The position numbers were made by a program, and so were the translations under genes. From Spartobacteria bacterium (lineage in GTDB: Bacteria > Verrucomicrobiota > Verrucomicrobiia > Chthoniobacterales > UBA10450): a DNA stretch of 64,000 bases. This document shows positions 1-64,000 of the stretch, one piece after another. The notes beneath the pieces were generated by a model. The model did no database searches. It saw nothing but the letters and a program-made list of their open reading frames with translations, and was not told where the DNA came from. Position 1 is the first letter of the stretch, and each line of letters begins with the position of its first letter. Location: the NCBI GenBank assembly GCA_003167555.1, contig PMSN01000014.1:124001-188000 (forward strand). Reading direction: 5' to 3'.

Positions 1-174
1 GATCTCGCGCTCGAACAGCAGATCATCGAAAAACGCGGTTCGTGGTTGAGCTACAAAGGGACCCAGCTCGCGCAGGGGCGCGATGCCGGGAAAGACGCAT
101 TGAAGAATGATCCCGCGCTCTACGAAGAGATCGAGACCGCGGTGAAAGCCAAGCTCGACGAAGAGAAAAAATAG
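1..174 (+). CDS. recA: RecA recombinase, C-terminal 57 residues (5' end outside window)
   Basis: An open frame enters from the left edge and stops at a TAG at 172-174. The residues read ...EKRGSWLSYKG followed by LAQGRDAGK and a charged helix ending in DEEKK. This is the C-terminal part of the RecA core (the SWFSY/QGRENA region) plus the acidic tail. RecA is the DNA-dependent ATPase for strand exchange and LexA co-protease activity; those active regions lie outside the window. The next gene in the same direction is alaS, a recA-alaS neighbourhood common in bacteria. Family assignment is firm despite the short fragment. Confidence 0.85.
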   Translation, partial: DLALEQQIIEKRGSWLSYKGTQLAQGRDAGKDALKNDPALYEEIETAVKAKLDEEKK

Positions 175-265
175 CTGCGACGCAATTGTCGTCGCATTTT
201 CTTCGGCCGTGCCGAATGAGATTTCCATTTGGAAATCTGCGTTGGCTCCCTGAATTTCACTCAGC

Positions 266-3200
266 ATGACCTCTGCACAGATCCGGCAATCCTTTCTCGA
301 TTTCTTTCGCGAGAAGCAGCACACCGTCGTGCCGTCGGCTTCCCTGTTGCCGGACTCGCCGAATCTGCTCTTCACGAATGCGGGAATGAACCAGTTCGTC
401 CCGATTTTTCTCGGGCAACAAAAGCCGTCGTGGGATCCGCCCCGCGTCGCCGACACGCAGAAATGCATTCGCGCCGGCGGCAAACATAACGACCTCGACG
501 ACGTCGGGCTCGACACCTATCACCACACGTTTTTCGAGATGCTCGGCAACTGGAGCTTCGGCGATTATTTCAAGAAGGACGCGATCGAGTGGGCGTGGGA
601 GCTGTTGATTGAGCGCTGGAAACTTCCGGCATCACGGCTTTACGCGACCGTTTACCGGCCTGGGCCGAACGAGCCGAGCGAGTTCGATCAGGAAGCGCAC
701 GATCATTGGGCGCGGCAGTTCGCGAAGGCGGGCCTCGATCCCGCTCTGCACGTCGTCAACGGCAACAAGAAGGATAACTTCTGGATGATGGGCGACACCG
801 GTCCGTGCGGCCCGTGCTCCGAGTTGCACATCGATCTCACGCCGGCTGGCGACACGAAGGGAACGCTCGTCAACGGCGACGATCCGCGCTGCATCGAGAT
901 CTGGAATTTGGTTTTCATCCAGTTCAACGCGGACGCCGATGGGACGTTCTCACCGCTGCCGCAGCGGCATGTCGACACCGGAATGGGTTTCGAGCGCATT
1001 ACCGCGATGATCCAAGGCACGAAGAATTTCAGCGATTTCTCGCGTCCGATTTCCAATTACGAGACGGACATCTTCCGACCCATCTTCGACGAGATCGAAA
1101 AGCTGAGCGGAAAAAAATATGGGTCGACGCTTCCGGGTTCTGCGGATGGGGGAGCGCGCGCGCCCTCGCGTGCGGCGGTTGGCGCCTCGCCAACCGCGCC
1201 CGGCGAGGCGCCGGACGCAACACCCGAGGCGGGTGTGCTCCCCAGAATGGATGAGCAGGAGAAGATCGACATCGCCTTCCGCGTCATCGCCGATCACATC
1301 CGAACGCTGAGCTTCGCGATCGCCGATGGAATTCAGCCGACCAACGAAGGCCGCGGCTATGTGTTGCGTCGCATCCTCCGGCGCGCCGTGCGTTACGGAC
1401 GCACGTTAGGTTTCCACGAACCGTTCTTCTACAAGCTAGCCGACGTGCTCGTCCGGACGATGGGCAACGTCTTTCCAGAAATCCGTGTGAAACGAAAGAC
1501 AATTGAAGAAACAATTCGTCGCGAGGAAGAAGCGTTTAACAAGACACTCGATCGAGGTCTTCGACTGTTCGAGAACGAAGCATTTTCAAATGCCATTGTG
1601 GAAGCGGCGAGAGCGGAAGATGTGATCGCAAACTGGGAGTCCGAAGGCTACGTCCTATGGGGGGACGAGAACATGCCGGAAGAGGTCAGGGTCCGCGCCA
1701 TTACGATCCGGCACAGGGATGGATCGAGCTTGAGGTATGACCTTGCCGAAGTACGGGCAGGTGGATGGCGTTCATTCCTAAAACGAGTGCCGGCAATTAT
1801 TGGACGTGACGCTTTCAGGCTTTACGATACGTACGGGTTTCCGCTCGATCTCACTGAACTGATGGCGCGCGAGCGTGGCCTGACGGTTGACAAGGAAGGA
1901 TTTGAGAAGTTGATGGAAGAGCAGCGATCGCGTGCGCGCGCGGCGCAGAAGAGAACTTCGATCGAGTTGTCCGCGTCGGATAGCAAAGCGATCACGAATT
2001 TCCTTGGTTACGATCACGATCATACCGCCGCCGATGTGATCGCAGTCACGCCGGCAAATGGAAAAACCGCTGTGGTCCTGAACAATTCGGTCTGTTACGC
2101 CGAAATGGGTGGACAGGTTGGCGATACCGGTGAGATGCGGAGCGGAGATCGCAGCTGGAAAATCTCCGATACCAGGAAATCGGGCGGCACGTGGGTTCAC
2201 TTGGTCGAGGGAGTTGACGTTCCGCGCGATGGCGAACACGTGACGGTAAGTTTCGAGGCACCACGCCGCCACGCCATCGAGGGGCATCATACAGTGACGC
2301 ATCTTTTGCATTGGGCGCTGCACGAGATCGTCTCGCGTGATGCGGCGCAGAAGGGGAGTTATGTCGGGCCGGATAAATTGACGTTTGATTTCTCGAGCGC
2401 GGCGCTCACGCCGCAACAGCGAAGAGATGTCGAGAAATTGGTGAATGAAAAAATCGCGCAGCGGGAGCCGGTTTCCTGGACGGAGATTCCGTACGCGGAA
2501 GCGAAGAAGCGCTCCGACATCCAACAATTCTTCGGCGACAAATACGGCGACGTTGTGCGCGTGGTGCAGATCGGCGGCGAGCCGAAGGCGCTGAATGGTT
2601 ACTCGATGGAGCTTTGCGGCGGAACCCATGTGCGCGCGACGGGCGACATCGGATCGTTCCGGATCTTAAGTGAGTCGGCGATCGCAGCGGGCGTGCGTCG
2701 GATTGAAGCAGTGGCTGGTGATGCGGCCAGAGTTTGGGCGGAACAGGAAGCCGGACGTCAGCAGGAGAAATTTGAAGGGCTCGCCCGGAGGAAGTCTGGA
2801 CTCGCGGCGTTACCGGCATTCTCAAGCGACGCGGAGACGAAGGGGATGCTGGAACAGATCGATGCGCGCTCAGCGCATTTTGAAAAAATCGAGGCCGAGG
2901 TTCACGAGTGGGAAAAGCAAAACGCGAAGGCGTTCGAGGTGGAATTAAGAAGTCGCGCGGGCGCAATCGCAAGCGATCTGGCCCAGGCACACGCCGGTGA
3001 AAAATTTTGCGTGGCGAAAATCCCCGACGCTGACGCCAAGTTACTCCAAGCCGTTGTCGAAGTGCTGAAGCAAAAGTTCGACGGCCCGATTTTTCTGGCG
3101 GGGACAACAGATGGAAGCGTCACGTTGATCGCCGCGGTGCCGAAGGAACTCACATCAAAACTTCAGGCGAACAAATTGATTCAAGAGCTTGCGCCGATCG

Positions 3201-3307
3201 TCGATGGCAAAGGCGGCGGACGGCCGGACAACGCGCAGGGCGCTGGCAAAGATGCGACGAAGATTGACGACGCGCTCGCCCGAGCGCGCGAGCTACTTTC
3301 GTTATAG
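266..3307 (+). CDS. alaS: Alanyl-tRNA synthetase with two in-frame insertions
   Basis: Class II synthetase charging tRNA-Ala. The N-terminal catalytic domain (about residues 1-250) carries NAGMNQF, TQKCIRAGGKHNDLDDVG and GDTGPCGPCSE. The editing domain has the zinc/active-site HxxxH at H675-H679 and CGGTH at 784-788. The DHHA1 C-terminal domain ends with GGGRPDNAQGAG. At 1013 residues it is about 140 longer than the E. coli enzyme (about 875). Most of the excess sits in two places: residues about 295-327, encoded by palindromic GC-rich DNA, and residues about 441-512, inserted just before the conserved AFRLYDTYGF. Both keep frame and all catalytic motifs remain, so the enzyme is probably functional. 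The stop overlaps the convergent DUF3667 gene by 6 bp. The ATG at 266 was chosen because TSAQIRQSFLDFF matches the usual AlaRS N-terminus. Confidence 0.97.
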   Translation: MTSAQIRQSFLDFFREKQHTVVPSASLLPDSPNLLFTNAGMNQFVPIFLGQQKPSWDPPRVADTQKCIRAGGKHNDLDDVGLDTYHHTFFEMLGNWSFGDYFKKDAIEWAWELLIERWKLPASRLYATVYRPGPNEPSEFDQEAHDHWARQFAKAGLDPALHVVNGNKKDNFWMMGDTGPCGPCSELHIDLTPAGDTKGTLVNGDDPRCIEIWNLVFIQFNADADGTFSPLPQRHVDTGMGFERITAMIQGTKNFSDFSRPISNYETDIFRPIFDEIEKLSGKKYGSTLPGSADGGARAPSRAAVGASPTAPGEAPDATPEAGVLPRMDEQEKIDIAFRVIADHIRTLSFAIADGIQPTNEGRGYVLRRILRRAVRYGRTLGFHEPFFYKLADVLVRTMGNVFPEIRVKRKTIEETIRREEEAFNKTLDRGLRLFENEAFSNAIVEAARAEDVIANWESEGYVLWGDENMPEEVRVRAITIRHRDGSSLRYDLAEVRAGGWRSFLKRVPAIIGRDAFRLYDTYGFPLDLTELMARERGLTVDKEGFEKLMEEQRSRARAAQKRTSIELSASDSKAITNFLGYDHDHTAADVIAVTPANGKTAVVLNNSVCYAEMGGQVGDTGEMRSGDRSWKISDTRKSGGTWVHLVEGVDVPRDGEHVTVSFEAPRRHAIEGHHTVTHLLHWALHEIVSRDAAQKGSYVGPDKLTFDFSSAALTPQQRRDVEKLVNEKIAQREPVSWTEIPYAEAKKRSDIQQFFGDKYGDVVRVVQIGGEPKALNGYSMELCGGTHVRATGDIGSFRILSESAIAAGVRRIEAVAGDAARVWAEQEAGRQQEKFEGLARRKSGLAALPAFSSDAETKGMLEQIDARSAHFEKIEAEVHEWEKQNAKAFEVELRSRAGAIASDLAQAHAGEKFCVAKIPDADAKLLQAVVEVLKQKFDGPIFLAGTTDGSVTLIAAVPKELTSKLQANKLIQELAPIVDGKGGGRPDNAQGAGKDATKIDDALARARELLSL
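1145..1245 (+). repeat. Palindromic repeat-like segment inside the alaS coding frame
   Basis: A very GC-rich segment holds nested inverted repeats. A perfect 10-bp stem (1175-1184 with 1188-1197, 3-nt loop) competes with a second perfect 10-bp stem (1181-1190 with 1203-1212). It is read as an Ala/Pro/Gly/Arg-rich stretch, residues about 295-327, which normal AlaRS proteins lack. The structure resembles the extragenic palindromes seen elsewhere in this window, so insertion of a REP-like unit in frame is inferred. Confidence 0.65.
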
Positions 3308-4522
3308 CCAAGGTGGCAGCGCCAGCATCGCGACTGCCGTCGCGATTACCCCGAGGAAGAGCACGATCGCGTAAACGAGTCCGCCGAAGGCGAACTTGAA
3401 CAGGCTCATGAACCATCCCTGGCGATAGACGCGGCGAATGGAAATAAAAACCTGGACGAAAACCAGCAGCGAAAGCAGCAGCGTGAGCAGGACCTGCGGT
3501 GTGCCGGGAATCAAGCGATCGAGGCCGATCGAGATGAACACCACCAGGATCGTGGCGAGATAAAAAAAGGCGTGAATGTTCAGCGCGTAAACCAGGTGTT
3601 CGATGTAGAAGCGTTTCTGGCGCAGATAAAGAATCTTGAGGATGAACGCGAAGAGCGGAATACAGAAAAGCATCATCGTGGAGAGATTGCTTCGCAGGGT
3701 CTCGACAAAGGCTTTTCCTTTGGCGCCGTCCTCGCCGATCTGTTCTTTGACTCGCTGTTGGAACCACAATCCTAGGGGACTTGTGTTTTTCCCGTTGCCG
3801 AACTGGACGTGAGGCCGGTTTTTCATTTTCTCGCGCACCGCGTCGTCGGCCACCTCGTTGATCGCCGTGTCGAGTTCGGAAGGGGTAGGGCTGGCTTGCG
3901 CTTGAGTTGGTGAGATTTGCTCGACGGGTGTCGCACTTTCCCACGGCGTCGCCGTTGCCGTGGCGGCGGGCTGTTGGTCCTTCTTGTCGCCGCTGGTGAA
4001 AGTGAGAATCGGATGCTTTTTCTGTTTCTCCTTCAGTTTCGCCATCTTCTCGTCGAACCGTGCGCGGACTTCCGGTGTCATATCTTCCCGCCTGATGCTC
4101 CGCGTCTCGCTTACCGGAATGAGTCGCGCGCAGAGAAAGAAGGCGATGCTGACCAGAAGATAGAGGCGCAACGGGTGGACGAAACGCACGCGCCGGCCTT
4201 CGAGGAACTGGTTCGTGAGCCAGCCTGGTCGCCAGAGGAGAAGTCCGAGGGAGCGGATGAATTTCGAATCCCAGTTCAGAAACGAGTCGAGCACGTCGAC
4301 GATGACGTGCCGGAACGAGCGGTGATAACTGACGGCGGCCTGCCCGCAATTCGAGCAATAGCGCCCGCGCAATTCCGTCCCGCAATTTTCGCAGTGCGTC
4401 AGCTGCTCCGATTCCTTCTTCGGTTTCTTGCGCCAGAAGCGCCGCTTGCGACCGCCGCGGTTCTCTTCCAGCGCGGAAGCGACTGCGTCGCCCACGATGG
4501 TCTGCTCTACCTCATCCGGCAT
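3302..4522 (-). CDS. DUF3667-type zinc-ribbon membrane protein
   Basis: A 406-residue protein. An N-terminal zinc ribbon (C44-x2-C47 and C56-x2-C59, CENCG...CSNCGQ) is followed by a motif-rich region (SFLNWDSKF, SLGLLLWRPG, VHPLRLYL) typical of DUF3667 proteins. There is one hydrophobic segment near residues 120-140, a charged Ala/Thr/Pro-rich middle with KLKEKQKKHP, and four hydrophobic segments in the C-terminal third. It is predicted to be an inner-membrane protein with a cytosolic zinc ribbon. The biochemical role of the family is not known to me. The start is supported by AGGAG about 9 nt upstream of the ATG. It converges on alaS with overlapping stops and lies just downstream of the yebC homologue on the same strand, with 24 nt between. 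Confidence 0.8.
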   Translation of the reverse strand: MPDEVEQTIVGDAVASALEENRGGRKRRFWRKKPKKESEQLTHCENCGTELRGRYCSNCGQAAVSYHRSFRHVIVDVLDSFLNWDSKFIRSLGLLLWRPGWLTNQFLEGRRVRFVHPLRLYLLVSIAFFLCARLIPVSETRSIRREDMTPEVRARFDEKMAKLKEKQKKHPILTFTSGDKKDQQPAATATATPWESATPVEQISPTQAQASPTPSELDTAINEVADDAVREKMKNRPHVQFGNGKNTSPLGLWFQQRVKEQIGEDGAKGKAFVETLRSNLSTMMLFCIPLFAFILKILYLRQKRFYIEHLVYALNIHAFFYLATILVVFISIGLDRLIPGTPQVLLTLLLSLLVFVQVFISIRRVYRQGWFMSLFKFAFGGLVYAIVLFLGVIATAVAMLALPPWL

Positions 4523-4546
4523 GGCAATTAGCTCCTAAGCTCAGGC

Positions 4547-5281
4547 TCATCTTATCGCGGCCCAGACGCGATGCACGTCGTCGTGCTCTTCGAAGGTCTG
4601 GAGGAATTCACCCGCGTGCGCGCGTTGTTCGTCGGTCAGCTCCGGAAAGTTTTTGGCGATGTAACCGAGCTCGCTGGTCACGATGGTCCATCCATTTGCA
4701 GCCAGCCATTGCGAAACCGCGTGGAGATCGGTGCGCTCCGTGATAAAGCGAGCGCCCGTCGTTCCCTCGGGAATGTCGTCGTTCTCCGCGGACGAAAGCG
4801 GTTCCACGTTCTGCGCGCCCGCTTCGATCGCCGCCGCTTCGATGTCCGCAGCAGTATCGGCGTGATGCGCTTCGACCAAGCCGACGTGATCGAAGAGAAA
4901 TTTGTTACTGCCGGGCGTGCCGAGCTGGCCGCCTTTCTTGAAGAGGACGCGGATCTCGGGAGCGGTGCGGTTGTTGTTATCGGTCAGAATCTCGATGATC
5001 ACCGGCACTTTGTGCGGCGCGTACCCCTCGAACACGACGTGTTCCATCACCAGTTTCTCATCGCCGATTCCCGCGCCTTTCTTTATTGCGCGTTCGATCA
5101 CATCACGCGTGACGCTGGCTTTGCGCGCTTTGTCCACCACCGCGGACAGCCGCGGATTCGCGGCGGGCTCAGCACCGCCGAGCTTCGCGGCGACCATGAT
5201 CTCCTTGACCAGCTTGCCGACCAACTGCCCTTTCTTTAACCCGGCGACTTCTCGTTTGGCGTGGAGCCATTGACGACCCAT
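4547..5281 (-). CDS. yebC: YebC/PmpR family protein
   Basis: A 244-residue protein with the normal family length. It begins MGRQWLHAKREVAGLKKGQL, then shows NPRLSAVVDKARKASVTRDVIERAIKKG in the helical N-terminal domain and EGYAPHKVPVIIEILTDNNNRT in the middle domain, both hallmarks of YebC/PmpR/TACO1. Members have been described as transcriptional regulators and, more recently, as ribosome-associated factors that help translation of difficult stretches. The sequence alone does not choose between these. In many genomes yebC sits beside ruvC; here its neighbours are the DUF3667 gene downstream and an inverted repeat upstream. No clear Shine-Dalgarno precedes the ATG. Confidence 0.93.
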   Translation of the reverse strand: MGRQWLHAKREVAGLKKGQLVGKLVKEIMVAAKLGGAEPAANPRLSAVVDKARKASVTRDVIERAIKKGAGIGDEKLVMEHVVFEGYAPHKVPVIIEILTDNNNRTAPEIRVLFKKGGQLGTPGSNKFLFDHVGLVEAHHADTAADIEAAAIEAGAQNVEPLSSAENDDIPEGTTGARFITERTDLHAVSQWLAANGWTIVTSELGYIAKNFPELTDEQRAHAGEFLQTFEEHDDVHRVWAAIR

Positions 5282-5328
5282 GTGTGCGGTTTAGCAGGTG
5301 GCACGTAGCTGAGCAAGCCAGCACGGTT

Positions 5329-5406
5329 TCTGTAGCGGTGGGTCTCTGACCGCCGGATCGTAATTTGGCTTCCTGGATTTCGGCGATCAGAGACCGCCGC
5401 TACAGA
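5329..5406. repeat. Intergenic inverted repeat, TGTAGCGG...CCGCTACA type
   Basis: Two nearly complementary arms of about 22 bases (TCTGTAGCGG then GTCTCTGACCGCC on the left; GATCAGAGACCGCC then GCTACAGA on the right) flank a 30-nt centre. The arms differ by one or two positions. It lies between yebC and the small membrane-protein gene and has no coding potential. Function is unknown; it could form a cruciform or terminate transcription for both flanking genes. Confidence 0.75.
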
Positions 5407-5413
5407 AGAGCGC

Positions 5414-5626
5414 TTAATCGCGGAAGAGAAAGAGCGCCGCTGTCCCGACAGCTCCGATGGCGAAAAGAGCGATATCGTTACTGACGAAATACGGATACGC
5501 CATCAACGCGAGGCCGAGGAACATCGGCTTCCAGATCTGCATTCGTTTTCCGTAAATGAACGCGACGAAGCCGATCGAGCCGAAGAGCAATCCGCCGATG
5601 AGGTTCATACCGCTGAAGACAGGCAT
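5414..5626 (-). CDS. Small hydrophobic membrane protein (about 70 aa)
   Basis: A 70-residue product beginning MPVFSGMNLIGGLLFG. Two or three hydrophobic segments (GGLLFGSIGFVAFIYG, MFLGLALMAYPYFV, IALFAIGAVGTAALFLF) are separated by a short basic turn KRMQIWK and end in FRD. This layout is typical of small conserved inner-membrane proteins of unknown function. A longer frame opens upstream, but its extra 32 residues are polar, overlap the permease 5' region and look non-coding, so the ATG at 5626 with a GAAAAAAG upstream was chosen. MNLIGG six codons on is an alternative. I do not recognise a function. Confidence 0.6.
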   Translation of the reverse strand: MPVFSGMNLIGGLLFGSIGFVAFIYGKRMQIWKPMFLGLALMAYPYFVSNDIALFAIGAVGTAALFLFRD

Positions 5627-5742
5627 GGCTTTTTTCGAGCTAATTTCGCGCCAGTTTCGGCGCGGAGTGAAACTTGAGGATTGACCGTTCTCGCAGGCGG
5701 GTGCCACGATTCGCTCCCGCAAACCTTAATCAAGGAGAGAAA

Positions 5743-7356
5743 GTGGCTTCGCAACTTTTTAGAACAAAGAGTCCAGAGCTTTTGATGCGCGAATCGAAAC
5801 ACCCGGATCGCCTGATGAAGCGTTCGCTCAAGGCGTTCGATATAACCTGTCTCGGGATCGGTGCGATCATCGGCGCGGGTATCTTTGCGTTGGCGGGAAC
5901 TGCGGCGGCGGGCGAGCAAGCGGCCGCCTCGATTTGGAAAACCCCGATTCTAAACCTGATCCAGTCCTACCTCAGCGGCGCCGATCTCGTGATGGGGCGA
6001 CCGGGCGCCGGGCCCGCGGTGGTTTTGTCTTTTGTAGTGGCGGCGATTGCGTGCGGTTTCGCCGCCCTTTGCTACGCGGAACTCGCTGCGATGATTCCGG
6101 TCTCTGGCTCGGCCTACACTTATTCCTACGCGACTCTCGGTGAGATCATCGCGTGGGTAATCGGTTGGGATCTCATCCTCGAATATGCGGTGGGAAACAT
6201 GGCGGTGGCGGTCGGTTGGTCGGATTATTTTGTCAAGCTTCTCTACAGCTTGAGTCACGGTGCCATAAAACTTCCACTCTGGCTCGTCGTCGATTCGACC
6301 ACGGCGGCAACCAAAATTTCTCAGGGCGGTGAGGCCGTGCAGTATTACGCGTCGCTCGCAGTGCCAAATGTTTTTGGCTATCCCGTCGCGCTAAATTTGC
6401 CGGCATTTCTCATCGTCATGGCCGTCACGGCTCTGCTCGTTTACGGCATCCGGGAAAGCGCGAAAGCCAACACGACGATCGTGTTGATCAAAGTCGCGGT
6501 GGTCGTTTTTTTTATCGCGTTCGGTTCCTTTATGGTTCATCCGACCAACTGGCATCCTTTCATGCCCACCGGCTTTGGCGGCGTCATGAGCGGCGCTGCG
6601 ATCGTGTTTTTTGCCTTCATCGGTTTTGACGCCGTCTCGACGACGGCGGAAGAAACGCGTAATCCGCAACGTGATCTTCCCATCGGCATGATCGCCAGTC
6701 TTGCGATTTGCACTTTGCTCTACGTGCTGATGTCCGGCGTGCTGACCGGGATTTTGAAGTACACCACTTACCTGGGCGATTCCGCTGCCGTGGCGACGGC
6801 CTTCGCGAGCAAACCGTGGGCGCAAGCGCTCGTGAGCGCTGGCGCCTTGGCGGGACTCACGTCAGTGTTGCTTGTTTTTCAACTGGGGCAGCCGCGCATT
6901 TTCATGGCGATGGCAAGGGATGGATTGCTGCCAAAGTATTTCGCGCGCATTCACCCACGGTTTCGCACGCCCCACATCACGACAATCTGGACGGGGGTGA
7001 TCGTTGGCGGGGTGGCGATGGTCACTGACATCGGCTCGCTCTCTGACCTGACGAACATTGGGACGCTCTTCGCTTTTATTCTGGTGTGCCTCGGAGTCCT
7101 GGTTCTGCGTCGCACGGATCGGGACCGACCCCGTCCGTTCCGTGTTCCGCTTGTGCCGTTGTTTCCTATCCTCGGTGTTCTTTTTTGCGCAGCACTGATG
7201 CTTAGCCTGCCGATTGAAACGTGGGTGCGCTTCATCGGCTGGCTCATTATCGGACTGGCGATTTATTTCCTCTACAGCGTTCGCCACAGCCGGCTGAGGC
7301 ATGGCGTCGACGAAGGTCCGACGGAAGATATCGTTCCGCCAATCATCAAGCCTTAG
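5743..7356 (+). CDS. APC-superfamily amino acid permease
   Basis: A 537-residue transporter with about 12-13 hydrophobic segments. TM1 carries the APC unwound-helix signature GIGAIIGAGIFALAG. Further on are ELAAMIPVSGSAYTYSYATLGE and FFAFIGFDAVSTTAEETRNPQRDLPIGM, typical of the cationic amino acid transporter/YfnA branch. Expected role: proton- or sodium-coupled uptake of amino acids across the inner membrane; substrate cannot be assigned. The start is set at a GTG (5743) because an AAGGAG lies 5 nt upstream; a longer frame from 5674 adds only Arg-rich residues without TM character. About 55 extra residues between the first two helices (SIWKTPILNLIQSYLSGAD...) form a periplasmic loop longer than usual. 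The stop overlaps the convergent VOC gene by 11 bp. Confidence 0.9.
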   Translation: MASQLFRTKSPELLMRESKHPDRLMKRSLKAFDITCLGIGAIIGAGIFALAGTAAAGEQAAASIWKTPILNLIQSYLSGADLVMGRPGAGPAVVLSFVVAAIACGFAALCYAELAAMIPVSGSAYTYSYATLGEIIAWVIGWDLILEYAVGNMAVAVGWSDYFVKLLYSLSHGAIKLPLWLVVDSTTAATKISQGGEAVQYYASLAVPNVFGYPVALNLPAFLIVMAVTALLVYGIRESAKANTTIVLIKVAVVVFFIAFGSFMVHPTNWHPFMPTGFGGVMSGAAIVFFAFIGFDAVSTTAEETRNPQRDLPIGMIASLAICTLLYVLMSGVLTGILKYTTYLGDSAAVATAFASKPWAQALVSAGALAGLTSVLLVFQLGQPRIFMAMARDGLLPKYFARIHPRFRTPHITTIWTGVIVGGVAMVTDIGSLSDLTNIGTLFAFILVCLGVLVLRRTDRDRPRPFRVPLVPLFPILGVLFCAALMLSLPIETWVRFIGWLIIGLAIYFLYSVRHSRLRHGVDEGPTEDIVPPIIKP

Positions 7357-7831
7357 CGCGCAAGAGATCGTCGAGGTCCAGCGGACGAGAAAACATGGCC
7401 AGCTCGCCATTCGGACCGCGCGGCCATGATTCCTTTGGCCGATCCCAGTAAAGCTCGATGCCGTTCTCGTCGGGATCGCGGAGGTAGAGCGCTTCGCTTA
7501 CGCCATGATCGGTCGCGCCGTCGAGCGGGATGTTGGCTGCGCTCAATCTTCGCAGCGCATCTGCCAGGGCGGCGCGGGTCGGATAAAGAATCGCGAGATG
7601 AAACAGGCCGGTGCAATTCGATGGCGGGGGTGAGCCGCCGAAACTTTCCCAAGTATTGAGTCCAATATGATGATGATAACCGCCGGCGGAAATAAATGCT
7701 GCTTGCTCGCCCGAGCGTTGCATCAGTTCGAAGCCGAGGACTCCGCAATAGAATGCGAGCGAGCGCTCGAGATCGGACACCTTGAGATGGACGTGGCCGA
7801 TGCGGACGCCGGGATCAATTTGCGCGGACAT
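7346..7831 (-). CDS. VOC/glyoxalase-fold metalloprotein
   Basis: A 161-residue single-module vicinal-oxygen-chelate protein. IGHVHLKVSDLERSLAFYCGVLGFEL is the classic N-terminal beta-alpha-beta signature. It is followed by the central HHHIGLNTWESFGG and FHLAILYP, and a C-terminal DHGVSEALYLRDPDENGIELYWD holding the metal-ligand Glu. The pattern matches catechol-2,3-dioxygenase-like members (CatE-type) more than glyoxalase I, but the substrate cannot be deduced. The chosen ATG (MSAQIDPGVR) gives the conserved start; an ATG six codons upstream is possible. The 3' end overlaps the permease on the other strand. It stands alone, with a palindromic repeat upstream. Confidence 0.88.
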   Translation of the reverse strand: MSAQIDPGVRIGHVHLKVSDLERSLAFYCGVLGFELMQRSGEQAAFISAGGYHHHIGLNTWESFGGSPPPSNCTGLFHLAILYPTRAALADALRRLSAANIPLDGATDHGVSEALYLRDPDENGIELYWDRPKESWPRGPNGELAMFSRPLDLDDLLRAKA

Positions 7832-7899
7832 AGAAAAAACTGTAGTCACGGCGCTCTGTCGCCGTGCGCCTGAGATGCTGCGATTTCAGAGAGATGCCT

Positions 7900-7988
7900 T
7901 GGTAGGGACGCCGCGCTGCGGCGTCCGCTGCACCTGAGACGGGATTCGGGCTGGTTCGCTCGGACGGCGCAGCGCGCCGTCCCTACCA
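7900..7988. repeat. Intergenic inverted repeat, GGTAGGGACGCCGCGC type (copy 1)
   Basis: The outer arms TGGTAGGGACGCCGCGCTGC and the complementary GCGCGCCGTCCCTACCA enclose a short less conserved centre. A second copy with the same arms occurs at 11255-11338. There is no coding capacity. It lies between the VOC gene's 5' end and the DUF5069 gene's 3' end, both on the minus strand. I read it as a non-autonomous palindromic repeat family. Confidence 0.8.
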
Positions 7989-7992
7989 GTGC

Positions 7993-8445
7993 TTACGCGG
8001 CCTTCTGGTAGCTCGCCTTGTCGTCCGTCTCGAGCCAATCGAAGAGGGTCGTCTTGGCCGGATCAAGACCGTGCGGTTTGACCTGTTCCTCGAACCACTC
8101 GCGCTTCTCCGGATTGTTGTAGGGATTCGTCGCTTCCGCCTCGTCGCTCCAGGCTTTCACTTCGTCCGGCGTTTTCTTGTCGCCGTGAGTGTCGAGCCAT
8201 TTCGCCATCTCCTCGACCGTCGCGCCTTTCTCGATTTCCGCTTTGAAATCGTCGCCCTTCACGCCTTTGAAACCGAAAAGCATGTTATCGAGCGGACAAT
8301 CGAAATGATATTCGCCGATGTTTCCGGCGATGAGCGCACAACATTTGTCGTAGGTGCGGGCCAAAATTGCGTAGCCACCGATGCGCACCCGCGGACTGCG
8401 CGGCGCTTCCTTCGTGAGATCCTTGCCAATCACTTTGCTGTTCAT
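7993..8445 (-). CDS. DUF5069 domain protein
   Basis: A 150-residue protein with KDLTKEAPRSPRVRIGGYAILARTYDKCCALIAGNIGEYHFDCPLD near the N-terminus, the signature of DUF5069 proteins found in Verrucomicrobia and relatives. The rest is helical and acidic (ATVEEMAKWLDTHGDKKTPDEVKAW, NPEKREWFEEQVK) and ends LFDWLETDDKASYQKAA. There is no signal peptide or membrane segment, so it is predicted cytosolic. The function of the family is not known to me. The ATG at 8445 (MNSKVIGKDL) was chosen because the motif begins immediately; the upstream extension overlaps the divergent hydrolase leader and lacks conservation character. Confidence 0.8.
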   Translation of the reverse strand: MNSKVIGKDLTKEAPRSPRVRIGGYAILARTYDKCCALIAGNIGEYHFDCPLDNMLFGFKGVKGDDFKAEIEKGATVEEMAKWLDTHGDKKTPDEVKAWSDEAEATNPYNNPEKREWFEEQVKPHGLDPAKTTLFDWLETDDKASYQKAA

Positions 8446-8545
8446 GAGACAAATTAAGGTCGAACGACTTTCCCGCAACGCAGAATGCGCAACTTCGCGT
8501 GGCGCCTGCTGTTTCTCCAAAACAATCTATCATGTCGCCGGCAGT

Positions 8546-9619
8546 ATGATTTTGCGTCGTTTCGCTCTTTTTTTGATCGCCCTGGCCGGCCTCACAAGTT
8601 CCAAGGCAGCGGGCGCGCCGCGAATCGCGCCGCCGCCATCCGGCAAATTATATCAGGGTCTTTATTTCGATGAGCCGGCGGCCGGGCACGATCCGACAGA
8701 GCATGATGTCACGGCGGCAGACGTCGCGCGCTTTGAACAGACCCTCGGAACAAAGACGGTTTGGGTTTTCTTTTCGAGCAATTGGTCGGAATCAAGGCGC
8801 TTCCCGGCCGCAACGTGTGAGTGGGTGCGTGCGCTCGGTAAGGTTCCCTATGTCCGATTGATGTTGCGCTCCGATCTGGAGCAGGGCCACGCCGAGAAAA
8901 CATTCAGCCTCGCGAATATTCTCGCGGGAAAATTTGATGACGATCTGAAGACGTGGGCGCGCGACGCGAAGGCTTTCGGCTCACCCATTCTCGTGGAGTG
9001 GGGCACGGAGCCGAACGGGAATTGGTTTTCCTGGAATGGAAAATGGAACGGCGGCGCGAAGGGCGGACCGCAACGTTACATCGACGCCTACCGCCACATC
9101 GTGGACCTCATGCGCGCGGAGGGCGCGGACAATCTGCAATGGGTCTGGCACGTGAATTGGTTCGATGAACCGGAAGCGAAATGGAACCGGTTTGAAAATT
9201 ATTATCCGGGAGATAATTACTGCGATTGGGTGGCGCTGAGCGCCTACGGCCCGCTGACGCCGCGCGCTGTCGATGGCACCGAGAGTTTCCGGTTCAAGAT
9301 GCGCACGGCGTATCCGCGTCTGACGAAGATCGCGCCGGGAAAGCCAATCGTGATCGCGGAGTTCGGCTGCGACGTTCATCATCGAAAAGTCGACGCGGCC
9401 GAGTGGGCCAGGAACGCGCTGGAGGATTTGTTCTCCGGGCGTTGGCCGGCGGTGATCGGCTTCTGCTGGTGGAACGAATCGTGGGAAAACGACGACATCT
9501 GGAAGCACAACACTGAGATGAATATTTTGCATGATGCCGGCCTAACGAAGGTGTTTCGCGCGCAACTGGCGAAACATGCGAATGAGCTCCAGCCGACTCC
9601 GATCATCTCTGTGCGGTAA
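8546..9619 (+). CDS. Secreted GH26-like glycoside hydrolase (beta-mannanase type)
   Basis: A 357-residue protein. The signal peptide (MILRRFALFLIALAGLTSSKAAG) is followed by a TIM-barrel-like domain. VEWGTEPNGNWFSW places a candidate acid/base Glu at residue 155, and IVIAEFGCDV places a candidate nucleophile at Glu272. These are the two carboxylates expected in clan GH-A enzymes, and the spacing and the WYxxxG-like context (DWVALSAYG, GFCWWNES) fit GH26. Expected role: cleavage of beta-mannan or a related beta-glycan outside the cytoplasm. Substrate is not proven. The start was chosen at the codon giving a clean signal peptide; a longer upstream frame runs into the DUF5069 gene on the other strand. 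No sugar transporter is adjacent, so pathway context is missing. Confidence 0.8.
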   Translation: MILRRFALFLIALAGLTSSKAAGAPRIAPPPSGKLYQGLYFDEPAAGHDPTEHDVTAADVARFEQTLGTKTVWVFFSSNWSESRRFPAATCEWVRALGKVPYVRLMLRSDLEQGHAEKTFSLANILAGKFDDDLKTWARDAKAFGSPILVEWGTEPNGNWFSWNGKWNGGAKGGPQRYIDAYRHIVDLMRAEGADNLQWVWHVNWFDEPEAKWNRFENYYPGDNYCDWVALSAYGPLTPRAVDGTESFRFKMRTAYPRLTKIAPGKPIVIAEFGCDVHHRKVDAAEWARNALEDLFSGRWPAVIGFCWWNESWENDDIWKHNTEMNILHDAGLTKVFRAQLAKHANELQPTPIISVR

Positions 9620-9626
9620 AAAATCC

Positions 9627-9722
9627 TGTCATTCCGAGCGCAGTCGAGGAACCCCGTGGTGAAAGCGTTCAGGTAACATCCCCGGGGTCCCTCGACTTCG
9701 CTTCGCTCCGCTCGGGATGACA
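9627..9722. repeat. Intergenic inverted repeat, TGTCATTCCGAGC...GCTCGGGATGACA type (copy 1)
   Basis: The terminal arms TGTCATTCCGAGCG and GCTCGGGATGACA are complementary, with a GTCGAGG / CCTCGAC inner pair and a central CCCCGTGG / CCCCGGGG section. Copies with the same outer arms lie at 28752-28905 and 32411-32580. No coding capacity. It follows the GH26-like gene directly and precedes the OsmC gene, so it could also act as a transcriptional barrier. Confidence 0.75.
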
Positions 9723-9764
9723 CGCGTTTTATTGCGCCGACGCCGTGGGCGTTCATATTCCTTC

Positions 9765-10175
9765 ATGGTTAACGTTTCCATCAACTACACCGGCGATCTC
9801 CATTGTGATGCGGTCCACGGGCCGTCTCACGCCAAGATCGCGACCGATGCTCCGACGGATAACAAAGGAAAAGGAGAAGCGTTTTCGCCCACCGATCTCG
9901 TTGCCACTGCGCTCGGCACTTGCATGAGCACGATCCTGGCGATGGCCGCGGAGGAGCACGGCCTCGATGTCAAAGGCATGACCGTGAACGTGAGCAAGGA
10001 AATGTCGGAGGACGCGCCGCGCCGGATCGTCGGGTTGCCTTCCGAGGTCCATATCCCGCTGCCGGCCAACACGCCGCAGCGCGCCTTGCTCGAGAACGCC
10101 GCGCTCAACTGCCCTGTGCACAAGAGCCTTCCGCTCGAGATCGAGCGCCCGACAAAATTTTTCTGGGAAGGGTAG
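9765..10175 (+). CDS. OsmC/Ohr family peroxiredoxin-like protein
   Basis: A 136-residue cytosolic protein. Both redox cysteines are present: C53 in LGTCMSTILA and C116 in ALNCPVHKSL, as in OsmC and Ohr proteins that reduce organic hydroperoxides using thiols. GPSHAKIATDAP and EAFSPTDLVATALGTC also match. YhfA-like and OsmC-like subgroups both show this pattern, so the exact subgroup is open. The ATG at 9765 begins at MVNVSINYTGDLHCD, the natural start of the fold; the upstream frame reads through repeat DNA. It converges with the deoxyhypusine-synthase-like gene, 29 nt away. Confidence 0.9.
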   Translation: MVNVSINYTGDLHCDAVHGPSHAKIATDAPTDNKGKGEAFSPTDLVATALGTCMSTILAMAAEEHGLDVKGMTVNVSKEMSEDAPRRIVGLPSEVHIPLPANTPQRALLENAALNCPVHKSLPLEIERPTKFFWEG

Positions 10176-10204
10176 CGCGGCCCCTCCTTGACTGGCGGCA
10201 AGGT

Positions 10205-11236
10205 TTATTTCGGCTTGTCCAACAGCTCCGCGTAATTTCTCGTGGGACGATTTTTCCAGTTGCCCTTGTGATACGCGTAGCCAGCCAGCAGCGGCAGCGC
10301 CACGGTCGCCTCGGCGTAAACCATCTGCTCGGCGCCCAGGTCCACTTTACCCCAGGAGTTCGCTTCTTTGAGCGTCGAACCGGAGAGCGCCCCATCCCGA
10401 TCATCCGCCACGGTGATCTGCACCGCGTATTTGTGCATCCCGCAATCGAACCCGAGGTAATCACCTGCCACGACCGTATCCTGCGCAAAATTCTTCGGCA
10501 CGCCGCCGCCGATCATCATCAGCCCGCTCGTTTTCGAATCGATCTTGATCTTCGTGAGCTCGAGAAAATCTTTCGCTGAATCGAGACTGAGATGTTTGTC
10601 AGGATGATGCCATTGATGATGGATCAACCCGAACCCGGCGCTGCAATCGCTGAAGGCCGGACAGAAAATCGGCACATTCTTTTCGTAGGCCGCGAGGACC
10701 ACAGAGTCCTTATTCTTTGCATGCTCGGTCAGATGCTTGCCCATCGCCTTAATGAATTCCCGCGATGAATGCGGACGCGGCGGGAGCGAATCGGCGATCT
10801 CGCCCGTGGTCGCATCGCAGACCCTCAACTGATCTTCATCGATGTAAGTATCGTAGATGCGATCGATGCCGAGACGGCGCAGGATGTCGTCGCTCATGAA
10901 AACGTCGCCCTTGTAATGTTTGAAGCCCAGCGCCTCGAAGAAATCCTGATCGACGATGATGGCGCCGGTCGAGACGATCGCGTCCACCATGTTGTGGCGA
11001 ATGAGATCGACCACCACATTCTTCAGCCCGGCGGAGAAGAGCGAGCCGGCCAGGCAGAGAATGATCGCGCAATCTTCATCGCGGATCATTTGGTCGTAGA
11101 TTTGCGCGGCGCGGCCAAGATCGCGCGCGGAAAACGCCATCTTGCTCATCGCGTCGACGAGCGGGACGACGTTATGTTCCTTGATGTCGATGTGCTCGAC
11201 TTCCTCAACGAGGAGATCCGATTTCTTTGGGTTCAT
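10205..11236 (-). CDS. Deoxyhypusine synthase-like protein
   Basis: A 343-residue NAD-binding protein of the deoxyhypusine synthase family. Visible are CLAGSLFSAGLKNVVVDLIRHNMVDAIVSTGA (dinucleotide fold), CPAFSDCSAGFGL, GGGVPKNFAQD and, near the end, SGSTLKEANSWGKVDLGAEQ, in which K297 occupies the place of the catalytic Lys that carries the aminobutyl group in eukaryotic DHS. Bacteria lack eIF5A hypusine, and bacterial homologues include homospermidine synthases and enzymes of unknown substrate. A role in polyamine chemistry is therefore likely but the product is open. The acidic N-terminal extension is short. A palindromic repeat lies between this gene and hldD upstream on the same strand. 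Confidence 0.88.
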   Translation of the reverse strand: MNPKKSDLLVEEVEHIDIKEHNVVPLVDAMSKMAFSARDLGRAAQIYDQMIRDEDCAIILCLAGSLFSAGLKNVVVDLIRHNMVDAIVSTGAIIVDQDFFEALGFKHYKGDVFMSDDILRRLGIDRIYDTYIDEDQLRVCDATTGEIADSLPPRPHSSREFIKAMGKHLTEHAKNKDSVVLAAYEKNVPIFCPAFSDCSAGFGLIHHQWHHPDKHLSLDSAKDFLELTKIKIDSKTSGLMMIGGGVPKNFAQDTVVAGDYLGFDCGMHKYAVQITVADDRDGALSGSTLKEANSWGKVDLGAEQMVYAEATVALPLLAGYAYHKGNWKNRPTRNYAELLDKPK

Positions 11237-11254
11237 AATTTGGTATCGACGCTT

Positions 11255-11338
11255 TGGTAGGGACGCCGCGCTGCGGCGTCCGCATCGGCAGGTGCACTAC
11301 GATTCGTGGCTCGGACGGCGCGGCGCGCCGTCCCTACC
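11255..11338. repeat. Intergenic inverted repeat, GGTAGGGACGCCGCGC type (copy 2)
   Basis: Second copy of the element at 7900-7988. The left arm TGGTAGGGACGCCGCGCTGC is identical, the right arm GCGCGCCGTCCCTACC nearly so, and the centre differs. It fills the space between the deoxyhypusine-synthase-like gene and hldD. Confidence 0.8.
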
Positions 11339-11345
11339 CGGCGGT

Positions 11346-12290
11346 TTAATTCGATGGGTCCGGATAGAGCCATTTCATGTAATCGGCGACGCCGCTCTCG
11401 AGTGAGTACTGCGGGTGATAGCCAAGGGCGCCACGCACGCTGGTCAAATCCGCCTGCGTAAAATTCTGGTAATGCGCGTGCGGATTCTCGATGTAATCCG
11501 GCTTGAAATCGGTGCCTAACGAGCGGTTCAAGACGTCGACGAGTTCGTTAAACGAGCGCGCATGCCCCGATCCTAGATTGTAGATGCCGCTCTCAGTCGC
11601 TTTGAGCGCGCTGATGCTGCCTGCGACAATGTCCTTCACATAAACGAAATCGCGTTTCTGGTCGCCGTGCTTGAAAATCCGCGGGCGTTGTCCCGCCTTC
11701 ATCTGGCGGGAGAGATGAAGGATCATGCTGGCGGCGCCGCCTTTGTGTCCTTCGCGCGGGCCGTAGACGTTAAAGTAACGCAGGCCGATGATGATCCAGC
11801 CACTGACGTCTTTCGCCGCGCGGTCCGCCAGGTTGTCCATCATCGCTTTCGAAAATGCGTAAATGTTCGCGGGCGCGGCGCCGTTCGTTTCCACGCTGGC
11901 CTCGCTCGCGGCGCCGTAGGTCGAAGCGGACGACGCGTAGACCACGCGCGTCTTGTTCGGCTTCGCGAAATTCAGGAGCCGACGAAAGCTCTCCACGTTG
12001 TCGTGGGTCTGGACGAATTGATCGTGCAGGGTCGTGTCGGTGATCGAGGCAAGATGGAAGATCGCGTCGAATTTCTCATCGCCGAACTGCCGCTGCCAAT
12101 CGAACGTCGCGAGGTTCTGTGCGACGAAATCGCCCGTGTAACCGGCGAGGTTCTTGAAATCGCCGGAGCGGAAATCATCGATCACGGTTAGCCGCGCGTT
12201 CGGCATCCGCTCCTGCAACGTGAGCGCAAGATTGGAGCCGATGAAGCCGGCGCCGCCGGTAACGAGAATGGAAGATTCGGTGGAAGACAC
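11346..12290 (-). CDS. hldD: ADP-L-glycero-D-manno-heptose 6-epimerase-like SDR
   Basis: A 314-residue extended short-chain dehydrogenase. The NAD(P)-binding TGGAGFIGSN is at residues 11-20, and the catalytic Tyr-Lys pair is Y144/K148 in IYAFSK. RYFNVYGPREGHKGGAASM, KRDFVYVKDIV and FTQADLTSVRGALGY are characteristic of HldD rather than of general GalE-type epimerases. It would convert the heptose nucleotide used in lipopolysaccharide inner core, which fits a Gram-negative cell. No other heptose genes are nearby. It is divergent from the riboswitch/btuB unit. The start follows the usual short leader MSSTESSILV. Confidence 0.82.
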   Translation of the reverse strand: MSSTESSILVTGGAGFIGSNLALTLQERMPNARLTVIDDFRSGDFKNLAGYTGDFVAQNLATFDWQRQFGDEKFDAIFHLASITDTTLHDQFVQTHDNVESFRRLLNFAKPNKTRVVYASSASTYGAASEASVETNGAAPANIYAFSKAMMDNLADRAAKDVSGWIIIGLRYFNVYGPREGHKGGAASMILHLSRQMKAGQRPRIFKHGDQKRDFVYVKDIVAGSISALKATESGIYNLGSGHARSFNELVDVLNRSLGTDFKPDYIENPHAHYQNFTQADLTSVRGALGYHPQYSLESGVADYMKWLYPDPSN

Positions 12291-12382
12291 GGGAAGTGAA
12301 CGCGACGATGCGCGCGTCTGATAAATAAATCTTGAGCGGACAAGCGCAAGCCGCTACTTCTGGCGGCAGTTCTTTGTCAGTT

Positions 12383-12556
12383 GATCAGTGGAACCGGTGC
12401 GAGGAATTCCCGTGAGATTCGGGAGCAGTTGCGCTGCTGTAACTGGATACGACTTCCCATGGCCAATCGTCCTGCAAGCGCAGGCGGTGAAGGCGGGGAG
12501 AAGGATGCGTGTTTCTCAAAACACGCGAAAGCCAGGAGCCAGAATATTCGCCCGTT
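12383..12556 (+). promoter_or_regulatory. Cobalamin (B12) riboswitch
   Basis: The 400-nt leader before the BtuB-like gene carries the core of a cobalamin aptamer. An early GGAACCGGTGCGAGGAATTC segment is followed by GGGAGCAGTTGCGCTGCTGTAA (compare GcCCGCAACtGTaA). At the 3' side is the B12 box GCGAAAGCCAGGAGCCAGAA (about 12525-12544). These elements are in the right order and spacing. Just beyond the aptamer TACCTC (12558-12563) is complementary to GAGGTA (12678-12683), which overlaps the GGAGG Shine-Dalgarno of the receptor gene. Translational sequestration is thus an inference. The remaining leader to 12690 shows no gene. Confidence 0.88.
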
Positions 12557-12690
12557 CTACCTCATTCGAGCCGCCGCGTGTGCGGACGGCCCGAAAAAAC
12601 TTCTTCGCGAAAAAGAAGAATGAGAGCTGTGGACGCTCCTGGCGGCAGCCGGGCGAGTCTGCCTCTCGAAAAAGTTGGAGGTAACTTGTT

Positions 12691-14580
12691 ATGCAGAATC
12701 GTCCGTGGCTTGTGGTGGCTGCCTTTCTTTTGGCAGCGCCCTTCATCTGTCGCGCGCAGGACGCGACATCGTCAGCGCTTTCGAATTCGGAAGCCGAAAC
12801 CCAACGGATCGTCGTCAGCGCGACGCGGATCGAGACGCCGGAAGAGGAATCTCCGGCAAGCGTGAGCGTCATCCGCGCCGACGATCTCGAAATCACACAG
12901 ACGCGCCGCGTGGCGGATGCCTTGCGTGAAGTTCCTGGTGTGTCGGTGGCCCAGACCGGAGCGCCGGGGCAGCTCACTTCCGTTTTCATGCGCGGACTGC
13001 GGAGCGAACACACCCAGGTCTTGCTCGATGGAATCCCAATCAACCAGGGCCTCGCCGGTTTGTTCAACTTTGCCGATCTCGCAGTGGACGACATCGATCG
13101 GATCGAAATCGTCCGCGGTCCGCAGAGCACGTTGTACGGTCCGCGGGCGCTGGCCGGTGTGATCCAGATTTTCACGAAACAGGGGACCGGCGCGCCGACA
13201 GGGGAGTTCAGCGCCGAGGCCGGTTCGTTCTCGACCTTTCGCGAGACGCTCGCGAGCTCGGGCGCTGCGGGGAAATTCGATTACTCGATCGGCCTCAGCC
13301 GGCTCGACACCGATAACGAGCGTCCGAACAATCAATACCGGCTGAGCAGCGGCATCGCCAATGTCGGCTGGTCGCCTAACGAGCAGTTGCGCATCAGCAG
13401 TCTGTTTCTCTACTCGCTCGCCGACACGGGAAACCCGGATTCCATCTTCAATCCGAAACCGTTCGACAATTTCCTCACCGAGAAATGGCTGGTCGCTCCG
13501 CACGTCGACTTCAAACCGGTCGAATGGTGGGAGCACAAGTTGATCGTGAGTTACGATCACGAGCGGCAGGTGAACGATCCGAACCAGGACGGATTCGTCG
13601 GCGCAACCCGCGCCTTGTTCGAGCGCACCACGGTCGACTACCAGAATGATCTCAGACCGGCGTCATGGCTCACGTTGACCTCGGGATTTTTCTACAGTCG
13701 CGTGAACGCCGGACAGGAACGTCCATTTGTTTCGCAGCTCTTCGGACCGCAGCCGACCTTCATCAGCGATCACACGGAGGAAACGGCGGTTTTCCTCCAG
13801 GCGAGTATCACGCCATTCAAGGGCTTGAACCTCGTCGCAGGCGGACGCTACGATCACTTCAATCAATTCGGCGATGTCTGGACTTACCGGTTTGCTGGCA
13901 GCTATCTCATCGCGAAAACCGACACGCATCTGCACGCTAGCGTTGCGACCGGGTTCAGTCCGCCGAGCAGCCAGGATAAAATCTTCGGCAATAATTTCGG
14001 GCTCGAACCGGAGCGCGACCTGGGATGGGATCTGGGGGTCGAACAACGGTTCTGCGAAGGGCGGGTCGCGATCGGCCTCACGTATTTTCACAACGACCTG
14101 TCGAACGTGATCGGTTTCAACGGGCAGTTCGAAACGTTGAACCTCGGCGCGGCGCGGACCCAGGGCGCAGAAGCGGAGGTGCGCGTCACACCGGTGGCTG
14201 ATCTGACTATCCGCGCGAGCTACACGTACCTCGACGCCGAGAAGACTTCCGCGGCGGACATTTCGCAATTGCCGGGAGCGCGACTGCCGCGGAGGCCACG
14301 CAATGAGGCCTACATTTCGGCTTCGTATCTCTGGTGCAAGAAATTGCGGACGACAATCGAAGCGAAATTTGTGAATGCGCGGGAGGAATTGAACTTCGGC
14401 GGACCGAATTTCGATATCGAAGATTACGCGTTCGTGAATTTCGCGGCGGAGTACGAGATCAATTCGTGGGTTTCAGTTTTCGCACGCGTCAACAACCTAA
14501 CGAACGAACAATACTCCGAGGTATTTGGTTTCCCCGCGCTGGGGCGCGCGGCCTACGGCGGATTTCGAATTCGATTCTAG
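12691..14580 (+). CDS. btuB: TonB-dependent vitamin B12 receptor, BtuB-like
   Basis: A 629-residue outer-membrane receptor. The signal peptide is MQNRPWLVVAAFLLAAPFICRAQ, followed by a TonB-box-like RIVVSATRI near residue 40. The plug domain carries DALREVPGVSV, FMRGLRSEHTQVLLDGIPIN and IEIVRGPQSTLYGPRALAGVIQIFTK, and the beta-barrel ends in FRIRF with the terminal aromatic needed for outer-membrane insertion. Length matches BtuB. The cobalamin riboswitch upstream supports corrinoid as substrate, which the protein alone would not. No btuCDF genes follow. GGAGG lies 9 nt before the ATG. The last 84 bp are overlapped on the opposite strand by the 3' end of the kinase gene. Confidence 0.92.
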   Translation: MQNRPWLVVAAFLLAAPFICRAQDATSSALSNSEAETQRIVVSATRIETPEEESPASVSVIRADDLEITQTRRVADALREVPGVSVAQTGAPGQLTSVFMRGLRSEHTQVLLDGIPINQGLAGLFNFADLAVDDIDRIEIVRGPQSTLYGPRALAGVIQIFTKQGTGAPTGEFSAEAGSFSTFRETLASSGAAGKFDYSIGLSRLDTDNERPNNQYRLSSGIANVGWSPNEQLRISSLFLYSLADTGNPDSIFNPKPFDNFLTEKWLVAPHVDFKPVEWWEHKLIVSYDHERQVNDPNQDGFVGATRALFERTTVDYQNDLRPASWLTLTSGFFYSRVNAGQERPFVSQLFGPQPTFISDHTEETAVFLQASITPFKGLNLVAGGRYDHFNQFGDVWTYRFAGSYLIAKTDTHLHASVATGFSPPSSQDKIFGNNFGLEPERDLGWDLGVEQRFCEGRVAIGLTYFHNDLSNVIGFNGQFETLNLGAARTQGAEAEVRVTPVADLTIRASYTYLDAEKTSAADISQLPGARLPRRPRNEAYISASYLWCKKLRTTIEAKFVNAREELNFGGPNFDIEDYAFVNFAAEYEINSWVSVFARVNNLTNEQYSEVFGFPALGRAAYGGFRIRF

Positions 14581-17097
14581 CAAGGCGCGATAAGGCGCCG
14601 CTTGTTCGGGTTTGTTCCAGGCGTCGTAAAGATTCGCGAGTCGCTGACGGGCGCGTCTCGTTCGTGGACTGTTTGCCGCCTGCGACTTCTCCAGGCTTTC
14701 GTGGCTTGCCAGGAGGAACGGTTCGGCTTCGGGAAAACGTTTTTGCGCGGTCAGGAACTCGCCGAGCGCGCCATTGGCCGTCGCATGTAAGAAATGTGTT
14801 TCCGGCATATTTTCCGAGCGGATTCGCACCGCTTCGCGCAACAACTTTTCCGCTTCGTCGATTCTCCCGGTCTGGCCATAAATCATGCCCTGCACCATCA
14901 AAGCGGTCGCGTAGTTGATGAATTGCTGGCTGGTCGCGGCCCGATAAATCTTCAGCGTTTCGTTGATTCGCGCTTCCGCTTCGGAATGTTTGCTCTCGGA
15001 GAAAAACGCCAGGGCCTGCAAGCGAAGATTATCCCCGAGTTGCAGGTTAGCCCCGCTGTAGAGTTTTCGATAAATCCCTTCGGCCTCGCGCAGGTTTTCG
15101 AGCGATTCATCCGTCTGGCCATTCTCGAGGAGAAAGCTGCCGAGGCCCGTCAGGTTTGCGGCCAGCTCAGGGCTGGCCTCCTGTTTCCTCGCGCGGATGG
15201 CGACGATTTTTTCGCGAACGATCTTGATCGCTTCGTCGAATTTTCCCTGGTCCGCCAGAGTGAGAGCGAGGACGGCCTGCGCAATTCCCAGTCCGTTTTT
15301 CTGTTCCGCCGAGACATACGGGAGCAGGGTCAACTGTTCGCGCAAAAGCATTTCGGCTTCCTTGGAATCGCCCTGCGCCCGGCGCAAAAGGGCAAACCCA
15401 TTCAGGGCCGAGGCCAAATAATCCGCGCTGATTGTCCCTTTCTTCTGTTCGGCGCGGAGACGGGGAAGATGCGTGACGTAAAATTTATTCGCCTTCGCAT
15501 AATCGGCTTTCGCCCCCGACCAAAGAGTCGCCAGCGAAACGCTGGTCCTCAGCGCCGCAATTCCGTTTTCGCCCGTCGTTCGGATTTGGGTTTGAAGAGC
15601 GGCCATCAGGTTTTGTTCGGCCAGATCGTATTGCCCGAGCGAAAAATAGCTTTCGCCGATGATTCGTTGGAGCTCGGCTCTTACTTCGGGCTGATCCGAT
15701 AATGCTTCGGCCGCCAATCGCTTCGATGCGTCATCGAGGATGTCTTTGACGGTGGGTTGGCCATTCGGATTTCTGTCCGGGTTGGACGCATTCAGCGTTC
15801 TGCCCAGGAACACACTGATTGCTTCCGCTTTGGCTCTCTCGCGATGAGACGTCCGGACCTGAATGAGCGTCGCGATGATCCCGCCGACCAAACTCAGCAG
15901 GACCAGCGCGGCGGCGGCGACGCCGATCCGGTGCCGATTAATAAATTTGCCGGCGCGATAAGAGGCGGTGTCCTTGCGCGCGATCACCGGCAATCCCTCC
16001 AGATGACGCCGGATATCTTCGGAAAATTGTCCGACTGATGTGTAACGGCGCGCCGGTTCCTTGCGCATCGCCATCAGCACGATGTTATCGAGATCGCCGC
16101 GGAGGGAGCGAGAATGGAGGATCGAGGATGGAGGATGGTCGCTGGTCGCGATCGCGGTGCTAGGCCGCGCTGGTTCCTGGTCGGTAATGGCGCGAGCGAT
16201 TTCCTCTGCGGTGCGCGTCTTCAGGCGATAAGGACGCTGACCGGTCAGGAGTTCGTAGAGTAATACGCCTAACGAGTAGACATCGCTGACGGTCGTGATC
16301 CTTTCACCTTTGACCTGCTCCGGGCTGGCATATTCCGGCGTCATGATCTGCTGTCCGGCCATGGTTTGTGCGAGGGCCTCCTCTTCCGGGCCGAGAAGTT
16401 TTGCGATGCCGAAGTCGAGAAGCTTCGGTTCGCCGTCGGATGCGACCAGAATGTTCGACGGTTTCAGGTCGCGATGGATGACCAGGTTCTGATGCGCGTA
16501 GGTGACGGTCGCGCACACCTTGCGAAAGAGATTGAGGCGTTCGGTCGTGGTGAGAACATGCGCGTCGCAATAGGCGCCGATCGGTTCGCCGTTCACGTAC
16601 TCCATCACGAAATAGGGGAGGCCTTCGTCGGTGGTCCCGCCGTCGATGAGCCGTGCGATATTTGGGTGATCGAGCTGCGCCAGGATCTGCCGCTCATTAC
16701 GAAACCGGCGAAGAATGTCCTCGGTATCGAGCCCTCGCCGAACGAGCTTGATCGCAACTTCCTTGCGATATTCATCATCCGCGCGCGCCGCCAGATAGAC
16801 CGCGCCCAAACCGCCGCGACCGATTTCGCGAATGATCTGGTAAGAGCCGAACTGACGGCCGGCGAGTGGCTCCTCCTGCGCGTCCGGAAATAAATCGCGC
16901 GGGATTTCGATGACGGGCTGTTCGATAAAGCCGTCGGTCTGGTTGTCCGAATCGAGGAGGGATTCTACTTCACGGCGGAGAGCGGTGTCGCCATCACACT
17001 CCTTGTTCAGCAGAATTGCGCGCTCGTTCGGCGCGAGGTCCGCCGTCGCCTCGAACAATTCCTTGACGCGGACCCAGCGTTCACTGGCGGACGGCAT
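14497..17097 (-). CDS. Membrane Ser/Thr protein kinase with TPR sensor region
   Basis: An 866-residue Hanks-type kinase. The glycine loop IGRGGLGAVY is near residues 92-101, the catalytic Lys is K117 in VAIKLV, HRDLKPSN is at 208-215 and LDFG at 227-230. ASPEQVKGE and SDVYSLGVLLYELLTGQ follow. One transmembrane helix (GVAAAALVLLSLVGGIIATLIQV, about residue 390-415) separates the cytosolic kinase from a long helical TPR region, probably periplasmic. Start and stop are both unusual. The start overlaps the upstream ECF sigma gene by 17 bp, implying coupled translation, and the stop lies inside btuB on the other strand. Known ECF/Ser-Thr-kinase pairs (e.g. EcfP/PknT) activate the sigma factor by phosphorylation; a similar role here is inference. 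Confidence 0.92.
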   Translation of the reverse strand: MPSASERWVRVKELFEATADLAPNERAILLNKECDGDTALRREVESLLDSDNQTDGFIEQPVIEIPRDLFPDAQEEPLAGRQFGSYQIIREIGRGGLGAVYLAARADDEYRKEVAIKLVRRGLDTEDILRRFRNERQILAQLDHPNIARLIDGGTTDEGLPYFVMEYVNGEPIGAYCDAHVLTTTERLNLFRKVCATVTYAHQNLVIHRDLKPSNILVASDGEPKLLDFGIAKLLGPEEEALAQTMAGQQIMTPEYASPEQVKGERITTVSDVYSLGVLLYELLTGQRPYRLKTRTAEEIARAITDQEPARPSTAIATSDHPPSSILHSRSLRGDLDNIVLMAMRKEPARRYTSVGQFSEDIRRHLEGLPVIARKDTASYRAGKFINRHRIGVAAAALVLLSLVGGIIATLIQVRTSHRERAKAEAISVFLGRTLNASNPDRNPNGQPTVKDILDDASKRLAAEALSDQPEVRAELQRIIGESYFSLGQYDLAEQNLMAALQTQIRTTGENGIAALRTSVSLATLWSGAKADYAKANKFYVTHLPRLRAEQKKGTISADYLASALNGFALLRRAQGDSKEAEMLLREQLTLLPYVSAEQKNGLGIAQAVLALTLADQGKFDEAIKIVREKIVAIRARKQEASPELAANLTGLGSFLLENGQTDESLENLREAEGIYRKLYSGANLQLGDNLRLQALAFFSESKHSEAEARINETLKIYRAATSQQFINYATALMVQGMIYGQTGRIDEAEKLLREAVRIRSENMPETHFLHATANGALGEFLTAQKRFPEAEPFLLASHESLEKSQAANSPRTRRARQRLANLYDAWNKPEQAAPYRALLESNSKSAVGRAPQRGETKYLGVLFVR

Positions 17098-17674
17098 CGT
17101 GGTCTCCGGCGAAAATTTCCCGGCGCAACCAGGCTTTGGCCATTCTCCATTCGCGTTTCACTGTGCGCGGAGAAACGTCGAGCACTTCGCCCACCTCATC
17201 GTTCGTCAGGCCGCCGAAGAAGCGAAGTTCCACGATCTGGCTTTGGCGGGGATCGAGCGCGAGCAGATCTTTCAGCGCATCGTCGAGCGCGACCAAATCG
17301 ACGCTGCGTTCCGCGGAAGGCGCCAACGCCTCATCGAAGGCAAGTTTATCCCAGCCGCCTCCCCGTTTTTCCGCGCGATGGCTGCGCGCGTAATCGACCA
17401 GAATCCGCCGCATGAGTTGCGCGGCCACGCCGAAGAAGTGGGCGCGGTTTTGCCAGGTGGTGGTGCTTTGGTCGACCAGCCGCAAATACGCCTCGTGCAC
17501 GAGGCCAGTCGCCTGCAACGTGTGATCGGGACGTTCGCGCTGCAGATATTGGCGCGCGAGCTGGCGCAATTCTTCGTAGACCAGCGGCATCAGCCTCGCA
17601 GGCGCTTCCCGATCACCCCCGCTCCAATCGATGAGCATTCGCGTGACCTCTTCCCTTGGCGCCAGCGAAATCAT
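17081..17674 (-). CDS. ECF-type RNA polymerase sigma factor, kinase-linked
   Basis: A 197-residue sigma factor. The sigma-2 region has ATGLVHEAYLRLVDQ and RAHFFGVAAQLMRRILVDYAR; the sigma-4 helix-turn-helix has QIVELRFFGGLTNDEVGEVLDVSPRTVKREWRMAKAWLRREI. This pattern belongs to the ECF subfamily abundant in Planctomycetes and Verrucomicrobia (the TIGR02999 type). There is no anti-sigma factor gene. Instead the next gene, overlapping by 17 bp, is a Ser/Thr kinase, so control by phosphorylation is likely. It is divergent from the 1992-residue secreted protein, a plausible target, with a 224-bp intergenic promoter region. Confidence 0.93.
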   Translation of the reverse strand: MISLAPREEVTRMLIDWSGGDREAPARLMPLVYEELRQLARQYLQRERPDHTLQATGLVHEAYLRLVDQSTTTWQNRAHFFGVAAQLMRRILVDYARSHRAEKRGGGWDKLAFDEALAPSAERSVDLVALDDALKDLLALDPRQSQIVELRFFGGLTNDEVGEVLDVSPRTVKREWRMAKAWLRREIFAGDHDAVRQ

Positions 17675-17898
17675 GGAGGGAAGCTTTCTGTGCTCATATC
17701 GTCGTCATCTGCTTTATCGGTGCAAAACGGAGAATACAGCAGGCTCCCCCGCCTGGGCAATTTCAAACGAAGCCTCGAAGGCGACTGAGCCGCGCTAGTG
17801 GAACCCTGCGCGGGGTGTGTCCGCAAATATTTTAAAAAAATCATGGCCCCCTTTCGCCCCGGTTCCCGCTTTGACTCAATGAAGGAGCCTGCATTACC

Positions 17899-20800
17899 AT
17901 GAAAAATCTTCTGAAATTTATCCTCCCGCTCATCCTCGCGACGCAGATGACGGCGCGCGCTGGGCGCATAGAGATCCAATCGACGGGGCAAGGAGCAGAT
18001 TGGGTTCATTTACGTAATGACGCGGTGATTCCCGCGAAGAGCGACCCTGCCGCAACCGGCCTGACGAGCCGCGCCCTTGCCTCAGCCGATTTCGACGAAG
18101 ATGGCGTGCCCGATCTGGTTACGGGTTATGGCAACTCTGCCACGGGCGGCACGTTTTCGATTCAGCGTGGCAACCTCGATGCGATTTATCCGAATAGTCC
18201 TGAGGCGCAGGCGCGGCGGGAACGCGGTGAGTTTACCACGGCCGCATTCTTGCCGGGGTCAAAGAGCTTCTCCGTGCCGGAAGCCGCAGACTTTATCGGC
18301 GCGGGTGACTTCGATGCGGACGGGCATTGGGACATCGTTACCGCACGAAGCGGTGGCGATAAGCTGTATTGGTTCCGAGGCGACGGACACGGTGGATTTG
18401 CTGAGCCAAAGATCATTTTTCTCCCGGGCGCTATTACGTGCCTGGTCACTGGCGAGATGAATCGCGCCGATGGATTGACGGATATCGCTGTCGGAATCGT
18501 GACGCAGGATGGCGCGCGAGTCCTGGTTTTTGAATCACCGGAAGGCGCGCTGCGCGGTGCACCGGAGACGTTTCCTTTGCCTGCGGCCGCGAGCGCTCTC
18601 GCGCTCGGACAACTGGATGACGACCGGACGCCTGACCTGGCCATCGCCTCAGGCAATGAAGTGATAATCGTCCACGGGCGAGATCGAAAGCTTTCGTTAG
18701 ACGCAGAACGCAGAGCAGACGTCAAACCGGCCGTGGTAAGCAGAACTGTGCTCGACTCGCCAGTGCTCTCAGTCGTCGTGGGCGATTTTGTCGGTGATTC
18801 TGGACAAGAGCTTGCGGCGCTGACCGCGGATGGCCGTGTGCGCGTCCTCGAACGCGATGGTCACGTGGCGATGACGCTAAGTGTCTCCACTGGCCTCGGT
18901 GACTCGGCTTCGCCAACGCGGCTACTCGCCGCGAAAGTGTCGGCATTGCCGAAGGATGACCTGTTGCTCTTCGGCCAAACGAAGACCGTTCAACTTATAA
19001 CTACGAGCACAGCCTCGCCATCCGCCCCGAAGAACCTACCGAGTGCAGGCGCCGCGAAAATGAGCGTGGCCGCTTCGCTCACCTCGGAGTCGGAAGTGAT
19101 GGCTGTTCTTCCCATGCGTCTCAATGCAGACGCGCTCCAGGACCTCGTCGTGGCGAACAAGGACGGCATCACCCCATCCATCGTCGTCACTCAGTCCGCC
19201 GCCACCTTCGTCGTGAACGTGACGGGAAATACGAATGACGTTAACCCGGGCGATGGCGAGTGCAAAGATGCGGACGGCAATTGTTCCTACGTCGCCGCGA
19301 TTCAGGAGGCGAATGCGCGTCCCGGCGGGGATACGATCAACTTCAATATCCCGGGCGGCGGCCCGCACGTGATCAATACCGCAGCCGTCTACCCCAACAA
19401 ACCCGTGACGATCGACGGCACCACGCAGCCGGGCAGCCGAGTGGAGCTAGTCGTGGGTGGCTTCAACTACCCAGTAATATTTTATGGCGGCAACAGCGTG
19501 CTGCGCGGCGTCGCAGCATATGCACAGGCTGGTGCGATCCGACTCTCCAGCGACGGCAATATCGTCGAGGGCAACTATCTCGGCTTCCGGGCGGACGGAA
19601 CGAAGCCGATCGACTACAGCTCCGGCGGCGGTGTCCAGATCAACCCCGGTAGCAACAACCTCATCGGCGGAACTGTCGCGCCGGCGCGCAACGTTATTTC
19701 AAACTGCGGCAGGCCGGTGGAAGTTGACGATACCAGTAGCGTCGGCAACATCATTCGAGGCAACTACATCGGCACGAACGTGGCCGGCACCGCCGCGCTG
19801 CCAAATAGCGATGCCTTTACTGGCTATGGAGACGTAATGATCGGCGGCACGACTGCCGGCGCGGGTAATCTGATCTCAGGGAACGGGAACAACAGCGCAC
19901 AGACTATTAATATTTACGGTGCGGCCCTTATTCAAGGCAACTTGATCGGCACCACAGCGGATGGAACACAGCCACTCGCCAATGGCGGAATCGGCATCTT
20001 TCTCGGTCAGGTTTCCAACAAACTAGTGACAATTGGCGGCACCACTCCCGCGGCGCGGAATGTCATCGCCGCCAATTCAGTCGGGATCGTTATAAGAGGT
20101 CCGGAAGAAGCCGGATCGAGCGAACTGATCCAGGGCAATTTCATCGGGACGAACGCGACTGGCACTGGCGCCTTGCCTAACCTCTCGCACGGTATCCAGC
20201 TGGGAATGGCGACCAATGTGACGATCGGGGGCACGGCCACTGGAGCCGGCAATCTCATTTCAGGCAATGGCGAGGATGGCATTAACGTCGGTGGCGCCTT
20301 TACCTTCGGACGCGCTATCATTCAGGGGAACCTGATCGGCACCGACGTAAACGGAGTGGTGGCGATTCCTAACAGCAACGGCATCCAGCTACCTAATTCG
20401 GATGGGACAATTATCGGCGGCACGAGTGTGCAAGCGCGCAACGTCATTTCCGGCAATCGCGAAAGTGGAATTCGCCTGAACTACGGCGTAAACGGCCGCA
20501 TTGAGGGTAACTACATTGGTCTTAACAAATTTGGGACTGGCGGTCTCGGAAACACCGGCAACGGCGTGCTCGTCGATATCATTTCCACGGGTAACACGGT
20601 CGGCGGGACGGCGAGTGGCTCAAGTAACACCATCGCCTTCAATGGGGGCGCGGGAGTGGCTTCCGGCCCCCGGAGTTATCTGGTCGCATCCGTCGTGGCC
20701 AACTCCATCCATGACAATGGCGGTCTCGGCATTGATATCAACGGCGACGGAGTCACAAAGAATACTCCGGGCTCAAACTCCAACTACCCCGTCATTACTT

Positions 20801-23800
20801 CAGTCCAAAGCAGCGACACCGGCACAACCATTCAAGGCACGCTCCAAAACGGCAATTACACGTCTGGCATTACCTACACGCTCCAGTTTTTTTCCAATAC
20901 CAAGGTCGACCCATCCGGCTACGGAGAAGGTGAGACCTATATCGGCCAGACTACCATCACCACGGATGGAACTACCGCGCCGCGTCCCTTTAGCCTGACG
21001 GTCACACCCGCCGTCCCACCGGGACGGTTCATCACAGCGGTGGCTTCCGGGAAAGACCAGTTTAACCAGGACGGCTATGAATACCTCTCGGAGTTCTCCT
21101 TCGCCGTGAAAGTTGCCGGCAATAGGACACCGCAGAATACGCCGCTACGCTTGAATGTTATCACTCCGATGGTGGGTGGTGACACGGGCAGCGGCACGGT
21201 TACGATTATCGGTGAGGGTATCAGTCAAAGTGCGACTGTCCGTCTCCGTCGCCTCGGGCAGAACGACATCGTGGGCGCAACCATTCTCGTTTCTACTGAT
21301 GGTTCCTCCCTAACCGCGCGCTTCAATCTTACTGGCCAAGCACAGGGAGCCTGGGACGTTGTGGTAACAAACGCAGACGGAACAACCACAACCCTTCCGG
21401 GCGCTTATACGATCGAAGCAGGCCGCGAAACGAAAATCTGGACGGATCTCCTGGGACGGACGAGGCTACTGAAAGGCCGGGCAGGTAGGTACGCAGTGGC
21501 TTGCGGCAACAGTGGAAACACGGATGCGTATGGCGTCCCTCTCTATGTTGCTGGCATCCCCAAAGGCGCCAAGGTCACGCTGGGATTCGACCTCATGCCG
21601 ATACCGCAGCCAGACCCGAATTTCGATCCTAGCCAGATACCTGCGGTTATTCAGACGCCATCGGATCAGATGATTCCGCTTATTATCCCCGTGATTCCGG
21701 TGGGCACGGTCAGGACCGTGTTCTTCACGATTGAACCGCCCGTGAACCCACCGAACTTCACCCTCAAGGTATTCGCAACGGAACCTCTGCTCCAGGTAGT
21801 CGATAGTCGAAGCGCACCACAGAATTCACTTCGACAGGCAATTGTAACCAACGCGCCAGGCGGGCCATCCTTTCAATTAGAACTTAGCCCAAATGAAGCA
21901 GCTTGTAGAACGTCATTTTTAACTAATACGGCTAGCTGTCTTGCAAACTTCCTTCCCGGAGGTAAATGTCTTAAGGCGGCTTACAATGTCGTTAGCCTGA
22001 GCGCTTCTCTTGGGTTGCTGCTCAATTCGGGGTCTGGTGCCACTGCTAGTCAAGCATTGATAAGTACTGCTCAGCTTACTTCTGGACTTTTTTCAACCGT
22101 CTTGCAGGGAGCCGAATGCTTTGGGGGCCTTACACCACCCGGACTTATTCTAAATGGTATTAGTTGTGGGTTCTCCCTTTTGGGCACGCTCGTTGACTGT
22201 GGATCGGACGTCTTTAGTCTCCCGGTTCTTCTCGTTAAGGCGATCGATCCGAACGACAAGGTGGGTGCGAATGGTTCGGGGAATGAACATTTCACGACGG
22301 GTGCGCTGCCACTTCGTTATATGGTATTCTTCGAGAACAAACCCGAAGCCACGGCGCCGGCCCATGAAGTCGTTATTACCGACCAACTCGATACTGCGAA
22401 GCTCGACTTGGCTACCTTTCAATTAGGCACGATTAGCTTCGGCAATAATACCGTCGTCACGCCGCCATCGGGTCTAAGTGAATGGACGACCGATGTTGAT
22501 TTGCGCCCGGCGAACAATCTCCTCGTCCGCGTTGTCGCCGCGCTCAACAAGACGACCGGCCTTGTCACCTGGCATTTCTTCTCGCTCGATCCCGTTACGC
22601 TGCAACCCACGGATGATCCTGCAGCCGGTTTCCTGCCGCCCAATGTGACAGCTCCGGAAGGCGACGGCGCAGTCGTTTATACCATCAACGCGAAACCGAA
22701 TCAGCCGACCGGCACGGAGGTTCGCAACCAGGCTCAGGTGATCTTCGATACGAATGCGCCCATCGACACCCCTATCTGGTTGAACACCATCGATAACTCG
22801 CCGCCATTCAGCCAAGTCCTTCCGTTGGCGGCCAATCAGGCCTCGACTCACTTCCAAGTGACGTGGTCGGGGAATGACGCGGGCGCCGGCATTACCAGCT
22901 ATACCATCTACGTTTCGGAAAACGGGGGTCCCTTTAGGGTCTGGCTGGAGAATACGACGCTCACCTCCGCCTTCTACGATGCAACGCCGAATGCCAGTGT
23001 GGCCTTCTATAGCGTTGCTCGCGACGGCGCCGGCAACGTCGAAGCCGCACCTGCTTCGCCCGAGGCGACGGTAGTTTCAACGCCTTCCGGGCAATTATTG
23101 AACATAGCTACCCGTCTGCGCGTGCAGACCGGCGACAACGTTCTCATCGGCGGCTTTATTATCACCGGGACCGATGCAAAGAAGGTCCTCATTCGCGGGA
23201 TCGGCCCATCGCTGGCTAACGCTGGAATCACCAACGCCCTGGGGGACACAACTCTGGAACTTTATCAAGGCACCACGCTGCTCGCGAGTAACGACAATTG
23301 GAAAGTCAGGAGTGACGGCAGCAGCCAGCAAGCCGAGATTGAAGCGACCACCATTCCGCCTACCAACGATCTCGAATCGGCGATCCTCGGTTCGCTCCCC
23401 CCTGGCTCGTACACGGCGGTTCTGCGCGGGAAGAATAATCTGACGGGGATCGGCGTCGTCGAGAGCTATGACCTCGATCAGGCAGCCAACTCCAAACTCG
23501 CGAACATCGCTACCCGCGGCTTTGTAGATACTGACGACAATGTCATGATCGGCGGTCTGATTGTCGGTGGCCACAACGGCTCGGGCGCACGCGTGCTCGT
23601 GCGCGCGATTGGCCCATCTCTCACTGCTTTCGGAGTGCCCGGTGCGCTCTCCGATCCAACAGTCGAGCTGCGTGATGGAAATGGCTCGAAAGTGGCCGAG
23701 AACGACGACTGGAAGAATACACAGCAGACGGAGATCCAGGCGACAACTCTTGCTCCGACGAATGACCTGGAGTCGGCGGTCCTAACCACGCTTCCCGCCG

Positions 23801-23877
23801 GGAACTACACCGCCATCGTGCGAGGATTCAATAACACGACCGGCATCGGATTGGTCGAGGTCTACAACGTGCAGTGA
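17899..23877 (+). CDS. Giant secreted beta-protein: FG-GAP, beta-helix, TIG, tandem C-terminal module
   Basis: A 1992-residue exported protein. A signal peptide (MKNLLKFILPLILATQMTARA) is followed by FG-GAP/VCBS-like repeats (DFDEDGVPDLVTGYG, DFDADGHWDIVTAR) to about residue 420. A CSLREA-like entry (DGNCSYVAAIQEANARPGGDT) opens a parallel beta-helix with recurring GNYIGTN and GGT...ARNVISGN units to about 980. Then come a TIG/IPT-like fold near 1085-1175, a conserved-repeat (DUF11-like) section with ITDQLDTAKLDL, and an Ig-like section. Two tandem modules from about 1733 carry [10 protein letters not shown]...GIGPSL and GDDNVMIGGLI...AIGPSL, also seen in the genes at 51-62 kb. AAGGAG (17882-17887) precedes the ATG. 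The segment around 21850-22230 is AT-richer by eye. Cell-surface or extracellular location is expected; function unknown. Confidence 0.88.
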   Translation: MKNLLKFILPLILATQMTARAGRIEIQSTGQGADWVHLRNDAVIPAKSDPAATGLTSRALASADFDEDGVPDLVTGYGNSATGGTFSIQRGNLDAIYPNSPEAQARRERGEFTTAAFLPGSKSFSVPEAADFIGAGDFDADGHWDIVTARSGGDKLYWFRGDGHGGFAEPKIIFLPGAITCLVTGEMNRADGLTDIAVGIVTQDGARVLVFESPEGALRGAPETFPLPAAASALALGQLDDDRTPDLAIASGNEVIIVHGRDRKLSLDAERRADVKPAVVSRTVLDSPVLSVVVGDFVGDSGQELAALTADGRVRVLERDGHVAMTLSVSTGLGDSASPTRLLAAKVSALPKDDLLLFGQTKTVQLITTSTASPSAPKNLPSAGAAKMSVAASLTSESEVMAVLPMRLNADALQDLVVANKDGITPSIVVTQSAATFVVNVTGNTNDVNPGDGECKDADGNCSYVAAIQEANARPGGDTINFNIPGGGPHVINTAAVYPNKPVTIDGTTQPGSRVELVVGGFNYPVIFYGGNSVLRGVAAYAQAGAIRLSSDGNIVEGNYLGFRADGTKPIDYSSGGGVQINPGSNNLIGGTVAPARNVISNCGRPVEVDDTSSVGNIIRGNYIGTNVAGTAALPNSDAFTGYGDVMIGGTTAGAGNLISGNGNNSAQTINIYGAALIQGNLIGTTADGTQPLANGGIGIFLGQVSNKLVTIGGTTPAARNVIAANSVGIVIRGPEEAGSSELIQGNFIGTNATGTGALPNLSHGIQLGMATNVTIGGTATGAGNLISGNGEDGINVGGAFTFGRAIIQGNLIGTDVNGVVAIPNSNGIQLPNSDGTIIGGTSVQARNVISGNRESGIRLNYGVNGRIEGNYIGLNKFGTGGLGNTGNGVLVDIISTGNTVGGTASGSSNTIAFNGGAGVASGPRSYLVASVVANSIHDNGGLGIDINGDGVTKNTPGSNSNYPVITSVQSSDTGTTIQGTLQNGNYTSGITYTLQFFSNTKVDPSGYGEGETYIGQTTITTDGTTAPRPFSLTVTPAVPPGRFITAVASGKDQFNQDGYEYLSEFSFAVKVAGNRTPQNTPLRLNVITPMVGGDTGSGTVTIIGEGISQSATVRLRRLGQNDIVGATILVSTDGSSLTARFNLTGQAQGAWDVVVTNADGTTTTLPGAYTIEAGRETKIWTDLLGRTRLLKGRAGRYAVACGNSGNTDAYGVPLYVAGIPKGAKVTLGFDLMPIPQPDPNFDPSQIPAVIQTPSDQMIPLIIPVIPVGTVRTVFFTIEPPVNPPNFTLKVFATEPLLQVVDSRSAPQNSLRQAIVTNAPGGPSFQLELSPNEAACRTSFLTNTASCLANFLPGGKCLKAAYNVVSLSASLGLLLNSGSGATASQALISTAQLTSGLFSTVLQGAECFGGLTPPGLILNGISCGFSLLGTLVDCGSDVFSLPVLLVKAIDPNDKVGANGSGNEHFTTGALPLRYMVFFENKPEATAPAHEVVITDQLDTAKLDLATFQLGTISFGNNTVVTPPSGLSEWTTDVDLRPANNLLVRVVAALNKTTGLVTWHFFSLDPVTLQPTDDPAAGFLPPNVTAPEGDGAVVYTINAKPNQPTGTEVRNQAQVIFDTNAPIDTPIWLNTIDNSPPFSQVLPLAANQASTHFQVTWSGNDAGAGITSYTIYVSENGGPFRVWLENTTLTSAFYDATPNASVAFYSVARDGAGNVEAAPASPEATVVSTPSGQLLNIATRLRVQTGDNVLIGGFIITGTDAKKVLIRGIGPSLANAGITNALGDTTLELYQGTTLLASNDNWKVRSDGSSQQAEIEATTIPPTNDLESAILGSLPPGSYTAVLRGKNNLTGIGVVESYDLDQAANSKLANIATRGFVDTDDNVMIGGLIVGGHNGSGARVLVRAIGPSLTAFGVPGALSDPTVELRDGNGSKVAENDDWKNTQQTEIQATTLAPTNDLESAVLTTLPAGNYTAIVRGFNNTTGIGLVEVYNVQ

Positions 23878-23892
23878 GAAGTATCCCTACGT

Positions 23893-23987
23893 GGCTTGAA
23901 TTGACCGCTGCCTTCTGTTAGTCGCAGTGGGTGAACCCGCTGCTTGACGCGCTTGTTGGATTGATTCGGCGGTCTAATTGTAGGTGA
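23893..23987 (+). pseudogene. Duplicated, decayed 5' end of rmuC
   Basis: This segment matches the DNA around the real rmuC start (27392-27490). Both read GGCTTGAATTGA, then CTTCTG, then an identical 27-nt stretch through the GTG start into AACCCGCTGCTT. Here the reading frame from GTG 23931 gives (M)NPLLDALVGLIRR and stops at 23987, whereas the real gene reads NPLLYGLIGLVAG and continues. I read it as a truncated copy left by duplication or by insertion of the intervening 3.5 kb. Confidence 0.75.
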
Positions 23988-24021
23988 CCACAAGGCTGGT
24001 CTTGCTCCCACCGACCCACGC

Positions 24022-24048
24022 GAGTCGAGGTGTATAACATCAAGTAAT
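24022..24048 (+). pseudogene. Possible stranded C-terminus of a tandem-module protein
   Basis: The frame reads RVEVYNIK-stop, close to the LVEVYNVQ-stop of the giant protein that ends at 23877 and to VVEVYALN of the kelch proteins. Only about 9 codons match, so this could be chance. If real, it is the 3' scar of a lost paralogue. The rest of 23878-24151 holds no gene. Confidence 0.4.
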
Positions 24049-24151
24049 TTCGGAGGGAAGCATGTCGCTCCGAGATGGAGAGGCGCACCGCCACCGCCGC
24101 ACTTTACCGCGATCAGCTTGCGGGTTATCGCCGAAGCGAAGGGATCTGTAG

Positions 24152-26296
24152 CTATCGTCGCACGGCCACAGGCGCATCCGCATCGAGAATTTCCCGCACT
24201 TTTCTGGCGAGACCCTCCTGCGTGAACGGTTTCTGCAGCACCACCAGACCAGGCACGAGCACGCCTTGATCGCTGATGTCGCTGCCGGAATAACCGGAAA
24301 CGAAGAGCACCTTCATCTCGGGCTGCAGTGGGGCTAGCGCGCGCGCGAGCTCAGGGCCGTGCATGTCCGGCATCACGATGTCGGTCACGAGAAGATTAAT
24401 CGGCTTCTTCTGTTCACGCGTGAGGCGAAGACCTTCCGCCGCCGACTCGGCTTCAAGGATCGTGTAGCCCAAATCACCGAGAACGGTGCAGATTAATTGG
24501 CGCACAACCTCTTCATCTTCCACCACGAGGATCGTTTCGGAACCACCGCTCACCCCGGCGACCGGCGTTGCTTCCGGAGCGTCCAACGCGTCGGCGCTCG
24601 CCGGCAGAAAGATGGAGAAGGTGCAACCCCGCCCCACGCCGGATTCCACGGTGATGCCCCCGCCGCTTTGTTTCACGATGCCGTAAACGGTGGCGAGACC
24701 GAGGCCCGTTCCTTTGCCGGGACCTTTCGTCGTGAAAAACGGTTCGAAAATGCGCGCCCGCGTTTCCTCGTCCATTCCGGAACCGGTGTCGGAAACGACG
24801 AGGGCCACATATGTGCCTGGCGCGACTTCGATGCCGCGCGCCGCGATCTCTTTCTCCGGGAGCGCCACGTCCTCCGTCGCTATCCGCAGCGTGCCACCGC
24901 GCGGCATCGCGTCGCGAGCGTTCACGCCCAGGTTCAGCAGCACCTGCTCGAGTTGATTGGGATCGGCACGGACGCGCGCTCTTTGCGCGGTTGTCTCGAT
25001 CACGATGTGAATTCCTTCACCGATTACGCGCTGAAGCAGTTTCTCCATGTCGCGGACGAGTGTGTTCAAATCGAGCACGCGCGGAGCGAGGAGTTGTTTG
25101 CGGCTGAAGGCGAGCAGTTGGCGGGTTAAAGCTGCTGCTTGTTCACCCGCTTTGCGGATCAGTTGCGCGTGTTCCTGCGTGGCGCCGGCGTTGCGTTTTT
25201 CGATCAGCTGGGAATAGCCGATGATGGCGGTGAGCAGGTTGTTGAAGTCGTGCGCGATTCCCCCTGCGAGCCGTCCCACTGCTTCGAGTTTTTGCGAGTG
25301 CCGGAGCTGTTCTTCCGCTTGGTGGAGCGTCTGCTCGGTTGCGCGGAATTTGAGGATCAGGTCCGCGAGCCGGCCGAATTCGTGACGTTCCTTCGCCAAG
25401 GGTACGAGCCCCTCCGGATTTTCGTTCTCGAGGTTGCCCGAGATCAAATGCAACGGCCGCCGCACCCACCGGATCAAGGAGACGGCGAGCAGCAAAAACA
25501 GCGCGGCCGCGGAAATAATAAGCCCGATGAACAGGTTTCGCTCCGCGCGATTGAACTCGCGGATGAGCGGCGAATCGTACTCCACCTGGATCTGTGCCAC
25601 CGGCTGCCCGTCCCATCCGAAAAGCGTGCGAGTGAATGTGATCAAACCTTGCTCTTCCGCGCTCTTCCGCTCAGCCATGGCCTGCGCGTTGGGCACAATC
25701 CGGATCGAGTAGCCGGTGAAGAGCGACATCTGACGGATGTTCTCGTCGATCCAGAAACGGCCCGCGAGGAAGTAGCCTTGTGGCGAAGTCTCGCGAAACC
25801 GGTCGTGCGACGGGTGAATTGTGGCGCCGCGCAGTTCCATCCAACCTTCCGCGGTGTTCACGAAAAAGTGCGACACGTCGCGCGTGGCGAGTAAACGCTG
25901 CAGGGCTTCACGGGGCAGTGGGGCCTCGCGCAACGCGTCGGCGTAACGGTTGTTTTTCGAATGGAAAAGCGTCAGGTCCGGCTTGTAAATCCAGAGAGCG
26001 TTGACGTTTTTCGCCATCAGCGTCTCCAGCGGAATATTCGCCTCGGCCCAAGCGTGGTCGTTCGACTTGATCGCGCGGACGAGATCGTCCCAGTCCGTGA
26101 AATCATCCACGATCGCTCTCAACGGATCACCGCGTACCGCGAGGAACACGTCGAAGATGCGGTTCCGCTCCACGGCCCGCTGATCGGCGATCACCTTGAA
26201 TCTGCGCTCGGCTTGATACCGGACGACGCTGAGGCCTCCGACAAAGATCAACACGACCAGGACAAGAAGGAGCAGGATTTTTGTCTGAACCTTCAT
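24152..26296 (-). CDS. Hybrid sensor histidine kinase with CHASE4-like sensor and receiver
   Basis: A 714-residue membrane kinase. TM1 ([19 protein letters not shown]) is followed by a periplasmic CHASE4-like domain ([40 protein letters not shown]), TM2 ([21 protein letters not shown]) and a HAMP-like linker. The dimerisation H-box is [18 protein letters not shown] with the phospho-accepting His. The ATPase has [28 protein letters not shown] and [11 protein letters not shown]. The C-terminal receiver domain shows ILVVEDEE and the phospho-Asp in [13 protein letters not shown]. No separate output regulator is adjacent. The ATG at 26296 directly precedes TM1; a longer frame upstream adds a polar Arg-rich leader and was rejected. 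The gene follows the peptidoglycan-binding protein gene on the same strand, 49 nt apart. Confidence 0.92.
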
Positions 26297-26345
26297 GCAA
26301 TCGGATTTTGAACGATGACCCCTGCGACGGATCGCAGCGTGGCCG

Positions 26346-27224
26346 TTAGCGGCGAACGCGCTGCTCGGAGATGGAGGCAATGCGAGGATCGAGCGTCGCC
26401 GCGCTGATCGCCAAACGGTTATGTGTCTCCCCTTTCACTGTCCGGCGCCCGTCCTTCAGCGTGAAGGTAACCGGGAAGGTCAGCACGATTTCGCCACGCG
26501 AATTGATCGGGCTGTATTGAATCTGCTGGCCCATCGTGTAACGACGATTCGGCCAGCGTGCCTGATAGCGACGCAGCGTCTGCTCGATGATGCGGCGGTC
26601 AATCTTTCCGTTTTGGTAGTAGTCAACGTTATCGGCGTAGAACTTGAGCTGACGCTTGATGTCGTTCGAGGTCATGGCTGCGAAGTAATCGCTCGCGAAG
26701 CGGGAGAGTTCTGCCGGAGCGATATACGGACTGTTGGCAGGGCGCTTGTCAGCCGCCACCGCCGCTGATGCGAGAGGGTTGGATTCCGCCGCCGTCTTCC
26801 TGGCCGATGAGGAGCGCGGCGCCAACTCTTTGGGCACGACCGCGGCTGGGGCGATTCCCGTCTCCTCATGCAAGGACTTTGCGACGGCGAGCGAATCGAT
26901 CTTCTCATCGCTCGGCAGCACCGGTTCGGCTGGCCAGGCGAGTTCTTGCGGCGCTGGTTCATTCGGCGACCGCGGCACAAGTCCCAGCGACTTCAAAGTC
27001 TCGCGGTCCGGCCGGCCCGTCGCGGCGAATCCCTTTCGTTTTTGGTAACGTTTTGTCGCCTCCTGCAATTCGGCCGAATCCCGGCCATTCACATCGCCGA
27101 AGTAAAGGCTGCGCCGGCGCAGTTCCTCCTGCACCGACCGCAGGTCATCCTGCCCCCGCAGGACGCCGGTGGAGAGGACGAGAAAAACGAGAGGCAGCAC
27201 AAACGAAGGCGCAGACATTTTCAT
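26346..27224 (-). CDS. Exported peptidoglycan-binding protein with NTF2/SnoaL-like C-terminus
   Basis: A 292-residue protein. The signal peptide is MKMSAPSFVLPLVFLVLSTGVLRG. A peptidoglycan-binding-1 type helical repeat spans about residues 26-77 (LRSVQEELRRRSLYFGDVNGRDSAELQEATKRYQKRKGF...GRPDRETLKSLGL). A Pro/Ala/Ser linker leads to a C-terminal domain from about 170 (FASDYFAAMTSNDIKRQLKFYADNVDYYQNGKIDRR) that resembles the NTF2/SnoaL cone fold. Expected location: periplasm, attached to the cell wall. The domain pair occurs in verrucomicrobial proteins of unknown role. It precedes the sensor kinase gene and may feed it an envelope signal, which is only inference from the adjacency. Confidence 0.78.
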   Translation of the reverse strand: MKMSAPSFVLPLVFLVLSTGVLRGQDDLRSVQEELRRRSLYFGDVNGRDSAELQEATKRYQKRKGFAATGRPDRETLKSLGLVPRSPNEPAPQELAWPAEPVLPSDEKIDSLAVAKSLHEETGIAPAAVVPKELAPRSSSARKTAAESNPLASAAVAADKRPANSPYIAPAELSRFASDYFAAMTSNDIKRQLKFYADNVDYYQNGKIDRRIIEQTLRRYQARWPNRRYTMGQQIQYSPINSRGEIVLTFPVTFTLKDGRRTVKGETHNRLAISAATLDPRIASISEQRVRR

Positions 27225-27429
27225 TTTCGTAAATCGGGGGAATGAAGCATACCTCTTTCCCTCGCAGGGAGCACCAAATATTCTGCCCTGCGAAATCGTA
27301 TCGCCGCTGAACCGGTCATCCGGCCGCGAGGAAAAGAATCCAGGCGGCGTCAGAAAAAAAGGTCTTAGGCCGCGGCGCGGGGTCCCTCCCTGGCTTGAAT
27401 TGATCGCACGCTTCTGGTAGTCGCAGTGG

Positions 27430-28731
27430 GTGAACCCGCTGCTTTACGGACTTATTGGATTGGTCGCAGGCGCGGGATTCCTGGCGCTGGTCTTTGCCAT
27501 AGTCCGTCGCCGCGGAACCGACGACTCGGAATTCCTCAAGCGCCTTGAGACATTCGATCGCGCGCAGGAGCGGCAGGAGAAAATGTTTCGCGACGAATTT
27601 GCGCGGATGCGCGAGGAGTCGGCGGGCTCGGGCAAGGCGCAACGCGAGGAACTGGCCGGCGCGTTGAAGAACGTGAGCGAGACGACCTTGAAGTCGCTCA
27701 CCGAAATCAGCGGCATGCTCCGCGTTCAACTCGAGCAGGTGACCGGCCAGGCGCGCCGGCTCACGGATAATGTCGATTCGCGGCTGAAAGAATTGCGCGA
27801 GGAGAACACGGGCCAGCTCGAAAAAATGCGCGCGACCGTGGACGAAAAATTGCAGGGCACGCTCGAGAAGCGATTGAGCGAATCGTTCAAGCTCGTGAGC
27901 GAGCGGCTCGAGCAGGTCCACCAGGGACTCGGCGCGATGCAGCAGCTCGCGAGCGACGTGGGCGGATTGCAGCGCGTGCTCACGAATGTGAAAACGCGCG
28001 GCGGCTGGGGCGAAGTGCAACTCGGCGCGCTCCTCGAGCAGGTCCTGACCGCGGACCAGTTCGCCCGGAATGTGAGGACACGCGACGAGACCGGCGAGAC
28101 GGTCGAGTTCGCTATTAAGCTGCCGGGCGACGAAAACGGCGCGCCGGTCTGGCTGCCGATCGATGCGAAATTTCCAGTGGAAGATTATCACCGGCTGGTG
28201 GCCGCGCAGGACAAGGCGGATCTGCCGGCGACGGAGCTTGCCATGCGCAATCTCGAAACGCAGTTGAAGAAAAGCGCGAAAGACATTTGCGCGAAGTACA
28301 TCAACCCTCCGAAGACGACCGACTTTGCGCTCATGTTCCTGCCGACGGAAGGGCTCTACGCCGAAGCAATCCGGCGCATCGGTTTGGTCGAGCAGGTGCA
28401 GCGCGATTGCCGGGTCGTATTTGCGGGGCCGACAACACTGGCGGCGTTGCTCAACAGCTTGCAGATGGGATTTCGGACGCTCGCCATTCAAAAGCGGTCG
28501 AGTGAAGTCTGGAATTTGCTCTCAGCGGTGAAGAATGAATTCGGAAAATTCGGCGATTCTTTGTCGAAGGTGAAAGAGAAACTGGATCAAGCGTCGAGCG
28601 ACATGGAGAAAGTCGCGGTGCGCTCCCGCGCCATCACGAAAAAGCTGCGCGACGTGGAAGAATCCCCGACGAATCCGCAGCCGCTTTTGCCCGAGCTGTT
28701 ATCCGAGCCGGAAGGGGAAGAACCTGATTAA
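27430..28731 (+). CDS. rmuC: DNA recombination protein RmuC homologue
   Basis: A 433-residue protein. The N-terminal membrane helix (LYGLIGLVAGAGFLALVFAIV) is followed by a long coiled coil (about residues 35-165, e.g. RLKELREENTGQLEKMRATVDEKLQGTLEKR). The RmuC nuclease-like domain has QLASDVGGLQRVLTNVKTRGGWGEVQLGALLEQVL, LPIDAKFPVEDYHRL, KYINPPKTTDFALMFLPTEGLYAE and FAGPTTLAALLNSLQMGFRTLAIQ. RmuC limits inversions at short inverted repeats in E. coli, which is of interest in a genome with so many of them. Start is a GTG; there is no strong Shine-Dalgarno. A decayed copy of its 5' region lies 3.5 kb upstream. Confidence 0.93.
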   Translation: MNPLLYGLIGLVAGAGFLALVFAIVRRRGTDDSEFLKRLETFDRAQERQEKMFRDEFARMREESAGSGKAQREELAGALKNVSETTLKSLTEISGMLRVQLEQVTGQARRLTDNVDSRLKELREENTGQLEKMRATVDEKLQGTLEKRLSESFKLVSERLEQVHQGLGAMQQLASDVGGLQRVLTNVKTRGGWGEVQLGALLEQVLTADQFARNVRTRDETGETVEFAIKLPGDENGAPVWLPIDAKFPVEDYHRLVAAQDKADLPATELAMRNLETQLKKSAKDICAKYINPPKTTDFALMFLPTEGLYAEAIRRIGLVEQVQRDCRVVFAGPTTLAALLNSLQMGFRTLAIQKRSSEVWNLLSAVKNEFGKFGDSLSKVKEKLDQASSDMEKVAVRSRAITKKLRDVEESPTNPQPLLPELLSEPEGEEPD

Positions 28732-28751
28732 CGGACGGCGGGAAAACGCGC

Positions 28752-28905
28752 TGTCATCCCGAGCCGCGTAGACGGCGAGGGACCTCGCACTTGCAGTCGC
28801 ATCATCTTAAAACATCACACGTGACCTGACGTGCACGCTTGCTTTTGCGCGATAGCGTTATAGCGCTTGTGAGGTCCCTCGCCGTCTGCGCGGCTCGGGA
28901 TGACA
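28752..28905. repeat. Intergenic inverted repeat, TGTCATCCCGAGCC type (copy 2)
   Basis: The left arm starts TGTCATCCCGAGCCGCG and continues AGACGGCGAGGGACCTC; the right arm GAGGTCCCTCGCCGTCT leads into GCGCGGCTCGGGATGACA. Arms of about 38 bases are nearly perfect complements and enclose an AT-richer centre. The closest relative in the window is at 32411-32580. The rest of the 230-nt space between rmuC and the DUF885 gene shows no gene. Confidence 0.85.
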
Positions 28906-28960
28906 CGCAACGAGCGGCGCGATAGAACCATCGTTGCGATCGCCGCCCACAGGGCGGCGG

Positions 28961-30946
28961 CTACAATACTTCGTCCCACTTCGCTTTATCTTTGAGCATG
29001 ACTTCGCGGAGGAGACGAATCGGCGGCATCCCGTGGTTCAACATTTCGTCGTGGAATTTCTTGAGCGAAAACTTGTCGCCTTCCTGTTCCTGAAAATCTT
29101 TTCGCAGTTTCAGGATCTGCAGTTTGCCCAGCGTGTAGTTGAGATAGCCGATGTCGAACGTCCCGCGCATCGCTTCGGCGCGAGCCGGCTTCTCTTCGTA
29201 ATAGCAATTCTCCTGGAAGAATTTCGTCGCGTCATCGACCGACATTCCGTGCGTGTGCATCTGGATGGAAACGCAGAGCCGGCAGAGACGCAGCATCGCC
29301 TGTTGCGCCTGAGCGAGGCGATATTTCTCGGCGCGCTTTACCTCTTCGTCTTTCGGCGTCGGGCCGCCCGCGCTGCCGAAGCCTTCATCGACGACCATCT
29401 TTTCGCAGTAATGCGCCCAACCTTCGATGAACGAAGTCGCGCCGAAAACCTTTTCCGCTTTCGTCGCCTTCGACGCGTTCAAATGCTGGAACTGCACGTA
29501 ATGTCCCGGATAGGTCTCGTGGATCGAAATGATATCAGCGCTGTAGGTATTGAATGACGTCAGCCACTCGTTTTTCTGCGGCTCGGGCCAATCGTTCTCG
29601 GCCGGCGTGATGTAGAAGTAAGCGTCAGTCGCCCGTTTCTCGAACGGTCCGGGCGTATCCATCGAGGCGAAACTGGTCGCGCGCCGGTACTGCGGCGTTT
29701 CCTTCACCTGCGCGCGCACCTCGGACGGGATCGTGACCAGCTTGTGGTCGGCGACATATTTGCGGATCGCGTCCAGCCTTTTCGTCACCTCGGGAATCAG
29801 GTTTTCGTTTGTCGGATGTTCGCTCTGGATTTGCTTGAAGACTTCCGGAGCGGGTTTGCTTTCGTCGATCTTCTTCGCGGCCTCGGCGAAAACTTCCTGC
29901 TCGTTTTTCAATTCGGCTAATCCGAGCTCGAGAATTTTTGCCGGCGACACGTTGATCAGCTCGGTTTCGGCGAGAAAACGCTGATATTTTTCCTCGCCGA
30001 TGGCGAACTGCGGAGTCGCCTTCGGCAATTTCTCCTTTTCGAGCCAGACGGCATAATCGGCCAGCGCCATGGCGGCGCGGCGATTCGATTGCAGAAACGT
30101 GGCGCGCAACGTCTCGTCCTTCAGATCGGTCAGCGCATCGACGAGATCTTTTTTGAGGAACTCCGATGAGCCGCGCGCGATCTGGATGGCCAGCTCGACG
30201 TACGGCTTGGGCAAGACGTCGGCGAGATTCGTTTTCGCGGCGATGATGATGTTCGGCGCCTGGTTCTCGACGACGATGATGCTGCGGACGCGGTCCTCGA
30301 TCGGCGCGTATTTGCGTTTCACATAGACGCTCACATCGATGGCGCGCGCGTAGCTCATCGGGTTGTGCTCGTAGATCGCCATGTCCTGCATGACGAATAG
30401 CTCTTTCCGGATGGCGGCTTGGAGAAGGCGCAGATCGATCGCGGCGCGCGGGCTGAGCTTGTCCGGCTCGAATTTTTTCACGCGATCATCGAAGCGTCGC
30501 AGCCGCGCCAACTCCGCGTCGATGGCGAGCCGCGTGTATTCAAAGATGCGGCCATCGTATTCGTGGAAACCGAGCGCGGTGGCTTGGAGCGGCCGGGCCG
30601 CGAGATAACCGCGGATGAATTCGTCGGCGACGCCGTCGAGCTCGGCATCGGGTTTGAGCGTGGATACGCTACGAGTTGGCGATGGTTTGGGCGAAGGAGA
30701 GGAGGCTGGAGCGGGAGATTTTGTTTTGGGTGGCGCGGAGTCGACGGGCTTTTCGGAAGGGGTCGGGGAAGGTTTCGGCAATGGCTTTACCGGACCGGTT
30801 GATTTTAGCGGCGAGGAAGGTGTCGGTTTCGCCTCGGACTTCGGAGTAGGCGAGGGCGAGGGTGCGGCCTGCGCGCTCATCCAACAGAACAAACCAGCGC
30901 AAGTGAGAATGGCCGGACCATGCCGCCGGAAATCTTTCATGAACAC
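28961..30946 (-). CDS. Exported DUF885 metal-dependent hydrolase, Pro-rich linker
   Basis: A 661-residue protein. A signal peptide (about 1-27, ending AQA) is followed by a low-complexity Pro/Ser/Lys/Thr linker to about residue 95, then a DUF885 domain. The putative zinc motif is HETYPGH at residues 476-482; a downstream EGWAHYCEKMV supplies the likely third-ligand Glu, and GTFDIGYLNYTLGKLQILKLR is typical of the family C-terminus. DUF885 proteins are related in motif to M32/M3-like zinc peptidases, but substrates are mostly unknown. The linker suggests envelope tethering. A second DUF885 gene lies at 45585-47267. It is divergent from the S41 peptidase gene with 117 nt between. Confidence 0.87.
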   Translation of the reverse strand: MFMKDFRRHGPAILTCAGLFCWMSAQAAPSPSPTPKSEAKPTPSSPLKSTGPVKPLPKPSPTPSEKPVDSAPPKTKSPAPASSPSPKPSPTRSVSTLKPDAELDGVADEFIRGYLAARPLQATALGFHEYDGRIFEYTRLAIDAELARLRRFDDRVKKFEPDKLSPRAAIDLRLLQAAIRKELFVMQDMAIYEHNPMSYARAIDVSVYVKRKYAPIEDRVRSIIVVENQAPNIIIAAKTNLADVLPKPYVELAIQIARGSSEFLKKDLVDALTDLKDETLRATFLQSNRRAAMALADYAVWLEKEKLPKATPQFAIGEEKYQRFLAETELINVSPAKILELGLAELKNEQEVFAEAAKKIDESKPAPEVFKQIQSEHPTNENLIPEVTKRLDAIRKYVADHKLVTIPSEVRAQVKETPQYRRATSFASMDTPGPFEKRATDAYFYITPAENDWPEPQKNEWLTSFNTYSADIISIHETYPGHYVQFQHLNASKATKAEKVFGATSFIEGWAHYCEKMVVDEGFGSAGGPTPKDEEVKRAEKYRLAQAQQAMLRLCRLCVSIQMHTHGMSVDDATKFFQENCYYEEKPARAEAMRGTFDIGYLNYTLGKLQILKLRKDFQEQEGDKFSLKKFHDEMLNHGMPPIRLLREVMLKDKAKWDEVL

Positions 30947-31063
30947 CGCTCACCCTAACGAGGAGGTCGCCTCCTTCAAACGGCAACGGCGCCGGCCTGC
31001 TTTGCGCGTTGCGAATTTTCGCGCAGTAAACGATGATGGGCGCTGGCCCGACACCACTATCCT

Positions 31064-32365
31064 ATGAAGCGCCGCCTCTTGTTCAGCACATTCGCGTGCC
31101 TCATCCTTTTCAACGTTCTGCTCGGCGTCCGTTTCTACACGGCCCACGCCGCGGGCGGCGATGACGACAGCGGTTACGCGCAGATCTCGGTTTTCGCGAA
31201 AGCGGTCCAGTTGCTCCGGCAGGATTACGTGGACGGCAACAAGACCAGCTACCACGACCTGATCTACGCCGCGATGAAAGGTATGCTCGCGTCGCTCGAT
31301 CCGCACAGCCAGTTCATGGATCCGAACGACTTCAAGGACATGCAGGACGACACGCGAAGCCGGTTCAACGGCCTCGGCATCGAGGTCGCGGTGAAAGGTG
31401 GATTGTTGACGGTCATCACGCCGATGGAAGACACGCCGGCGGCGAAAGCGGGGATTCTTTCCGGCGACCAGATTCTGCGGATCAACGGGAACTCGACGGA
31501 GAAGATGGATTTGCAGGATGCGGTCAACTTTCTCCGCGGCACTACCGGCCAGAAAGTGACGCTGACGATTCTCCGGCCTTCAACCAAGGAGATCAAAGAT
31601 TTCGCGCTCGAACGGACGGAAATAAAAATCCAGAGCGTCAAAGGAACCAAGATCCTCGATGCGGATTTGACCGGGTCGTTCAAGATCGGCTACATCCGGT
31701 TGATTCAATTCAACGAGCCGAGCGCGGAGGAATTGGCGAAAGCGATCGATGAATTACAAAAGCAGGGGATGCAGGCGCTGGTGCTCGATCTGCGCAATAA
31801 TCCCGGCGGGCTCCTAAACATTGCGGTCGATGTCTGCGGGCAATTTCTGCCGCCGGGCACAAAGGTCGTCTCGACCCAGGGGCGCGTCCCGTCGCAGCAG
31901 CACGATTATTCCACCTCGAGCAGCATGAAGGAACGGCCGCGTTTTCCGCTCGCCATTCTCGTGAACGAAGGGAGCGCGAGCGGCTCGGAAATTGTGGCGG
32001 GCGCGATGAAAGATTTGAAGCGGGCGATTCTCGTGGGCGAAACGACGTTCGGAAAAGGTTCCGTGCAGAATGTGGTGCAACTGCCGGATGGTTCGGCCTT
32101 GCGTTTCACGACCGCGAAATATTACACGCCGAGCAAGACGGTGATCCATGGAAACGGCGTCGTCCCAAATATTCGGGTGCCGATGACCGCGGAACAGGAG
32201 CGCGCGCTGTTTGCGATGCGGAGCGCCGAGAACATGAAGCCGGAGGACGAGAAGAACCTGATCAAGACGAAAGACCCGCAAATGCTGCGCGCGATCGACG
32301 CGCTCAAAGGCGTGATGATTTACGCGCGCGAGACCGCGCCGAAAGTCGATCCGGTAAAGAAGTGA
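31064..32365 (+). CDS. Carboxyl-terminal processing protease (S41, CtpA-like)
   Basis: A 433-residue periplasmic protease. After a signal/anchor helix (LLFSTFACLILFNVLLGVRFY) come a helical region with LIYAAMKGMLASLDPHSQFMDP, a PDZ domain (GLGIEVAVKGGLLTVITPMEDTPAAKAGILSGDQILRING) and the S41 core. The Ser/Lys dyad is S306 in GSASGSEI and K331 in TFGKGSVQ; the 25-residue spacing equals that of E. coli Prc. ALVLDLRNNPGGLL precedes it. Role: trimming of exported or envelope proteins from the C-terminus. It is followed by a palindromic repeat and tsaD. Confidence 0.93.
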   Translation: MKRRLLFSTFACLILFNVLLGVRFYTAHAAGGDDDSGYAQISVFAKAVQLLRQDYVDGNKTSYHDLIYAAMKGMLASLDPHSQFMDPNDFKDMQDDTRSRFNGLGIEVAVKGGLLTVITPMEDTPAAKAGILSGDQILRINGNSTEKMDLQDAVNFLRGTTGQKVTLTILRPSTKEIKDFALERTEIKIQSVKGTKILDADLTGSFKIGYIRLIQFNEPSAEELAKAIDELQKQGMQALVLDLRNNPGGLLNIAVDVCGQFLPPGTKVVSTQGRVPSQQHDYSTSSSMKERPRFPLAILVNEGSASGSEIVAGAMKDLKRAILVGETTFGKGSVQNVVQLPDGSALRFTTAKYYTPSKTVIHGNGVVPNIRVPMTAEQERALFAMRSAENMKPEDEKNLIKTKDPQMLRAIDALKGVMIYARETAPKVDPVKK

Positions 32366-32410
32366 ACTGGTCTTAAACGCGCGCTATCCAGGTGCCTCCT
32401 TTTTTTGGAT

Positions 32411-32580
32411 TGTCATCCCGAGCCGCGCAGACGGCGAGGGACCTCGCAGTCGAAGGAATGGCGTTCGAGTAATCGCTTCGCGAAGCGCGTAATGTGCGCG
32501 TTGAACTGAGTGGCTGGTAGTTTGGGTAAACTTCAGAACAATTGGGAGGTCCCTCGCCGTCTGCGCGGCTCGGGATGACA
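32411..32580. repeat. Intergenic inverted repeat, TGTCATCCCGAGCC type (copy 3)
   Basis: The left arm (TGTCATCCCGAGCCGCGCAG then ACGGCGAGGGACCTCGCA) is nearly the exact complement of the right arm ending at 32580 (GGGAGGTCCCTCGCCGTCTG then CGCGGCTCGGGATGACA). The outer arms match copy 2 almost base for base, while the centre differs. It ends 7 nt before the tsaD start codon, so it must be transcribed with or abut the tsaD promoter. Confidence 0.85.
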
Positions 32581-32587
32581 GCGTAGT

Positions 32588-33625
32588 ATGTCCTCTCGAA
32601 TGCACACCATTCTCGCCATCGAAACTTCCTGCGACGAGACGGCCGTCGCGATCTTACGCGGGAATGAGTTGCTCGCGAGCGAGGTTGCGTCGCAGAGAGA
32701 ACACGAGGCTTATGGCGGCGTTGTTCCCGAAGTGGCCTCGCGTAATCATCTCGTGCACGCGCCCCGCCTTCTCGAGAGCGCGGTGAAAAAAGCGGGTGTC
32801 GCGCTCGATGAAATCGACGCGTTCGCGGCGACGGCCGGGCCGGGTTTGGCAAGTTCGCTCATGATTGGCGCTTCGATCGCAAAGGGGCTCGCGCTTGGTG
32901 TCGGCAAACCGTATCTCGCGATGAATCATCTCGAGGGCCACCTGCTTTCTCCATTTTTCACCGGAGATTTTGAGATCACGCCGAACGTGTCGCTCATCGT
33001 CAGTGGAGGACATACGCTTCTCGTCGATGTGCGCGGCGTGGGCCAATACCGCATTCTCGGCCGGACGGTGGATGACGCCGCGGGCGAAGCGTTCGACAAA
33101 GTGGCGAAGATGCTTGGACTCGGTTATCCCGGCGGTCCGGAGATCGAGCGGCGGGCGTTGTCGGGCGACGCCGCGCGTTTCGATTTTCCGCGGAGCATGC
33201 TCGATTCGGGCGACGATAATTTCAGCTTCAGTGGCTTGAAGACATCGGTGCGATATCAGATCGCGAAACTGGCTCGGATGGGTGAGGCGCTCGTCGACGA
33301 TTTTTGCGCGTCGTTTCAACGCGCGGTCGTGGAAGTGCTGGTGAAGAAAACATTGCGCGCGGCTCGAGACGGCCACGCCAAACTCGTGACGGTGAGTGGA
33401 GGGGTGAGTTGCAATCGCGAGTTGCGCGCGCACTTGCGGGACGCGTGCGGTCGCGCGGGAGTCGGGTTTCTTCCCGTGGCGTCCGAACTTTCCACGGACA
33501 ATGCTGCCATGATCGCGTTCGCTGCATCGCTGCGGTTGAACGCAGGGTTTCGTTCCGAGTTGACTCAGGAGATCGATCCGAATCTGCCGTTGGCGTCATA
33601 CGTGATGGGGAGCGCAGGCTGCTAG
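32588..33625 (+). CDS. tsaD: tRNA N6-threonylcarbamoyladenosine transferase TsaD
   Basis: A 345-residue protein of the Kae1/TsaD family that, with TsaB and TsaE, adds threonylcarbamoyl to A37 of ANN-decoding tRNAs. Seen are the ATP-binding LAIETSCDETAVAI, the iron-ligand pair H114/H118 in AMNHLEGHLL, VSGGHTLLVDV, DDAAGEAFDKVAKMLGLGYPGG, FSFSGLKTSVRY and ELSTDNAAMIA with the third metal-ligand Asp. Length is normal. The start may be four codons further on (MHTILAIE). The C-terminus GSAGC-stop is encoded by the beginning of an intergenic-type palindromic repeat, so the repeat supplies the stop codon. Confidence 0.95.
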   Translation: MSSRMHTILAIETSCDETAVAILRGNELLASEVASQREHEAYGGVVPEVASRNHLVHAPRLLESAVKKAGVALDEIDAFAATAGPGLASSLMIGASIAKGLALGVGKPYLAMNHLEGHLLSPFFTGDFEITPNVSLIVSGGHTLLVDVRGVGQYRILGRTVDDAAGEAFDKVAKMLGLGYPGGPEIERRALSGDAARFDFPRSMLDSGDDNFSFSGLKTSVRYQIAKLARMGEALVDDFCASFQRAVVEVLVKKTLRAARDGHAKLVTVSGGVSCNRELRAHLRDACGRAGVGFLPVASELSTDNAAMIAFAASLRLNAGFRSELTQEIDPNLPLASYVMGSAGC

Positions 33626-33733
33626 CCTGCACTTTTCGGCAGCTTGCCGGAAAGCCGGGACGCGCGTCCACCTTGATGCCGCGATACGCCGGCAAGGCTG
33701 CCGGCTAATGCAGGCTGGCAGCCTGCGCTCCCC
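33607..33733. repeat. Inverted repeat, GGGGAGCGCAGGCTGC type (copy 1), invading tsaD 3' end
   Basis: The outer arms GGGGAGCGCAGGCTGCTAGC and GCTGGCAGCCTGCGCTCCCC are complementary; inner arms CGGCAGCTTGCCGG and CCGGCAAGGCTGCCGG form further hairpins. Related copies lie at 37427-37573 and, abbreviated, at 45514-45561. The first 19 bases code for the last residues and stop of TsaD. Confidence 0.85.
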
Positions 33734-33738
33734 AGAGC

Positions 33739-34620
33739 TCAGTACTCCCGCCGCAACAAATAATCGGCGAGCGCGCGCAAAGTGATCGCCCGCTCGCCCA
33801 ACGATTCGAGCGCGCGGTGCGCTTTCGAGGTCAGCCGCCGCGCTTCGGCCCGCGATTTCTCCAAACCGATCACCGCGGGATAGGTCGCTTTCTTCGCGGC
33901 GATATCTTTCCCGGCGCTCTTGCCCAGCTTTTCCGAGGTTTGGGTCACGTCGAGAATGTCGTCGATGACCTGGAACGCGAGACCGAGCGCGCAGCCGAAA
34001 TCAGTGATGGCGGCGAGTTGCTTCGCGGTGGCGTTCGCGGTCATCGCCCCCAGGCGCACAGATGCAGTCAACAGGGCGGCCGTTTTATTTTCGTGAATGT
34101 AACGAAGCTGCGCGCGGTTGAGGCTGCGGCCTTCGGCTTCGAGATCGGCGACCTGGCCGGCAATCAGTTTCCGGCTCCCCGCCGCAGATGCGATCTCGCT
34201 GAAAACATCCGGCAACGCATATCGCCGCGGCAGCTGAACTGTCGCGGCAATTTCGAACGCGATCGTGAGCAACGCGTCGCCGGCGAGAATGGCGATGCCT
34301 TCGCCGAAAACTTTGTGACAGGTCGGACGGCCGCGCCGGAGATCGTCGTTGTCCATACTCGGGAGATCATCGTGGATGAGGGAATAGGTGTGGATGCACT
34401 CGACCGTGCAGGCGAGTGGCAGCGCCGGGCGGATTTCGCCGCCGCACGCTTCGGCCGCGGCGAGACAAAGAATCGGGCGGAGCCGTTTGCCGCCCGCGAA
34501 CAAACTATAACGCATCGCCTTGTGAATGGTTGCCGGCGGGGTCGATTCCTTCGGCAGAAAGCGATCGAGGGCGCGATCGACTTCTTTCTGCCGGGCGACG
34601 AGATACCGCTTCAATTCCAT
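33739..34620 (-). CDS. ispA: Short-chain polyprenyl diphosphate synthase (farnesyl diphosphate synthase type)
   Basis: A 293-residue class I prenyltransferase. MRYSLFAGGKRLRPIL holds the diphosphate-binding GGKRxRP. The first Asp-rich motif HDDLPSMDNDDLRRGRPTCHK has the four-residue-spaced DDxxxxD form of bacterial FPP/GGPP synthases, and the second is FQVIDDILDV. KTAALLTASV and DIAAKKATYPAVIGLE complete the signature. It condenses isopentenyl with allylic diphosphates for quinone, carotenoid or undecaprenyl precursors; chain length cannot be read with certainty. The ATG at 34620 (MELKRYLVARQKEV) was preferred over an ATG 12 codons upstream. Confidence 0.9.
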   Translation of the reverse strand: MELKRYLVARQKEVDRALDRFLPKESTPPATIHKAMRYSLFAGGKRLRPILCLAAAEACGGEIRPALPLACTVECIHTYSLIHDDLPSMDNDDLRRGRPTCHKVFGEGIAILAGDALLTIAFEIAATVQLPRRYALPDVFSEIASAAGSRKLIAGQVADLEAEGRSLNRAQLRYIHENKTAALLTASVRLGAMTANATAKQLAAITDFGCALGLAFQVIDDILDVTQTSEKLGKSAGKDIAAKKATYPAVIGLEKSRAEARRLTSKAHRALESLGERAITLRALADYLLRREY

Positions 34621-34739
34621 CGAGCCGCAATGTGAAACTCCTGCGAGGCTTGGCAATGGAAATCAGAGCGATGCCCGGCGGACGCCAAAAATATCTTCTA
34701 ATTTTCAGCGGACTCGCGCGTTAGACTTGGTGAGAACAA

Positions 34740-35303
34740 ATGCACAGCGTCCGAGTCGAGACGGTAAAGATTGAGGGCCAGGAAATGGACGCGCTGATGA
34801 AGCGCTTTGAACGGCCCCTTTTGCAATATGCGACGCGGATCCTCGGCGACAGCGACCGCGCCCGGGACGTGGTGCAGGAGACTTTTGTGAAACTGCAAAA
34901 TGAAAAACGAGCGGAACTCGACAGCGCACCGGCGAAGTGGCTCTTCACCGTTTGCCGCAACGGCGCCCTGAATATTTGCCGGAAAGAAAAGCGCATGACT
35001 TATCTCGACCAGGAACTTCTCGAAACGCGCGCGAGCGATCAGCCCGCGCCTTACGAGAAGCTCGAAGCAAAGGAGGCCACCGGATTTCTCCTTCGCATCC
35101 TCGGCACGCTCCCGCCGCGGCAGCAGGAAGTGCTGCAATTGAAATTTCAAAATGATCTCAGCTACCAGCAAATCAGCGAAATCACGCAGCTGTCGGTCAG
35201 TAACGTGGGCGTGCTCATTCACAACGCGCTTAAGACTCTGCGGCAACGTTACGCGCAAACCGCGAAGGATTTCCTGCCTTTCACACCTCGAATCGTCTCA
35301 TGA
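34740..35303 (+). CDS. ECF-type RNA polymerase sigma factor
   Basis: A 187-residue sigma-70 family protein. Region 2 has LLQYATRILGDSDRARDVVQETFVKL and WLFTVCRNGALNICRKEKR; region 4 has LGTLPPRQQEVLQLKFQNDLSYQQISEITQLSVSNVGVLIHNALKTLRQRY. The start might be 15 codons further on (MDALMKRF), where GGAA precedes an ATG. The stop overlaps the next gene in an ATGA arrangement (35300-35303), so the two are coupled. That partner starts with an anti-sigma-like cytosolic segment and a membrane helix, which suggests it restrains this sigma factor. Confidence 0.92.
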   Translation: MHSVRVETVKIEGQEMDALMKRFERPLLQYATRILGDSDRARDVVQETFVKLQNEKRAELDSAPAKWLFTVCRNGALNICRKEKRMTYLDQELLETRASDQPAPYEKLEAKEATGFLLRILGTLPPRQQEVLQLKFQNDLSYQQISEITQLSVSNVGVLIHNALKTLRQRYAQTAKDFLPFTPRIVS

Positions 35304-37405
35304 AAATAAACCTCGATGACCCCAACCTGACTGCTTTCGCCCTCGGCGAACTGACCGGCGCGGAACGAACCGCGATGGAGCAAACCGTCGCATCCTCGCC
35401 CGAAGCGCAGGAGTTCGTGGCGGAAACGCAACAACTCACGCGGCTCCTGAAAGCGGATTACGCCGCTGACGCACAATTGCCTCCGGAACGTTTGCCGAGC
35501 GTGGTGAGGATGAGAGAACAGCGTCGTCTCTGGTCCTCCACGCAATGGGGCTCGCTCGCGGCGGCCCTGGCGATTTTCGCTGTGATCGCGGTGTTCGCTG
35601 TCTCGATGATTCGGCGGGAAGGTGGAACGTTGGTGGCGCGTGGCCCGTCGACCGTGAACCTGCCTGAGAAAGCGCCTCTTCCTGAGGCAACCATCGAAGC
35701 GGAGGTGCCGCCGGCCGAACAAACCTACGCGTATCAGCAACCGTCCGCGACGGTCCCGGAGGAAATGGCAGAGGCGCCGGCCGCGCCGCCGGAGGTCATG
35801 GCCGACAAGCCCACGGCGGATATGAAAAGCTACGGCTACACCGGCGCCGGAAAGACAAAGGTGCCCGCCGCGCCGATGGCGCGCATGATGTCGCGGAATG
35901 GCGTGCTCGAGGAAGGCGAGTTGCCCTCGCGTTATCGCCAGGATTTCAACACCGCGACTTACGATCACGTGGACGAGAATCCGTTTCTTCCCGCGGCGAG
36001 CAATCCGCTCTCGACCTTCTCGATCGACGTCGACACCGCTTCGTATTCGAACGTCCGGCGCTTCATCAACACCGGCTCGCTCCCGCCGAAGGACGCGGTC
36101 CGCGTGGAAGAAATGATCAATTATTTCAGCTACGATTATCGCGAGCCGGAAGGCGACAAGCCGTTCTCGATCGATCTCGATTCCACCGCGTGCCCGTGGG
36201 ACCCGACTCACCGGCTGGTGCGGATCGGATTGAAGGGCCGCGAAATCGCGAACGACAAACGGCCCGCGAGCAATTTGGTTTTCCTCCTCGATGTCTCGGG
36301 CTCGATGATGCCGGCCGAGCGCTTGCCGCTCGTGAAACAGGCGATGCGTTTGCTCGTGGAAAAACTGACGGAGAAAGACCGGGTCGCGATCGTGATCTAC
36401 GCCGGCGGCTCCGGGTTGGCGCTCCAGTCCACGACCGGTGATCGCAAGGAAGTGATCATGCGCGCGCTGGAGGAATTGAAAGCCGGCGGCTCGACCAACG
36501 GCGCCGAAGGGATCGAGCTGGCTTACAAAGTCGCGATGGAAAATTTTATCAAGGGCGGCGTGAATCGCGTGATTCTCGCGACGGACGGCGACTTCAACAT
36601 CGGCGTGACGAACCAGGGCGACCTGATTCGGTTGATCGAAACGAAAGCGAAGAGCGGTGTGTTTCTCAGCGTCCTCGGCGTTGGCACCGACAACCTGAAG
36701 GATTCGACGATGCAGAAGCTGGCCGACAAAGGGAACGGGAATTACGCCTACCTCGATTCGATCGACGAAGCGCGCAAAGTCCTCGTGCAACAGATCAACG
36801 GGACGCTGATGACGATCGCGAAGGACGTGAAGATCCAGGTGGAATTCAATCCGGCGCGGGTCGCGTCCTACCGGCTGATCGGATACGAGAAGCGGATGTT
36901 GCGGAAGGAAGATTTCAATAACGACAAGGTCGATGCGGGTGAGATTGGCGCGGGGCACACGGTGACGGCGCTTTATGAAATCGTGCCGGCCGGGACGGGC
37001 GCGACCGATCCGGCGGCGAGTGTTCCGCCGGTGGATCCGTTGAAATATCAGTCGCCGAATCCGACTTCAGTGGCGACGACCTACGCGGATCCGAAACGTT
37101 CGGAGGAGACGCTGACGGTGAAACTGCGTTATAAGAAACCGGACGGCGACACGAGTGAGCTGACCGAGCGCTCGTTCACGGACAATGGCTCGAAGTTTGA
37201 GAACGCGCCGCCGGATTTGAAATTCGCCGCGGCGGTGGCGGAATTCGGGATGATTCTGCGCGACTCCGCGCACAAGGGGGCCGGGACGCTCGGCGCGGTG
37301 ATCGAGTGGGCGGTGGAAGGGAAGGGCCGGGACGCGGCCGGTTATCGCGCGGGCTTCATCGAGATGGCGCGCAAAGCGCAGACACTCAAGCCGCGCGAAG
37401 GCTGA
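35300..37405 (+). CDS. VWA-domain membrane protein with anti-sigma-like N-terminus (YfbK-like)
   Basis: A 701-residue protein. Residues 1-50 (DDPNLTAFALGELTGAERTAMEQ...) look like the short helical cytosolic part of an anti-sigma factor, without zinc ligands. A membrane helix (LAAALAIFAVIAVFAVSMI, about 86-105) and a Pro/Ala-rich periplasmic linker follow. Then comes the YfbK-type region: NPLSTFSIDVDTASYSNVRRFI, a VWA domain with MIDAS DVSGSM at 331-336, ILATDGDFNIGV and LGVGTDNLKD, and a C-terminal beta-sandwich (DUF3520-like) with FNPARVASYRLIGYEKR and GHTVTALYEI. Start codon overlaps the sigma gene stop by 4 bp. Role: probably an envelope metal-dependent adhesion/scaffold domain linked to sigma control; the link is inferred. 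Confidence 0.9.
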   Translation: MKINLDDPNLTAFALGELTGAERTAMEQTVASSPEAQEFVAETQQLTRLLKADYAADAQLPPERLPSVVRMREQRRLWSSTQWGSLAAALAIFAVIAVFAVSMIRREGGTLVARGPSTVNLPEKAPLPEATIEAEVPPAEQTYAYQQPSATVPEEMAEAPAAPPEVMADKPTADMKSYGYTGAGKTKVPAAPMARMMSRNGVLEEGELPSRYRQDFNTATYDHVDENPFLPAASNPLSTFSIDVDTASYSNVRRFINTGSLPPKDAVRVEEMINYFSYDYREPEGDKPFSIDLDSTACPWDPTHRLVRIGLKGREIANDKRPASNLVFLLDVSGSMMPAERLPLVKQAMRLLVEKLTEKDRVAIVIYAGGSGLALQSTTGDRKEVIMRALEELKAGGSTNGAEGIELAYKVAMENFIKGGVNRVILATDGDFNIGVTNQGDLIRLIETKAKSGVFLSVLGVGTDNLKDSTMQKLADKGNGNYAYLDSIDEARKVLVQQINGTLMTIAKDVKIQVEFNPARVASYRLIGYEKRMLRKEDFNNDKVDAGEIGAGHTVTALYEIVPAGTGATDPAASVPPVDPLKYQSPNPTSVATTYADPKRSEETLTVKLRYKKPDGDTSELTERSFTDNGSKFENAPPDLKFAAAVAEFGMILRDSAHKGAGTLGAVIEWAVEGKGRDAAGYRAGFIEMARKAQTLKPREG

Positions 37406-37426
37406 GTGGGTAGCGGGGTTCTCTCC

Positions 37427-37573
37427 TCTGGGGAGCGCAGGCTGCCAGCCTGCACGTCTCGGCAGCTTGCCGAGACGCCTGCTCGACTCAATACGTGCGC
37501 AAATAGACGTGCGTCTCCACGTGTTGCCGGCAGGCTGCCGGCAACTGCAGGCTGGCAGCCTGCGCTCCCCAGA
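37427..37573. repeat. Intergenic inverted repeat, GGGGAGCGCAGGCTGC type (copy 2)
   Basis: TCTGGGGAGCGCAGGCTGCC at the left is complementary to GGCAGCCTGCGCTCCCCAGA at the right; the inner CGGCAGCTTGCCGAG and TTGCCGGCAGGCTGCCGGCAA hairpins recall copy 1 at 33607-33733. It follows the VWA gene and contains no gene. Confidence 0.88.
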
Positions 37574-37597
37574 GCTTGCAGCGACCCCGGTCCATCG

Positions 37598-37637
37598 CAC
37601 AAGTCGCTTGTGCTATATTGTTACTGTGGTAATAACA
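37598..37637 (+). promoter_or_regulatory. Candidate promoter/operator of the small two-gene unit
   Basis: A perfect dyad CACAAG-TCG-CTTGTG (37598-37612) is followed by a good -10 hexamer TATATT (37614-37619). A second imperfect dyad TGTTAC...GTAATAACA runs to 37637, directly before the ATG at 37642. No strong -35 is visible. AT-rich dyads right at the start of a gene for a possible DNA-binding protein suggest autoregulation, which is inference. Confidence 0.35.
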
Positions 37638-37641
37638 TAAC

Positions 37642-37923
37642 ATGAAAAAGATGAAAGCGGCGCAACGCAAACGAGTCGAGCGCGTTCAGGTGGGCGCGCG
37701 GATGGAGAAGACGCTCGTGAAAGTCCTGAAAGGTCTGGCGGAATACCTCGACATCTCGCTCGGCGATTTGCTGGAGGGAATTGTCCTGCACGCCCTGGAG
37801 GGCAAGGCGCCGTTCAGCAAGGAAACCCTCGCGCACGTCGGCCGATTCAAAACGGTCTACGGTCTCGGCTTGACCGCAAAGGACAGTCACCAACTCGTCG
37901 AGCGTCGCCATGAAAAGCGTTGA
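37642..37923 (+). CDS. Small basic protein, possible ribbon-helix-helix-like
   Basis: A 93-residue protein. The N-terminus is strongly basic (MKKMKAAQRKRVERVQVGARMEKTLVKVLKG). It is followed by AEYLDISLGDLLEGIVLHALEG, whose strand-helix-helix spacing recalls ribbon-helix-helix DNA-binding proteins. The C-terminus reads HVGRFKTVYGLGLTAKDSHQLVERRHEKR. I do not recognise a named family, and the fold suggestion is weak. It overlaps the next gene by 14 bp in a different frame, so the two are translated as a unit. AT-rich dyads precede the start. Confidence 0.65.
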   Translation: MKKMKAAQRKRVERVQVGARMEKTLVKVLKGLAEYLDISLGDLLEGIVLHALEGKAPFSKETLAHVGRFKTVYGLGLTAKDSHQLVERRHEKR

Positions 37924-38305
37924 AGTGTCCGTGGACGACGAGCTGGTCGCACTCGAGACCGGCGCGCTCGATCCGGCCAGGTTTCCGCATCCGGAACATG
38001 TCCGGCTCGGTTACGAAATGCTGGGCCGGTATGCATTTAGCGAAGCGGTGGCACGATTCGCCCGAGGCTTGAGATTGCTCGCGGCGAAAGCCGGCCGGCC
38101 GGAGGTTTATCACGAGACTATCACGGTCGCGTTTCTGGCGGTGATCGGTGAACGGCGCGGACGCGTGCAACATCAGGATTGGTGCGATTTCAAGGCGAAG
38201 AACGGCGACCTGCTCGACAAGCATTGCCTGGAAAGATGGTACGACGCGGACTACCTGCGCTCCGATCTCGCGCGCAAAACATTTTGCCTCCCGGAACCTC
38301 CTTGA
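37910..38305 (+). CDS. Conserved hypothetical protein (HxEHVRLGYEML type)
   Basis: A 131-residue predicted cytosolic protein. The blocks ALDPARFPHPEHVRLGYEML, EAVARFARGLRLLAAKAGRPEVYHETITVAFLAVI and DLLDKHCLERWYDADYLRSDLARKTFCLPE match a widespread conserved family of about 130-150 residues with invariant HxEHVR and YHETIT motifs. I know of no assigned function. The two His-containing motifs could bind a metal, which is inference. The gene overlaps the preceding small basic protein gene by 14 bp and ends 7 nt from the convergent transporter gene. Confidence 0.75.
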   Translation: MKSVEVSVDDELVALETGALDPARFPHPEHVRLGYEMLGRYAFSEAVARFARGLRLLAAKAGRPEVYHETITVAFLAVIGERRGRVQHQDWCDFKAKNGDLLDKHCLERWYDADYLRSDLARKTFCLPEPP

Positions 38306-38312
38306 GCCGCCT

Positions 38313-39254
38313 CTAAAGATTTTCCGATGAGGCCAAGTTGGTATCGGGTTTCACCCGCATGGCCAGGAAGGCGCCGAAGAGCAGGAGACCGGCACTCCAA
38401 AGTTGCGCGTGCGTGAGACGCTCGCCAAAAAAGAGCGCCGACAATCCGAGCGCGCCGGCGGGACAGAGGAGTTGCAAAGTCTGCGAGAGCGCGACGCCGA
38501 CCTTGCGGATGGCGATGTAGTACAAGACGTGGGCCAGGCTGATGCAGGTCACGGCCGAGACGATGAGAATAAGATTCACGTTGGTGCCGACGTCGAGCGG
38601 TGTGGCGATCCTTCCGAAGGCTAGCGTGAGCGGCAGGAGCAGCGCCGTCGTGATGAAGCTGATCAAGCCGAAGCTGCGAATCGGACCGAGCCGTGCCGAG
38701 GGCCGTTTTACGAGCACACTATAGAGGGCCCAGCAAAAGCTCGCGGTGAAAGCAATGGCGATACCGCTAAATGCGATGTTCCCGCCATGGCGCCCGGGTT
38801 GAAACCAGAGCACGCCCACCGCGCCAATCAGACCGAGCACGGTTCCGAGTTGAAACCGCCATTGGCGAATGATCCATCGTTCCTCCGGGAAAAAGATGAG
38901 CGCGAGGAGCGTGGAGATGATGACGGAGCTGCGGATAAATATCGCGTAAACGCCCGGACCCATATGGAAGAGCGCGACCGTCTGGGCAATTTGATGCACG
39001 ACATTCGGGAGCGCCGGGATGAGGCAGGCGAGGACCAGGCCGCGATCGAGGCGTGGACCGCTGCGACGAAAGCGGTAGAGCACGAACGGCATCACGGCGA
39101 TAAAGGCGACGGCGTAACGGTAAAAGTTTTGCGCCCATGGGTCGTAGAAACGGTTGAGGTAAAATTGAAAGAGCGACGGCGTCGACCAGATGGCGACGGT
39201 CGCGAAGATGGCGGCGTAGCGTTTCGAAAAACTTTCTTCCTCTTGTTTCGTCAT
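38313..39254 (-). CDS. EamA/DMT-superfamily transporter
   Basis: A 313-residue membrane protein with ten hydrophobic segments arranged as two EamA halves. The first half has AIFATVAIWSTPSLFQFYLNRF, YRYAVAFIAVMPFVLY and PGVYAIFIRSSVIISTLLALIFFPEE; the second has ITTALLLPLTLAFG, AVTCISLAHVLYYIAIRKVGVALSQTLQLLCPAGALGLSALFFGE. Expected role: export of a metabolite or amino acid; substrate unknown. The start was set at the ATG at 39254 (MTKQEEESF); a TTG 12 codons upstream is possible. It converges on the conserved hypothetical gene. Confidence 0.88.
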   Translation of the reverse strand: MTKQEEESFSKRYAAIFATVAIWSTPSLFQFYLNRFYDPWAQNFYRYAVAFIAVMPFVLYRFRRSGPRLDRGLVLACLIPALPNVVHQIAQTVALFHMGPGVYAIFIRSSVIISTLLALIFFPEERWIIRQWRFQLGTVLGLIGAVGVLWFQPGRHGGNIAFSGIAIAFTASFCWALYSVLVKRPSARLGPIRSFGLISFITTALLLPLTLAFGRIATPLDVGTNVNLILIVSAVTCISLAHVLYYIAIRKVGVALSQTLQLLCPAGALGLSALFFGERLTHAQLWSAGLLLFGAFLAMRVKPDTNLASSENL

Positions 39255-39346
39255 GTTTTCCGGCGCCGGCAGGCCGGGTCCTGATTTCAAAGAAAGCAGC
39301 GCTGGCTTGCAATCGATTAACGTCTCCCTGTAATAAGCGGACGAAC

Positions 39347-40243
39347 ATGAAAACCTGCAAAGTTGGAACGGTCATTATCCTCGCGCTCGCGTTCGCCGCG
39401 TTTCCGAGCGGAGTTTTGTATGCGAAAAAGCACGCGCCGCAGAGTGCCGGCAACGTCCCCGGGGCCAATCCCAAAGATCCGGGTGGGCATTCGGCCAAAG
39501 GATTCGAGGCGGCGAAGAAGCGTGATTACGAAACGGCCATCGCCGAATTCACCAAAGCCATCGAGGCCGAGCCGAAGGATGCAAAAAATTATTTCAACCG
39601 CGGGACGGCTTATCGCGGCGTCAACAAAATGAATGAAGCGAGCGCGGACTTCACGAAAGCGATCGAGATCGACCCTCGAAATGTGCCGGCTTACGTCGGC
39701 CGCGGCGAAGTCCTCCTGGTCCAGAAACAAGTGGACCCGGCGCTGGCGGATTTTGACAAGGCGCTGCAAATCGCGCCCAACGATGCCAATGCCCGGCGCT
39801 TTCGCGGGTTCGTTCTCATCTCGAAAAGCGAATGGCAGAAAGCGATCGACGATTACAGCGTGGTGATCCAAAGAGTTCCCGAGGATGGGGGCGCTTACGA
39901 ACGGCGCGCGTTCGCCTACCGGAACCTGAAGAAATTCAAGGAAGCCATCGCTGATTATACCAAGGCGATCGCGACGGACCCGAAAGATCCGGACGGATAT
40001 CGGCACCGCGCGATTGCCCACACGATGGCGGGCGACAGCAAGAGCGCCGAGGCGGACCTCCGCGCCATCCTCAAGATCAAACCGGATGATACCGATGCGC
40101 AAAGCCGGTTGAAAGCGCTCGAAACCCGCGCGACGAACCCGACGCCGCCTCCCGCGGCCACGCCCGTGACGAATGCACCCGCGCCTGTGACGAAGCCAGG
40201 CACTTCGCCGGCCGTGGCGCCGCCCGCCGCAACACCTCGTTAG
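39347..40243 (+). CDS. Exported TPR protein, Pro/Ala-rich tail
   Basis: A 298-residue protein. A signal peptide (MKTCKVGTVIILALAFAAFPSGVLYA) leads into about six tetratricopeptide repeats of the pattern A-x-x-D-F-x-K-A-I-x-x-x-P-x-x-A (e.g. DYETAIAEFTKAIEAEPKDAKNYFNRGTAYRG), then a disordered Pro/Ala/Thr tail from about residue 260. TPR arrays mediate protein contacts; partner unknown. It is followed 96 nt later by a similar TPR gene, probably a tandem duplicate that diverged. Confidence 0.85.
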   Translation: MKTCKVGTVIILALAFAAFPSGVLYAKKHAPQSAGNVPGANPKDPGGHSAKGFEAAKKRDYETAIAEFTKAIEAEPKDAKNYFNRGTAYRGVNKMNEASADFTKAIEIDPRNVPAYVGRGEVLLVQKQVDPALADFDKALQIAPNDANARRFRGFVLISKSEWQKAIDDYSVVIQRVPEDGGAYERRAFAYRNLKKFKEAIADYTKAIATDPKDPDGYRHRAIAHTMAGDSKSAEADLRAILKIKPDDTDAQSRLKALETRATNPTPPPAATPVTNAPAPVTKPGTSPAVAPPAATPR

Positions 40244-40339
40244 GCCGCTTCCTCAGAGCGGCGATTCGATTAAGCTTTCCGTGCGATTCCTCATCGCTTA
40301 GAAATATCCACTGCCCCACATCTCAGCCGAAGGACCAAT

Positions 40340-41146
40340 ATGAAGAACGCGAAGAATCTGTTTGCAAATCTGGCTGCCGGCCTGCTCATTCTTGGGACGG
40401 CCACTTTCACGAATGCCGCCAGCCCGGACGCGGCGGCGCACGGCAATAAAGGGAAAGACCTCGCCGCGGCCGGAAAGTTCGACGAAGCGATTGCCGAATA
40501 CACGAAGGCGCTCGAAATCAGCCCGAAGGACGAACGCCTTTATCGAGATCGCGGGCTCGTCTATCGCGCGAACAACAAATTTCCCGAAGCCATTGCCGAT
40601 TTCGCGAAAGCCATCGAGCTCGCGCCGAAGAGCGAACTCGGATACGTCGAGCGCGGCCAGGTCTTGATGGTCCAAAACCAGTTCGACGCCGCGCTCGTGG
40701 ATTACAACAAGGCGGTCGAGCTGAATCCAAACAATCCGGTCTGCTACGATCGGCGCGGGTTCGCGTTTTATAACCTGAGAAAATACGACGACGCGCTCCG
40801 GGATTACAGCACGAGCATCGAAAAAAAGGCGGACAATCCGGTCACCTTCAGCCGGCGCGCGGACGCGTATGTGGCGCTGAATCAGTTTGCCCAGGCGAAG
40901 CCCGATTTGGAAATGGCCCTGAAGCTGAAGCCGGGCGACTTCGATACGACGCAGCGGCTCCAGTTCGTCCAGGCGAAATTGGCGCCGCCGCGCACCGTGG
41001 CCTCGACGCCGGTCCCCACACCGAAGCCGACACCGGAGCCCGAGATGCTGACCATGCAGATGAAGATCGGGATCGGCGTCGGGGCTCTCGTTCTCATCAT
41101 CATTCTTGTCATCGTCTTTTCGCGCAAAAAGAGCCGCGGATATTGA
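40340..41146 (+). CDS. Exported TPR protein with C-terminal membrane anchor
   Basis: A 268-residue protein. The signal peptide is MKNAKNLFANLAAGLLILGTATFTNA, followed by about five TPR units (FDEAIAEYTKALEISPKDERLYRDRGLVYRA, FPEAIADFAKAIELAPKSELGYVERGQVLM). A Pro-rich linker then leads to a C-terminal transmembrane helix (IGIGVGALVLIIILVIVFS) ending in RKKSRGY. The repeats thus probably face the periplasm while the basic tail is cytosolic. The previous gene encodes a related TPR protein without the anchor. No enzymatic domain is visible. Confidence 0.85.
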   Translation: MKNAKNLFANLAAGLLILGTATFTNAASPDAAAHGNKGKDLAAAGKFDEAIAEYTKALEISPKDERLYRDRGLVYRANNKFPEAIADFAKAIELAPKSELGYVERGQVLMVQNQFDAALVDYNKAVELNPNNPVCYDRRGFAFYNLRKYDDALRDYSTSIEKKADNPVTFSRRADAYVALNQFAQAKPDLEMALKLKPGDFDTTQRLQFVQAKLAPPRTVASTPVPTPKPTPEPEMLTMQMKIGIGVGALVLIIILVIVFSRKKSRGY

Positions 41147-41162
41147 GCTCGATGGCAAAATA

Positions 41163-41252
41163 GGTGGATCGAGCGCTCCGTCGCTCGATCGCAAATGAGC
41201 CGCGGCGAATCCGCGTCCACTAAACATCGCGCGGCGGAGCGCGCGATCCACC
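41163..41252. repeat. Intergenic inverted repeat, GGTGGATCG...CGATCCACC type
   Basis: The outer arms GGTGGATCGAGCGCTCCGTC and GCGGAGCGCGCGATCCACC are complementary apart from a few positions; the centre contains ATGAGCCGCGGCGAATCCGC. A half copy of the left arm occurs at 47321-47347. It lies in the 308-nt gene-free stretch between the TPR gene and tRNA-Thr. Confidence 0.75.
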
Positions 41253-41282
41253 GAGCCATGCACCGCCGTCCAAGAAATTTCT

Positions 41283-41310
41283 TTGACACCCGAAAGCCGG
41301 CTGTTAGCTT
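41283..41310 (+). promoter_or_regulatory. Candidate sigma-70 promoter of the tRNA-Thr/tuf transcription unit
   Basis: A consensus -35 TTGACA (41283-41288) is followed after 16 nt by TAGCTT (41305-41310), a weaker -10. It is the best match upstream of tRNA-Thr and lies about 140 nt before it. The start site is not shown by the sequence. Confidence 0.4.
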
Positions 41311-41412
41311 GCCGACGCTTTTTCGGAGAACGAGACGAGGTCCCATGGTCGTTCAAAACGGAAGTTTTACGCGACTCTGGGACTTTTACTTCCAACCGGA
41401 GGAGTAACCGGT

Positions 41413-41432
41413 CGTTCCGCACGTGCGGAACG
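41413..41432. other. Perfect 20-bp palindrome upstream of tRNA-Thr
   Basis: Two halves CGTTCCGCAC and GTGCGGAACG are exact reverse complements without a spacer, ending 22 nt before the tRNA. It could be an RNA processing hairpin in the tRNA-tuf leader or a protein-binding site. Confidence 0.5.
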
Positions 41433-41454
41433 AGCAATGAAATGACAGGCAGCG

Positions 41455-41530
<76 letters not shown>

Positions 41531-41587
41531 GAGCTCGCGACCGGCAGCAGCAACAACAAGGATTCAGTTTAACGAAGGAAAATCGAG

Positions 41588-42772
41588 ATGGCTAAGGAAG
41601 CATTTAAACGCGACAAGCCGCATATCAATGTCGGCACAATCGGTCACGTCGACCACGGCAAGACCACCCTCACCGCCGCTATCACCAGTGTGCTGGCCAA
41701 GAAAGGGTTCGCCGAAGTGCGCGCCTACGATTCGATCGACAACGCGCCCGAAGAAAAAGAGCGCGGCATCACGATCAACACCGCGCACGTGGAATATCAG
41801 AGCGACAAGCGCCATTACGCGCACGTCGATTGCCCCGGCCACGCTGACTACATCAAGAACATGATCACGGGCGCCGCGCAGATGGACGGCGCCATTCTCG
41901 TGGTCTCGGCCGCGGATGGTCCGATGCCGCAGACCCGCGAGCATATCCTTCTCGCCCGCCAGGTCGGCGTGCCGGCGATCGTCGTGTTCCTGAACAAGGT
42001 CGACATGGTCGACGATCCGGAATTGCTCGATCTCGTCGAGATGGAAGTGCGCGATCTGCTCACGCAATATGAATTTCCGGGAGACAAAATCCCGATCGTC
42101 AAAGGCAGCGCGCTCAAGGCGCTCAACGGCGACGCCGAGGCCGAAAAGCAAATCCTCGCGCTGATCGCGGCCGTGGATGATTACATCCCCGTGCCGGACC
42201 GCCCGATCGATCAGCCGTTCCTCATGCCGGTGGAAGACGTGTTCAACATTGAAGGCCGCGGCACCGTCGCGACCGGTCGTGTCGAGCGCGGCATCCTCAA
42301 GAAAATGGAGGAAGTGGAAATCGTCGGCATCAGAGACACGGCCAAAACGACCGCGACCGACATCGAAATGTTCCGCAAACTTCTCGATGAAGCGCGCGCG
42401 GGCGACAACGTCGGCGTGCTCTTGCGCGGCCTGAAGAAGGAAGAGGTCGAGCGTGGGCAGGTCATCGCCAAGCCGGGCAGCATCACCCCGCACAAGAAAT
42501 TCAAGGCCGAGATTTACGTACTGAACAAGGAGGAAGGCGGCCGTCACACGCCGTTCTTCACGAATTACCGGCCGCAATTTTATTTCCGCACGACCGACGT
42601 GACCGGGACCGTCAAGCTCCCCGAGGGAGTCGAGATGGTGATGCCGGGGGACAACGTCTCGGTCGAAGTGGAGTTGATCACGCCAATCGCGATGGAAAAA
42701 ACCATCCGGTTCGCGATTCGCGAAGGCGGCAAAACCGTCGGCGCCGGTCGCGTGGCCGAAATTCTGGACTGA
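41588..42772 (+). CDS. tuf: Elongation factor Tu
   Basis: A 394-residue GTPase that delivers aminoacyl-tRNA to the ribosome. G-domain motifs are [10 protein letters not shown] (P-loop), RGITI (switch I), [12 protein letters not shown] (switch II), NKVDMVDD and SALKALNGD. Domains 2 and 3 follow with [35 protein letters not shown] and [19 protein letters not shown]. Length is typical. It sits between tRNA-Thr and tRNA-Trp/secE, a classic arrangement. AAGGAAAA lies before the ATG. Confidence 0.99.
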
Positions 42773-42779
42773 CGAAGAA

Positions 42780-42877
42780 TTGCAGATTTCAGATCGAAGA
42801 TTGCCGAATGTTCGAGGTGAACGGACGCGCTTCGGTTTGAATAAAATCGTAAATCTGAAATCTTAAATCTGAAATCG
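42780..42877. repeat. AT-rich inverted/tandem repeat GATTTCAGAT...ATCTGAAATC (copy 1)
   Basis: Between tuf and tRNA-Trp, GCAGATTTCAGATC on the left is complementary to the tandem AAATCTGAAATC units on the right. A related copy lies at 43890-43984. No gene. Confidence 0.7.
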
Positions 42878-42880
42878 CCT

Positions 42881-42953
42881 AGGTCAGTAGCTCAATTGGT
42901 AGAGTAGCGGTCTCCAAAACCGTCGGTTGGGGGTTCGAGTCCCTCCTGACCTG
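42881..42953 (+). tRNA. tRNA-Trp (anticodon CCA)
   Basis: Acceptor AGGTCAG pairs with CTGACCT, D stem GCTC/GAGT, anticodon stem GCGGT/ACCGT with loop CTCCAAA (anticodon CCA, Trp), T stem GGGGG/CCCTC with loop TTCGAGT. CCA is not encoded (ends ...CCTG then TTTTTT). Position between tuf and secE is conserved in many bacteria. Confidence 0.97.
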
Positions 42954-42968
42954 GTTTTTTGAGAAGAA

Positions 42969-43074
42969 GAAAACGCCGAACGCTGAACGCCCAAAACCGA
43001 ATATCGAATGACTGAAACATCCCCTTTCTTCCAGTTCGGCGTTGGGCGTTGGGCGTTGGGCTTTCGGCGTTTTC
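42969..43074. repeat. Long inverted repeat AAAACGCCGAA...TTCGGCGTTTT between tRNA-Trp and secE
   Basis: GAAAACGCCGAACGCTGAAC then GCCC at 42969-42992 is nearly complementary to GGGCGTTGGGCTTTCGGCG then TTTTC at 43051-43074, with CGTTGGG tandemly repeated three times next to the right arm. A long hairpin within the tuf-secE transcript is predicted. Confidence 0.7.
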
Positions 43075-43096
43075 AGCTTTTGCCTTTGTAACCACC

Positions 43097-43315
43097 ATGC
43101 TCACGAAATCGAAAAACTTCTTCATGGAAGTCCGAGCTGAGTTGCAGAAGGCTTCGTGGCCGTGGGAATCCAAGGAGAAGGGGATTCGCCGCTACAAGGA
43201 GCTGACCGATTCGACGCTCGTCGTCATCATCGCGATGCTTCTGCTCGGCGGCTACGTCGCGCTCTTCGATTTCGTCCTGATCAACTTCATCCACTACTTC
43301 ACCCGACTGCACTGA
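43097..43315 (+). CDS. secE: Preprotein translocase subunit SecE
   Basis: A 72-residue single-helix form of SecE. The amphipathic segment FFMEVRAELQKASWPWESKE contains the conserved KxxWP pattern, followed by RRYKELTDSTLVVIIAMLLLGGYVALFDFVLINFI with one membrane helix. It clamps the SecY channel. The ATG at 43097 (MLTKSKNFF) was chosen because the upstream frame runs through the palindromic repeat. nusG starts 2 nt after the stop. Confidence 0.95.
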   Translation: MLTKSKNFFMEVRAELQKASWPWESKEKGIRRYKELTDSTLVVIIAMLLLGGYVALFDFVLINFIHYFTRLH

Positions 43316-43316
43316 T

Positions 43317-43886
43317 ATGCCTTCCGTTCTCGCACCAGAAGACCAGTGGTTTGTCGTGCACGTGCTTTCCGGCCAGGAAAACAAAGTGCGCGATAACATC
43401 GAGAAGCGCGTCAAGACCGAGGAGATGAGCGACGTGATCTTTGAAGTACTCGTCCCAACCGAGCGCGTCTCGGAAATCAAGCGCGGCAAGAAGAGCGAGA
43501 CGACCCGGAAATTTTTCCCCGGTTATCTCATCGTGAACATGCACCTGCTCGACGAGAACAATCAGCTCGTCGGCCGTACCTGGTATTTTATCCGTGAAAC
43601 GACGGGCGTAATCGGTTTCGCGGGCACGAAAGACAAACCGATCCCGATGCGGAAATCGGAAGTGGACAATATGCTCGCGCAGATGCGCGAACGCGAAGAG
43701 AAGGTGAAACCGAAAGTCAGCTTCGAAGTCGGCGAGACCGTGAAAGTTGCTGACGGCCCCTTCCAAAACCAGAACGGCATCGTGGAAGAAATCGATCCGG
43801 ATCGCGGCAAACTGCGCGTTTCCGTCACCATCTTCGGCCGCGCCACGCCGGTCGAGTTGGAATACTGGCAGGTGGAACGGGGATGA
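43317..43886 (+). CDS. nusG: Transcription termination/antitermination factor NusG
   Basis: A 189-residue protein. The NGN domain has WFVVHVLSGQENKVRDNIEKR, KSETTRKFFPGYLIVNM and TWYFIRETTGVIGFAG; the KOW domain has FEVGETVKVADGPFQNQNGIVEEIDPDRGKLRVSVTIFGRATPVELEYWQV. It links RNA polymerase with Rho or the ribosome. Standard secE-nusG-rplK order; 1-nt gap to secE indicates coupling. Confidence 0.98.
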   Translation: MPSVLAPEDQWFVVHVLSGQENKVRDNIEKRVKTEEMSDVIFEVLVPTERVSEIKRGKKSETTRKFFPGYLIVNMHLLDENNQLVGRTWYFIRETTGVIGFAGTKDKPIPMRKSEVDNMLAQMREREEKVKPKVSFEVGETVKVADGPFQNQNGIVEEIDPDRGKLRVSVTIFGRATPVELEYWQVERG

Positions 43887-43889
43887 GTC

Positions 43890-43984
43890 ATTGCAGATTG
43901 CAGATTTCAGAATGCAGATTGAATTGACTGAGTCCGCGATTTGCTGCGTTGAAAATCTGAAATCGAAAATCTGAAATCTTAAAT
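43890..43984. repeat. AT-rich inverted/tandem repeat GATTTCAGAA...ATCTGAAATC (copy 2)
   Basis: Related to 42780-42877. GCAGATTGCAGATTTCAGAATGCAGATT repeats the GCAGATT unit on the left; AAAATCTGAAATC occurs twice on the right. It separates nusG from rplK inside what is normally a tight operon. Confidence 0.7.
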
Positions 43985-43989
43985 TAATC

Positions 43990-44415
43990 ATGGCGAAAGA
44001 AATCGTAGCTCACATCAAATTGCAGATCCCGGCCGGCCAGGCGAACCCGGCGCCGCCCGTCGGCACGGCCCTCGGACCACGCGGCGTCAACATCATGGCG
44101 TTCTGCAAAGAATTTAACGCCGCCACTCAAAAGCAGGCGGGCGACATTCTCCCGGTCGTGATTACCGTTTTTAAGGACAAGTCCTTCACGTTCATCACCA
44201 AGAGCCCGCCGGCCGCGATTCTCTTGAAGAAGGCGGCAAACATCGCCGCCGGTTCGAAAGAGCCCAACAAGACCAAGGTCGGCAAAGTGACGCGGAAACA
44301 GGTCATGGAAATCGTGAAGACGAAAGGCAAGGACCTGAACTCCCGCAGCGACGAGGCCGGCTTCCGCATCATCGCCGGCACCGCCCGCCAGATGGGCCTC
44401 GAGATCGTCGATTAG
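43990..44415 (+). CDS. rplK: Ribosomal protein L11
   Basis: A 141-residue protein. It carries [51 protein letters not shown] and the C-terminal RNA-binding domain ending ...[17 protein letters not shown]11 binds the GTPase centre of 23S rRNA. The last 42 bases are duplicated exactly at 45440-45481. rplA, which usually follows directly, is absent from the window. Confidence 0.98.
44374..44415 (+). repeat. 42-bp direct repeat, left copy: 3' end of rplK (att-like)
   Basis: The sequence from GCCGGCACCGCCCGCCAG to the rplK stop TCGTCGATTAG recurs without a mismatch at 45440-45481. This copy forms the functional end of rplK. The bases on both outer sides differ between copies, which defines the length as 42. 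Confidence 0.97.
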
Positions 44416-44435
44416 ACCGGCTCGAGTAGCGAAAA

Positions 44436-45008
44436 ATGTGGTACCCCCGATCGCTGTCGGAAACCGAAACATTTGCGAAGGTTTGTGCAATTGTTGTCGG
44501 TGGTCTGGCTGCTTATTGGAAGTTCTTTAAGGGCAAGACATTTCATCCAAGACTGGAACCGTCGGTTACAGCGAAGCAGCTAGTCGACGAAAGCGGGCGA
44601 ATTTACCTCGCCGTCGTTTGCAAAGCGAAGAATGTGGGGCTTTCGCGAATCAATATCAATCATCGCGCATCCTCATTGCGACTCGTTTGCCCTGAGGCAT
44701 CGTTGACGGCCGACATCGCGGAGATCCGCTGGGCGTCCAAGGCATTGCTTGCCGTTGATGTATTTCAATCTCACAAGTGGATCGAGGGAGCAGAAAGTAT
44801 CGACGATGAACATCTATTCGTCTTGCCTGATCATCTTTCATTGGCTTATAAAGTTGAGCTACGTGTGACACGCCAAAAACGCTTTCGCTGGATCCCTAGG
44901 GCGAATTCGTGGGCTCAGCACACGATCGTGGAAGGCATTGCACGAACACCAAAGCTTCAACCCAAAACAGAAGGAAACAGCGATGGACAAATACAAAAAG
45001 CAGTTTGA
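44436..45008 (+). CDS. Membrane-anchored hypothetical protein (FFKGKTFHPRLEPSV type)
   Basis: A 190-residue protein. One N-terminal membrane helix (FAKVCAIVVGGLAAYWKFF) is followed by KGKTFHPRLEPSVTA and a soluble, beta-rich domain with LAVVCKAKNVGLSRININHRAS, VFQSHKWIEGAESIDDEHLFVLP and YKVELRV. I recall similar anchored proteins of unknown function in scattered bacteria but cannot name a family. Composition is AT-richer than rplK. It is the first gene within the repeat-bounded segment. The start ATG follows GCGAAAA, with no good Shine-Dalgarno. The 3' end overlaps the next small gene by 26 bp. Confidence 0.7.
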   Translation: MWYPRSLSETETFAKVCAIVVGGLAAYWKFFKGKTFHPRLEPSVTAKQLVDESGRIYLAVVCKAKNVGLSRININHRASSLRLVCPEASLTADIAEIRWASKALLAVDVFQSHKWIEGAESIDDEHLFVLPDHLSLAYKVELRVTRQKRFRWIPRANSWAQHTIVEGIARTPKLQPKTEGNSDGQIQKAV

Positions 45009-45165
45009 CATCGAAAAGGGCAAAAAAAACCCTGTTGTGTTGCCCGGCCGTGGATGGGGCGGGGAAACACAGAAAACGCAGGAGCCGATTAATCGTGAAA
45101 GGGAACGAGAGATCGAGCGTGAAAAAAAGCAATCACAACGCGACAAGACGATTCGTTTCGACTGA
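44983..45165 (+). CDS. Small charged hypothetical protein (60 aa)
   Basis: A 60-residue protein starting MDKYKKQFDIEKGKKNPVVL, with a central PGRGWGGETQ and a highly charged C-terminus (NREREREIEREKKQSQRDKTIRFD) predicted to be helical or disordered. AAGGA lies 7 nt before the ATG. It overlaps the upstream gene by 26 bp, implying coupled translation. No family recognised. It ends with RFD, while the next small protein has KRFELS, but the similarity is slight. Confidence 0.6.
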   Translation: MDKYKKQFDIEKGKKNPVVLPGRGWGGETQKTQEPINREREREIEREKKQSQRDKTIRFD

Positions 45166-45182
45166 GAGCAACATTGGATACT

Positions 45183-45350
45183 ATGAGTGACGTGGGCAAA
45201 CAAAAGCAGGGTGAGAATAAGACGAAGCGGTTCGAACTCAGTGCGCAGACGTGGATCAGCGACGACGACGCGCAGCGGATTGAGAATGAAAAGGAATCCC
45301 AAGTCGCCGACACGGACGCTGACAAAACTGAAGAGTCCGATTCCGAATAG
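45183..45350 (+). CDS. Small acidic hypothetical protein (55 aa)
   Basis: A 55-residue protein: MSDVGKQKQGENKTKRFELS, then AQTWISDDDAQRIENEKES and an acidic tail DTDADKTEESDSE. It is co-directional, 17 nt after the previous small gene. There is no membrane segment or signal. The acidic tail and basic/acidic partner upstream could form a pair, but this is speculation. Support comes from its position and frame, not from a known family. Confidence 0.5.
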   Translation: MSDVGKQKQGENKTKRFELSAQTWISDDDAQRIENEKESQVADTDADKTEESDSE

Positions 45351-45439
45351 GTTCGCGGCAAACCCGCTATTGGCAAAAGCGGAATAGACGGGATTGCTAT
45401 GCTCGCCACCCTGGGGGCGATGTGCTAGTTCGCCATTTA

Positions 45440-45481
45440 GCCGGCACCGCCCGCCAGATGGGCCTCGAGATCGTCGATTAG
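45440..45481 (+). repeat. 42-bp direct repeat, right copy (orphan rplK 3' end, att-like)
   Basis: An exact copy of the rplK terminus including the TAG stop, here without any preceding L11 coding sequence (upstream reads TTCGCCATTTA). It is followed by TTCAACCGCGGATCACGC, not by rplA. Confidence 0.95.
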
Positions 45482-45513
45482 TTCAACCGCGGATCACGCG
45501 GATTCCCCGGATT

Positions 45514-45561
45514 GGGGAGCACAGGCTGCCAGCCTGTTGGTTTCGGCTGCTAGCCGAAACG
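45514..45561. repeat. Short GGGGAGC-ACAGGCTGCC type repeat (abbreviated copy 3)
   Basis: GGGGAGCACAGGCTGCCAGC is the left arm seen at 33607 and 37427, here followed by two separate hairpins: ACAGGCTGCCAGCCTGT and GTTTCGGCTGCTAGCCGAAAC. The distal arm GCTCCCC is missing. It lies between the orphan 42-bp repeat and the DUF885 gene end. Confidence 0.7.
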
Positions 45562-45584
45562 AACTTTTGTCAGGAACAGCTGCA

Positions 45585-47267
45585 TCATTGATCCGGCGAA
45601 CCTAGATATTCCCACCGCTGCAACGCGATCGGGACGTTGCCGTTTTTCCAGACGAAATCGTGGAAGGCGCGGAGATTGAATTTTTCGCCCTGCCGCATGC
45701 GCGCTTCGGCCAGAAATTTCGTGATCTGGAGTTTGCCGATCTGGTACGTGATGGCCTGGCCCGGGCCGGTGGAGAACGCGATCGCTTCCTGGCGCGCGGT
45801 GCCTGGATCCATTGGCACTTTTTGTTCCAGATATTTCGCGGCTTGCTCAAGCGTGAATTCGCCCAGCGCGAGTTTCACGTCCACTTCCACGCGGAGCGCG
45901 CGCAGCCGCATGAAATTGTAAATGATCTCCCGCGCGTGCGGGCTGTCGTCGAACAACCCGGCCTGCAACATCATCTCTTCGGCGTAAAAGCCGATGCCTT
46001 CGTTCGCGCCCGAATCGTAGTAATGGCGGCGGATCGGGTCTTCGTGTCTCCAGGAAAGACAAAGCTGGAAGTAATGTCCGGGAATTCCTTCGTGAACAAT
46101 GATCGGCCGCGGATCTTGTGCGGTCGCACGCCAGAAGTAGCCGAGAGTCGGTGACGGCGGATCGAGATAACGGAGGCAGTTTTCTTTCAGGCGCGAGGCC
46201 GCCGTGAAGTCATCCGTTTCGCTGAACCCTTCGAGCGCGTGCAAATATTCCGGCATCGCTCGCAGCGTGTAATGCTGAACCCAATCGGGAACCGTCAGGA
46301 TGCCGTGCTTGTCCAAAAACTCGCGGATCGACAATTCCTTTGCCGCCGTGTCCTTGATCCAACTCTCCGTGTTCTCGGCCAACTTGAGCGGTGGCACATC
46401 GCGATTGCGTTCTTTCTCGTAACTCTCGAATGCGACCGCGCGATTCCACTCCTGACGTCCCATCGCGAGAAGTTCCTCCGGCGAGTAGGGAAGCAGCGCC
46501 ACGTTCTTGAGAAAAAAAACGTAAGCGTCGCGACCGAGCGCCGTTTCGTTTGGAAGCGATGGCAATTGTTCCTGAAGCCGCGCGCGAAAATGCTCGAGCG
46601 CGTCCGCTGCGCGATCGGCTGCCCCGTTTAACTCCTGTTCTTTGAGCGTGGTCGCTCCCCGCAGCGCCGCCGCCATCTTGTGCAAACGTTCGCGCACGCC
46701 GTCGAGCGCCTGGATCGCGACAGACGCAAACGGCGCCGGCGGTTTTTCGAGATTCGCTTCGCCCTGCTGCAAGATCGCTGGGATGTTTTCGATGCGCGTG
46801 AGAATCTCGCGACTGCGCGCTTCGTCGTACGGCGCGGGAATAGTCAGCGCTTCGACCAATGGCGTCAGCGTCTGCTCGATGTAGAAAAGCGGATCGCGTT
46901 TCCAGCGCTGGTTGACATCGAGTTCCCAGCGCACCCGCGCCAGCGCCGAGCCGATCAAGCGATAATCGACCTGCTTCGGAATCGGCCATCCGCTCGCATC
47001 GATCTTTTTCCAGCGCGCTTCAAACTCCACGAGTTCTTTCCGGTGTCTGTCGATCGCCGCGCGAGACCAATCGCGCGTTCCGCCCGGCCGCTCGATCCGA
47101 TTTACATCATCACCCGTGAACGGCGCATACTTCGCGCGCGAATCCCAAAAATCGCCGGCCAACTTTTCGAGCGACTCGGTTGTGGCATTCTCCGGTTTCG
47201 TTTGGGCAACCGCACGGCTGAGCGGCACGAGCAAGAGGAAAATCAGCGCAATCGCTCGCACCTTCAT
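45585..47267 (-). CDS. Exported DUF885 metal-dependent hydrolase
   Basis: A 560-residue protein with signal peptide MKVRAIALIFLLLVPLSRAVAQ. The DUF885 domain shows a putative zinc site HEGIPGHYFQ, GANEGIGFYAEEMM with the likely Glu ligand, and a C-terminal TYQIGKLQITKFLAEARMRQGEKFNLRAFHDFVWKNG. It lacks the Pro-rich linker of the paralogue at 28961-30946 and resembles it only at the motif level. Periplasmic peptidase-like activity is expected, substrate unknown. It is on the strand opposite to the rplK block and to the sigma/kinase series, and is divergent from the latter. Confidence 0.87.
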   Translation of the reverse strand: MKVRAIALIFLLLVPLSRAVAQTKPENATTESLEKLAGDFWDSRAKYAPFTGDDVNRIERPGGTRDWSRAAIDRHRKELVEFEARWKKIDASGWPIPKQVDYRLIGSALARVRWELDVNQRWKRDPLFYIEQTLTPLVEALTIPAPYDEARSREILTRIENIPAILQQGEANLEKPPAPFASVAIQALDGVRERLHKMAAALRGATTLKEQELNGAADRAADALEHFRARLQEQLPSLPNETALGRDAYVFFLKNVALLPYSPEELLAMGRQEWNRAVAFESYEKERNRDVPPLKLAENTESWIKDTAAKELSIREFLDKHGILTVPDWVQHYTLRAMPEYLHALEGFSETDDFTAASRLKENCLRYLDPPSPTLGYFWRATAQDPRPIIVHEGIPGHYFQLCLSWRHEDPIRRHYYDSGANEGIGFYAEEMMLQAGLFDDSPHAREIIYNFMRLRALRVEVDVKLALGEFTLEQAAKYLEQKVPMDPGTARQEAIAFSTGPGQAITYQIGKLQITKFLAEARMRQGEKFNLRAFHDFVWKNGNVPIALQRWEYLGSPDQ

Positions 47268-47320
47268 CCTTCAAGTGTTGTGAAGTGAGCGAATTCCGAA
47301 AAGCAAAATCGAATCTTGCT

Positions 47321-47347
47321 GGTGGATCGCGCGCTCCGTCGCGCGAT
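47321..47347. repeat. Half copy of the GGTGGATCGCGCGCTCC repeat
   Basis: GGTGGATCGCGCGCTCCGTC continues GCGCGAT; it matches the left arm of 41163-41252 and contains its own ATCGCGCG/CGCGCGAT dyad. The distal arm is absent; a stranded coding fragment follows directly. Confidence 0.6.
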
Positions 47348-47443
47348 GGTCACGATCCGAACGCGAACGGCTTGATTCGTGTGGTCGCGGTGCAGCCGGA
47401 TGGGAAGATTCTCATCGGCGGCGATTTTACCACCCTCACGCCC
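47345..47443 (+). pseudogene. Stranded delta-60 repeat fragment
   Basis: The frame reads HDPNANGLIRVVAVQPDGKI then LIGGDFTTLTP, a textbook single delta-60 unit (FxPxANGxVxxLAVQPDGKILxGGxFT), of which real proteins have many. Here one unit stands alone with no start or signal peptide of its own; the frame ends at 47488. I read it as a leftover of a delta-60 surface protein gene, joined to a half repeat. Confidence 0.7.
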
Positions 47444-47494
47444 CGGTACGCTTCCAAGCTTGATTTAGGGGTTGGTTTTGCGCTGTAATGAGGC

Positions 47495-48229
47495 GTGTCC
47501 GGAAACAACTGCGCGGGTTTAGAAAACGCCTTTGTCACTACGCACTGGAGCGTAGTGTTGGCGGCACAAGAGCGATCTCCGGCAGCGGAAGCAGCCTTGG
47601 AAAAACTTTGCCGCACCTATTGGTGGCCGCTTTATGGATTTGTGAGGCGGCAAGGTAATAGTCCCGAGGAAGCGCAGGATCTGACGCAAGGTTTTTTCGC
47701 AATGCTGCTGGAGCGAAGAGATTTCGAGAGTGTCCGGCGCGAGAAAGGACGCTTGCGTTCCTATCTGCTTGTGTCGCTCAAGAATTTTCTGGCGAAAGCG
47801 CATCGCCGGGAGATGGCCGTGAAGCGAGGAGAAGGTCAATCGCTTGTTCCCCTCGACGAGCTGCTGGCGCGGGAGAGCGCCGACCTGGAGCCGGCGGACA
47901 CTCTGAGTGCCGACAAAATTTATGAGCGCCGCTGGGCTTTGACGTTGCTTGAACAAGTGCTGGCGCGTCTCGAGGACGACTATCGAGTTGCCGGTAACGT
48001 GCCTCTGTTCGAACAGCTCAAGGAATTGCTCGCCGATGAACCGGGCCGTCCGTCGCAGGCGGACATTGCCACTGGATTAGGAATGACGGAGAACGCGGTG
48101 AAGCAGGCGTTTCACCGCTTGCGCCAGCGTTACCGGGAGTTGTTGCATGAAGAAATTGCCCACACCGTCGCGGCGCCGGGCGATGTCGAGGACGAGCTGC
48201 GTCATTTCATTTCTGTGTTGCAAACGTAA
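47495..48229 (+). CDS. ECF-type RNA polymerase sigma factor, kinase-linked
   Basis: A 244-residue sigma factor. TTHWSVVLAAQERSPAAEAALEKLCRTYWWPLYGFVRRQGNSPEEAQDLTQGFFAMLLER is the region-2 signature of a large verrucomicrobial/planctomycete ECF group; AKAHRREMAVKRGEG follows. Region 4 is atypical: EDDYRVAGNVPLFEQLKELLADEPGRPSQADIATGLGMTENAVKQAFHRLRQRYRELL. A GTG start is used. The stop is 3 nt before the kinase gene, so the pair is translationally coupled. This parallels the sigma/kinase pair at 14497-17674 but the two sigma factors belong to visibly different subgroups. Confidence 0.92.
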   Translation: MSGNNCAGLENAFVTTHWSVVLAAQERSPAAEAALEKLCRTYWWPLYGFVRRQGNSPEEAQDLTQGFFAMLLERRDFESVRREKGRLRSYLLVSLKNFLAKAHRREMAVKRGEGQSLVPLDELLARESADLEPADTLSADKIYERRWALTLLEQVLARLEDDYRVAGNVPLFEQLKELLADEPGRPSQADIATGLGMTENAVKQAFHRLRQRYRELLHEEIAHTVAAPGDVEDELRHFISVLQT

Positions 48230-48232
48230 CCC

Positions 48233-51091
48233 ATGAAAGAATTTGGGGCAGTACAAGTCGAGACGACAGATCGACAGAGAACCGAGATGATAAACGTGGC
48301 CAGAGTTTGCGCAAAGTGCGGAGCGGCGGTCTTCCCGGACGCGCCACGAGGTTTTTGCAGCGTTTGTTTGTTCAGGACCGGCTTGGGCGAGTTCGGGGAG
48401 GAAAATGACGCGGCGCGTGAACCAGCCGCCACGCCAATGCAGATGGATTTCGGCGACTATGAGTTGCTCGAGGAAATCGGCCGCGGCGGACAGGGCGTCG
48501 TCTATCGCGCGCGGCAGAAAAGTCTCAATCGCACAGTCGCACTAAAAGTGATTGGTCTTGGTCGTTGGGCGAGCACGCCCCATTTGAAACGATTTCGTTA
48601 CGAAGCGGAGGCGGCGGCGAGTCTGGAGCATCCGCAAATCGTTCCGATCTACGAAATCGGCGAGCGCGACGGTTCCTGTTATTTTAGTATGAAATTCGTC
48701 GAAGGCGGTCAGCTGGACGAGGTCGTTAGGCGCGAGCGGATGTTAACCCGGCACACCGCGGAATTGCTGGTAAAGATTGCGCGCACGGTTCAGTTCGCCC
48801 ATGAGCGGGGAATTCTTCATCGCGACATCAAGCCGGGCAACATTTTGTTAGATCGACAAGGCGAACCGCATTTGACCGATTTCGGTTTGGCGCGCCTGAT
48901 TGAACAGGAAAGCACGGTCACAAACTCATTCGATGTCATGGGCACTCCGAGCTACATGGCGCCGGAGCAGGCCGCGGGTCACACGAAGGAGCTTACAGCT
49001 GCGGTCGATGTTTACGCGCTCGGCGCGGTCTTTTATCAGATGCTCACCGGCCAGCCGCCATTCGCAGGTGGCACGACCTACGAAACGATTCGATTAGTCA
49101 TCGAGACCGAGCCGCGGAATCCGCGGCTTTGGAATCCAAAAGTAGATGTCGATCTTGCGACGATCTGCCTGAAGTGCTTGGAGAAGGATCCGAAAAAGCG
49201 TTACGAAACGGCCGAAGCGCTCGCCCAGGATGTCGAGCGCTGGCTTCGTCATGAGCCCATTCGCGCCCGTCCCACCGGCATTTTCGCGCGCGGCCGTAAA
49301 TGGGTGCGGCGCAATCCAGCCGCCGCCATCTCAGCGGCCTCGCTGGCCGGTCTGGCGATTGCGGTGGGCGTCCTCATTTGGAGAAGCGACTTCATCCGCC
49401 CTTTGCCCTCCACTGGCATCGCCGTGTTGCCTTTCGAAAATCTGAGTGAAGACAAAGACAACGCCTACCTGGCCGATGGAATCCAGGGCGAGATTCTGAC
49501 GCGTTTATCGAAGATTGCTGACCTGAAAGTCATTTCGCGGACATCTACGCAAAATTACAAGAGCCGGCCGGAAAACCTGCGTGACATCGCTAGGCAACTT
49601 GGCGTCGCCCACATCCTGGAAGGAAGCGTGCAGAAGAGCGGCGAGGCCGTGCGCGTCAACGTGCAGCTGATCAAAGCGGCCAACGGTTCTCATCTTTGGG
49701 CCGACACCTATGACAGAAGACTAATTGACATCTTCACAGTCGAGACTGAGGTGGCCAGGGCCATCGCTGATCAGTTGCGGGCGAAGCTCACTGGTCAAGA
49801 AGAGCAAGTTATCGCGGACAAACCAACCGGCAACCCCGAGGCCCACGATGCCTACCTGCGCGGGCTGGCTTATAGTCTGAGACCTACATACGTACCGGCC
49901 AACGCCCTTGCTGCACAGAGATATCTCAGGGAAGCGGTGCGGTTGGACCCGAAGTTCGCCCTTAGCTGGGCGTTGCTGTCATACGTGGATGCGCGCGAAT
50001 ACATCACACGGAATCTGCAACCAACGCTTGCCCTCCGTGAGGAGACACGGCGGGCGGCTGAAACTGCGCTTACTCTTCAGCCGAACCTCGGCGAGGCGGT
50101 ACTCGCCAAAGGGTATTATCATTACGCCTGTCAAAAGGATTACAAGAGTGCCGAGCGTTACTATGAGCAAGCACGCCAGCTCCTGCCGAATAGCAGCCGG
50201 ATTCCTGAATTGCTGGCCTACGCCGCGCGGAGGAGAGGCCGGTGGGACCAGAGCGAGTCGTATTTCAACGAAGCCGAGCGGCTTGACCCGCGCAATGTTT
50301 ATCTGCTTACCCAGCACGCACAAACCCATATCTTACGCCGCCGTTTCCCTGAAGCGCTGCGAAAGCTTGAGCAGGTTCTCAACATTACACCGGACGATCC
50401 CGACACGCTTGCGATAATGGCGGGTATCGCACAAGCCGAGGGCGACCTGCCGCGGGCTTCGGCCCTCCTTGCTCCGATCCGCCTGGCGGTCGACGACCCC
50501 AGCGTTTTAAAGACACAAGTTTACCAGGCGATCCTGGAGCGCCACCCTGCACCGGTCATCGCTGCGTTAAAGGAAATATTGGTGAAGCCTGATTCCGCGT
50601 TGGGTTATTACAATGGTGAACGGCGCTTCTGGTTAGGCTGGGCGCAAGAAGTGGGCGGCGACCATGCCGGCGCCCAAGAAACGTGGCAACAGGCGCGCAG
50701 CGAACTGGAATCTTTCGTCGAGGAGCAGCCGGAAAATAATAGCCTGACTGAAGGTTTGGCCCTGACCAATATGTTTCTTGGGAACAAAGCCGCAGCGTTG
50801 TCTTGGGCCGAACGCGCGATCGCCGCGATCCCGATCGAGAAAGACGCGATGACTGGTCCTCGGGAGCTCGAGATTCTCGCCCGGGTAGCGGCGCAGGCCG
50901 GAGAGCCCGACCGCGCGATTGCCGCTTTACAGAAGCTGCTCTCGATCCCGTACAGTGGCGCCCTGGTTGAGAGCGTGCCGCTCACTCCTGCGCTGCTCCG
51001 CCTTGATCCAATGTTCGATCCGCTGCGGAATGACGCCAGATTCCAGAAACTCGTCGCGCCCAGCTCGCCGAAAGAAGCAGTAGATCGGTAG
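48233..51091 (+). CDS. Ser/Thr protein kinase with zinc ribbon, TolB-like and TPR regions
   Basis: A 952-residue membrane kinase. An N-terminal zinc ribbon (C26-x2-C29, C42-x2-C45) is followed by a Hanks kinase domain: IGRGGQGVVYRARQKSLNRTVALKVI, HRDIKPGNILLDRQG, LTDFGLARL, GTPSYMAPEQA and DVYALGAVFYQMLTGQPPF. A membrane helix (AAAISAASLAGLAIAVGVLIW, about 365-385) precedes a TolB/FlgO-like N-terminal fold (STGIAVLPFENLSEDKDNAYLADGIQGEILTRLSKIADLKVISRTS...GSVQKSGEAVRVNVQLI) and then TPRs to the end. The start could be 18 codons later (MINVARVCAKC). It lies 3 nt after the sigma gene and 125 nt before the beta-helix protein gene, suggesting one regulatory locus. Confidence 0.92.
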   Translation: MKEFGAVQVETTDRQRTEMINVARVCAKCGAAVFPDAPRGFCSVCLFRTGLGEFGEENDAAREPAATPMQMDFGDYELLEEIGRGGQGVVYRARQKSLNRTVALKVIGLGRWASTPHLKRFRYEAEAAASLEHPQIVPIYEIGERDGSCYFSMKFVEGGQLDEVVRRERMLTRHTAELLVKIARTVQFAHERGILHRDIKPGNILLDRQGEPHLTDFGLARLIEQESTVTNSFDVMGTPSYMAPEQAAGHTKELTAAVDVYALGAVFYQMLTGQPPFAGGTTYETIRLVIETEPRNPRLWNPKVDVDLATICLKCLEKDPKKRYETAEALAQDVERWLRHEPIRARPTGIFARGRKWVRRNPAAAISAASLAGLAIAVGVLIWRSDFIRPLPSTGIAVLPFENLSEDKDNAYLADGIQGEILTRLSKIADLKVISRTSTQNYKSRPENLRDIARQLGVAHILEGSVQKSGEAVRVNVQLIKAANGSHLWADTYDRRLIDIFTVETEVARAIADQLRAKLTGQEEQVIADKPTGNPEAHDAYLRGLAYSLRPTYVPANALAAQRYLREAVRLDPKFALSWALLSYVDAREYITRNLQPTLALREETRRAAETALTLQPNLGEAVLAKGYYHYACQKDYKSAERYYEQARQLLPNSSRIPELLAYAARRRGRWDQSESYFNEAERLDPRNVYLLTQHAQTHILRRRFPEALRKLEQVLNITPDDPDTLAIMAGIAQAEGDLPRASALLAPIRLAVDDPSVLKTQVYQAILERHPAPVIAALKEILVKPDSALGYYNGERRFWLGWAQEVGGDHAGAQETWQQARSELESFVEEQPENNSLTEGLALTNMFLGNKAAALSWAERAIAAIPIEKDAMTGPRELEILARVAAQAGEPDRAIAALQKLLSIPYSGALVESVPLTPALLRLDPMFDPLRNDARFQKLVAPSSPKEAVDR

Positions 51092-51216
51092 CAGCGACTC
51101 GCTCAATCCCTGTCCGCGGCCGAACCCTGGCGCGCCGTAGTGCCGCAGTTGCGACGGGACAGCGTAGCAAATTTTCCGCGTAACCTCACGGCATACTTGG
51201 GACAGTACACCTGTGA

Positions 51217-54200
51217 ATGGCCACAAAAGCACTCCGCCTTCACCGAAAAACTGAAACGAAACGGCCTGGTGAGATTCAACCGCAAGCGCGCCTTGCAAAA
51301 GGCATGCTTATCTTGGCCATCGCGGTGTTCAGTCTATCAATTGGACCGGGGGCTGCGCAAGCAGCGACGCGCACAGTCACGAGTCTAAATGATAGCGGAG
51401 GCGGCACATTGCGCGACACGCTTGCTGCTGCGGCGGCGGGAGACACGATTCAGTTCTCCGTCACCGGCCAAATCAAGCTGGACAGCTCGCTGACCATTAC
51501 CAAGAACGTTACGATCAGCGGTCCAGGACAAACCCACCTGACCGTGACACGGGATAGCGGCACCGTCATTCTTTTTGTCATCAATAGCGGCCTTACCGTG
51601 AGCATTTCAGATATCTCAATCACGAACGGACAGGGGGGCGATTTTCAGCCCGGGGGCATCCTAAATCATGGCAACCTGACGCTGGAGTCCTGTAGTTTCA
51701 GCGCGAATGTCGGTCAATATGCTGCCGGGGCGATTGACAGTGATGGTCCGCTGACTGCCACCGACTGCGTTTTCAGCAATAACAGTTTGGGCGCTATTAC
51801 CACCAGAAGCTCCGCGGCATTTACCTCCTGCACTTTCACGAACAACGGCACAGTTGGCGGCGCCATCGAAAACACAGCGACGGGGCAGTTAATGGTTAAT
51901 GGCTGCACTTTTAGCAATAACAGCGGCGGTCAAGGTGGAGCGATTGGCAACTTCGGCAACGGTCCGTCGTCAACTGTTGCGGTACAGAATAGTTTTTTCT
52001 ACGAAAACAGCTCTTATAATGTAGGCGGCGCGATCTGGAGCCAGACCGGTACGGTCACGATCGTCGGTTGTACCTTTGCCAAAAATACTGCCCAAGACAA
52101 CGGCGGCGCGGTTTATAATGATAGCGGATCTCTTACTGTGCGTAACTCTACCTTGGTCGGGAATAGTGCGGCCATTGGGGGTGGCATCTACAACCAGGGC
52201 AACGGTAATAATTATACGGGAAACGCCACCGTTACCGCGAGTACGCTATCCGACAATAGCGCCCCCAATGGCGGAGGTATCTACAACCTGGGGACAAATA
52301 ACGGCCGGGCTCTTTTGATCCTTGAAGATACGATCCTCTACAGCGCGAACACTACGCCCGGCGCTAATCTCATCAGTACTGGCCCGGGCGCGAGCGTCAC
52401 GTCGCATGGTTACAACTTAAGTAGTGACAATGCCAGCGGTTTCCTCACCGCTGCCGGTGACCAGATCAATATCGATCCCAAGCTCGGGCCGCTGCAAGAC
52501 AACGGCGGCCCAACGCAAACGATGGCTTTGCTTCCCGGCAGTCCGGCCTGGGATAAAGGCAAGAGCTTTAGCCTGACCGAGGATCAACGTGGATCGCCGC
52601 GGCCAGTTGATATTCCCAGCATTGCAAACGCGGGTGGCGGCGACGGCAGCGATATCGGCGCGGTCGAAATGGATGCCATCCAGACTGGACCCGCCTTTGT
52701 AGTCACAACCACGGACGATCACGATGACGGAGCCTGTAGCTTCGCTGATTGCGCGCTCCGCGAAGCCATTGATGCGGCCAACGCGGCCTCTGGATCTACC
52801 GTTAGCTTCAAGAGCCAGGTGACGGGCGTTATCACTTTACAGGCGACTCTAGGCGGCCTCACGATCAGCAATTCCGTTACCATCGTTGGACCTGGTGCGC
52901 GGACGCTGGCTGTCAGCGGAAATGGCGCAGTCCGCGTTTTCAATTTCACCAGCGGAACCAGCGTGATTTCCGGCCTCACGATTCAAGGCGGGTCTGCCGT
53001 GGGAGCCACCGGGCAAGCAGGTACGGGTGGCGGAATTTCCAATTCGGCATCCCTGACTGTTAACGACTGCATGTTCATCGAAAATAGCGCGACCGGTGGC
53101 AGCAGTATTAGCGAGGGCAACTCTGGCGGGAAAGGGCAGGGAGGCGCGATCTATAGCGCCGGCATTCTTACGCTGAATCGCTGTACGTTTTCTGAAAACA
53201 CCGCTACCGGGGGTAACCCCGGCTTCGCCATTACCAAAGCGCCCGGCGGCAACGGCGGCGCGGGCCAGGGCGGTGCGGTCTTCAACGAGGCAGCCCATTC
53301 TCTGACGATTAGCAGTTGTTCCTTCTTCGCGAACATCGCTCGCGGCGGCCACGGCGGTAACGGCAGCACCGGTGGGAATGGCGGCGCCGGAAATGGAGGA
53401 GCTATCTGCAATGCGGGACAGATGACTACGACCGCGTGCACGATAAGCAGCAACGCCGGCGGTAACAGCAATGGAGGCACCGGCCCCGGCGGCAACGGTT
53501 CGCCCGGTCCAGCCAGTGGCGGGATCACAAACATTAGCGGAGGCACCGCGATCGTGAGGGACAGCATCAGCGCGAACAACACCGCGAACGGCGGCGCTGG
53601 CGCGGATGTTGACGGCGCATTCACCTCTGGCGGTTACAACTTGTTAGGTACCGCCGATCATAGCACCGGTTTTACCGCCACCGGAGACATCAAAGGCACG
53701 GATGCCTCGGTCTTAAACGCCGGCGTGCTCGGACCACCATCGAACAATGGCGGACTGACCGACACCTTCAACCTGACGTCAAACAGCCCTGCAATCGACG
53801 CCGGAAAGTCGTTCGGACCGGCGACCGATCAGCGCGGACTGCCCAGGATACGGGACAATCCAAGTATAGCTAATGCAGTTGGAGGCGACGGCAGCGATAT
53901 CGGAGCATTGGAAGTTCAAAATATTGGAGCAAGTCCGACCCCGACACCTACTTCAACACCGATATCTACGCCAACACCTACCCCGACGCCGACAGCTACG
54001 CCAATACCGACGGCTACACCTACACCTACACCTACCGCGGCGCCTACACCTACACCTACCGCGACGCCAAGCGCTACACCAATACCAACGCCAACACCTA
54101 CTCCAACGCCAGCCCAGCCCACCGTGCTGGCCAACATCTCGACCCGATTGCTGGTGGGAACAGGAGACAATGTCTTAATCGGCGGCTTCATCATCACCGG

Positions 54201-54876
54201 GACCGATCCGAAGAAGGTATTAATCCGCGCGATAGGACCTTCGCTGCCTCTGGCCGGAGTGCTGGCCGATCCTACTCTTGAGCTCTATCAAGGCACCACG
54301 CTCCTGGAATCGAACGACAATTGGATGGATAGCCCGAACAAGCAAGCCATCATCGATAGCACCATCCCGCCCAGCAACCCGCTGGAATCAGCCATCGTAA
54401 GGAGTGTGCCGCCCGGCAACTACACCGCGATTGAGCGTGGGGTAAATAACGGGACTGGGATAGGAGTAGTAGAAGCGTACGACCTGGATACCTCCGCTAA
54501 CTCAAAGCTGGCAAACATTTCCACCCGTGGCTTGGTCCAGACAGGAGACAACGTCTTGTTCGCAGGTACGATTGTAGTAGGACAGGCCTCGCAAAAGGTA
54601 ATTATCCGCGCGCTGGGTCCTTCCACCGGCGTCCCCGGGGCGCTGGCCGATCCCACGCTGGAACTGCACGACGGAAACGGAGCGCTGCTGGAAACGAACG
54701 ATAACTGGGTGGATAGCCCGAACAAACAAGCGATCATCGACAGCACCATCCCGCCCCCGAATAACGCGGAATCGGCCATCGTGCGGATATTAACTCCAGG
54801 CAACTACACCGCCATTGTGCGCGGTGTGAATGACTCGACCGGCATCGCGGTCGTGGAAGTTTACGCGCTGAACTAG
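51217..54876 (+). CDS. Secreted CSLREA/choice-of-anchor Q beta-helix protein with tandem C-terminal module
   Basis: A protein of up to 1219 residues. The signal peptide is [20 protein letters not shown], so the effective start may be 51304; an ATG at 51217 adds 29 polar residues and neither has a strong Shine-Dalgarno. Two beta-helix regions consist of units such as [22 protein letters not shown] and [16 protein letters not shown], rich in Gly/Asn/Ser. Each closes with a choice-of-anchor Q pattern ([21 protein letters not shown]...DQRGSPRP...GSDIGAVE and a second ending GSDIGALE). A CSLREA-like block ([20 protein letters not shown]) starts the second. A PTPTP linker precedes the two GDNVLIGGF modules. 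Likely a cell-surface adhesin-like protein. Confidence 0.88.
53931..54116 (+). repeat. In-frame CCTACACC/CCAACGCC hexamer tract (Pro-Thr linker)
   Basis: About 60 codons of alternating Pro and Thr/Ala/Ser, built from 6-bp units (CCTACA, CCAACG, CCGACG). Unit gain or loss keeps frame. A shorter version occurs at 57778-57846 in the next kelch gene; the gene at 58616 has none. Confidence 0.85.
54119..54876 (+). repeat. Tandem C-terminal module DNA, copy 1 of 3
   Basis: About 760 bp encoding [20 protein letters not shown] to VVEVYALN-stop. Copies 2 (57850-58608) and 3 (61107-61867) share long identical stretches, for example GGGACTGGGATAGGAGTAGT and onward through the GAAGCGTACGACCTGGATACC region. 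Two half-modules of about 125 residues each, both with I(R/G)A(I/L)GPS and LESNDNW/LETNDNW. Confidence 0.95.
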
Positions 54877-54883
54877 CCATAAA

Positions 54884-54991
54884 ATGAAGCACTCCGCGTT
54901 CATTTCATTTGTGAGCGCAACATCTAAGGCTGCGCTTGTCCTGGTTTCGGTTGCCGTGCTGCTGGCGGGCAACGTTTTGCCACGCCGATGA
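54884..54991 (+). CDS. Stranded signal-peptide leader (35 aa) overlapping the next start
   Basis: A 35-codon frame starting MKHSAFISFVSATSKAALVL, with a hydrophobic core VSVAVLLAG, ends with TGA overlapping the ATG of the following kelch gene (ATGA at 54988-54991). It is clearly homologous to the signal peptide that starts the kelch gene at 58616 (MKHAAFFSFVRATSKAALFA), and both are preceded by the same TAGCCATAAA. The mature protein it once led has been replaced by a gene with its own, different signal peptide. It might still be translated and couple the two genes. Confidence 0.65.
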   Translation: MKHSAFISFVSATSKAALVLVSVAVLLAGNVLPRR

Positions 54992-57900
54992 AAACGCTCT
55001 GCCTTCGTCTTTCGATTCTCGCGGCGATCCATTGGTGCAGTCTCTTTGTGGCGCTGGGTGCGCCGTTTACTTTTAGCAGCACGGGCAGCCTCGCGACCGG
55101 CCGCGATAATGATACGACCACCTTGTTGCAAAACGGAAAGGTATTGGTGGCAGGCGGATATAACGGCAACCCGCTGGCGAGCGCCCAGCATTACGATCCG
55201 GCCACCGGTATTTGGGCTTCGACGGGCAGTCTCGCAACCGCGCGCCAGAACCACACTGCGACTTTGCTACCAAATGGCAAGGTGCTCGTCACAGGAGGAC
55301 GAGGGACCGGCAGTGTCTCTCTTACTAGCGCGGAACTCTACGACCCGATAGGCGGGACTTGGACGGCGACCGGCAGCCTGACGAACGCACGGTTTAACCA
55401 TACTGCAACCTTGCTGTCCAACGGTAAGGTCCTGGTTGCCGGGGGATTTAATAGCACCAGCGGCGAGATGGTCAGTGCGGAACTCTACGATCCGGCGAGC
55501 GGCACCTGGAAGGCAACCGGCAATCTTGTAACCGCACGCAGTCTTCACACGGCGACGCTGCTTTACAACCAACAGGTCCTGGTCGCGGGAGGACAAGGCG
55601 CCAGTAACAACCCCCTGAATGTTGCGGAACTCTACGACCCGATAGGCGGGACTTGGACGGCGACTAGCACTCTCGTGACCGCACGTTATAGTCAGACCGC
55701 GACCTTGCTGCCCAGTGGCAAGGTGCTGGTCGCTGGAGGACAACAAAACGGCGCTGTGAGGACCGCGGAAATCTACGATCCGGCGGGACGAACATGGACG
55801 GCGACCGGCATCCTTGTAACTGCGCGTTATTTCCACACGGCGGCGCTGTTGCCTAACGGTAAGGTCCTGGTTGCCGGGGGATTTAATAGCACCAGCGGCG
55901 AGATGGTCAGTGCGGAGCTTTACGATCCGGCGGCCGGGACCTGGGCAGCCACCGGCACTCTCGCTGCCGCGCGTTCTAATCAGACAGCGACGTTGCTGCC
56001 CAGCGGCAACGTGCTTGTCGCGGCAGGTTTTAATGGCGCTAACACTGGCGCCGCCAAGTATCTCACGAGCGCGGAGCTCTACGATTCGGCGAGCGGGAGT
56101 TGGGATACGACGACCCTCCAACCCCTAATCGTGGCAAGCGAGAAGCATACGGCGACCTTGCTATCTAGTGGCAAGGTGCTGGTCGCGGGAGGAAGATCCT
56201 TCGGCAACTATCCGGCGAGCACGGAGCTCTTCGATCCGGCGAACGGCACCTGGACGGCGACCGGCGATCTCTACTCCAGCTTCGGGCGCGCTAGTCATAC
56301 GGCAACCTTGTTGCCGAGCGGCAAGGTGCTCATCGCGGGAGGAGATAAAGGTGGCGCTCTCACGAGCGCGCAGCTCTACGATCCGGCAAGCGGGACGTGG
56401 AAACCCACGAGCGACCTCGGCAAAGCCCGCTATTTTCACACGGCGACGTTATTGACGAACGGTACGGTGCTGGTCGCGGGAGGATTAGGCAGCGGCTCCG
56501 CCGGTTATCTCACGAGCGCGGAGCTCTACGATCCGGCGAGCGGGGCCTGGACTGCCACCGGCAGCCTCAACGTCGCACGCGGGAATCACACGGCGACGTT
56601 GCTCCCCAACGGCACGGTGCTCGTCGCGGGAGGGCAGGACGGCACCAACCAAGACGTCGTTCCCAGGAGCGCGGAGCTCTACGATCCGGCGAGCGGGACC
56701 TGGACGATAGCCACCCGCGGCTTCAACAGCGACTACGTTTCTCACACGGCGACGTTGCTGCCAAACGGCAAGGTGCTCGTCGCAGGAGGACTGTACCAAG
56801 GCACCATAAGCCCTGCTGCGGAGCTCTATGATCCGGCGAGCGGGACCTTGATGGGCACCGGCAACCTCAACACCGCTCGCGGTAGTCATACGGCGACGTT
56901 ACTACCTAACGGCAAAGTGCTCGTGGCGGGTGGAATTGGCAGCGGCTTCAACGTCTACCTCACGAGCGCGGAGCTCTACGATCCGGCGAGCGGGAGTTGG
57001 ACGCCGACCGGCAACCTCCACACTACACGCTATTCTCACACGGCCACGCTCTTGCCTAACGGCAAGGTGCTGGCCGGAGGAGGTAATGACGGCAGCAATG
57101 ATACCAAGAGCACGGAGCTCTATGATGTCGGCCTTGGATTCCTGAGCGCATGGCAGCCTCGCATCGGGTCAGCACCCTCAGCCCTCCCATCCGGCAGTCC
57201 CCTCACACTCACCGGTTTCTTCCAAGGCGTCTCGCAAGCTTCGGGCGGAAACACTCAAGATTCGTCCAGTAACTACCCGATCGTGCAACTGCGCAGCCTC
57301 GAGAGCAGTCAGGTCGCGTTCCTTCCAACGGCTGGCTGGCAGGGCTCAGTCTTCACCTCGATCCCGGTGAGCGGCTTTTCTGTCGGCCCGGCGCTGGTGA
57401 CTGTCTTTATCAACGGCATCCCGAGTGATGCCAAGTATCTGTTAGTCGCACAGACGACCCCAGCATTCGGCACCCAAGCCTCGGGGACGACCCCGGTGGG
57501 CGGCAGCATTTCGGATTCTGCGGTCCTTGACAATGGCGCGACGTTGACCGGGACGATCACCTTCAAGTTGTTTGGACCTAATGACGCAACCTGCGGCGCC
57601 GCCGCCGTTTTCACTTCTACGAAGAGTGTCTCCGGCAATGGGAGCTATACTTCGGATTCGTTCACTCCGACTGCTGCTGGCACTTACCGGTGGGTGGCAA
57701 CCTATAGCGGAGATGCGAACAATAACCCCGTAACGGGCGCATGCAATGATGCGAATGAATCAGTGGTTGTGACACCGGCGCCTACACCAACGCCAACGCC
57801 AACACCAACAGCGACGCCAACACCTACACCTACTCCAACGCCAGGCCAGCCCACAGTACTGGCCAATATCTCCACCCGGTTACTGGTGGGAACAGGCGAC

Positions 57901-58608
57901 AATGTCTTAATTGGCGGCTTTATCGTAAGTGGCACGCAGACGAAGAAGGTATTAATCCGCGCGATAGGACCTTCGCTGCCGCTCGGCGGAGTGCTGGCCG
58001 ATCCTACCCTTGAGCTCTATCAGGGCACCACGCTCCTGGAATCGAACGACAACTGGATGGATAGCGCGAACAAGCAAGCCATCATCGACAGCGGCGCCGC
58101 GCCGCTGAACAACCTGGAATCGGCGATCGTGAGGAGTGTGGCGCCCGGCAACTACACCGCGATTGAGCGTGGAGTAAACAACGGGACTGGGATAGGAGTA
58201 GTAGAAGCGTACGACCTGGATACCTCCGCTAACTCAAAGCTGGCTAACATTTCCACGCGCGGCTTGGTCCAGACAGGAGACAACGTCTTGTTCGCGGGCA
58301 CGATCGTAGTCGGACAGGCCTCGCAAAAAGTAATTATCCGCGCGCTTGGCCCTTCGACCGGCGTCCCCGGGGCGATGGCCGATCCCACGTTGGAACTGCA
58401 CGACGGAAGCGGAACGCTGCTGGAAACGAATGATAACTGGGTGGATAGCCCGAACAAACAAGCGATCATCGACAGCACCATCCCGCCCCCGAATAACCTG
58501 GAATCGGCCATCGTGCGGATATTAACTCCAGGCAACTACACCGCGATCGTCCGCGGCGTGAATAACTCTACCGGCATCGCGGTGGTGGAAGTTTACGCGC
58601 TGAACTAG
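54988..58608 (+). CDS. Secreted kelch-array protein 1 with E-set, Ig-like and tandem C-terminal modules
   Basis: A 1206-residue protein. The signal peptide (MKTLCLRLSILAAIHWCSLFVALG) is followed by about 14 kelch units of some 50 residues with the pattern H-T-A-T-L-L-P-N-G-K-V-L-V-A-G-G...A-E-L-Y-D-P-A-S-G-T-W. These would form two seven-bladed propellers. A beta-sandwich as found after galactose-oxidase propellers follows (PSALPSGSPLTLTGFF...GPALVTVFINGIPS), then an Ig-like domain (GSISDSAVLDNGATLTGTITFKLFGPND), a PTPTP linker and the two C-terminal modules. No catalytic residues recognisable. A 62-bp block is repeated exactly inside the array. Probably surface-bound ligand-binding protein. 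Confidence 0.87.
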   Translation: MKTLCLRLSILAAIHWCSLFVALGAPFTFSSTGSLATGRDNDTTTLLQNGKVLVAGGYNGNPLASAQHYDPATGIWASTGSLATARQNHTATLLPNGKVLVTGGRGTGSVSLTSAELYDPIGGTWTATGSLTNARFNHTATLLSNGKVLVAGGFNSTSGEMVSAELYDPASGTWKATGNLVTARSLHTATLLYNQQVLVAGGQGASNNPLNVAELYDPIGGTWTATSTLVTARYSQTATLLPSGKVLVAGGQQNGAVRTAEIYDPAGRTWTATGILVTARYFHTAALLPNGKVLVAGGFNSTSGEMVSAELYDPAAGTWAATGTLAAARSNQTATLLPSGNVLVAAGFNGANTGAAKYLTSAELYDSASGSWDTTTLQPLIVASEKHTATLLSSGKVLVAGGRSFGNYPASTELFDPANGTWTATGDLYSSFGRASHTATLLPSGKVLIAGGDKGGALTSAQLYDPASGTWKPTSDLGKARYFHTATLLTNGTVLVAGGLGSGSAGYLTSAELYDPASGAWTATGSLNVARGNHTATLLPNGTVLVAGGQDGTNQDVVPRSAELYDPASGTWTIATRGFNSDYVSHTATLLPNGKVLVAGGLYQGTISPAAELYDPASGTLMGTGNLNTARGSHTATLLPNGKVLVAGGIGSGFNVYLTSAELYDPASGSWTPTGNLHTTRYSHTATLLPNGKVLAGGGNDGSNDTKSTELYDVGLGFLSAWQPRIGSAPSALPSGSPLTLTGFFQGVSQASGGNTQDSSSNYPIVQLRSLESSQVAFLPTAGWQGSVFTSIPVSGFSVGPALVTVFINGIPSDAKYLLVAQTTPAFGTQASGTTPVGGSISDSAVLDNGATLTGTITFKLFGPNDATCGAAAVFTSTKSVSGNGSYTSDSFTPTAAGTYRWVATYSGDANNNPVTGACNDANESVVVTPAPTPTPTPTPTATPTPTPTPTPGQPTVLANISTRLLVGTGDNVLIGGFIVSGTQTKKVLIRAIGPSLPLGGVLADPTLELYQGTTLLESNDNWMDSANKQAIIDSGAAPLNNLESAIVRSVAPGNYTAIERGVNNGTGIGVVEAYDLDTSANSKLANISTRGLVQTGDNVLFAGTIVVGQASQKVIIRALGPSTGVPGAMADPTLELHDGSGTLLETNDNWVDSPNKQAIIDSTIPPPNNLESAIVRILTPGNYTAIVRGVNNSTGIAVVEVYALN
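57850..58608 (+). repeat. Tandem C-terminal module DNA, copy 2 of 3
   Basis: Second copy of the block at 54119-54876. It encodes [19 protein letters not shown] and DSGAAPLNNLESAIV where copy 1 has [19 protein letters not shown] and [15 protein letters not shown]. In these two positions it agrees with copy 3. Confidence 0.95.
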
Positions 58609-58615
58609 CCATAAA

Positions 58616-61600
58616 ATGAAGCACGCCGCGTTCTTTTCATTTGTGAGGGCAACATCCAAGGCTGCGCTCTTCGCCGCCGCTGCCACGCTCTTGTACGCGC
58701 CTTCAGCTGCCGGGGCGCCGTTTACTTTTAGTAACACGGGCAACCTCGCGCACGCGCGCGATAATCACTCGGCGACATTGCTCTCCAACGGCAAGGTGCT
58801 GATCGCAGGAGGATATAACGGCAACCCGCTGGCGACCGCGGAGCTCTACGATCCGGCGAGCGGGACTTGGGCGGCGACCGGAAACCTGGTAGCCGCACGC
58901 TATAATCACACCGCGACATTGTTGCCCAATGGCAAGGTGCTGGTCGCAGGAGGGCAGATCAACGGCGGATCGCTGGCGACCGCGGAGCTGTACGATCCGG
59001 CGAGCGGGACTTGGGCGGCGACCGGCAGTCTCGCGAACGCACGCTATGGTCAGACCGCGACCTTGCTCTCCAATGGCAAGGTGCTGGTCGCAGGAGGGTT
59101 CAATCCCAGCAGCAGCTATCTGGCGAGCGCGGAACTTTACGATCCAGCGAGCGGCAACTGGACGGGAACCGGCAGTCTCGTCACTACACGCTATCTTCAC
59201 ACGGCAACGTTGCTGCCTAACGGCAACGTGCTGGTCGCGGGAGGACAGGGCAGCGCCAACGGCAGCACTCTGAAGAGCGCGGAGCTCTACAATCCCGCGA
59301 ATGCGACCTGGTCGACAACTAACAACCTGGTGAGCGCGCGCTATAGCCACACGGCGACGTTGCTGCCCAATGGCAAGGTGTTGGTCGCAGGCGGGCAGAA
59401 TCCGAGCGCTTTGGCGAGCGCGGAACTCTACGATCCGGCGAACGCGACTTGGTCGACGACTGGCAACCTGGCGAGCGCACGCTACACTCACACGGCGACG
59501 TTGCTGCCTAACGGCAAGGTGCTGGTCGCCGGAGGGTTTAACACCGGCTACCTAACGAGTGCGGAACTCTACGATCCGGCTGGCGGGACGTGGTCGACGA
59601 CCGGGACCCTCGCTGCCGCGCGTTCCAATCAGACGGCGACGTTGCTGCCGAGCGGCAGCGTGTTGGTCGCGGCCGGCTTCAATGGCGCTAACACCGGCAC
59701 CGCCAAATATCTGGCGAGCGCGGAGCTGTATGATCCAGCGAGTGGCAACTGGACGGGAACCGGCAGTCTCGGCGCCTCACGAGCAGCTCACACGGCGACG
59801 TTTTTGCCCAACGGCAAGGTGCTGGTCGCGGGAGGTGTCGAGACCAACGCAAGCGGCGGTGGTCTGAAGAGCGCGGAGCTTTACGATCCCGCGAGCGGGA
59901 ATTGGGCGGCGACCGGCAGTCTCGCGACCGGACGTGCCGGTCATACCGCCACCTTGCTGTCCAACGGCAAGGTGCTGGTCGCAGGCGCCGGGTTTAATAG
60001 TCTGGCGAGCGCGGAACTCTACGATCCGGCGAGCGGTACTTGGACGGCGACCGGCAGTCTCGCGAACGGACGTTCCAGCCACACCGCGACCTTGCTACCC
60101 AATGGGAAAGTTCTGGTCGCAGGCGGGTCGCAGCCGTCGGCAAACCACGGTGATCCCGAGGCTCTGGAGAGTGCGGAGCTCTACGATCCGGCGAGCGGCG
60201 TGTGGTCGGAGACGGGGAGCCTCGCGGCGGCACGTTATTCTCACACCGCGACGTTACTACCCAATGGCAAGGTCCTGGTCGCAGGAGGGGTCAACGCTAA
60301 CGGCTTTCCGGCGAGTGCGGAACTGTACAACCCGGCAACCGGAAGTTGGACGCCGGCCGACAGCCTCAAGACGCCACGCAGCAATGCCACGGCAACATTG
60401 CTGCCTAACGGCAAGGTGTTAGTTGCAGGAGGTTATGATACCAACAACAATCACATAGGCGTCGCGGAACTCTACGATCCAGCGAGCGACGCGTGGACGG
60501 CGACCGGCAGTCTGATCAAGCCACGCGCATACCACACGGCAACGTTATTGCCCGATGGCAAGGTTCTGGTCGCGGGAGGACAAAGCGATGACTCCTTTGA
60601 ACCGAGTGCCGAGCTCTACGATCCGGCGAGTCGGATCTGGACGCAGACCGGTAGCCTTACCGTGGCACGCGACGTCCATACGGCAACGCTACTAGCCAAC
60701 GGCAGGGTGCTGGCCGTCGGGGGAGAAGGTTTCCCCGCCCAAACTTTGACAAGCGCGGAGCTTTACGACGAAGGGCTTGGATTTATACCTGTTTGGCAGC
60801 CACAAATCACCACGGCTCCTTCCACCTTGACGCTGGGTGGCAGCCTCGCACTTACCGGCACGCGCTTCCAAGGCATCTCGCCAGCCTCCGGCGGCAACTT
60901 CCAGGACTCATCGACTAACTATCCGCTCGTGCAATTGCGCAACGTCGATAGCAGCCAGGTCACCTTCCTGCCCGTGAGTCCGGCAACTGGCTGGTCGAAT
61001 ACCGCGTTTACCTCAACACCTGTGACTGGCTTTCCGGCCGGCCCCGCGCTCGTGACCGTCTTTACCAATGGCATCCCGAGCAACGCGCGGTATTTGGTGG
61101 TTGTCCCGCCCACCGTGCTGGCCAACATCTCGACGCGGTTGCTGGTGGGAACAGGCGATAATGTTCTCATTGGCGGATTCATCGTCACCGGCACGCAGAC
61201 GAAGAAGGTATTAATCCGCGCGATAGGACCTTCGCTGCCGCTCGGCGGAGTGCTGGCCGATCCTATCCTTGAGCTCTATCAAGGCAGCACGCTCCTGGAA
61301 TCGAACGACAACTGGATGGATAGCGCGAACAAGCAAGCCATCATCGACAGCGGCGCCGCGCCGCTGAACAACCTGGAATCGGCGATCGTGAGAAGTGTGC
61401 CGCCCGGCAACTACACCGCGATTGAGCGAGGAGTAAATAACGGGACTGGGATAGGAGTAGTAGAAGCGTACGACCTGGATACCTCGGCTAATTCGAAGCT
61501 GGCGAACATTTCTACCCGCGGTTTGGTCCAGACAGGAGACAATGTCTTGTTCGCGGGCACGATCGTAGTCGGACAGGCTTCGCAAAAAGTAATTATCCGC

Positions 61601-61867
61601 GCGCTCGGCCCTTCCACCGGCGTCCCCGGCGCGATGGCCGATCCCACTCTGGAGTTGCACGACGGAAACGGAGCGTTGCTGGAAGCGAATGATAACTGGG
61701 TCGATAGCCCGAACAAACAAGCGATCATCGACAGCACCATCCCGCCCCCGAATAACGCGGAATCGGCCATCGTGCGGATATTAACTCCAGGCAACTACAC
61801 CGCCATTGTGCGCGGCGCGAATAACTCTATCGGCATCGCGGTCGTGGAAGTTTACGCGTTGAACTAG
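58616..61867 (+). CDS. Secreted kelch-array protein 2 with tandem C-terminal modules
   Basis: A 1083-residue paralogue of the preceding protein. The signal peptide MKHAAFFSFVRATSKAALFA then GAPFTFSNTGNLAHARDNHSATLL is followed by about 14 kelch units and the same E-set-like sandwich (PSTLTLGGSLALTGTRFQGI...GPALVTVFTNGIPSNARYLVV). It joins directly to the C-terminal modules without the Ig-like domain and PTPTP linker of kelch protein 1. Unit 7 of the array (LVAAGFNGANTGTAKYLASAELYD) corresponds to the same unit in the paralogue, so the array was duplicated as a block. The gene lies 7 nt after the previous stop, indicating co-transcription. Confidence 0.88.
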   Translation: MKHAAFFSFVRATSKAALFAAAATLLYAPSAAGAPFTFSNTGNLAHARDNHSATLLSNGKVLIAGGYNGNPLATAELYDPASGTWAATGNLVAARYNHTATLLPNGKVLVAGGQINGGSLATAELYDPASGTWAATGSLANARYGQTATLLSNGKVLVAGGFNPSSSYLASAELYDPASGNWTGTGSLVTTRYLHTATLLPNGNVLVAGGQGSANGSTLKSAELYNPANATWSTTNNLVSARYSHTATLLPNGKVLVAGGQNPSALASAELYDPANATWSTTGNLASARYTHTATLLPNGKVLVAGGFNTGYLTSAELYDPAGGTWSTTGTLAAARSNQTATLLPSGSVLVAAGFNGANTGTAKYLASAELYDPASGNWTGTGSLGASRAAHTATFLPNGKVLVAGGVETNASGGGLKSAELYDPASGNWAATGSLATGRAGHTATLLSNGKVLVAGAGFNSLASAELYDPASGTWTATGSLANGRSSHTATLLPNGKVLVAGGSQPSANHGDPEALESAELYDPASGVWSETGSLAAARYSHTATLLPNGKVLVAGGVNANGFPASAELYNPATGSWTPADSLKTPRSNATATLLPNGKVLVAGGYDTNNNHIGVAELYDPASDAWTATGSLIKPRAYHTATLLPDGKVLVAGGQSDDSFEPSAELYDPASRIWTQTGSLTVARDVHTATLLANGRVLAVGGEGFPAQTLTSAELYDEGLGFIPVWQPQITTAPSTLTLGGSLALTGTRFQGISPASGGNFQDSSTNYPLVQLRNVDSSQVTFLPVSPATGWSNTAFTSTPVTGFPAGPALVTVFTNGIPSNARYLVVVPPTVLANISTRLLVGTGDNVLIGGFIVTGTQTKKVLIRAIGPSLPLGGVLADPILELYQGSTLLESNDNWMDSANKQAIIDSGAAPLNNLESAIVRSVPPGNYTAIERGVNNGTGIGVVEAYDLDTSANSKLANISTRGLVQTGDNVLFAGTIVVGQASQKVIIRALGPSTGVPGAMADPTLELHDGNGALLEANDNWVDSPNKQAIIDSTIPPPNNAESAIVRILTPGNYTAIVRGANNSIGIAVVEVYALN
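61107..61867 (+). repeat. Tandem C-terminal module DNA, copy 3 of 3
   Basis: Third copy, encoding the end of kelch protein 2. It matches copy 2 in the first half ([19 protein letters not shown]) and copy 1 in parts of the second half ([21 protein letters not shown]), a mosaic pattern expected from gene conversion. Confidence 0.95.
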
Positions 61868-61939
61868 ACCTGAGTTTATTAGGGATGTGATTACTAGGTT
61901 CCAATCCGGCGGAATAAAGTTGGCAGCAGGCTGGCGCTT

Positions 61940-64000
61940 ATGAAAACCACTGGTCTCCGCCTCTTAATTCTCACCGGGATCCATTGCTGGGGTCTCTTTA
62001 CGGCGATGGGTGCGCCGTTTACTTTCACCAGCACAGGTAATCTGGCGCAGGGACGCACTCTTCACACGAGTACCTTGTTGCAAAACGGGAAGGTGTTGGT
62101 CGCCGGAGGAGCTAACCCGGGCATCGTGGGCACCGCGGAACTCTACGACCCGTTGATCGGGACCTGGTCGGCGACGGGCAATCTGATAACTCCGCGCGAG
62201 GCTCACACCGCGACGATGTTGCGCAACGGCGCGGTGCTCGTCACCGGAGGGGTTGGCGCCAGTAATACCGTTCTCACCACCGCGGAACTCTACGATCCAG
62301 CGACGGGGAAATGGAAAGCGACCGGCAATCTCGCGAGCGCACGCTATGCCCATACCGCCACCTTGCTCCCTAACGGCAAGGTGCTGGTCGCAGGAGGATA
62401 CGCCACCAACGGCTTTCAAGGCACCGCGGAACTCTACGATCCGGCGACCGGGACTTGGACGGCAACCGGCAGCCTCATCACGGCGCGGGATAATCACACG
62501 GCGACCCTGCTCTCTAGTGGCAAGGTGCTCGTCGCGGGAGGACAAGGCAACGTTACGGGCGGCACTTTGAACACGGCGGAGCTTTATGATCCGGCGAGCG
62601 GGATGTGGGCAGTTACCGGGAGTCTTGGCAGCGCCCGTTGTTTTCACACGGCGACGTTGCTTTCCAGCGGCAAGGTGCTCGTCGCAGCAGGACAAAACGG
62701 CGGCGCCGTGGGATCAGCGGAGCTTTATAATCCGGCGAGCGGGACATGGAATACGACCCCCAATCCGGTCAATTCCCGTTACAGTCACACGGCAACCTTG
62801 TTGCCTAATGGGATGGTGCTGGTGGCGGGAGGAACTGACGGCACGAATTCTTTAGCCAGCGCGGAGCTTTACAGTCCGGGCCAAGGCGCCAACGGCGCCT
62901 GGACCGCAACCGCCAACCTGGTGATCCCCCGTTCTAATCAGACCGCGACCCTGCTGCCTACTGGCAGCATACTCTTCGCGGCTGGGTTCGACGGTTTTCA
63001 AAAAATTCAGAGCGCCAAATATCTGGCCAGCGCCGAGCTGTACGATCCTGCGAGTAGCGGGGGCTGGGGGAGCCCGCCGGTGATGGCAACACCACGCGAA
63101 GAGCACACCGCAACGATGCTGGCCAATGGCCAGCTGCTGGTCGCGGGCGGGCTGAACGGCAGCGGCGCGCTGGCGAGCGGGGAGCTCTTCGATGTGGTAA
63201 AAGAGCAATGGACGGCCACAGGCAACCTCAACACCGCGCGCTATGGTCACACGGCGACGTTACTACCCAATGGACAGGTCCTGGTCGCAGCGGGAAGTGA
63301 CAGCGGTGTCAATGCTCTCGCGAGCGCGGAACTGTATGACCCGGCAAGCGGGAAATGGACGGCCACGGCGGGCAATCTCAACACCGCGCGCGCTGAGCAT
63401 ACGGCGACTTTGCTGCCCAACGGTCAGGTGCTCGTCGCAGCAGGATCTAATAGCAGTCACCAATTTTCCACGAGCGCGGAACTGTATAACCCGGCGAGTG
63501 GAACGTGGTCGGCAACCGGCAGCTTAGCCACCGCCCGCGGGTTGCATACGGCCACTTTGCTACCCAATGGCAAGGTACTGGTTACAGGAGGATTTGACAT
63601 CAATTTCAATGTTTCCGCGAGCGCGGAACTGTATGACCCGGCAAGCGGGAAATGGACGGCCACGAACAACCTCAATACCGCGCGCCGAAATCACACGGCG
63701 ACGCTGCTCTCCAACGGAAAGGTGTTAATCGCGGGAGGGTCTGGAACCAACGACAATTTCGGTCAACTGGCGAGTGCGGAGCTGTACGATCCAGCGAGCG
63801 GCACGTGGACGGTAACCGGCAGTCTCGCCACCGCCCGCGACTTCGCAACGGCTACACTACTTCCCAACGGGAAAGTGCTGATCGCATGCGGGCTAGGAAA
63901 CAATACTGGCGCTCTTGCGAGTGCGGAGACATACGACCCGGGAAGCGGTAAATGGACGTCCGCGGGCAACCTCACCGTTGCGCGCTCTGAGCACACGGCG
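61940..64000 (+). CDS. Secreted kelch-array protein 3 (3' end outside window)
   Basis: 687 codons are open to the window edge. The signal peptide MKTTGLRLLILTGIHCWGLF then TAMGAPFTFTSTGNLAQGRT resembles that of kelch protein 1 (MKTLCLRLSILAAIHWCSLF) more than that of protein 2. About 13 kelch units are visible with the same HTATLLPNGKVLVAGG...AELYDPASGTW pattern. Units 6-8 are irregular (AELYSPGQGANGAW, FAAGFDGFQKIQSAKYLASAELYD, GELFDVVKEQW). A 72-nt intergenic gap to protein 2 lacks the CCATAAA spacer seen before the other genes. C-terminal modules are expected but not in view. Confidence 0.87.
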   Translation, partial: MKTTGLRLLILTGIHCWGLFTAMGAPFTFTSTGNLAQGRTLHTSTLLQNGKVLVAGGANPGIVGTAELYDPLIGTWSATGNLITPREAHTATMLRNGAVLVTGGVGASNTVLTTAELYDPATGKWKATGNLASARYAHTATLLPNGKVLVAGGYATNGFQGTAELYDPATGTWTATGSLITARDNHTATLLSSGKVLVAGGQGNVTGGTLNTAELYDPASGMWAVTGSLGSARCFHTATLLSSGKVLVAAGQNGGAVGSAELYNPASGTWNTTPNPVNSRYSHTATLLPNGMVLVAGGTDGTNSLASAELYSPGQGANGAWTATANLVIPRSNQTATLLPTGSILFAAGFDGFQKIQSAKYLASAELYDPASSGGWGSPPVMATPREEHTATMLANGQLLVAGGLNGSGALASGELFDVVKEQWTATGNLNTARYGHTATLLPNGQVLVAAGSDSGVNALASAELYDPASGKWTATAGNLNTARAEHTATLLPNGQVLVAAGSNSSHQFSTSAELYNPASGTWSATGSLATARGLHTATLLPNGKVLVTGGFDINFNVSASAELYDPASGKWTATNNLNTARRNHTATLLSNGKVLIAGGSGTNDNFGQLASAELYDPASGTWTVTGSLATARDFATATLLPNGKVLIACGLGNNTGALASAETYDPGSGKWTSAGNLTVARSEHTA

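Follow-up and report, generated by a model that had tools for sequence, protein, structure and literature searches.

An ECF sigma factor gene followed by a Ser/Thr kinase gene and a run of genes for large repeat proteins raises the question of whether these genes form one regulatory unit, and of how this unit relates to a second sigma-kinase pair in the same window. The window is the whole stretch of DNA analysed (64,000 nt; G000:C3:124001-188000), part of a 4.2-Mb genome (G000; 29 contigs, 98% complete) whose nearest named relatives are soil Verrucomicrobiota (Spartobacteria / Chthoniobacterales, Candidatus Udaeobacter). All the genomes compared were draft assemblies; one of them, G005, appears to be MAG palsa_1414 (L055), with which it shows exact sequence overlap. 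Literature searches for a sigma-kinase arrangement with secreted cargo in Verrucomicrobiota found nothing specific. The unit under study is called cassette 2, and the second one cassette 1 (Table 1).

Table 1. Features of the two cassettes (numbering of the window)
Feature	Position	Strand	Remarks
Cassette-1 Ser/Thr kinase with TPR region	14497..17097	-	
Cassette-1 ECF sigma factor, type SB, ECF43-like	17081..17674	-	QATG in region 2.2
Motif A1, putative promoter of cassette-1 giant	17844..17872	+	Sole site in genome
Cassette-1 giant, 1992 aa	17899..23877	+	Head-to-head with its sigma gene; C-terminal module 23092-23874
Delta-60-repeat coding remnant, just upstream of cassette-2 sigma gene	47351..47440	+	Frame reads HDPNANGLIRVVAVQPDGKILIGGDFTTLT
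Cassette-2 ECF sigma factor, type SA, not ECF43	47495..48229	+	GTG start; region 2.2 EAQDLTQ, acidic form
Cassette-2 Ser/Thr kinase	48233..51091	+	N-terminal four-Cys ribbon, kinase domain 76-332, C-terminal TPR region
Motif B, putative promoter for cassette-2 sigma factor	51172..51204	+	TTTTCCGCGTAACCTCACGGCATACTTGGGACA; sole site in genome
Cargo 1, beta-helix type, 1219 aa	51217..54876	+	NCBIfam choice_anch_Q, CSLREA
Cargo 1, tandem C-terminal module	54118..54873	+	
Abandoned kelch 5′ end between cargo 1 and cargo 2	54877..54987	+	Reads MKHSAFISFVSATSKAALVLVSVAVLLAG
Cargo 2, kelch-array, 1206 aa	54988..58608	+	C-terminal module 57850-58605
Cargo 3, kelch-array, 1083 aa, 14 regular repeats	58616..61867	+	C-terminal module 61109-61864
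Cargo 4, kelch-array, 1079 aa	61940..64000 in window	+	Ends at 65179, outside window
Cargo 5, beta-helix type, 1071 aa	65251-68466	+	Wholly outside window

Two sigma-kinase pairs of different types

The ORF coordinates bear out the original prediction that the sigma and kinase genes of cassette 2 lie 3 nt apart. Only the general ECF models of Pfam and NCBIfam matched this sigma factor, in which the acidic DxxD of region 2.2 is retained, not replaced. Type SA sigma factors keep DAQDLTQ at this point (EAQDLTQ in the window copy) and are therefore not ECF43; 26 of 28 of them have the Thr of the DLTQ motif. Three paralogs of the cassette-2 sigma factor (35–44% identity), each with a kinase, were found in G000. 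A kinase gene lies directly 3′ of cassette-2-type sigma genes in nearly all the relatives with room for one, and this adjacency is kept across a phylum. No anti-sigma gene was found beside the cassette-2 pair. A further SA pair (G000:C23:290203-292504; L041) is located downstream of the gene for a kelch protein lacking the C-terminal module described below, and represents a kelch/ECF link without that module. A row of about eight Ser/Thr kinase genes or gene fragments without ECF partners was seen in G007 (C1:96-115 kb; L211-L212).

In cassette 1, the kinase and sigma ORFs overlap by 17 nt. The sigma factor matched PF07638 and TIGR02999 (200 and 225 bits, above the cut-offs), models that we take to stand for ECF43. 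The acidic DxxD of its region 2.2 is replaced (HTLQATGLVHEAY), and a Thr, which aligns with the E in the AED of a solved ECF, occupies the phospho-site position. Two other sigma factors of this PF07638 type (SB) are present in G000. Most SB sigma factors read HTLQ[AP]T[AG]LVHEAY in place of the acidic AED motif of other ECFs, and throughout the seven same-genus genomes they are paired with kinases. Both the models matched and region 2.2 thus agree with the earlier assignment of the two sigma factors to different groups. In ECF43 sigma factors, the Thr of a QxT[AG] motif found in place of DxxD is phosphorylated by the kinase (PMC8999054, PMC13147305); the cassette-1 sigma factor has the same motif, and may be activated by phosphorylation of its Thr.

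The cassette-2 kinase has one membrane segment, near residues 364-382. In each of the two cassettes, the kinase contains a single strongly hydrophobic segment, placed between the kinase and TPR regions, which is consistent with a cytoplasmic kinase and a sensor outside.

Cargo genes and their common C-terminal module

A beta-helix protein gene and three kelch genes follow the cassette-2 pair on the same strand at gaps of 7 to 125 nt, as had been described; coordinates and domains agree on this, and PF13418/PF01344 kelch repeats were above cut-off in cargo 2–4. The four-member operon once proposed needs to be enlarged: there are five cargo genes, the fourth being cut by the end of the window and the fifth missed by it. 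The kinase gene and cargo 1 are separated by 125 nt, and gaps of 111, 7, 72 and 71 nt precede cargo 2 to 5; cargo 5 is followed by a 740-nt gap and then by unrelated genes. Gaps that never exceed 125 nt, with one of only 7 nt, correspond to the layout of a single transcript. The 7-nt gap aside, the spacers of the kelch genes give no independent sign of co-transcription, and a scan of the cassette-2 region for sigma-70 promoters and terminators revealed nothing above the expectation for shuffled sequence. The true start of cargo 1 may lie at 51304, ahead of a signal-peptide-like segment. In the orthologous cassettes, G005 has at least five cargo genes, as against five in G000, while in G003 the run of module genes extends over about 50 kb. 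The signal-peptide-like N-termini and the domain types of the cargo proteins would fit a surface location, and the presence of kelch, beta-helix and PPC-like parts suggests a role in binding or as a coat.

The cassette-1 giant and all five cargo proteins have the same tandem module at the C-terminus, with 61% identity between the module of the giant and that of one cassette-2 kelch protein; the original prediction of C-terminal modules common to both cassettes was therefore correct. The module is an internal duplication of a unit of about 125 aa. It was found at 86 places in the genome, in about 70 genes, and 123 of 130 complete ORFs have it at their extreme C-terminus. In six other species of the same genus, there are more than 50 copies per genome; outside the genus, fewer copies were present in some other families and none in many relatives. 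It gave no match above cut-off in Pfam or NCBIfam, both of which leave it unnamed, and none at E 0.001 to the C-terminal sorting tags of NCBIfam (PEP-CTERM, T9SS type). A sequence search against solved structures yielded only meaningless matches, and the structure model of the full-length module was too poor for use (pLDDT 55). The half-module was predicted to form a beta sandwich (pLDDT 83), and this model resembled the C-terminal domain of Tk-SP (Z 9.9), the collagen-binding domain of ColG (Z 8.9) and the PPC domain of a collagenase (Z 8.6). The half-unit may thus have a PPC/collagen-binding-like fold. The module differs from PPC in scoring 13.3 bits on PF04151 (gathering cut-off 25.9), in being a fixed tandem pair at the extreme C-terminus, and in forming a large paralogous family.

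Of the seven sigma-kinase pairs of G000, four adjoin a module gene (1.8% expected, p ~4e-6). The expectation was obtained by random placement on the real G000 gene map, which gave 0.45% for head-to-head arrangements and 1.8% for any adjacency. The sample was made up of the stretches around most G000 kinases and, from six further genomes of the genus, those around the full-length kinases. In these seven genomes, 21 of the 26 SB pairs with room upstream were head-to-head with a module gene within 700 bp (the SB p-value was computed on counts rounded down to 20/25), while 9 of 26 SA pairs had a module gene on either side. Since loci of one genus are not independent, counts were also made by sigma subgroup, seven of nine SB and five of nine SA subgroups being linked to module genes, and tests outside the genus are given below. 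Tandem repeats of a unit made of a module gene and a sigma-kinase pair were seen in G003 and G005. Most of the 70 or so module genes of G000 have no sigma-kinase neighbour. An example is a cluster of about 8–10 module genes on one strand (G000:C4:128186-167098; L037-L039), a stretch that has an assembly gap and in which no sigma-kinase pair was found.

Promoter-like motifs and exchange of cargo

Aligning the gap between the kinase and the cargo in four species revealed motif B, a 33-nt block that in the window ends 12 nt ahead of the first cargo ORF; its distance to start codons varies. The motifs were first spotted by eye and tested afterwards. Genome-wide, the motif B pattern occurs once in G000, four times in G003, three times in G005 and once in G001, every site being inside an orthologous cassette; it is absent from G002, G006, G007, G016 and G023, and its reversed control gave no matches. 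It is found only in genomes with a close ortholog of the cassette-2 sigma factor, and G002, with a 67%-identical sigma factor, lacks both motif B and module cargo. A matrix made solely from same-genus sites detected 17 sites in 15 foreign loci (score >19), counts that keep matches within coding sequence; the reversed matrix gave 0 sites, and permuted matrices averaged 0.05. Such coding matches, located at the sigma stop/kinase start in L057, L063, L237 and L238, were not taken as promoters. Beyond the kinase gene, motif B was present in 15 of 21 nearer relatives (missing in six) and in 0 of 16 distant ones; the matrix used for this count includes some of the counted sites, so the same-genus matrix is the clean test. 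In G003 and G005, motif B precedes several cargo genes, which indicates that neither array is transcribed as a single unit from a single promoter.

The intergenic regions of SB cassettes contain a different, two-box motif (TGGYCC..TTT, then TTT..CGC[T/A/G]TT) whose second box changes with the sigma subgroup; sites outside the training set of the matrix were found before second cargo genes. The A1 pattern occurs once in G000, three times in G003, four times in G005 and once in G002; none was found in six other genomes, and none for the control. Two A1 sites are far from any sigma gene, yet ahead of module genes, to which A1 is specific. A third motif, C (GATTTCGTGCAGC..C..TC.G.AATCCCTTTGGA), precedes two kelch-type cargo genes of the G003 array (G003:C2; L165, 3704-7429 and 2-3592) and is otherwise found with another SA subgroup, ahead of its cargo (L208, L216); the long G003 array therefore looks composite. 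One promoter for all module genes was considered and rejected, since A, B and C are distinct motifs and the majority of module genes have none of them. An unsupervised motif search was dropped, as it failed to separate a -10-like box from start regions and relied on orthologs; aligned two-box matrices were used instead.

What follows motif B in other genera is a gene for a small secreted beta protein, for a YadA-head-like protein carrying an S74 chaperone domain, or for some other protein bearing a signal peptide. Motif B lies ahead of YadA-head-like repeat proteins with a Peptidase_S74 chaperone tail in L080 (15046-16236), L059 (7948-9240) and L102 (6781-8598). Sister genera thus keep the pair and motif B with different secreted proteins in the slot, which directly demonstrates recruitment, and some of the cargo served by cassette-2-type pairs lacks the module. 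This occurrence of motif B before unrelated secreted proteins argues that sigma factor, kinase and motif are old, and the cargo exchangeable. A general link between the cassette-2 sigma factor and module cargo was rejected, L055 alone among 80 relatives having both. In the cassette-1 slot, once the module was removed, the G000 giant had no detectable similarity to the cargo of G003, G005 or G002, while the cargo of G003 and that of G005 are related to each other.

Two further features of cassette 2 bear on how its cargo changed. Where the delta-60-repeat remnant lies upstream of the sigma gene, the orthologous loci of G003 and G005 have an intact module gene, and the abandoned kelch 5′ end behind cargo 1 matches the 5′ end of cargo 3 almost exactly over some 60 nt. 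Both are traces of recombination among cargo genes.

The original prediction had the two pairs recruited independently to the same class of cargo, and saw in this a general surface-display system. An old pair and motif with exchangeable cargo support independent recruitment, as do the two unrelated ECF groups with separate kinases, repeatedly linked to the module in several species and each with its own motif. The single general system is not supported: most module genes lack a sigma-kinase neighbour, and cassette-2-type pairs also serve module-free cargo.

A proposed switch, its alternatives and known systems

We regard it as likely that cassette 2 works as a dedicated sigma/kinase switch whose slot takes exchangeable cargo, and that cassette 1 is a parallel, separately wired one. 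The membrane kinase would sense something outside the cytoplasm through its TPR region and activate the ECF sigma factor encoded beside it; the latter would initiate transcription at motif B, which lies just past the kinase gene, and so switch on a run of large secreted kelch and beta-helix proteins, whose PPC-like tandem module probably serves for export or attachment to the cell surface. The pair and motif B, common to other genera of the family, would be old, and the cargo would have been swapped in later in this lineage. Cassette 1 would act through an ECF43-type sigma factor, its own kinase and its own promoter-like motif. By analogy with EcfK/PknS, contact with a predator or neighbour is one possible signal. 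More tentatively, such genomes may contain several parallel, insulated sigma-kinase channels with their own promoter codes, the slots being refilled by recombination from the module-bearing family, so that each outside signal would call up a different, fast-evolving surface set; this wider reading is plausible but falls somewhat short of probable.

One alternative concerns the step between kinase and sigma factor. The sigma factor might be controlled by its own expression, the kinase having other targets: in the cassette-2 sigma factor, the acidic residues of region 2.2, which bind RNA polymerase, are retained, and ECFs outside ECF43 may work differently (PMC8999054). The adjacency of the pair across a phylum, the conserved Thr of DLTQ (26/28 SA) and the lack of a neighbouring anti-sigma gene point the other way, and make such an arrangement rather unlikely. 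It is unlikely that motif B is the operator of another regulator, or a conserved 5′ untranslated RNA element, rather than a sigma promoter. Its length and its variable distance to start codons would suit either, but from genome to genome it accompanies one sigma subgroup, and the cargo of the other sigma group has a different two-box motif, the second box of which varies with the sigma cluster.

Separate housekeeping promoters might drive the cargo, leaving the pair a passenger at the locus, and the several motif copies along the G003 and G005 arrays, part of the former with motif C, could be read in this way. In G000, however, sigma-70-like sites are no commoner than in shuffled sequence, one gap is of 7 nt and the sole motif B site precedes the first cargo gene, all of which makes a passenger role very unlikely. 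As for pair and cargo being neighbours by chance, module genes are numerous (about 70 in 4.2 Mb, many clustered), and such a gene also lies next to 5 of the 30 kinases that have no ECF partner. The adjacency counts (21/26 SB and 9/26 SA pairs, spread over most subgroups, against 0.45% head-to-head and 1.8% any adjacency when placement on the real gene map was random) refute chance as a general account; it could hold for single loci, but for the arrangement as a whole is hardly credible.

Very few kinase-activated sigma factors have been studied, and the literature found gave no target promoters for the Verrucomicrobiota groups. The comparative data presented here provide two cognate promoter-like motifs with their likely targets, together with an unnamed C-terminal module present on about 70 genes of one genome. 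Control of the surface of soil Verrucomicrobiota by sigma-kinase switches with interchangeable cargo can now be tested directly.

Among known systems, cassette 2 may be set beside ECF59, 61, 62 and 217, kinase-linked groups of Planctomycetes and relatives. Like these, it combines an ECF sigma factor and a kinase, whose gene is conserved beside the sigma gene, with an acidic region 2.2 and no anti-sigma factor; no regulon or promoter for the four groups was found described in the literature searched. The ECF43 systems EcfP/PknT (Vibrio parahaemolyticus) and EcfK/PknS (Xanthomonas citri), with their Hanks-type kinases, also have an ECF sigma factor beside a transmembrane Ser/Thr kinase. The cassette-1 sigma factor is like these phospho-activated ECF43 proteins in that QxT[AG] replaces DxxD, whereas that of cassette 2 keeps the acidic motif, so the published ECF43 activation mechanism is not directly transferable to it. 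The cargo differs as well, consisting here of large secreted repeat proteins, as against polymyxin resistance or a type VI system for EcfP/PknT and EcfK/PknS, and most cassette-1-type pairs, unlike the ECF43 systems studied, are head-to-head with one cargo gene.

Follow-up and report, generated by a model that had tools for sequence, protein, structure and literature searches.

A 35-codon leader frame as the probable deletion scar of a delta-60 beta-propeller gene in a tandem array of secreted-protein genes

Gene relics formed by deletion in tandem arrays combine a 5′ end without a body, intact paralogous neighbours and an intact counterpart in sister genomes. The locus described here, part of a 64,000-nucleotide stretch of Spartobacteria DNA (the window), shares these three properties. 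Unlike the truncated pseudogenes among such relics, the remnant consists of just the leader, is still open and ends exactly on the next start codon. The secreted beta-propeller genes of the delta-60 repeat (TIGR02608) or DUF5122 (PF17164) type have leader DNA that resembles this locus up to base 54970, but the body is missing here. A literature search found nothing on the delta-60 repeat in Verrucomicrobia, on DUF5122 in "Verrucomicrobi", or on signal-peptide gene remnants among tandem paralogs.

The arrangement of the remnant also recalls two described cases of translational influence between adjacent frames. According to the accessible part of one report, overlaps of -4 (ATGA) are the commonest, tightly coupled arrangement of neighbouring genes, and a distance of about 20 nt almost abolishes coupling in the six pairs tested (PMC10666635). 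The geometry at our locus is the same, but both partners are genes in that report, whereas the upstream partner here is a probable relic. The axe-txe minigene, as portrayed in the accessible part of its source (PMC8708949), is likewise a short frame directly before a gene and able to affect translation. It comprises two codons and was tested by mutation, whereas the frame at 54884 is known here from sequence alone.

Setting of the 35-codon frame

The features of the locus are collected in Table 1. The 35-aa frame encodes a signal-peptide-like sequence, and 7 bases separate its ATG from the stop of the preceding gene, which ends at 54876. The frame closes with a TGA (54989-54991) that overlaps the start codon of the following gene, with ATGA at 54988-54991. 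An earlier note on this DNA had described the frame, the overlap of its stop with the next ATG and the different leader of the next gene (MKTLCLRLSILAAIHW), and all of these were confirmed.

Table 1. Features of the locus, numbered as in the window; positions with the prefix L004 are given under that name
Feature	Position	Strand	Basis or remark
Sigma-70-like factor gene, left anchor of locus	47495..48229	+	Pfam Sigma70_r2, below gathering score (22.1 vs 24 bits)
Ser/Thr kinase gene with TPRs, left anchor of locus	48233..51091	+	Pfam Pkinase
CSLREA / choice-of-anchor-Q secreted protein gene; C-terminal module and stop just 5′ of the remnant	51217..54876	+	NCBIfam TIGR04214, NF041518
Near-repeat, copy 1: C-terminal module, TAGCCATAAA spacer and first ~53 leader bases	54140..54936	+	Ungapped identity scan; other copy about 57873-58668
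Probable relic leader frame of a delta-60 gene, 35 aa, ATG to TGA	54884..54991	+	Reads MKHSAFISFVSATSKAALVLVSVAVLLAGNVLPRR
Segment homologous to delta-60 gene leaders	54884..54970	+	29 codons, ends ..CTGGCGGGC; DNA alignments to delta-60 leaders finish at query base 107 = 54970
Junction bases, matching neither side	54971..54984	+	14 bases between the two alignment sets
Kelch-repeat secreted protein gene, 1206 aa, MKT leader MKTLCLRLSILAAIHW; start overlaps stop of the 35-aa frame	54988..58608	+	Pfam Kelch_4/Kelch_1
Kelch gene with the same leader prefix (MKHAAFFSFVRATSKAAL) and a different h-region	58616..61867	+	Pfam and ungapped identity scan
C-terminal module copies	54140-54876, 57873-58608, 61132-61867; L004:1444-2178, L004:4731-5471

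The gene at 61940 also encodes a kelch protein by Pfam, and no Pfam family was assigned to the 51217 protein. The N-terminal extension of the latter (51217-51300) corresponds to a separate frame before its G003 homologue (G003 frame at 8506). As judged from these sequences, the true start of the 51217 gene may be internal, the extension being split off in G003.

The resemblance between the leaders at 54884 and 58616, which had been remarked on in the earlier note together with their common spacer TAGCCATAAA, exceeds chance. Their DNA is 95% identical over 73 bases, spacer included. When the 35-aa peptide was searched against its own genome, it was recovered at its own position, partly at the 58616 start (E = 2.0e-4, 61% over residues 1-28) and at one further place at chance level (E 1.16). 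This similarity ends at about leader base 53 and forms the end of a near-repeat of about 740-800 bp and ~91% identity, which starts in the C-terminal module of the preceding gene; module and spacer together are 91% identical over 742 bases between the two copies. The spacer, which stands before both leaders, is thus part of a duplicated tract and not an independent signal, and a regulatory meaning for it was rejected. Beyond base ~53, the leader matches those of delta-60 genes and not that of 58616.

Origin of the leader and the sister loci

In a peptide search of 39 relatives, matches were obtained in five: the genome itself, two of the same genus (G002 and G003) and two of the same order, the latter at E 0.5-0.8. 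All seven genus matches outside the own genome start long frames, six of which encode delta-60 proteins (with leaders like ..SFMRATSKATQKTALLLFSVAVLLAGGAAAVRGQSALDGFDPNAD) and one a kelch protein. A leader model built from seven such leaders and run on 26,063 frames found the orphan leader at E 9.6e-6. Twenty-seven distinct frames scored better, including 26 that begin delta-60 proteins (seven of them training members) and one that begins another protein in the G005 array; the higher scores of the delta-60 frames arise partly by construction, as delta-60 starts share with the model the motif SALDGFDP, which the orphan cannot. In local alignments, the leader tail matched all six delta-60 leaders tested (scores 40-54, against a best of 24-32 in 500 shuffles), and it matched neither the 58616 leader (score 16, best of 500 shuffles 24) nor the G003 kelch leader (score 15, best of 500 shuffles 27). 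Among the matches listed, the delta-60 start in the own genome (C10) carries another leader, and the peptide search described above gave no intact gene with the full 54884 leader at a second place in this genome.

The breakpoint was mapped by aligning the DNA of 54864-55065 to eight genus genomes. Eight alignments to leaders of the delta-60 type all terminate at the same base, 54970 (GCGGGC); seven of these leaders belong to delta-60 genes and the eighth (G006:C16) to a gene with a different body. The delta-60 gene G002:C7 yields a ninth alignment, which falls 5 bases short of this point. On the other side, the alignment with the MKT kelch gene of G003 begins at 54985. The 27-base pattern across the left breakpoint (54961-54987) has a single occurrence in the eight genus genomes with up to 3 mismatches allowed, and it had no match in a wider collection of genome contigs, from which the own genome is possibly absent.

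The anchor formed by the sigma factor and kinase genes, together with the array behind it, is common to three genomes: that of the window, G003 (palsa_1413) and G005 (palsa_1414). Identity to the window is 98% for the sigma factor and 96% for the kinase in G003, and 93% and 92%, respectively, in G005. Both sister arrays include a complete delta-60 gene, encoding 1279 aa in G003 (with Pfam DUF5122 at 394 bits) and 1261 aa in G005. The intact gene with this type of leader, for which the earlier note had proposed a search in sister strains, is therefore present in the same array. The order in G003 is a kelch gene, the delta-60 gene (leader MKTTSKARNKAALLFFSVALLLAGG) and, after 24 bases, the MKT kelch gene, to which the first 45 bases of the 54988 gene are identical at 44 positions. 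Between the GCGGGC of the leader and the following ATG lie 3792 bases in G003 that the present genome lacks, and no delta-60 body remains behind the 54884 leader. A gene of the same G003 array encodes a protein that shares 87% identity over 880 aa with the body of the 51217 protein and only 50% with its C-terminal module. Behind the more distant anchor of G001 (73%), the array stretch is without a delta-60 gene by motif count, and behind that of G007 (58%) no array begins within the first 20 kb.

The 35-aa frame is best explained, with a probability of roughly 0.8, as the surviving 5′ end of a delta-60/DUF5122 beta-propeller gene, its signal-peptide leader, whose body has been deleted. The delta-60 gene would once have been a member of this tandem array of secreted-protein genes, and a segment of ~3.8 kb, from just after the leader (54970) to just before the ATG at 54988, would have been deleted in this lineage. 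The leftover frame would then end by happenstance on the TGA within the ATGAAA of the MKT kelch gene. We infer the direction of the change (loss rather than gain), a single deletion event and the lack of function of the remnant. In an rpoB tree of the seven genus genomes in which a match was obtained, which leaves out G001, the own genome branches between the G003 and G005 clades; since the delta-60 gene is present in both G003 and G005, loss in the present lineage is the simplest account. Moreover, the MKT kelch gene lies directly downstream of an intact delta-60 gene in G003, which argues that the body was deleted and not replaced. The chimeric kelch start at G003:C2:38813 and an MKT-like start in G005:C39 play no part in the evidence for the deletion. 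The identity of the sigma-kinase anchor (47495-51091) to G003 is 96.8% at the DNA level, yet that of rpoB is only 90.3%; judging from these sequences, the locus may have been transferred between species, a possibility that weakens the parsimony argument for loss.

Other observations stand against parts of this account. Kelch genes, too, can carry the leader prefix (58616 and G003:C2:38813), a delta-60-like h-region is found on another protein in G005, and G006:C16 joins a delta-60 N-terminus to another body; leaders are therefore not tied to one kind of body, and the body lost here was not necessarily of the delta-60 type. The 14 junction bases that match neither side speak against the deletion account, and the junction was read from the assembled sequence. 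As proposed in the earlier note, the frame appears to be a leader that has lost the rest of its gene, left as a scar of recombination. Two further proposals of that note, namely that the lost gene was a kelch paralogue of the 58616 type and that the following gene had replaced it, were not supported: the h-region is of the delta-60 (DUF5122) type, and the G003 MKT kelch gene already follows an intact delta-60 gene.

Competing explanations

An unlikely elaboration is that the relic is translated and has been exapted as a coupling peptide, kept because its ATGA overlap would feed ribosomes to 54988 after the loss of the old upstream neighbour. The overlap itself, the mere 7 bases between the preceding stop and the ATG of the frame, and the rank of -4 overlaps as the commonest, tightly coupled arrangement (PMC10666635, accessible part) are in its favour; inspection by eye revealed no SD-like motif at the start of either frame, which in the case of 54988 also favours coupling. 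The overlap, however, has about a 1-in-3 chance of arising, since the next gene starts with ATGAAA and ATGA is thus expected in one of three frames. The arrangement is further confined to this genome among the eight of the genus, and the two substitutions found in the orphan prefix alone (A to S, R to S) both alter the protein, in what is a very small sample. RNA folding of 54870-55030 is likewise unremarkable (z -1.31). A chance gain of coupling is possible, because the -4 overlap is the arrangement in which coupling works in the accessible part of the same report; if translated, the relic would at most pass ribosomes to 54988 by termination-reinitiation.

Still less probable is a replacement, in which the original occupant was a kelch gene of the 58616 type and recombination inserted the MKT kelch gene immediately after that gene's leader. 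The leader prefix, the spacer and the preceding module are indeed ~91-95% identical to the copy before 58616. The h-region, however, is that of delta-60 leaders and not that of 58616, as the tail alignments above indicate, and derivation of the entire leader from a kelch paralogue was rejected on this ground; the position of the MKT gene downstream of the delta-60 gene in G003 also counts against replacement.

An assembly artefact in a repeat-rich array is very improbable. Near-identical C-terminal modules of ~740 bases recur along the array and could suggest one, but the junction between the leader and the MKT gene lies outside these repeats and would not be produced by a jump from one of them to another; its sequence is unique among the eight genus genomes.

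Least probable of all is a real, conserved gene for a small secreted peptide: the 35-codon frame is intact and has a signal-peptide-like sequence, but conservation of the frame by itself in many genomes was looked for and no free-standing homologue was found in the 39 relatives or in 83 family genomes, and the candidate was rejected on these searches. Any match at E <= 1 was obtained in six of the 83 family genomes, those outside the genus being just E 0.47-0.75 and falling in frames of 79-235 codons. Leftover signal peptides such as 54884-54991 call for caution against annotation as small secreted proteins. With the deletion reading, the frame would be a small evolutionary scar of gene loss, located by reference to the sister genomes, instead of a new kind of gene.

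Modular organisation of the secreted-protein arrays

A C-terminal module of ~255 aa is common to the kelch, CSLREA and delta-60 proteins. The 39 modules examined group mainly by array and genome and not by body type; the five in the present array share about 93-96% identity with the most similar module of the array, irrespective of whether the body is of the kelch type. In G003, one module type is found in the delta-60 gene, in the kelch gene before it and in two 354-aa proteins, and the MKT kelch gene has another.

Leaders and bodies are also combined in different ways. The leader of the 54988 gene is closest to that of the G003 MKT kelch gene and its body is different (62% over 1238 aa), whereas the body closest to the G003 MKT kelch gene is that of the gene at 61940 (84% over 864 aa). 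In a few cases, the G005 array protein and G006:C16, a leader stands on a body of another type; in the latter (35132-35212), a delta-60 leader with QSALDGFDP is continued in frame by an unrelated body, providing a second detached delta-60 start. A scan of 10 array stretches revealed no second relic of the 54884 kind. Most other matches in that scan were discounted because they came from one query that reads the C-terminal module out of frame; weak matches in G001 at 16919 (E 2e-4) and in G003 at 11280 (E 0.001) were discounted too, the last being an out-of-frame reading of the delta-60 leader itself.

The grouping of modules by array, together with the leaders that cross body types, suggests an exchange of bodies between two handles. 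We tentatively propose, as a possibility that we still consider somewhat doubtful, that tandem arrays of large secreted proteins (kelch, delta-60 and CSLREA) may exchange bodies between the leader as the 5′ handle and the ~255-aa C-terminal module as the 3′ handle, the relic being one footprint of this process. The junction at 54970-54985 would then reflect a turnover of beta-propeller genes in which the leader is conserved, the C-terminal module is homogenised and the body between them is lost or swapped. If true, the secreted repertoire of these Spartobacteria-titled soil MAGs would undergo a fast, modular turnover, with C-terminal modules homogenised within each array.

A separate observation concerns the kelch gene G003:C2:38813, whose leader seems to have taken up an insertion of some 85 bases that may be a dispersed repeat.
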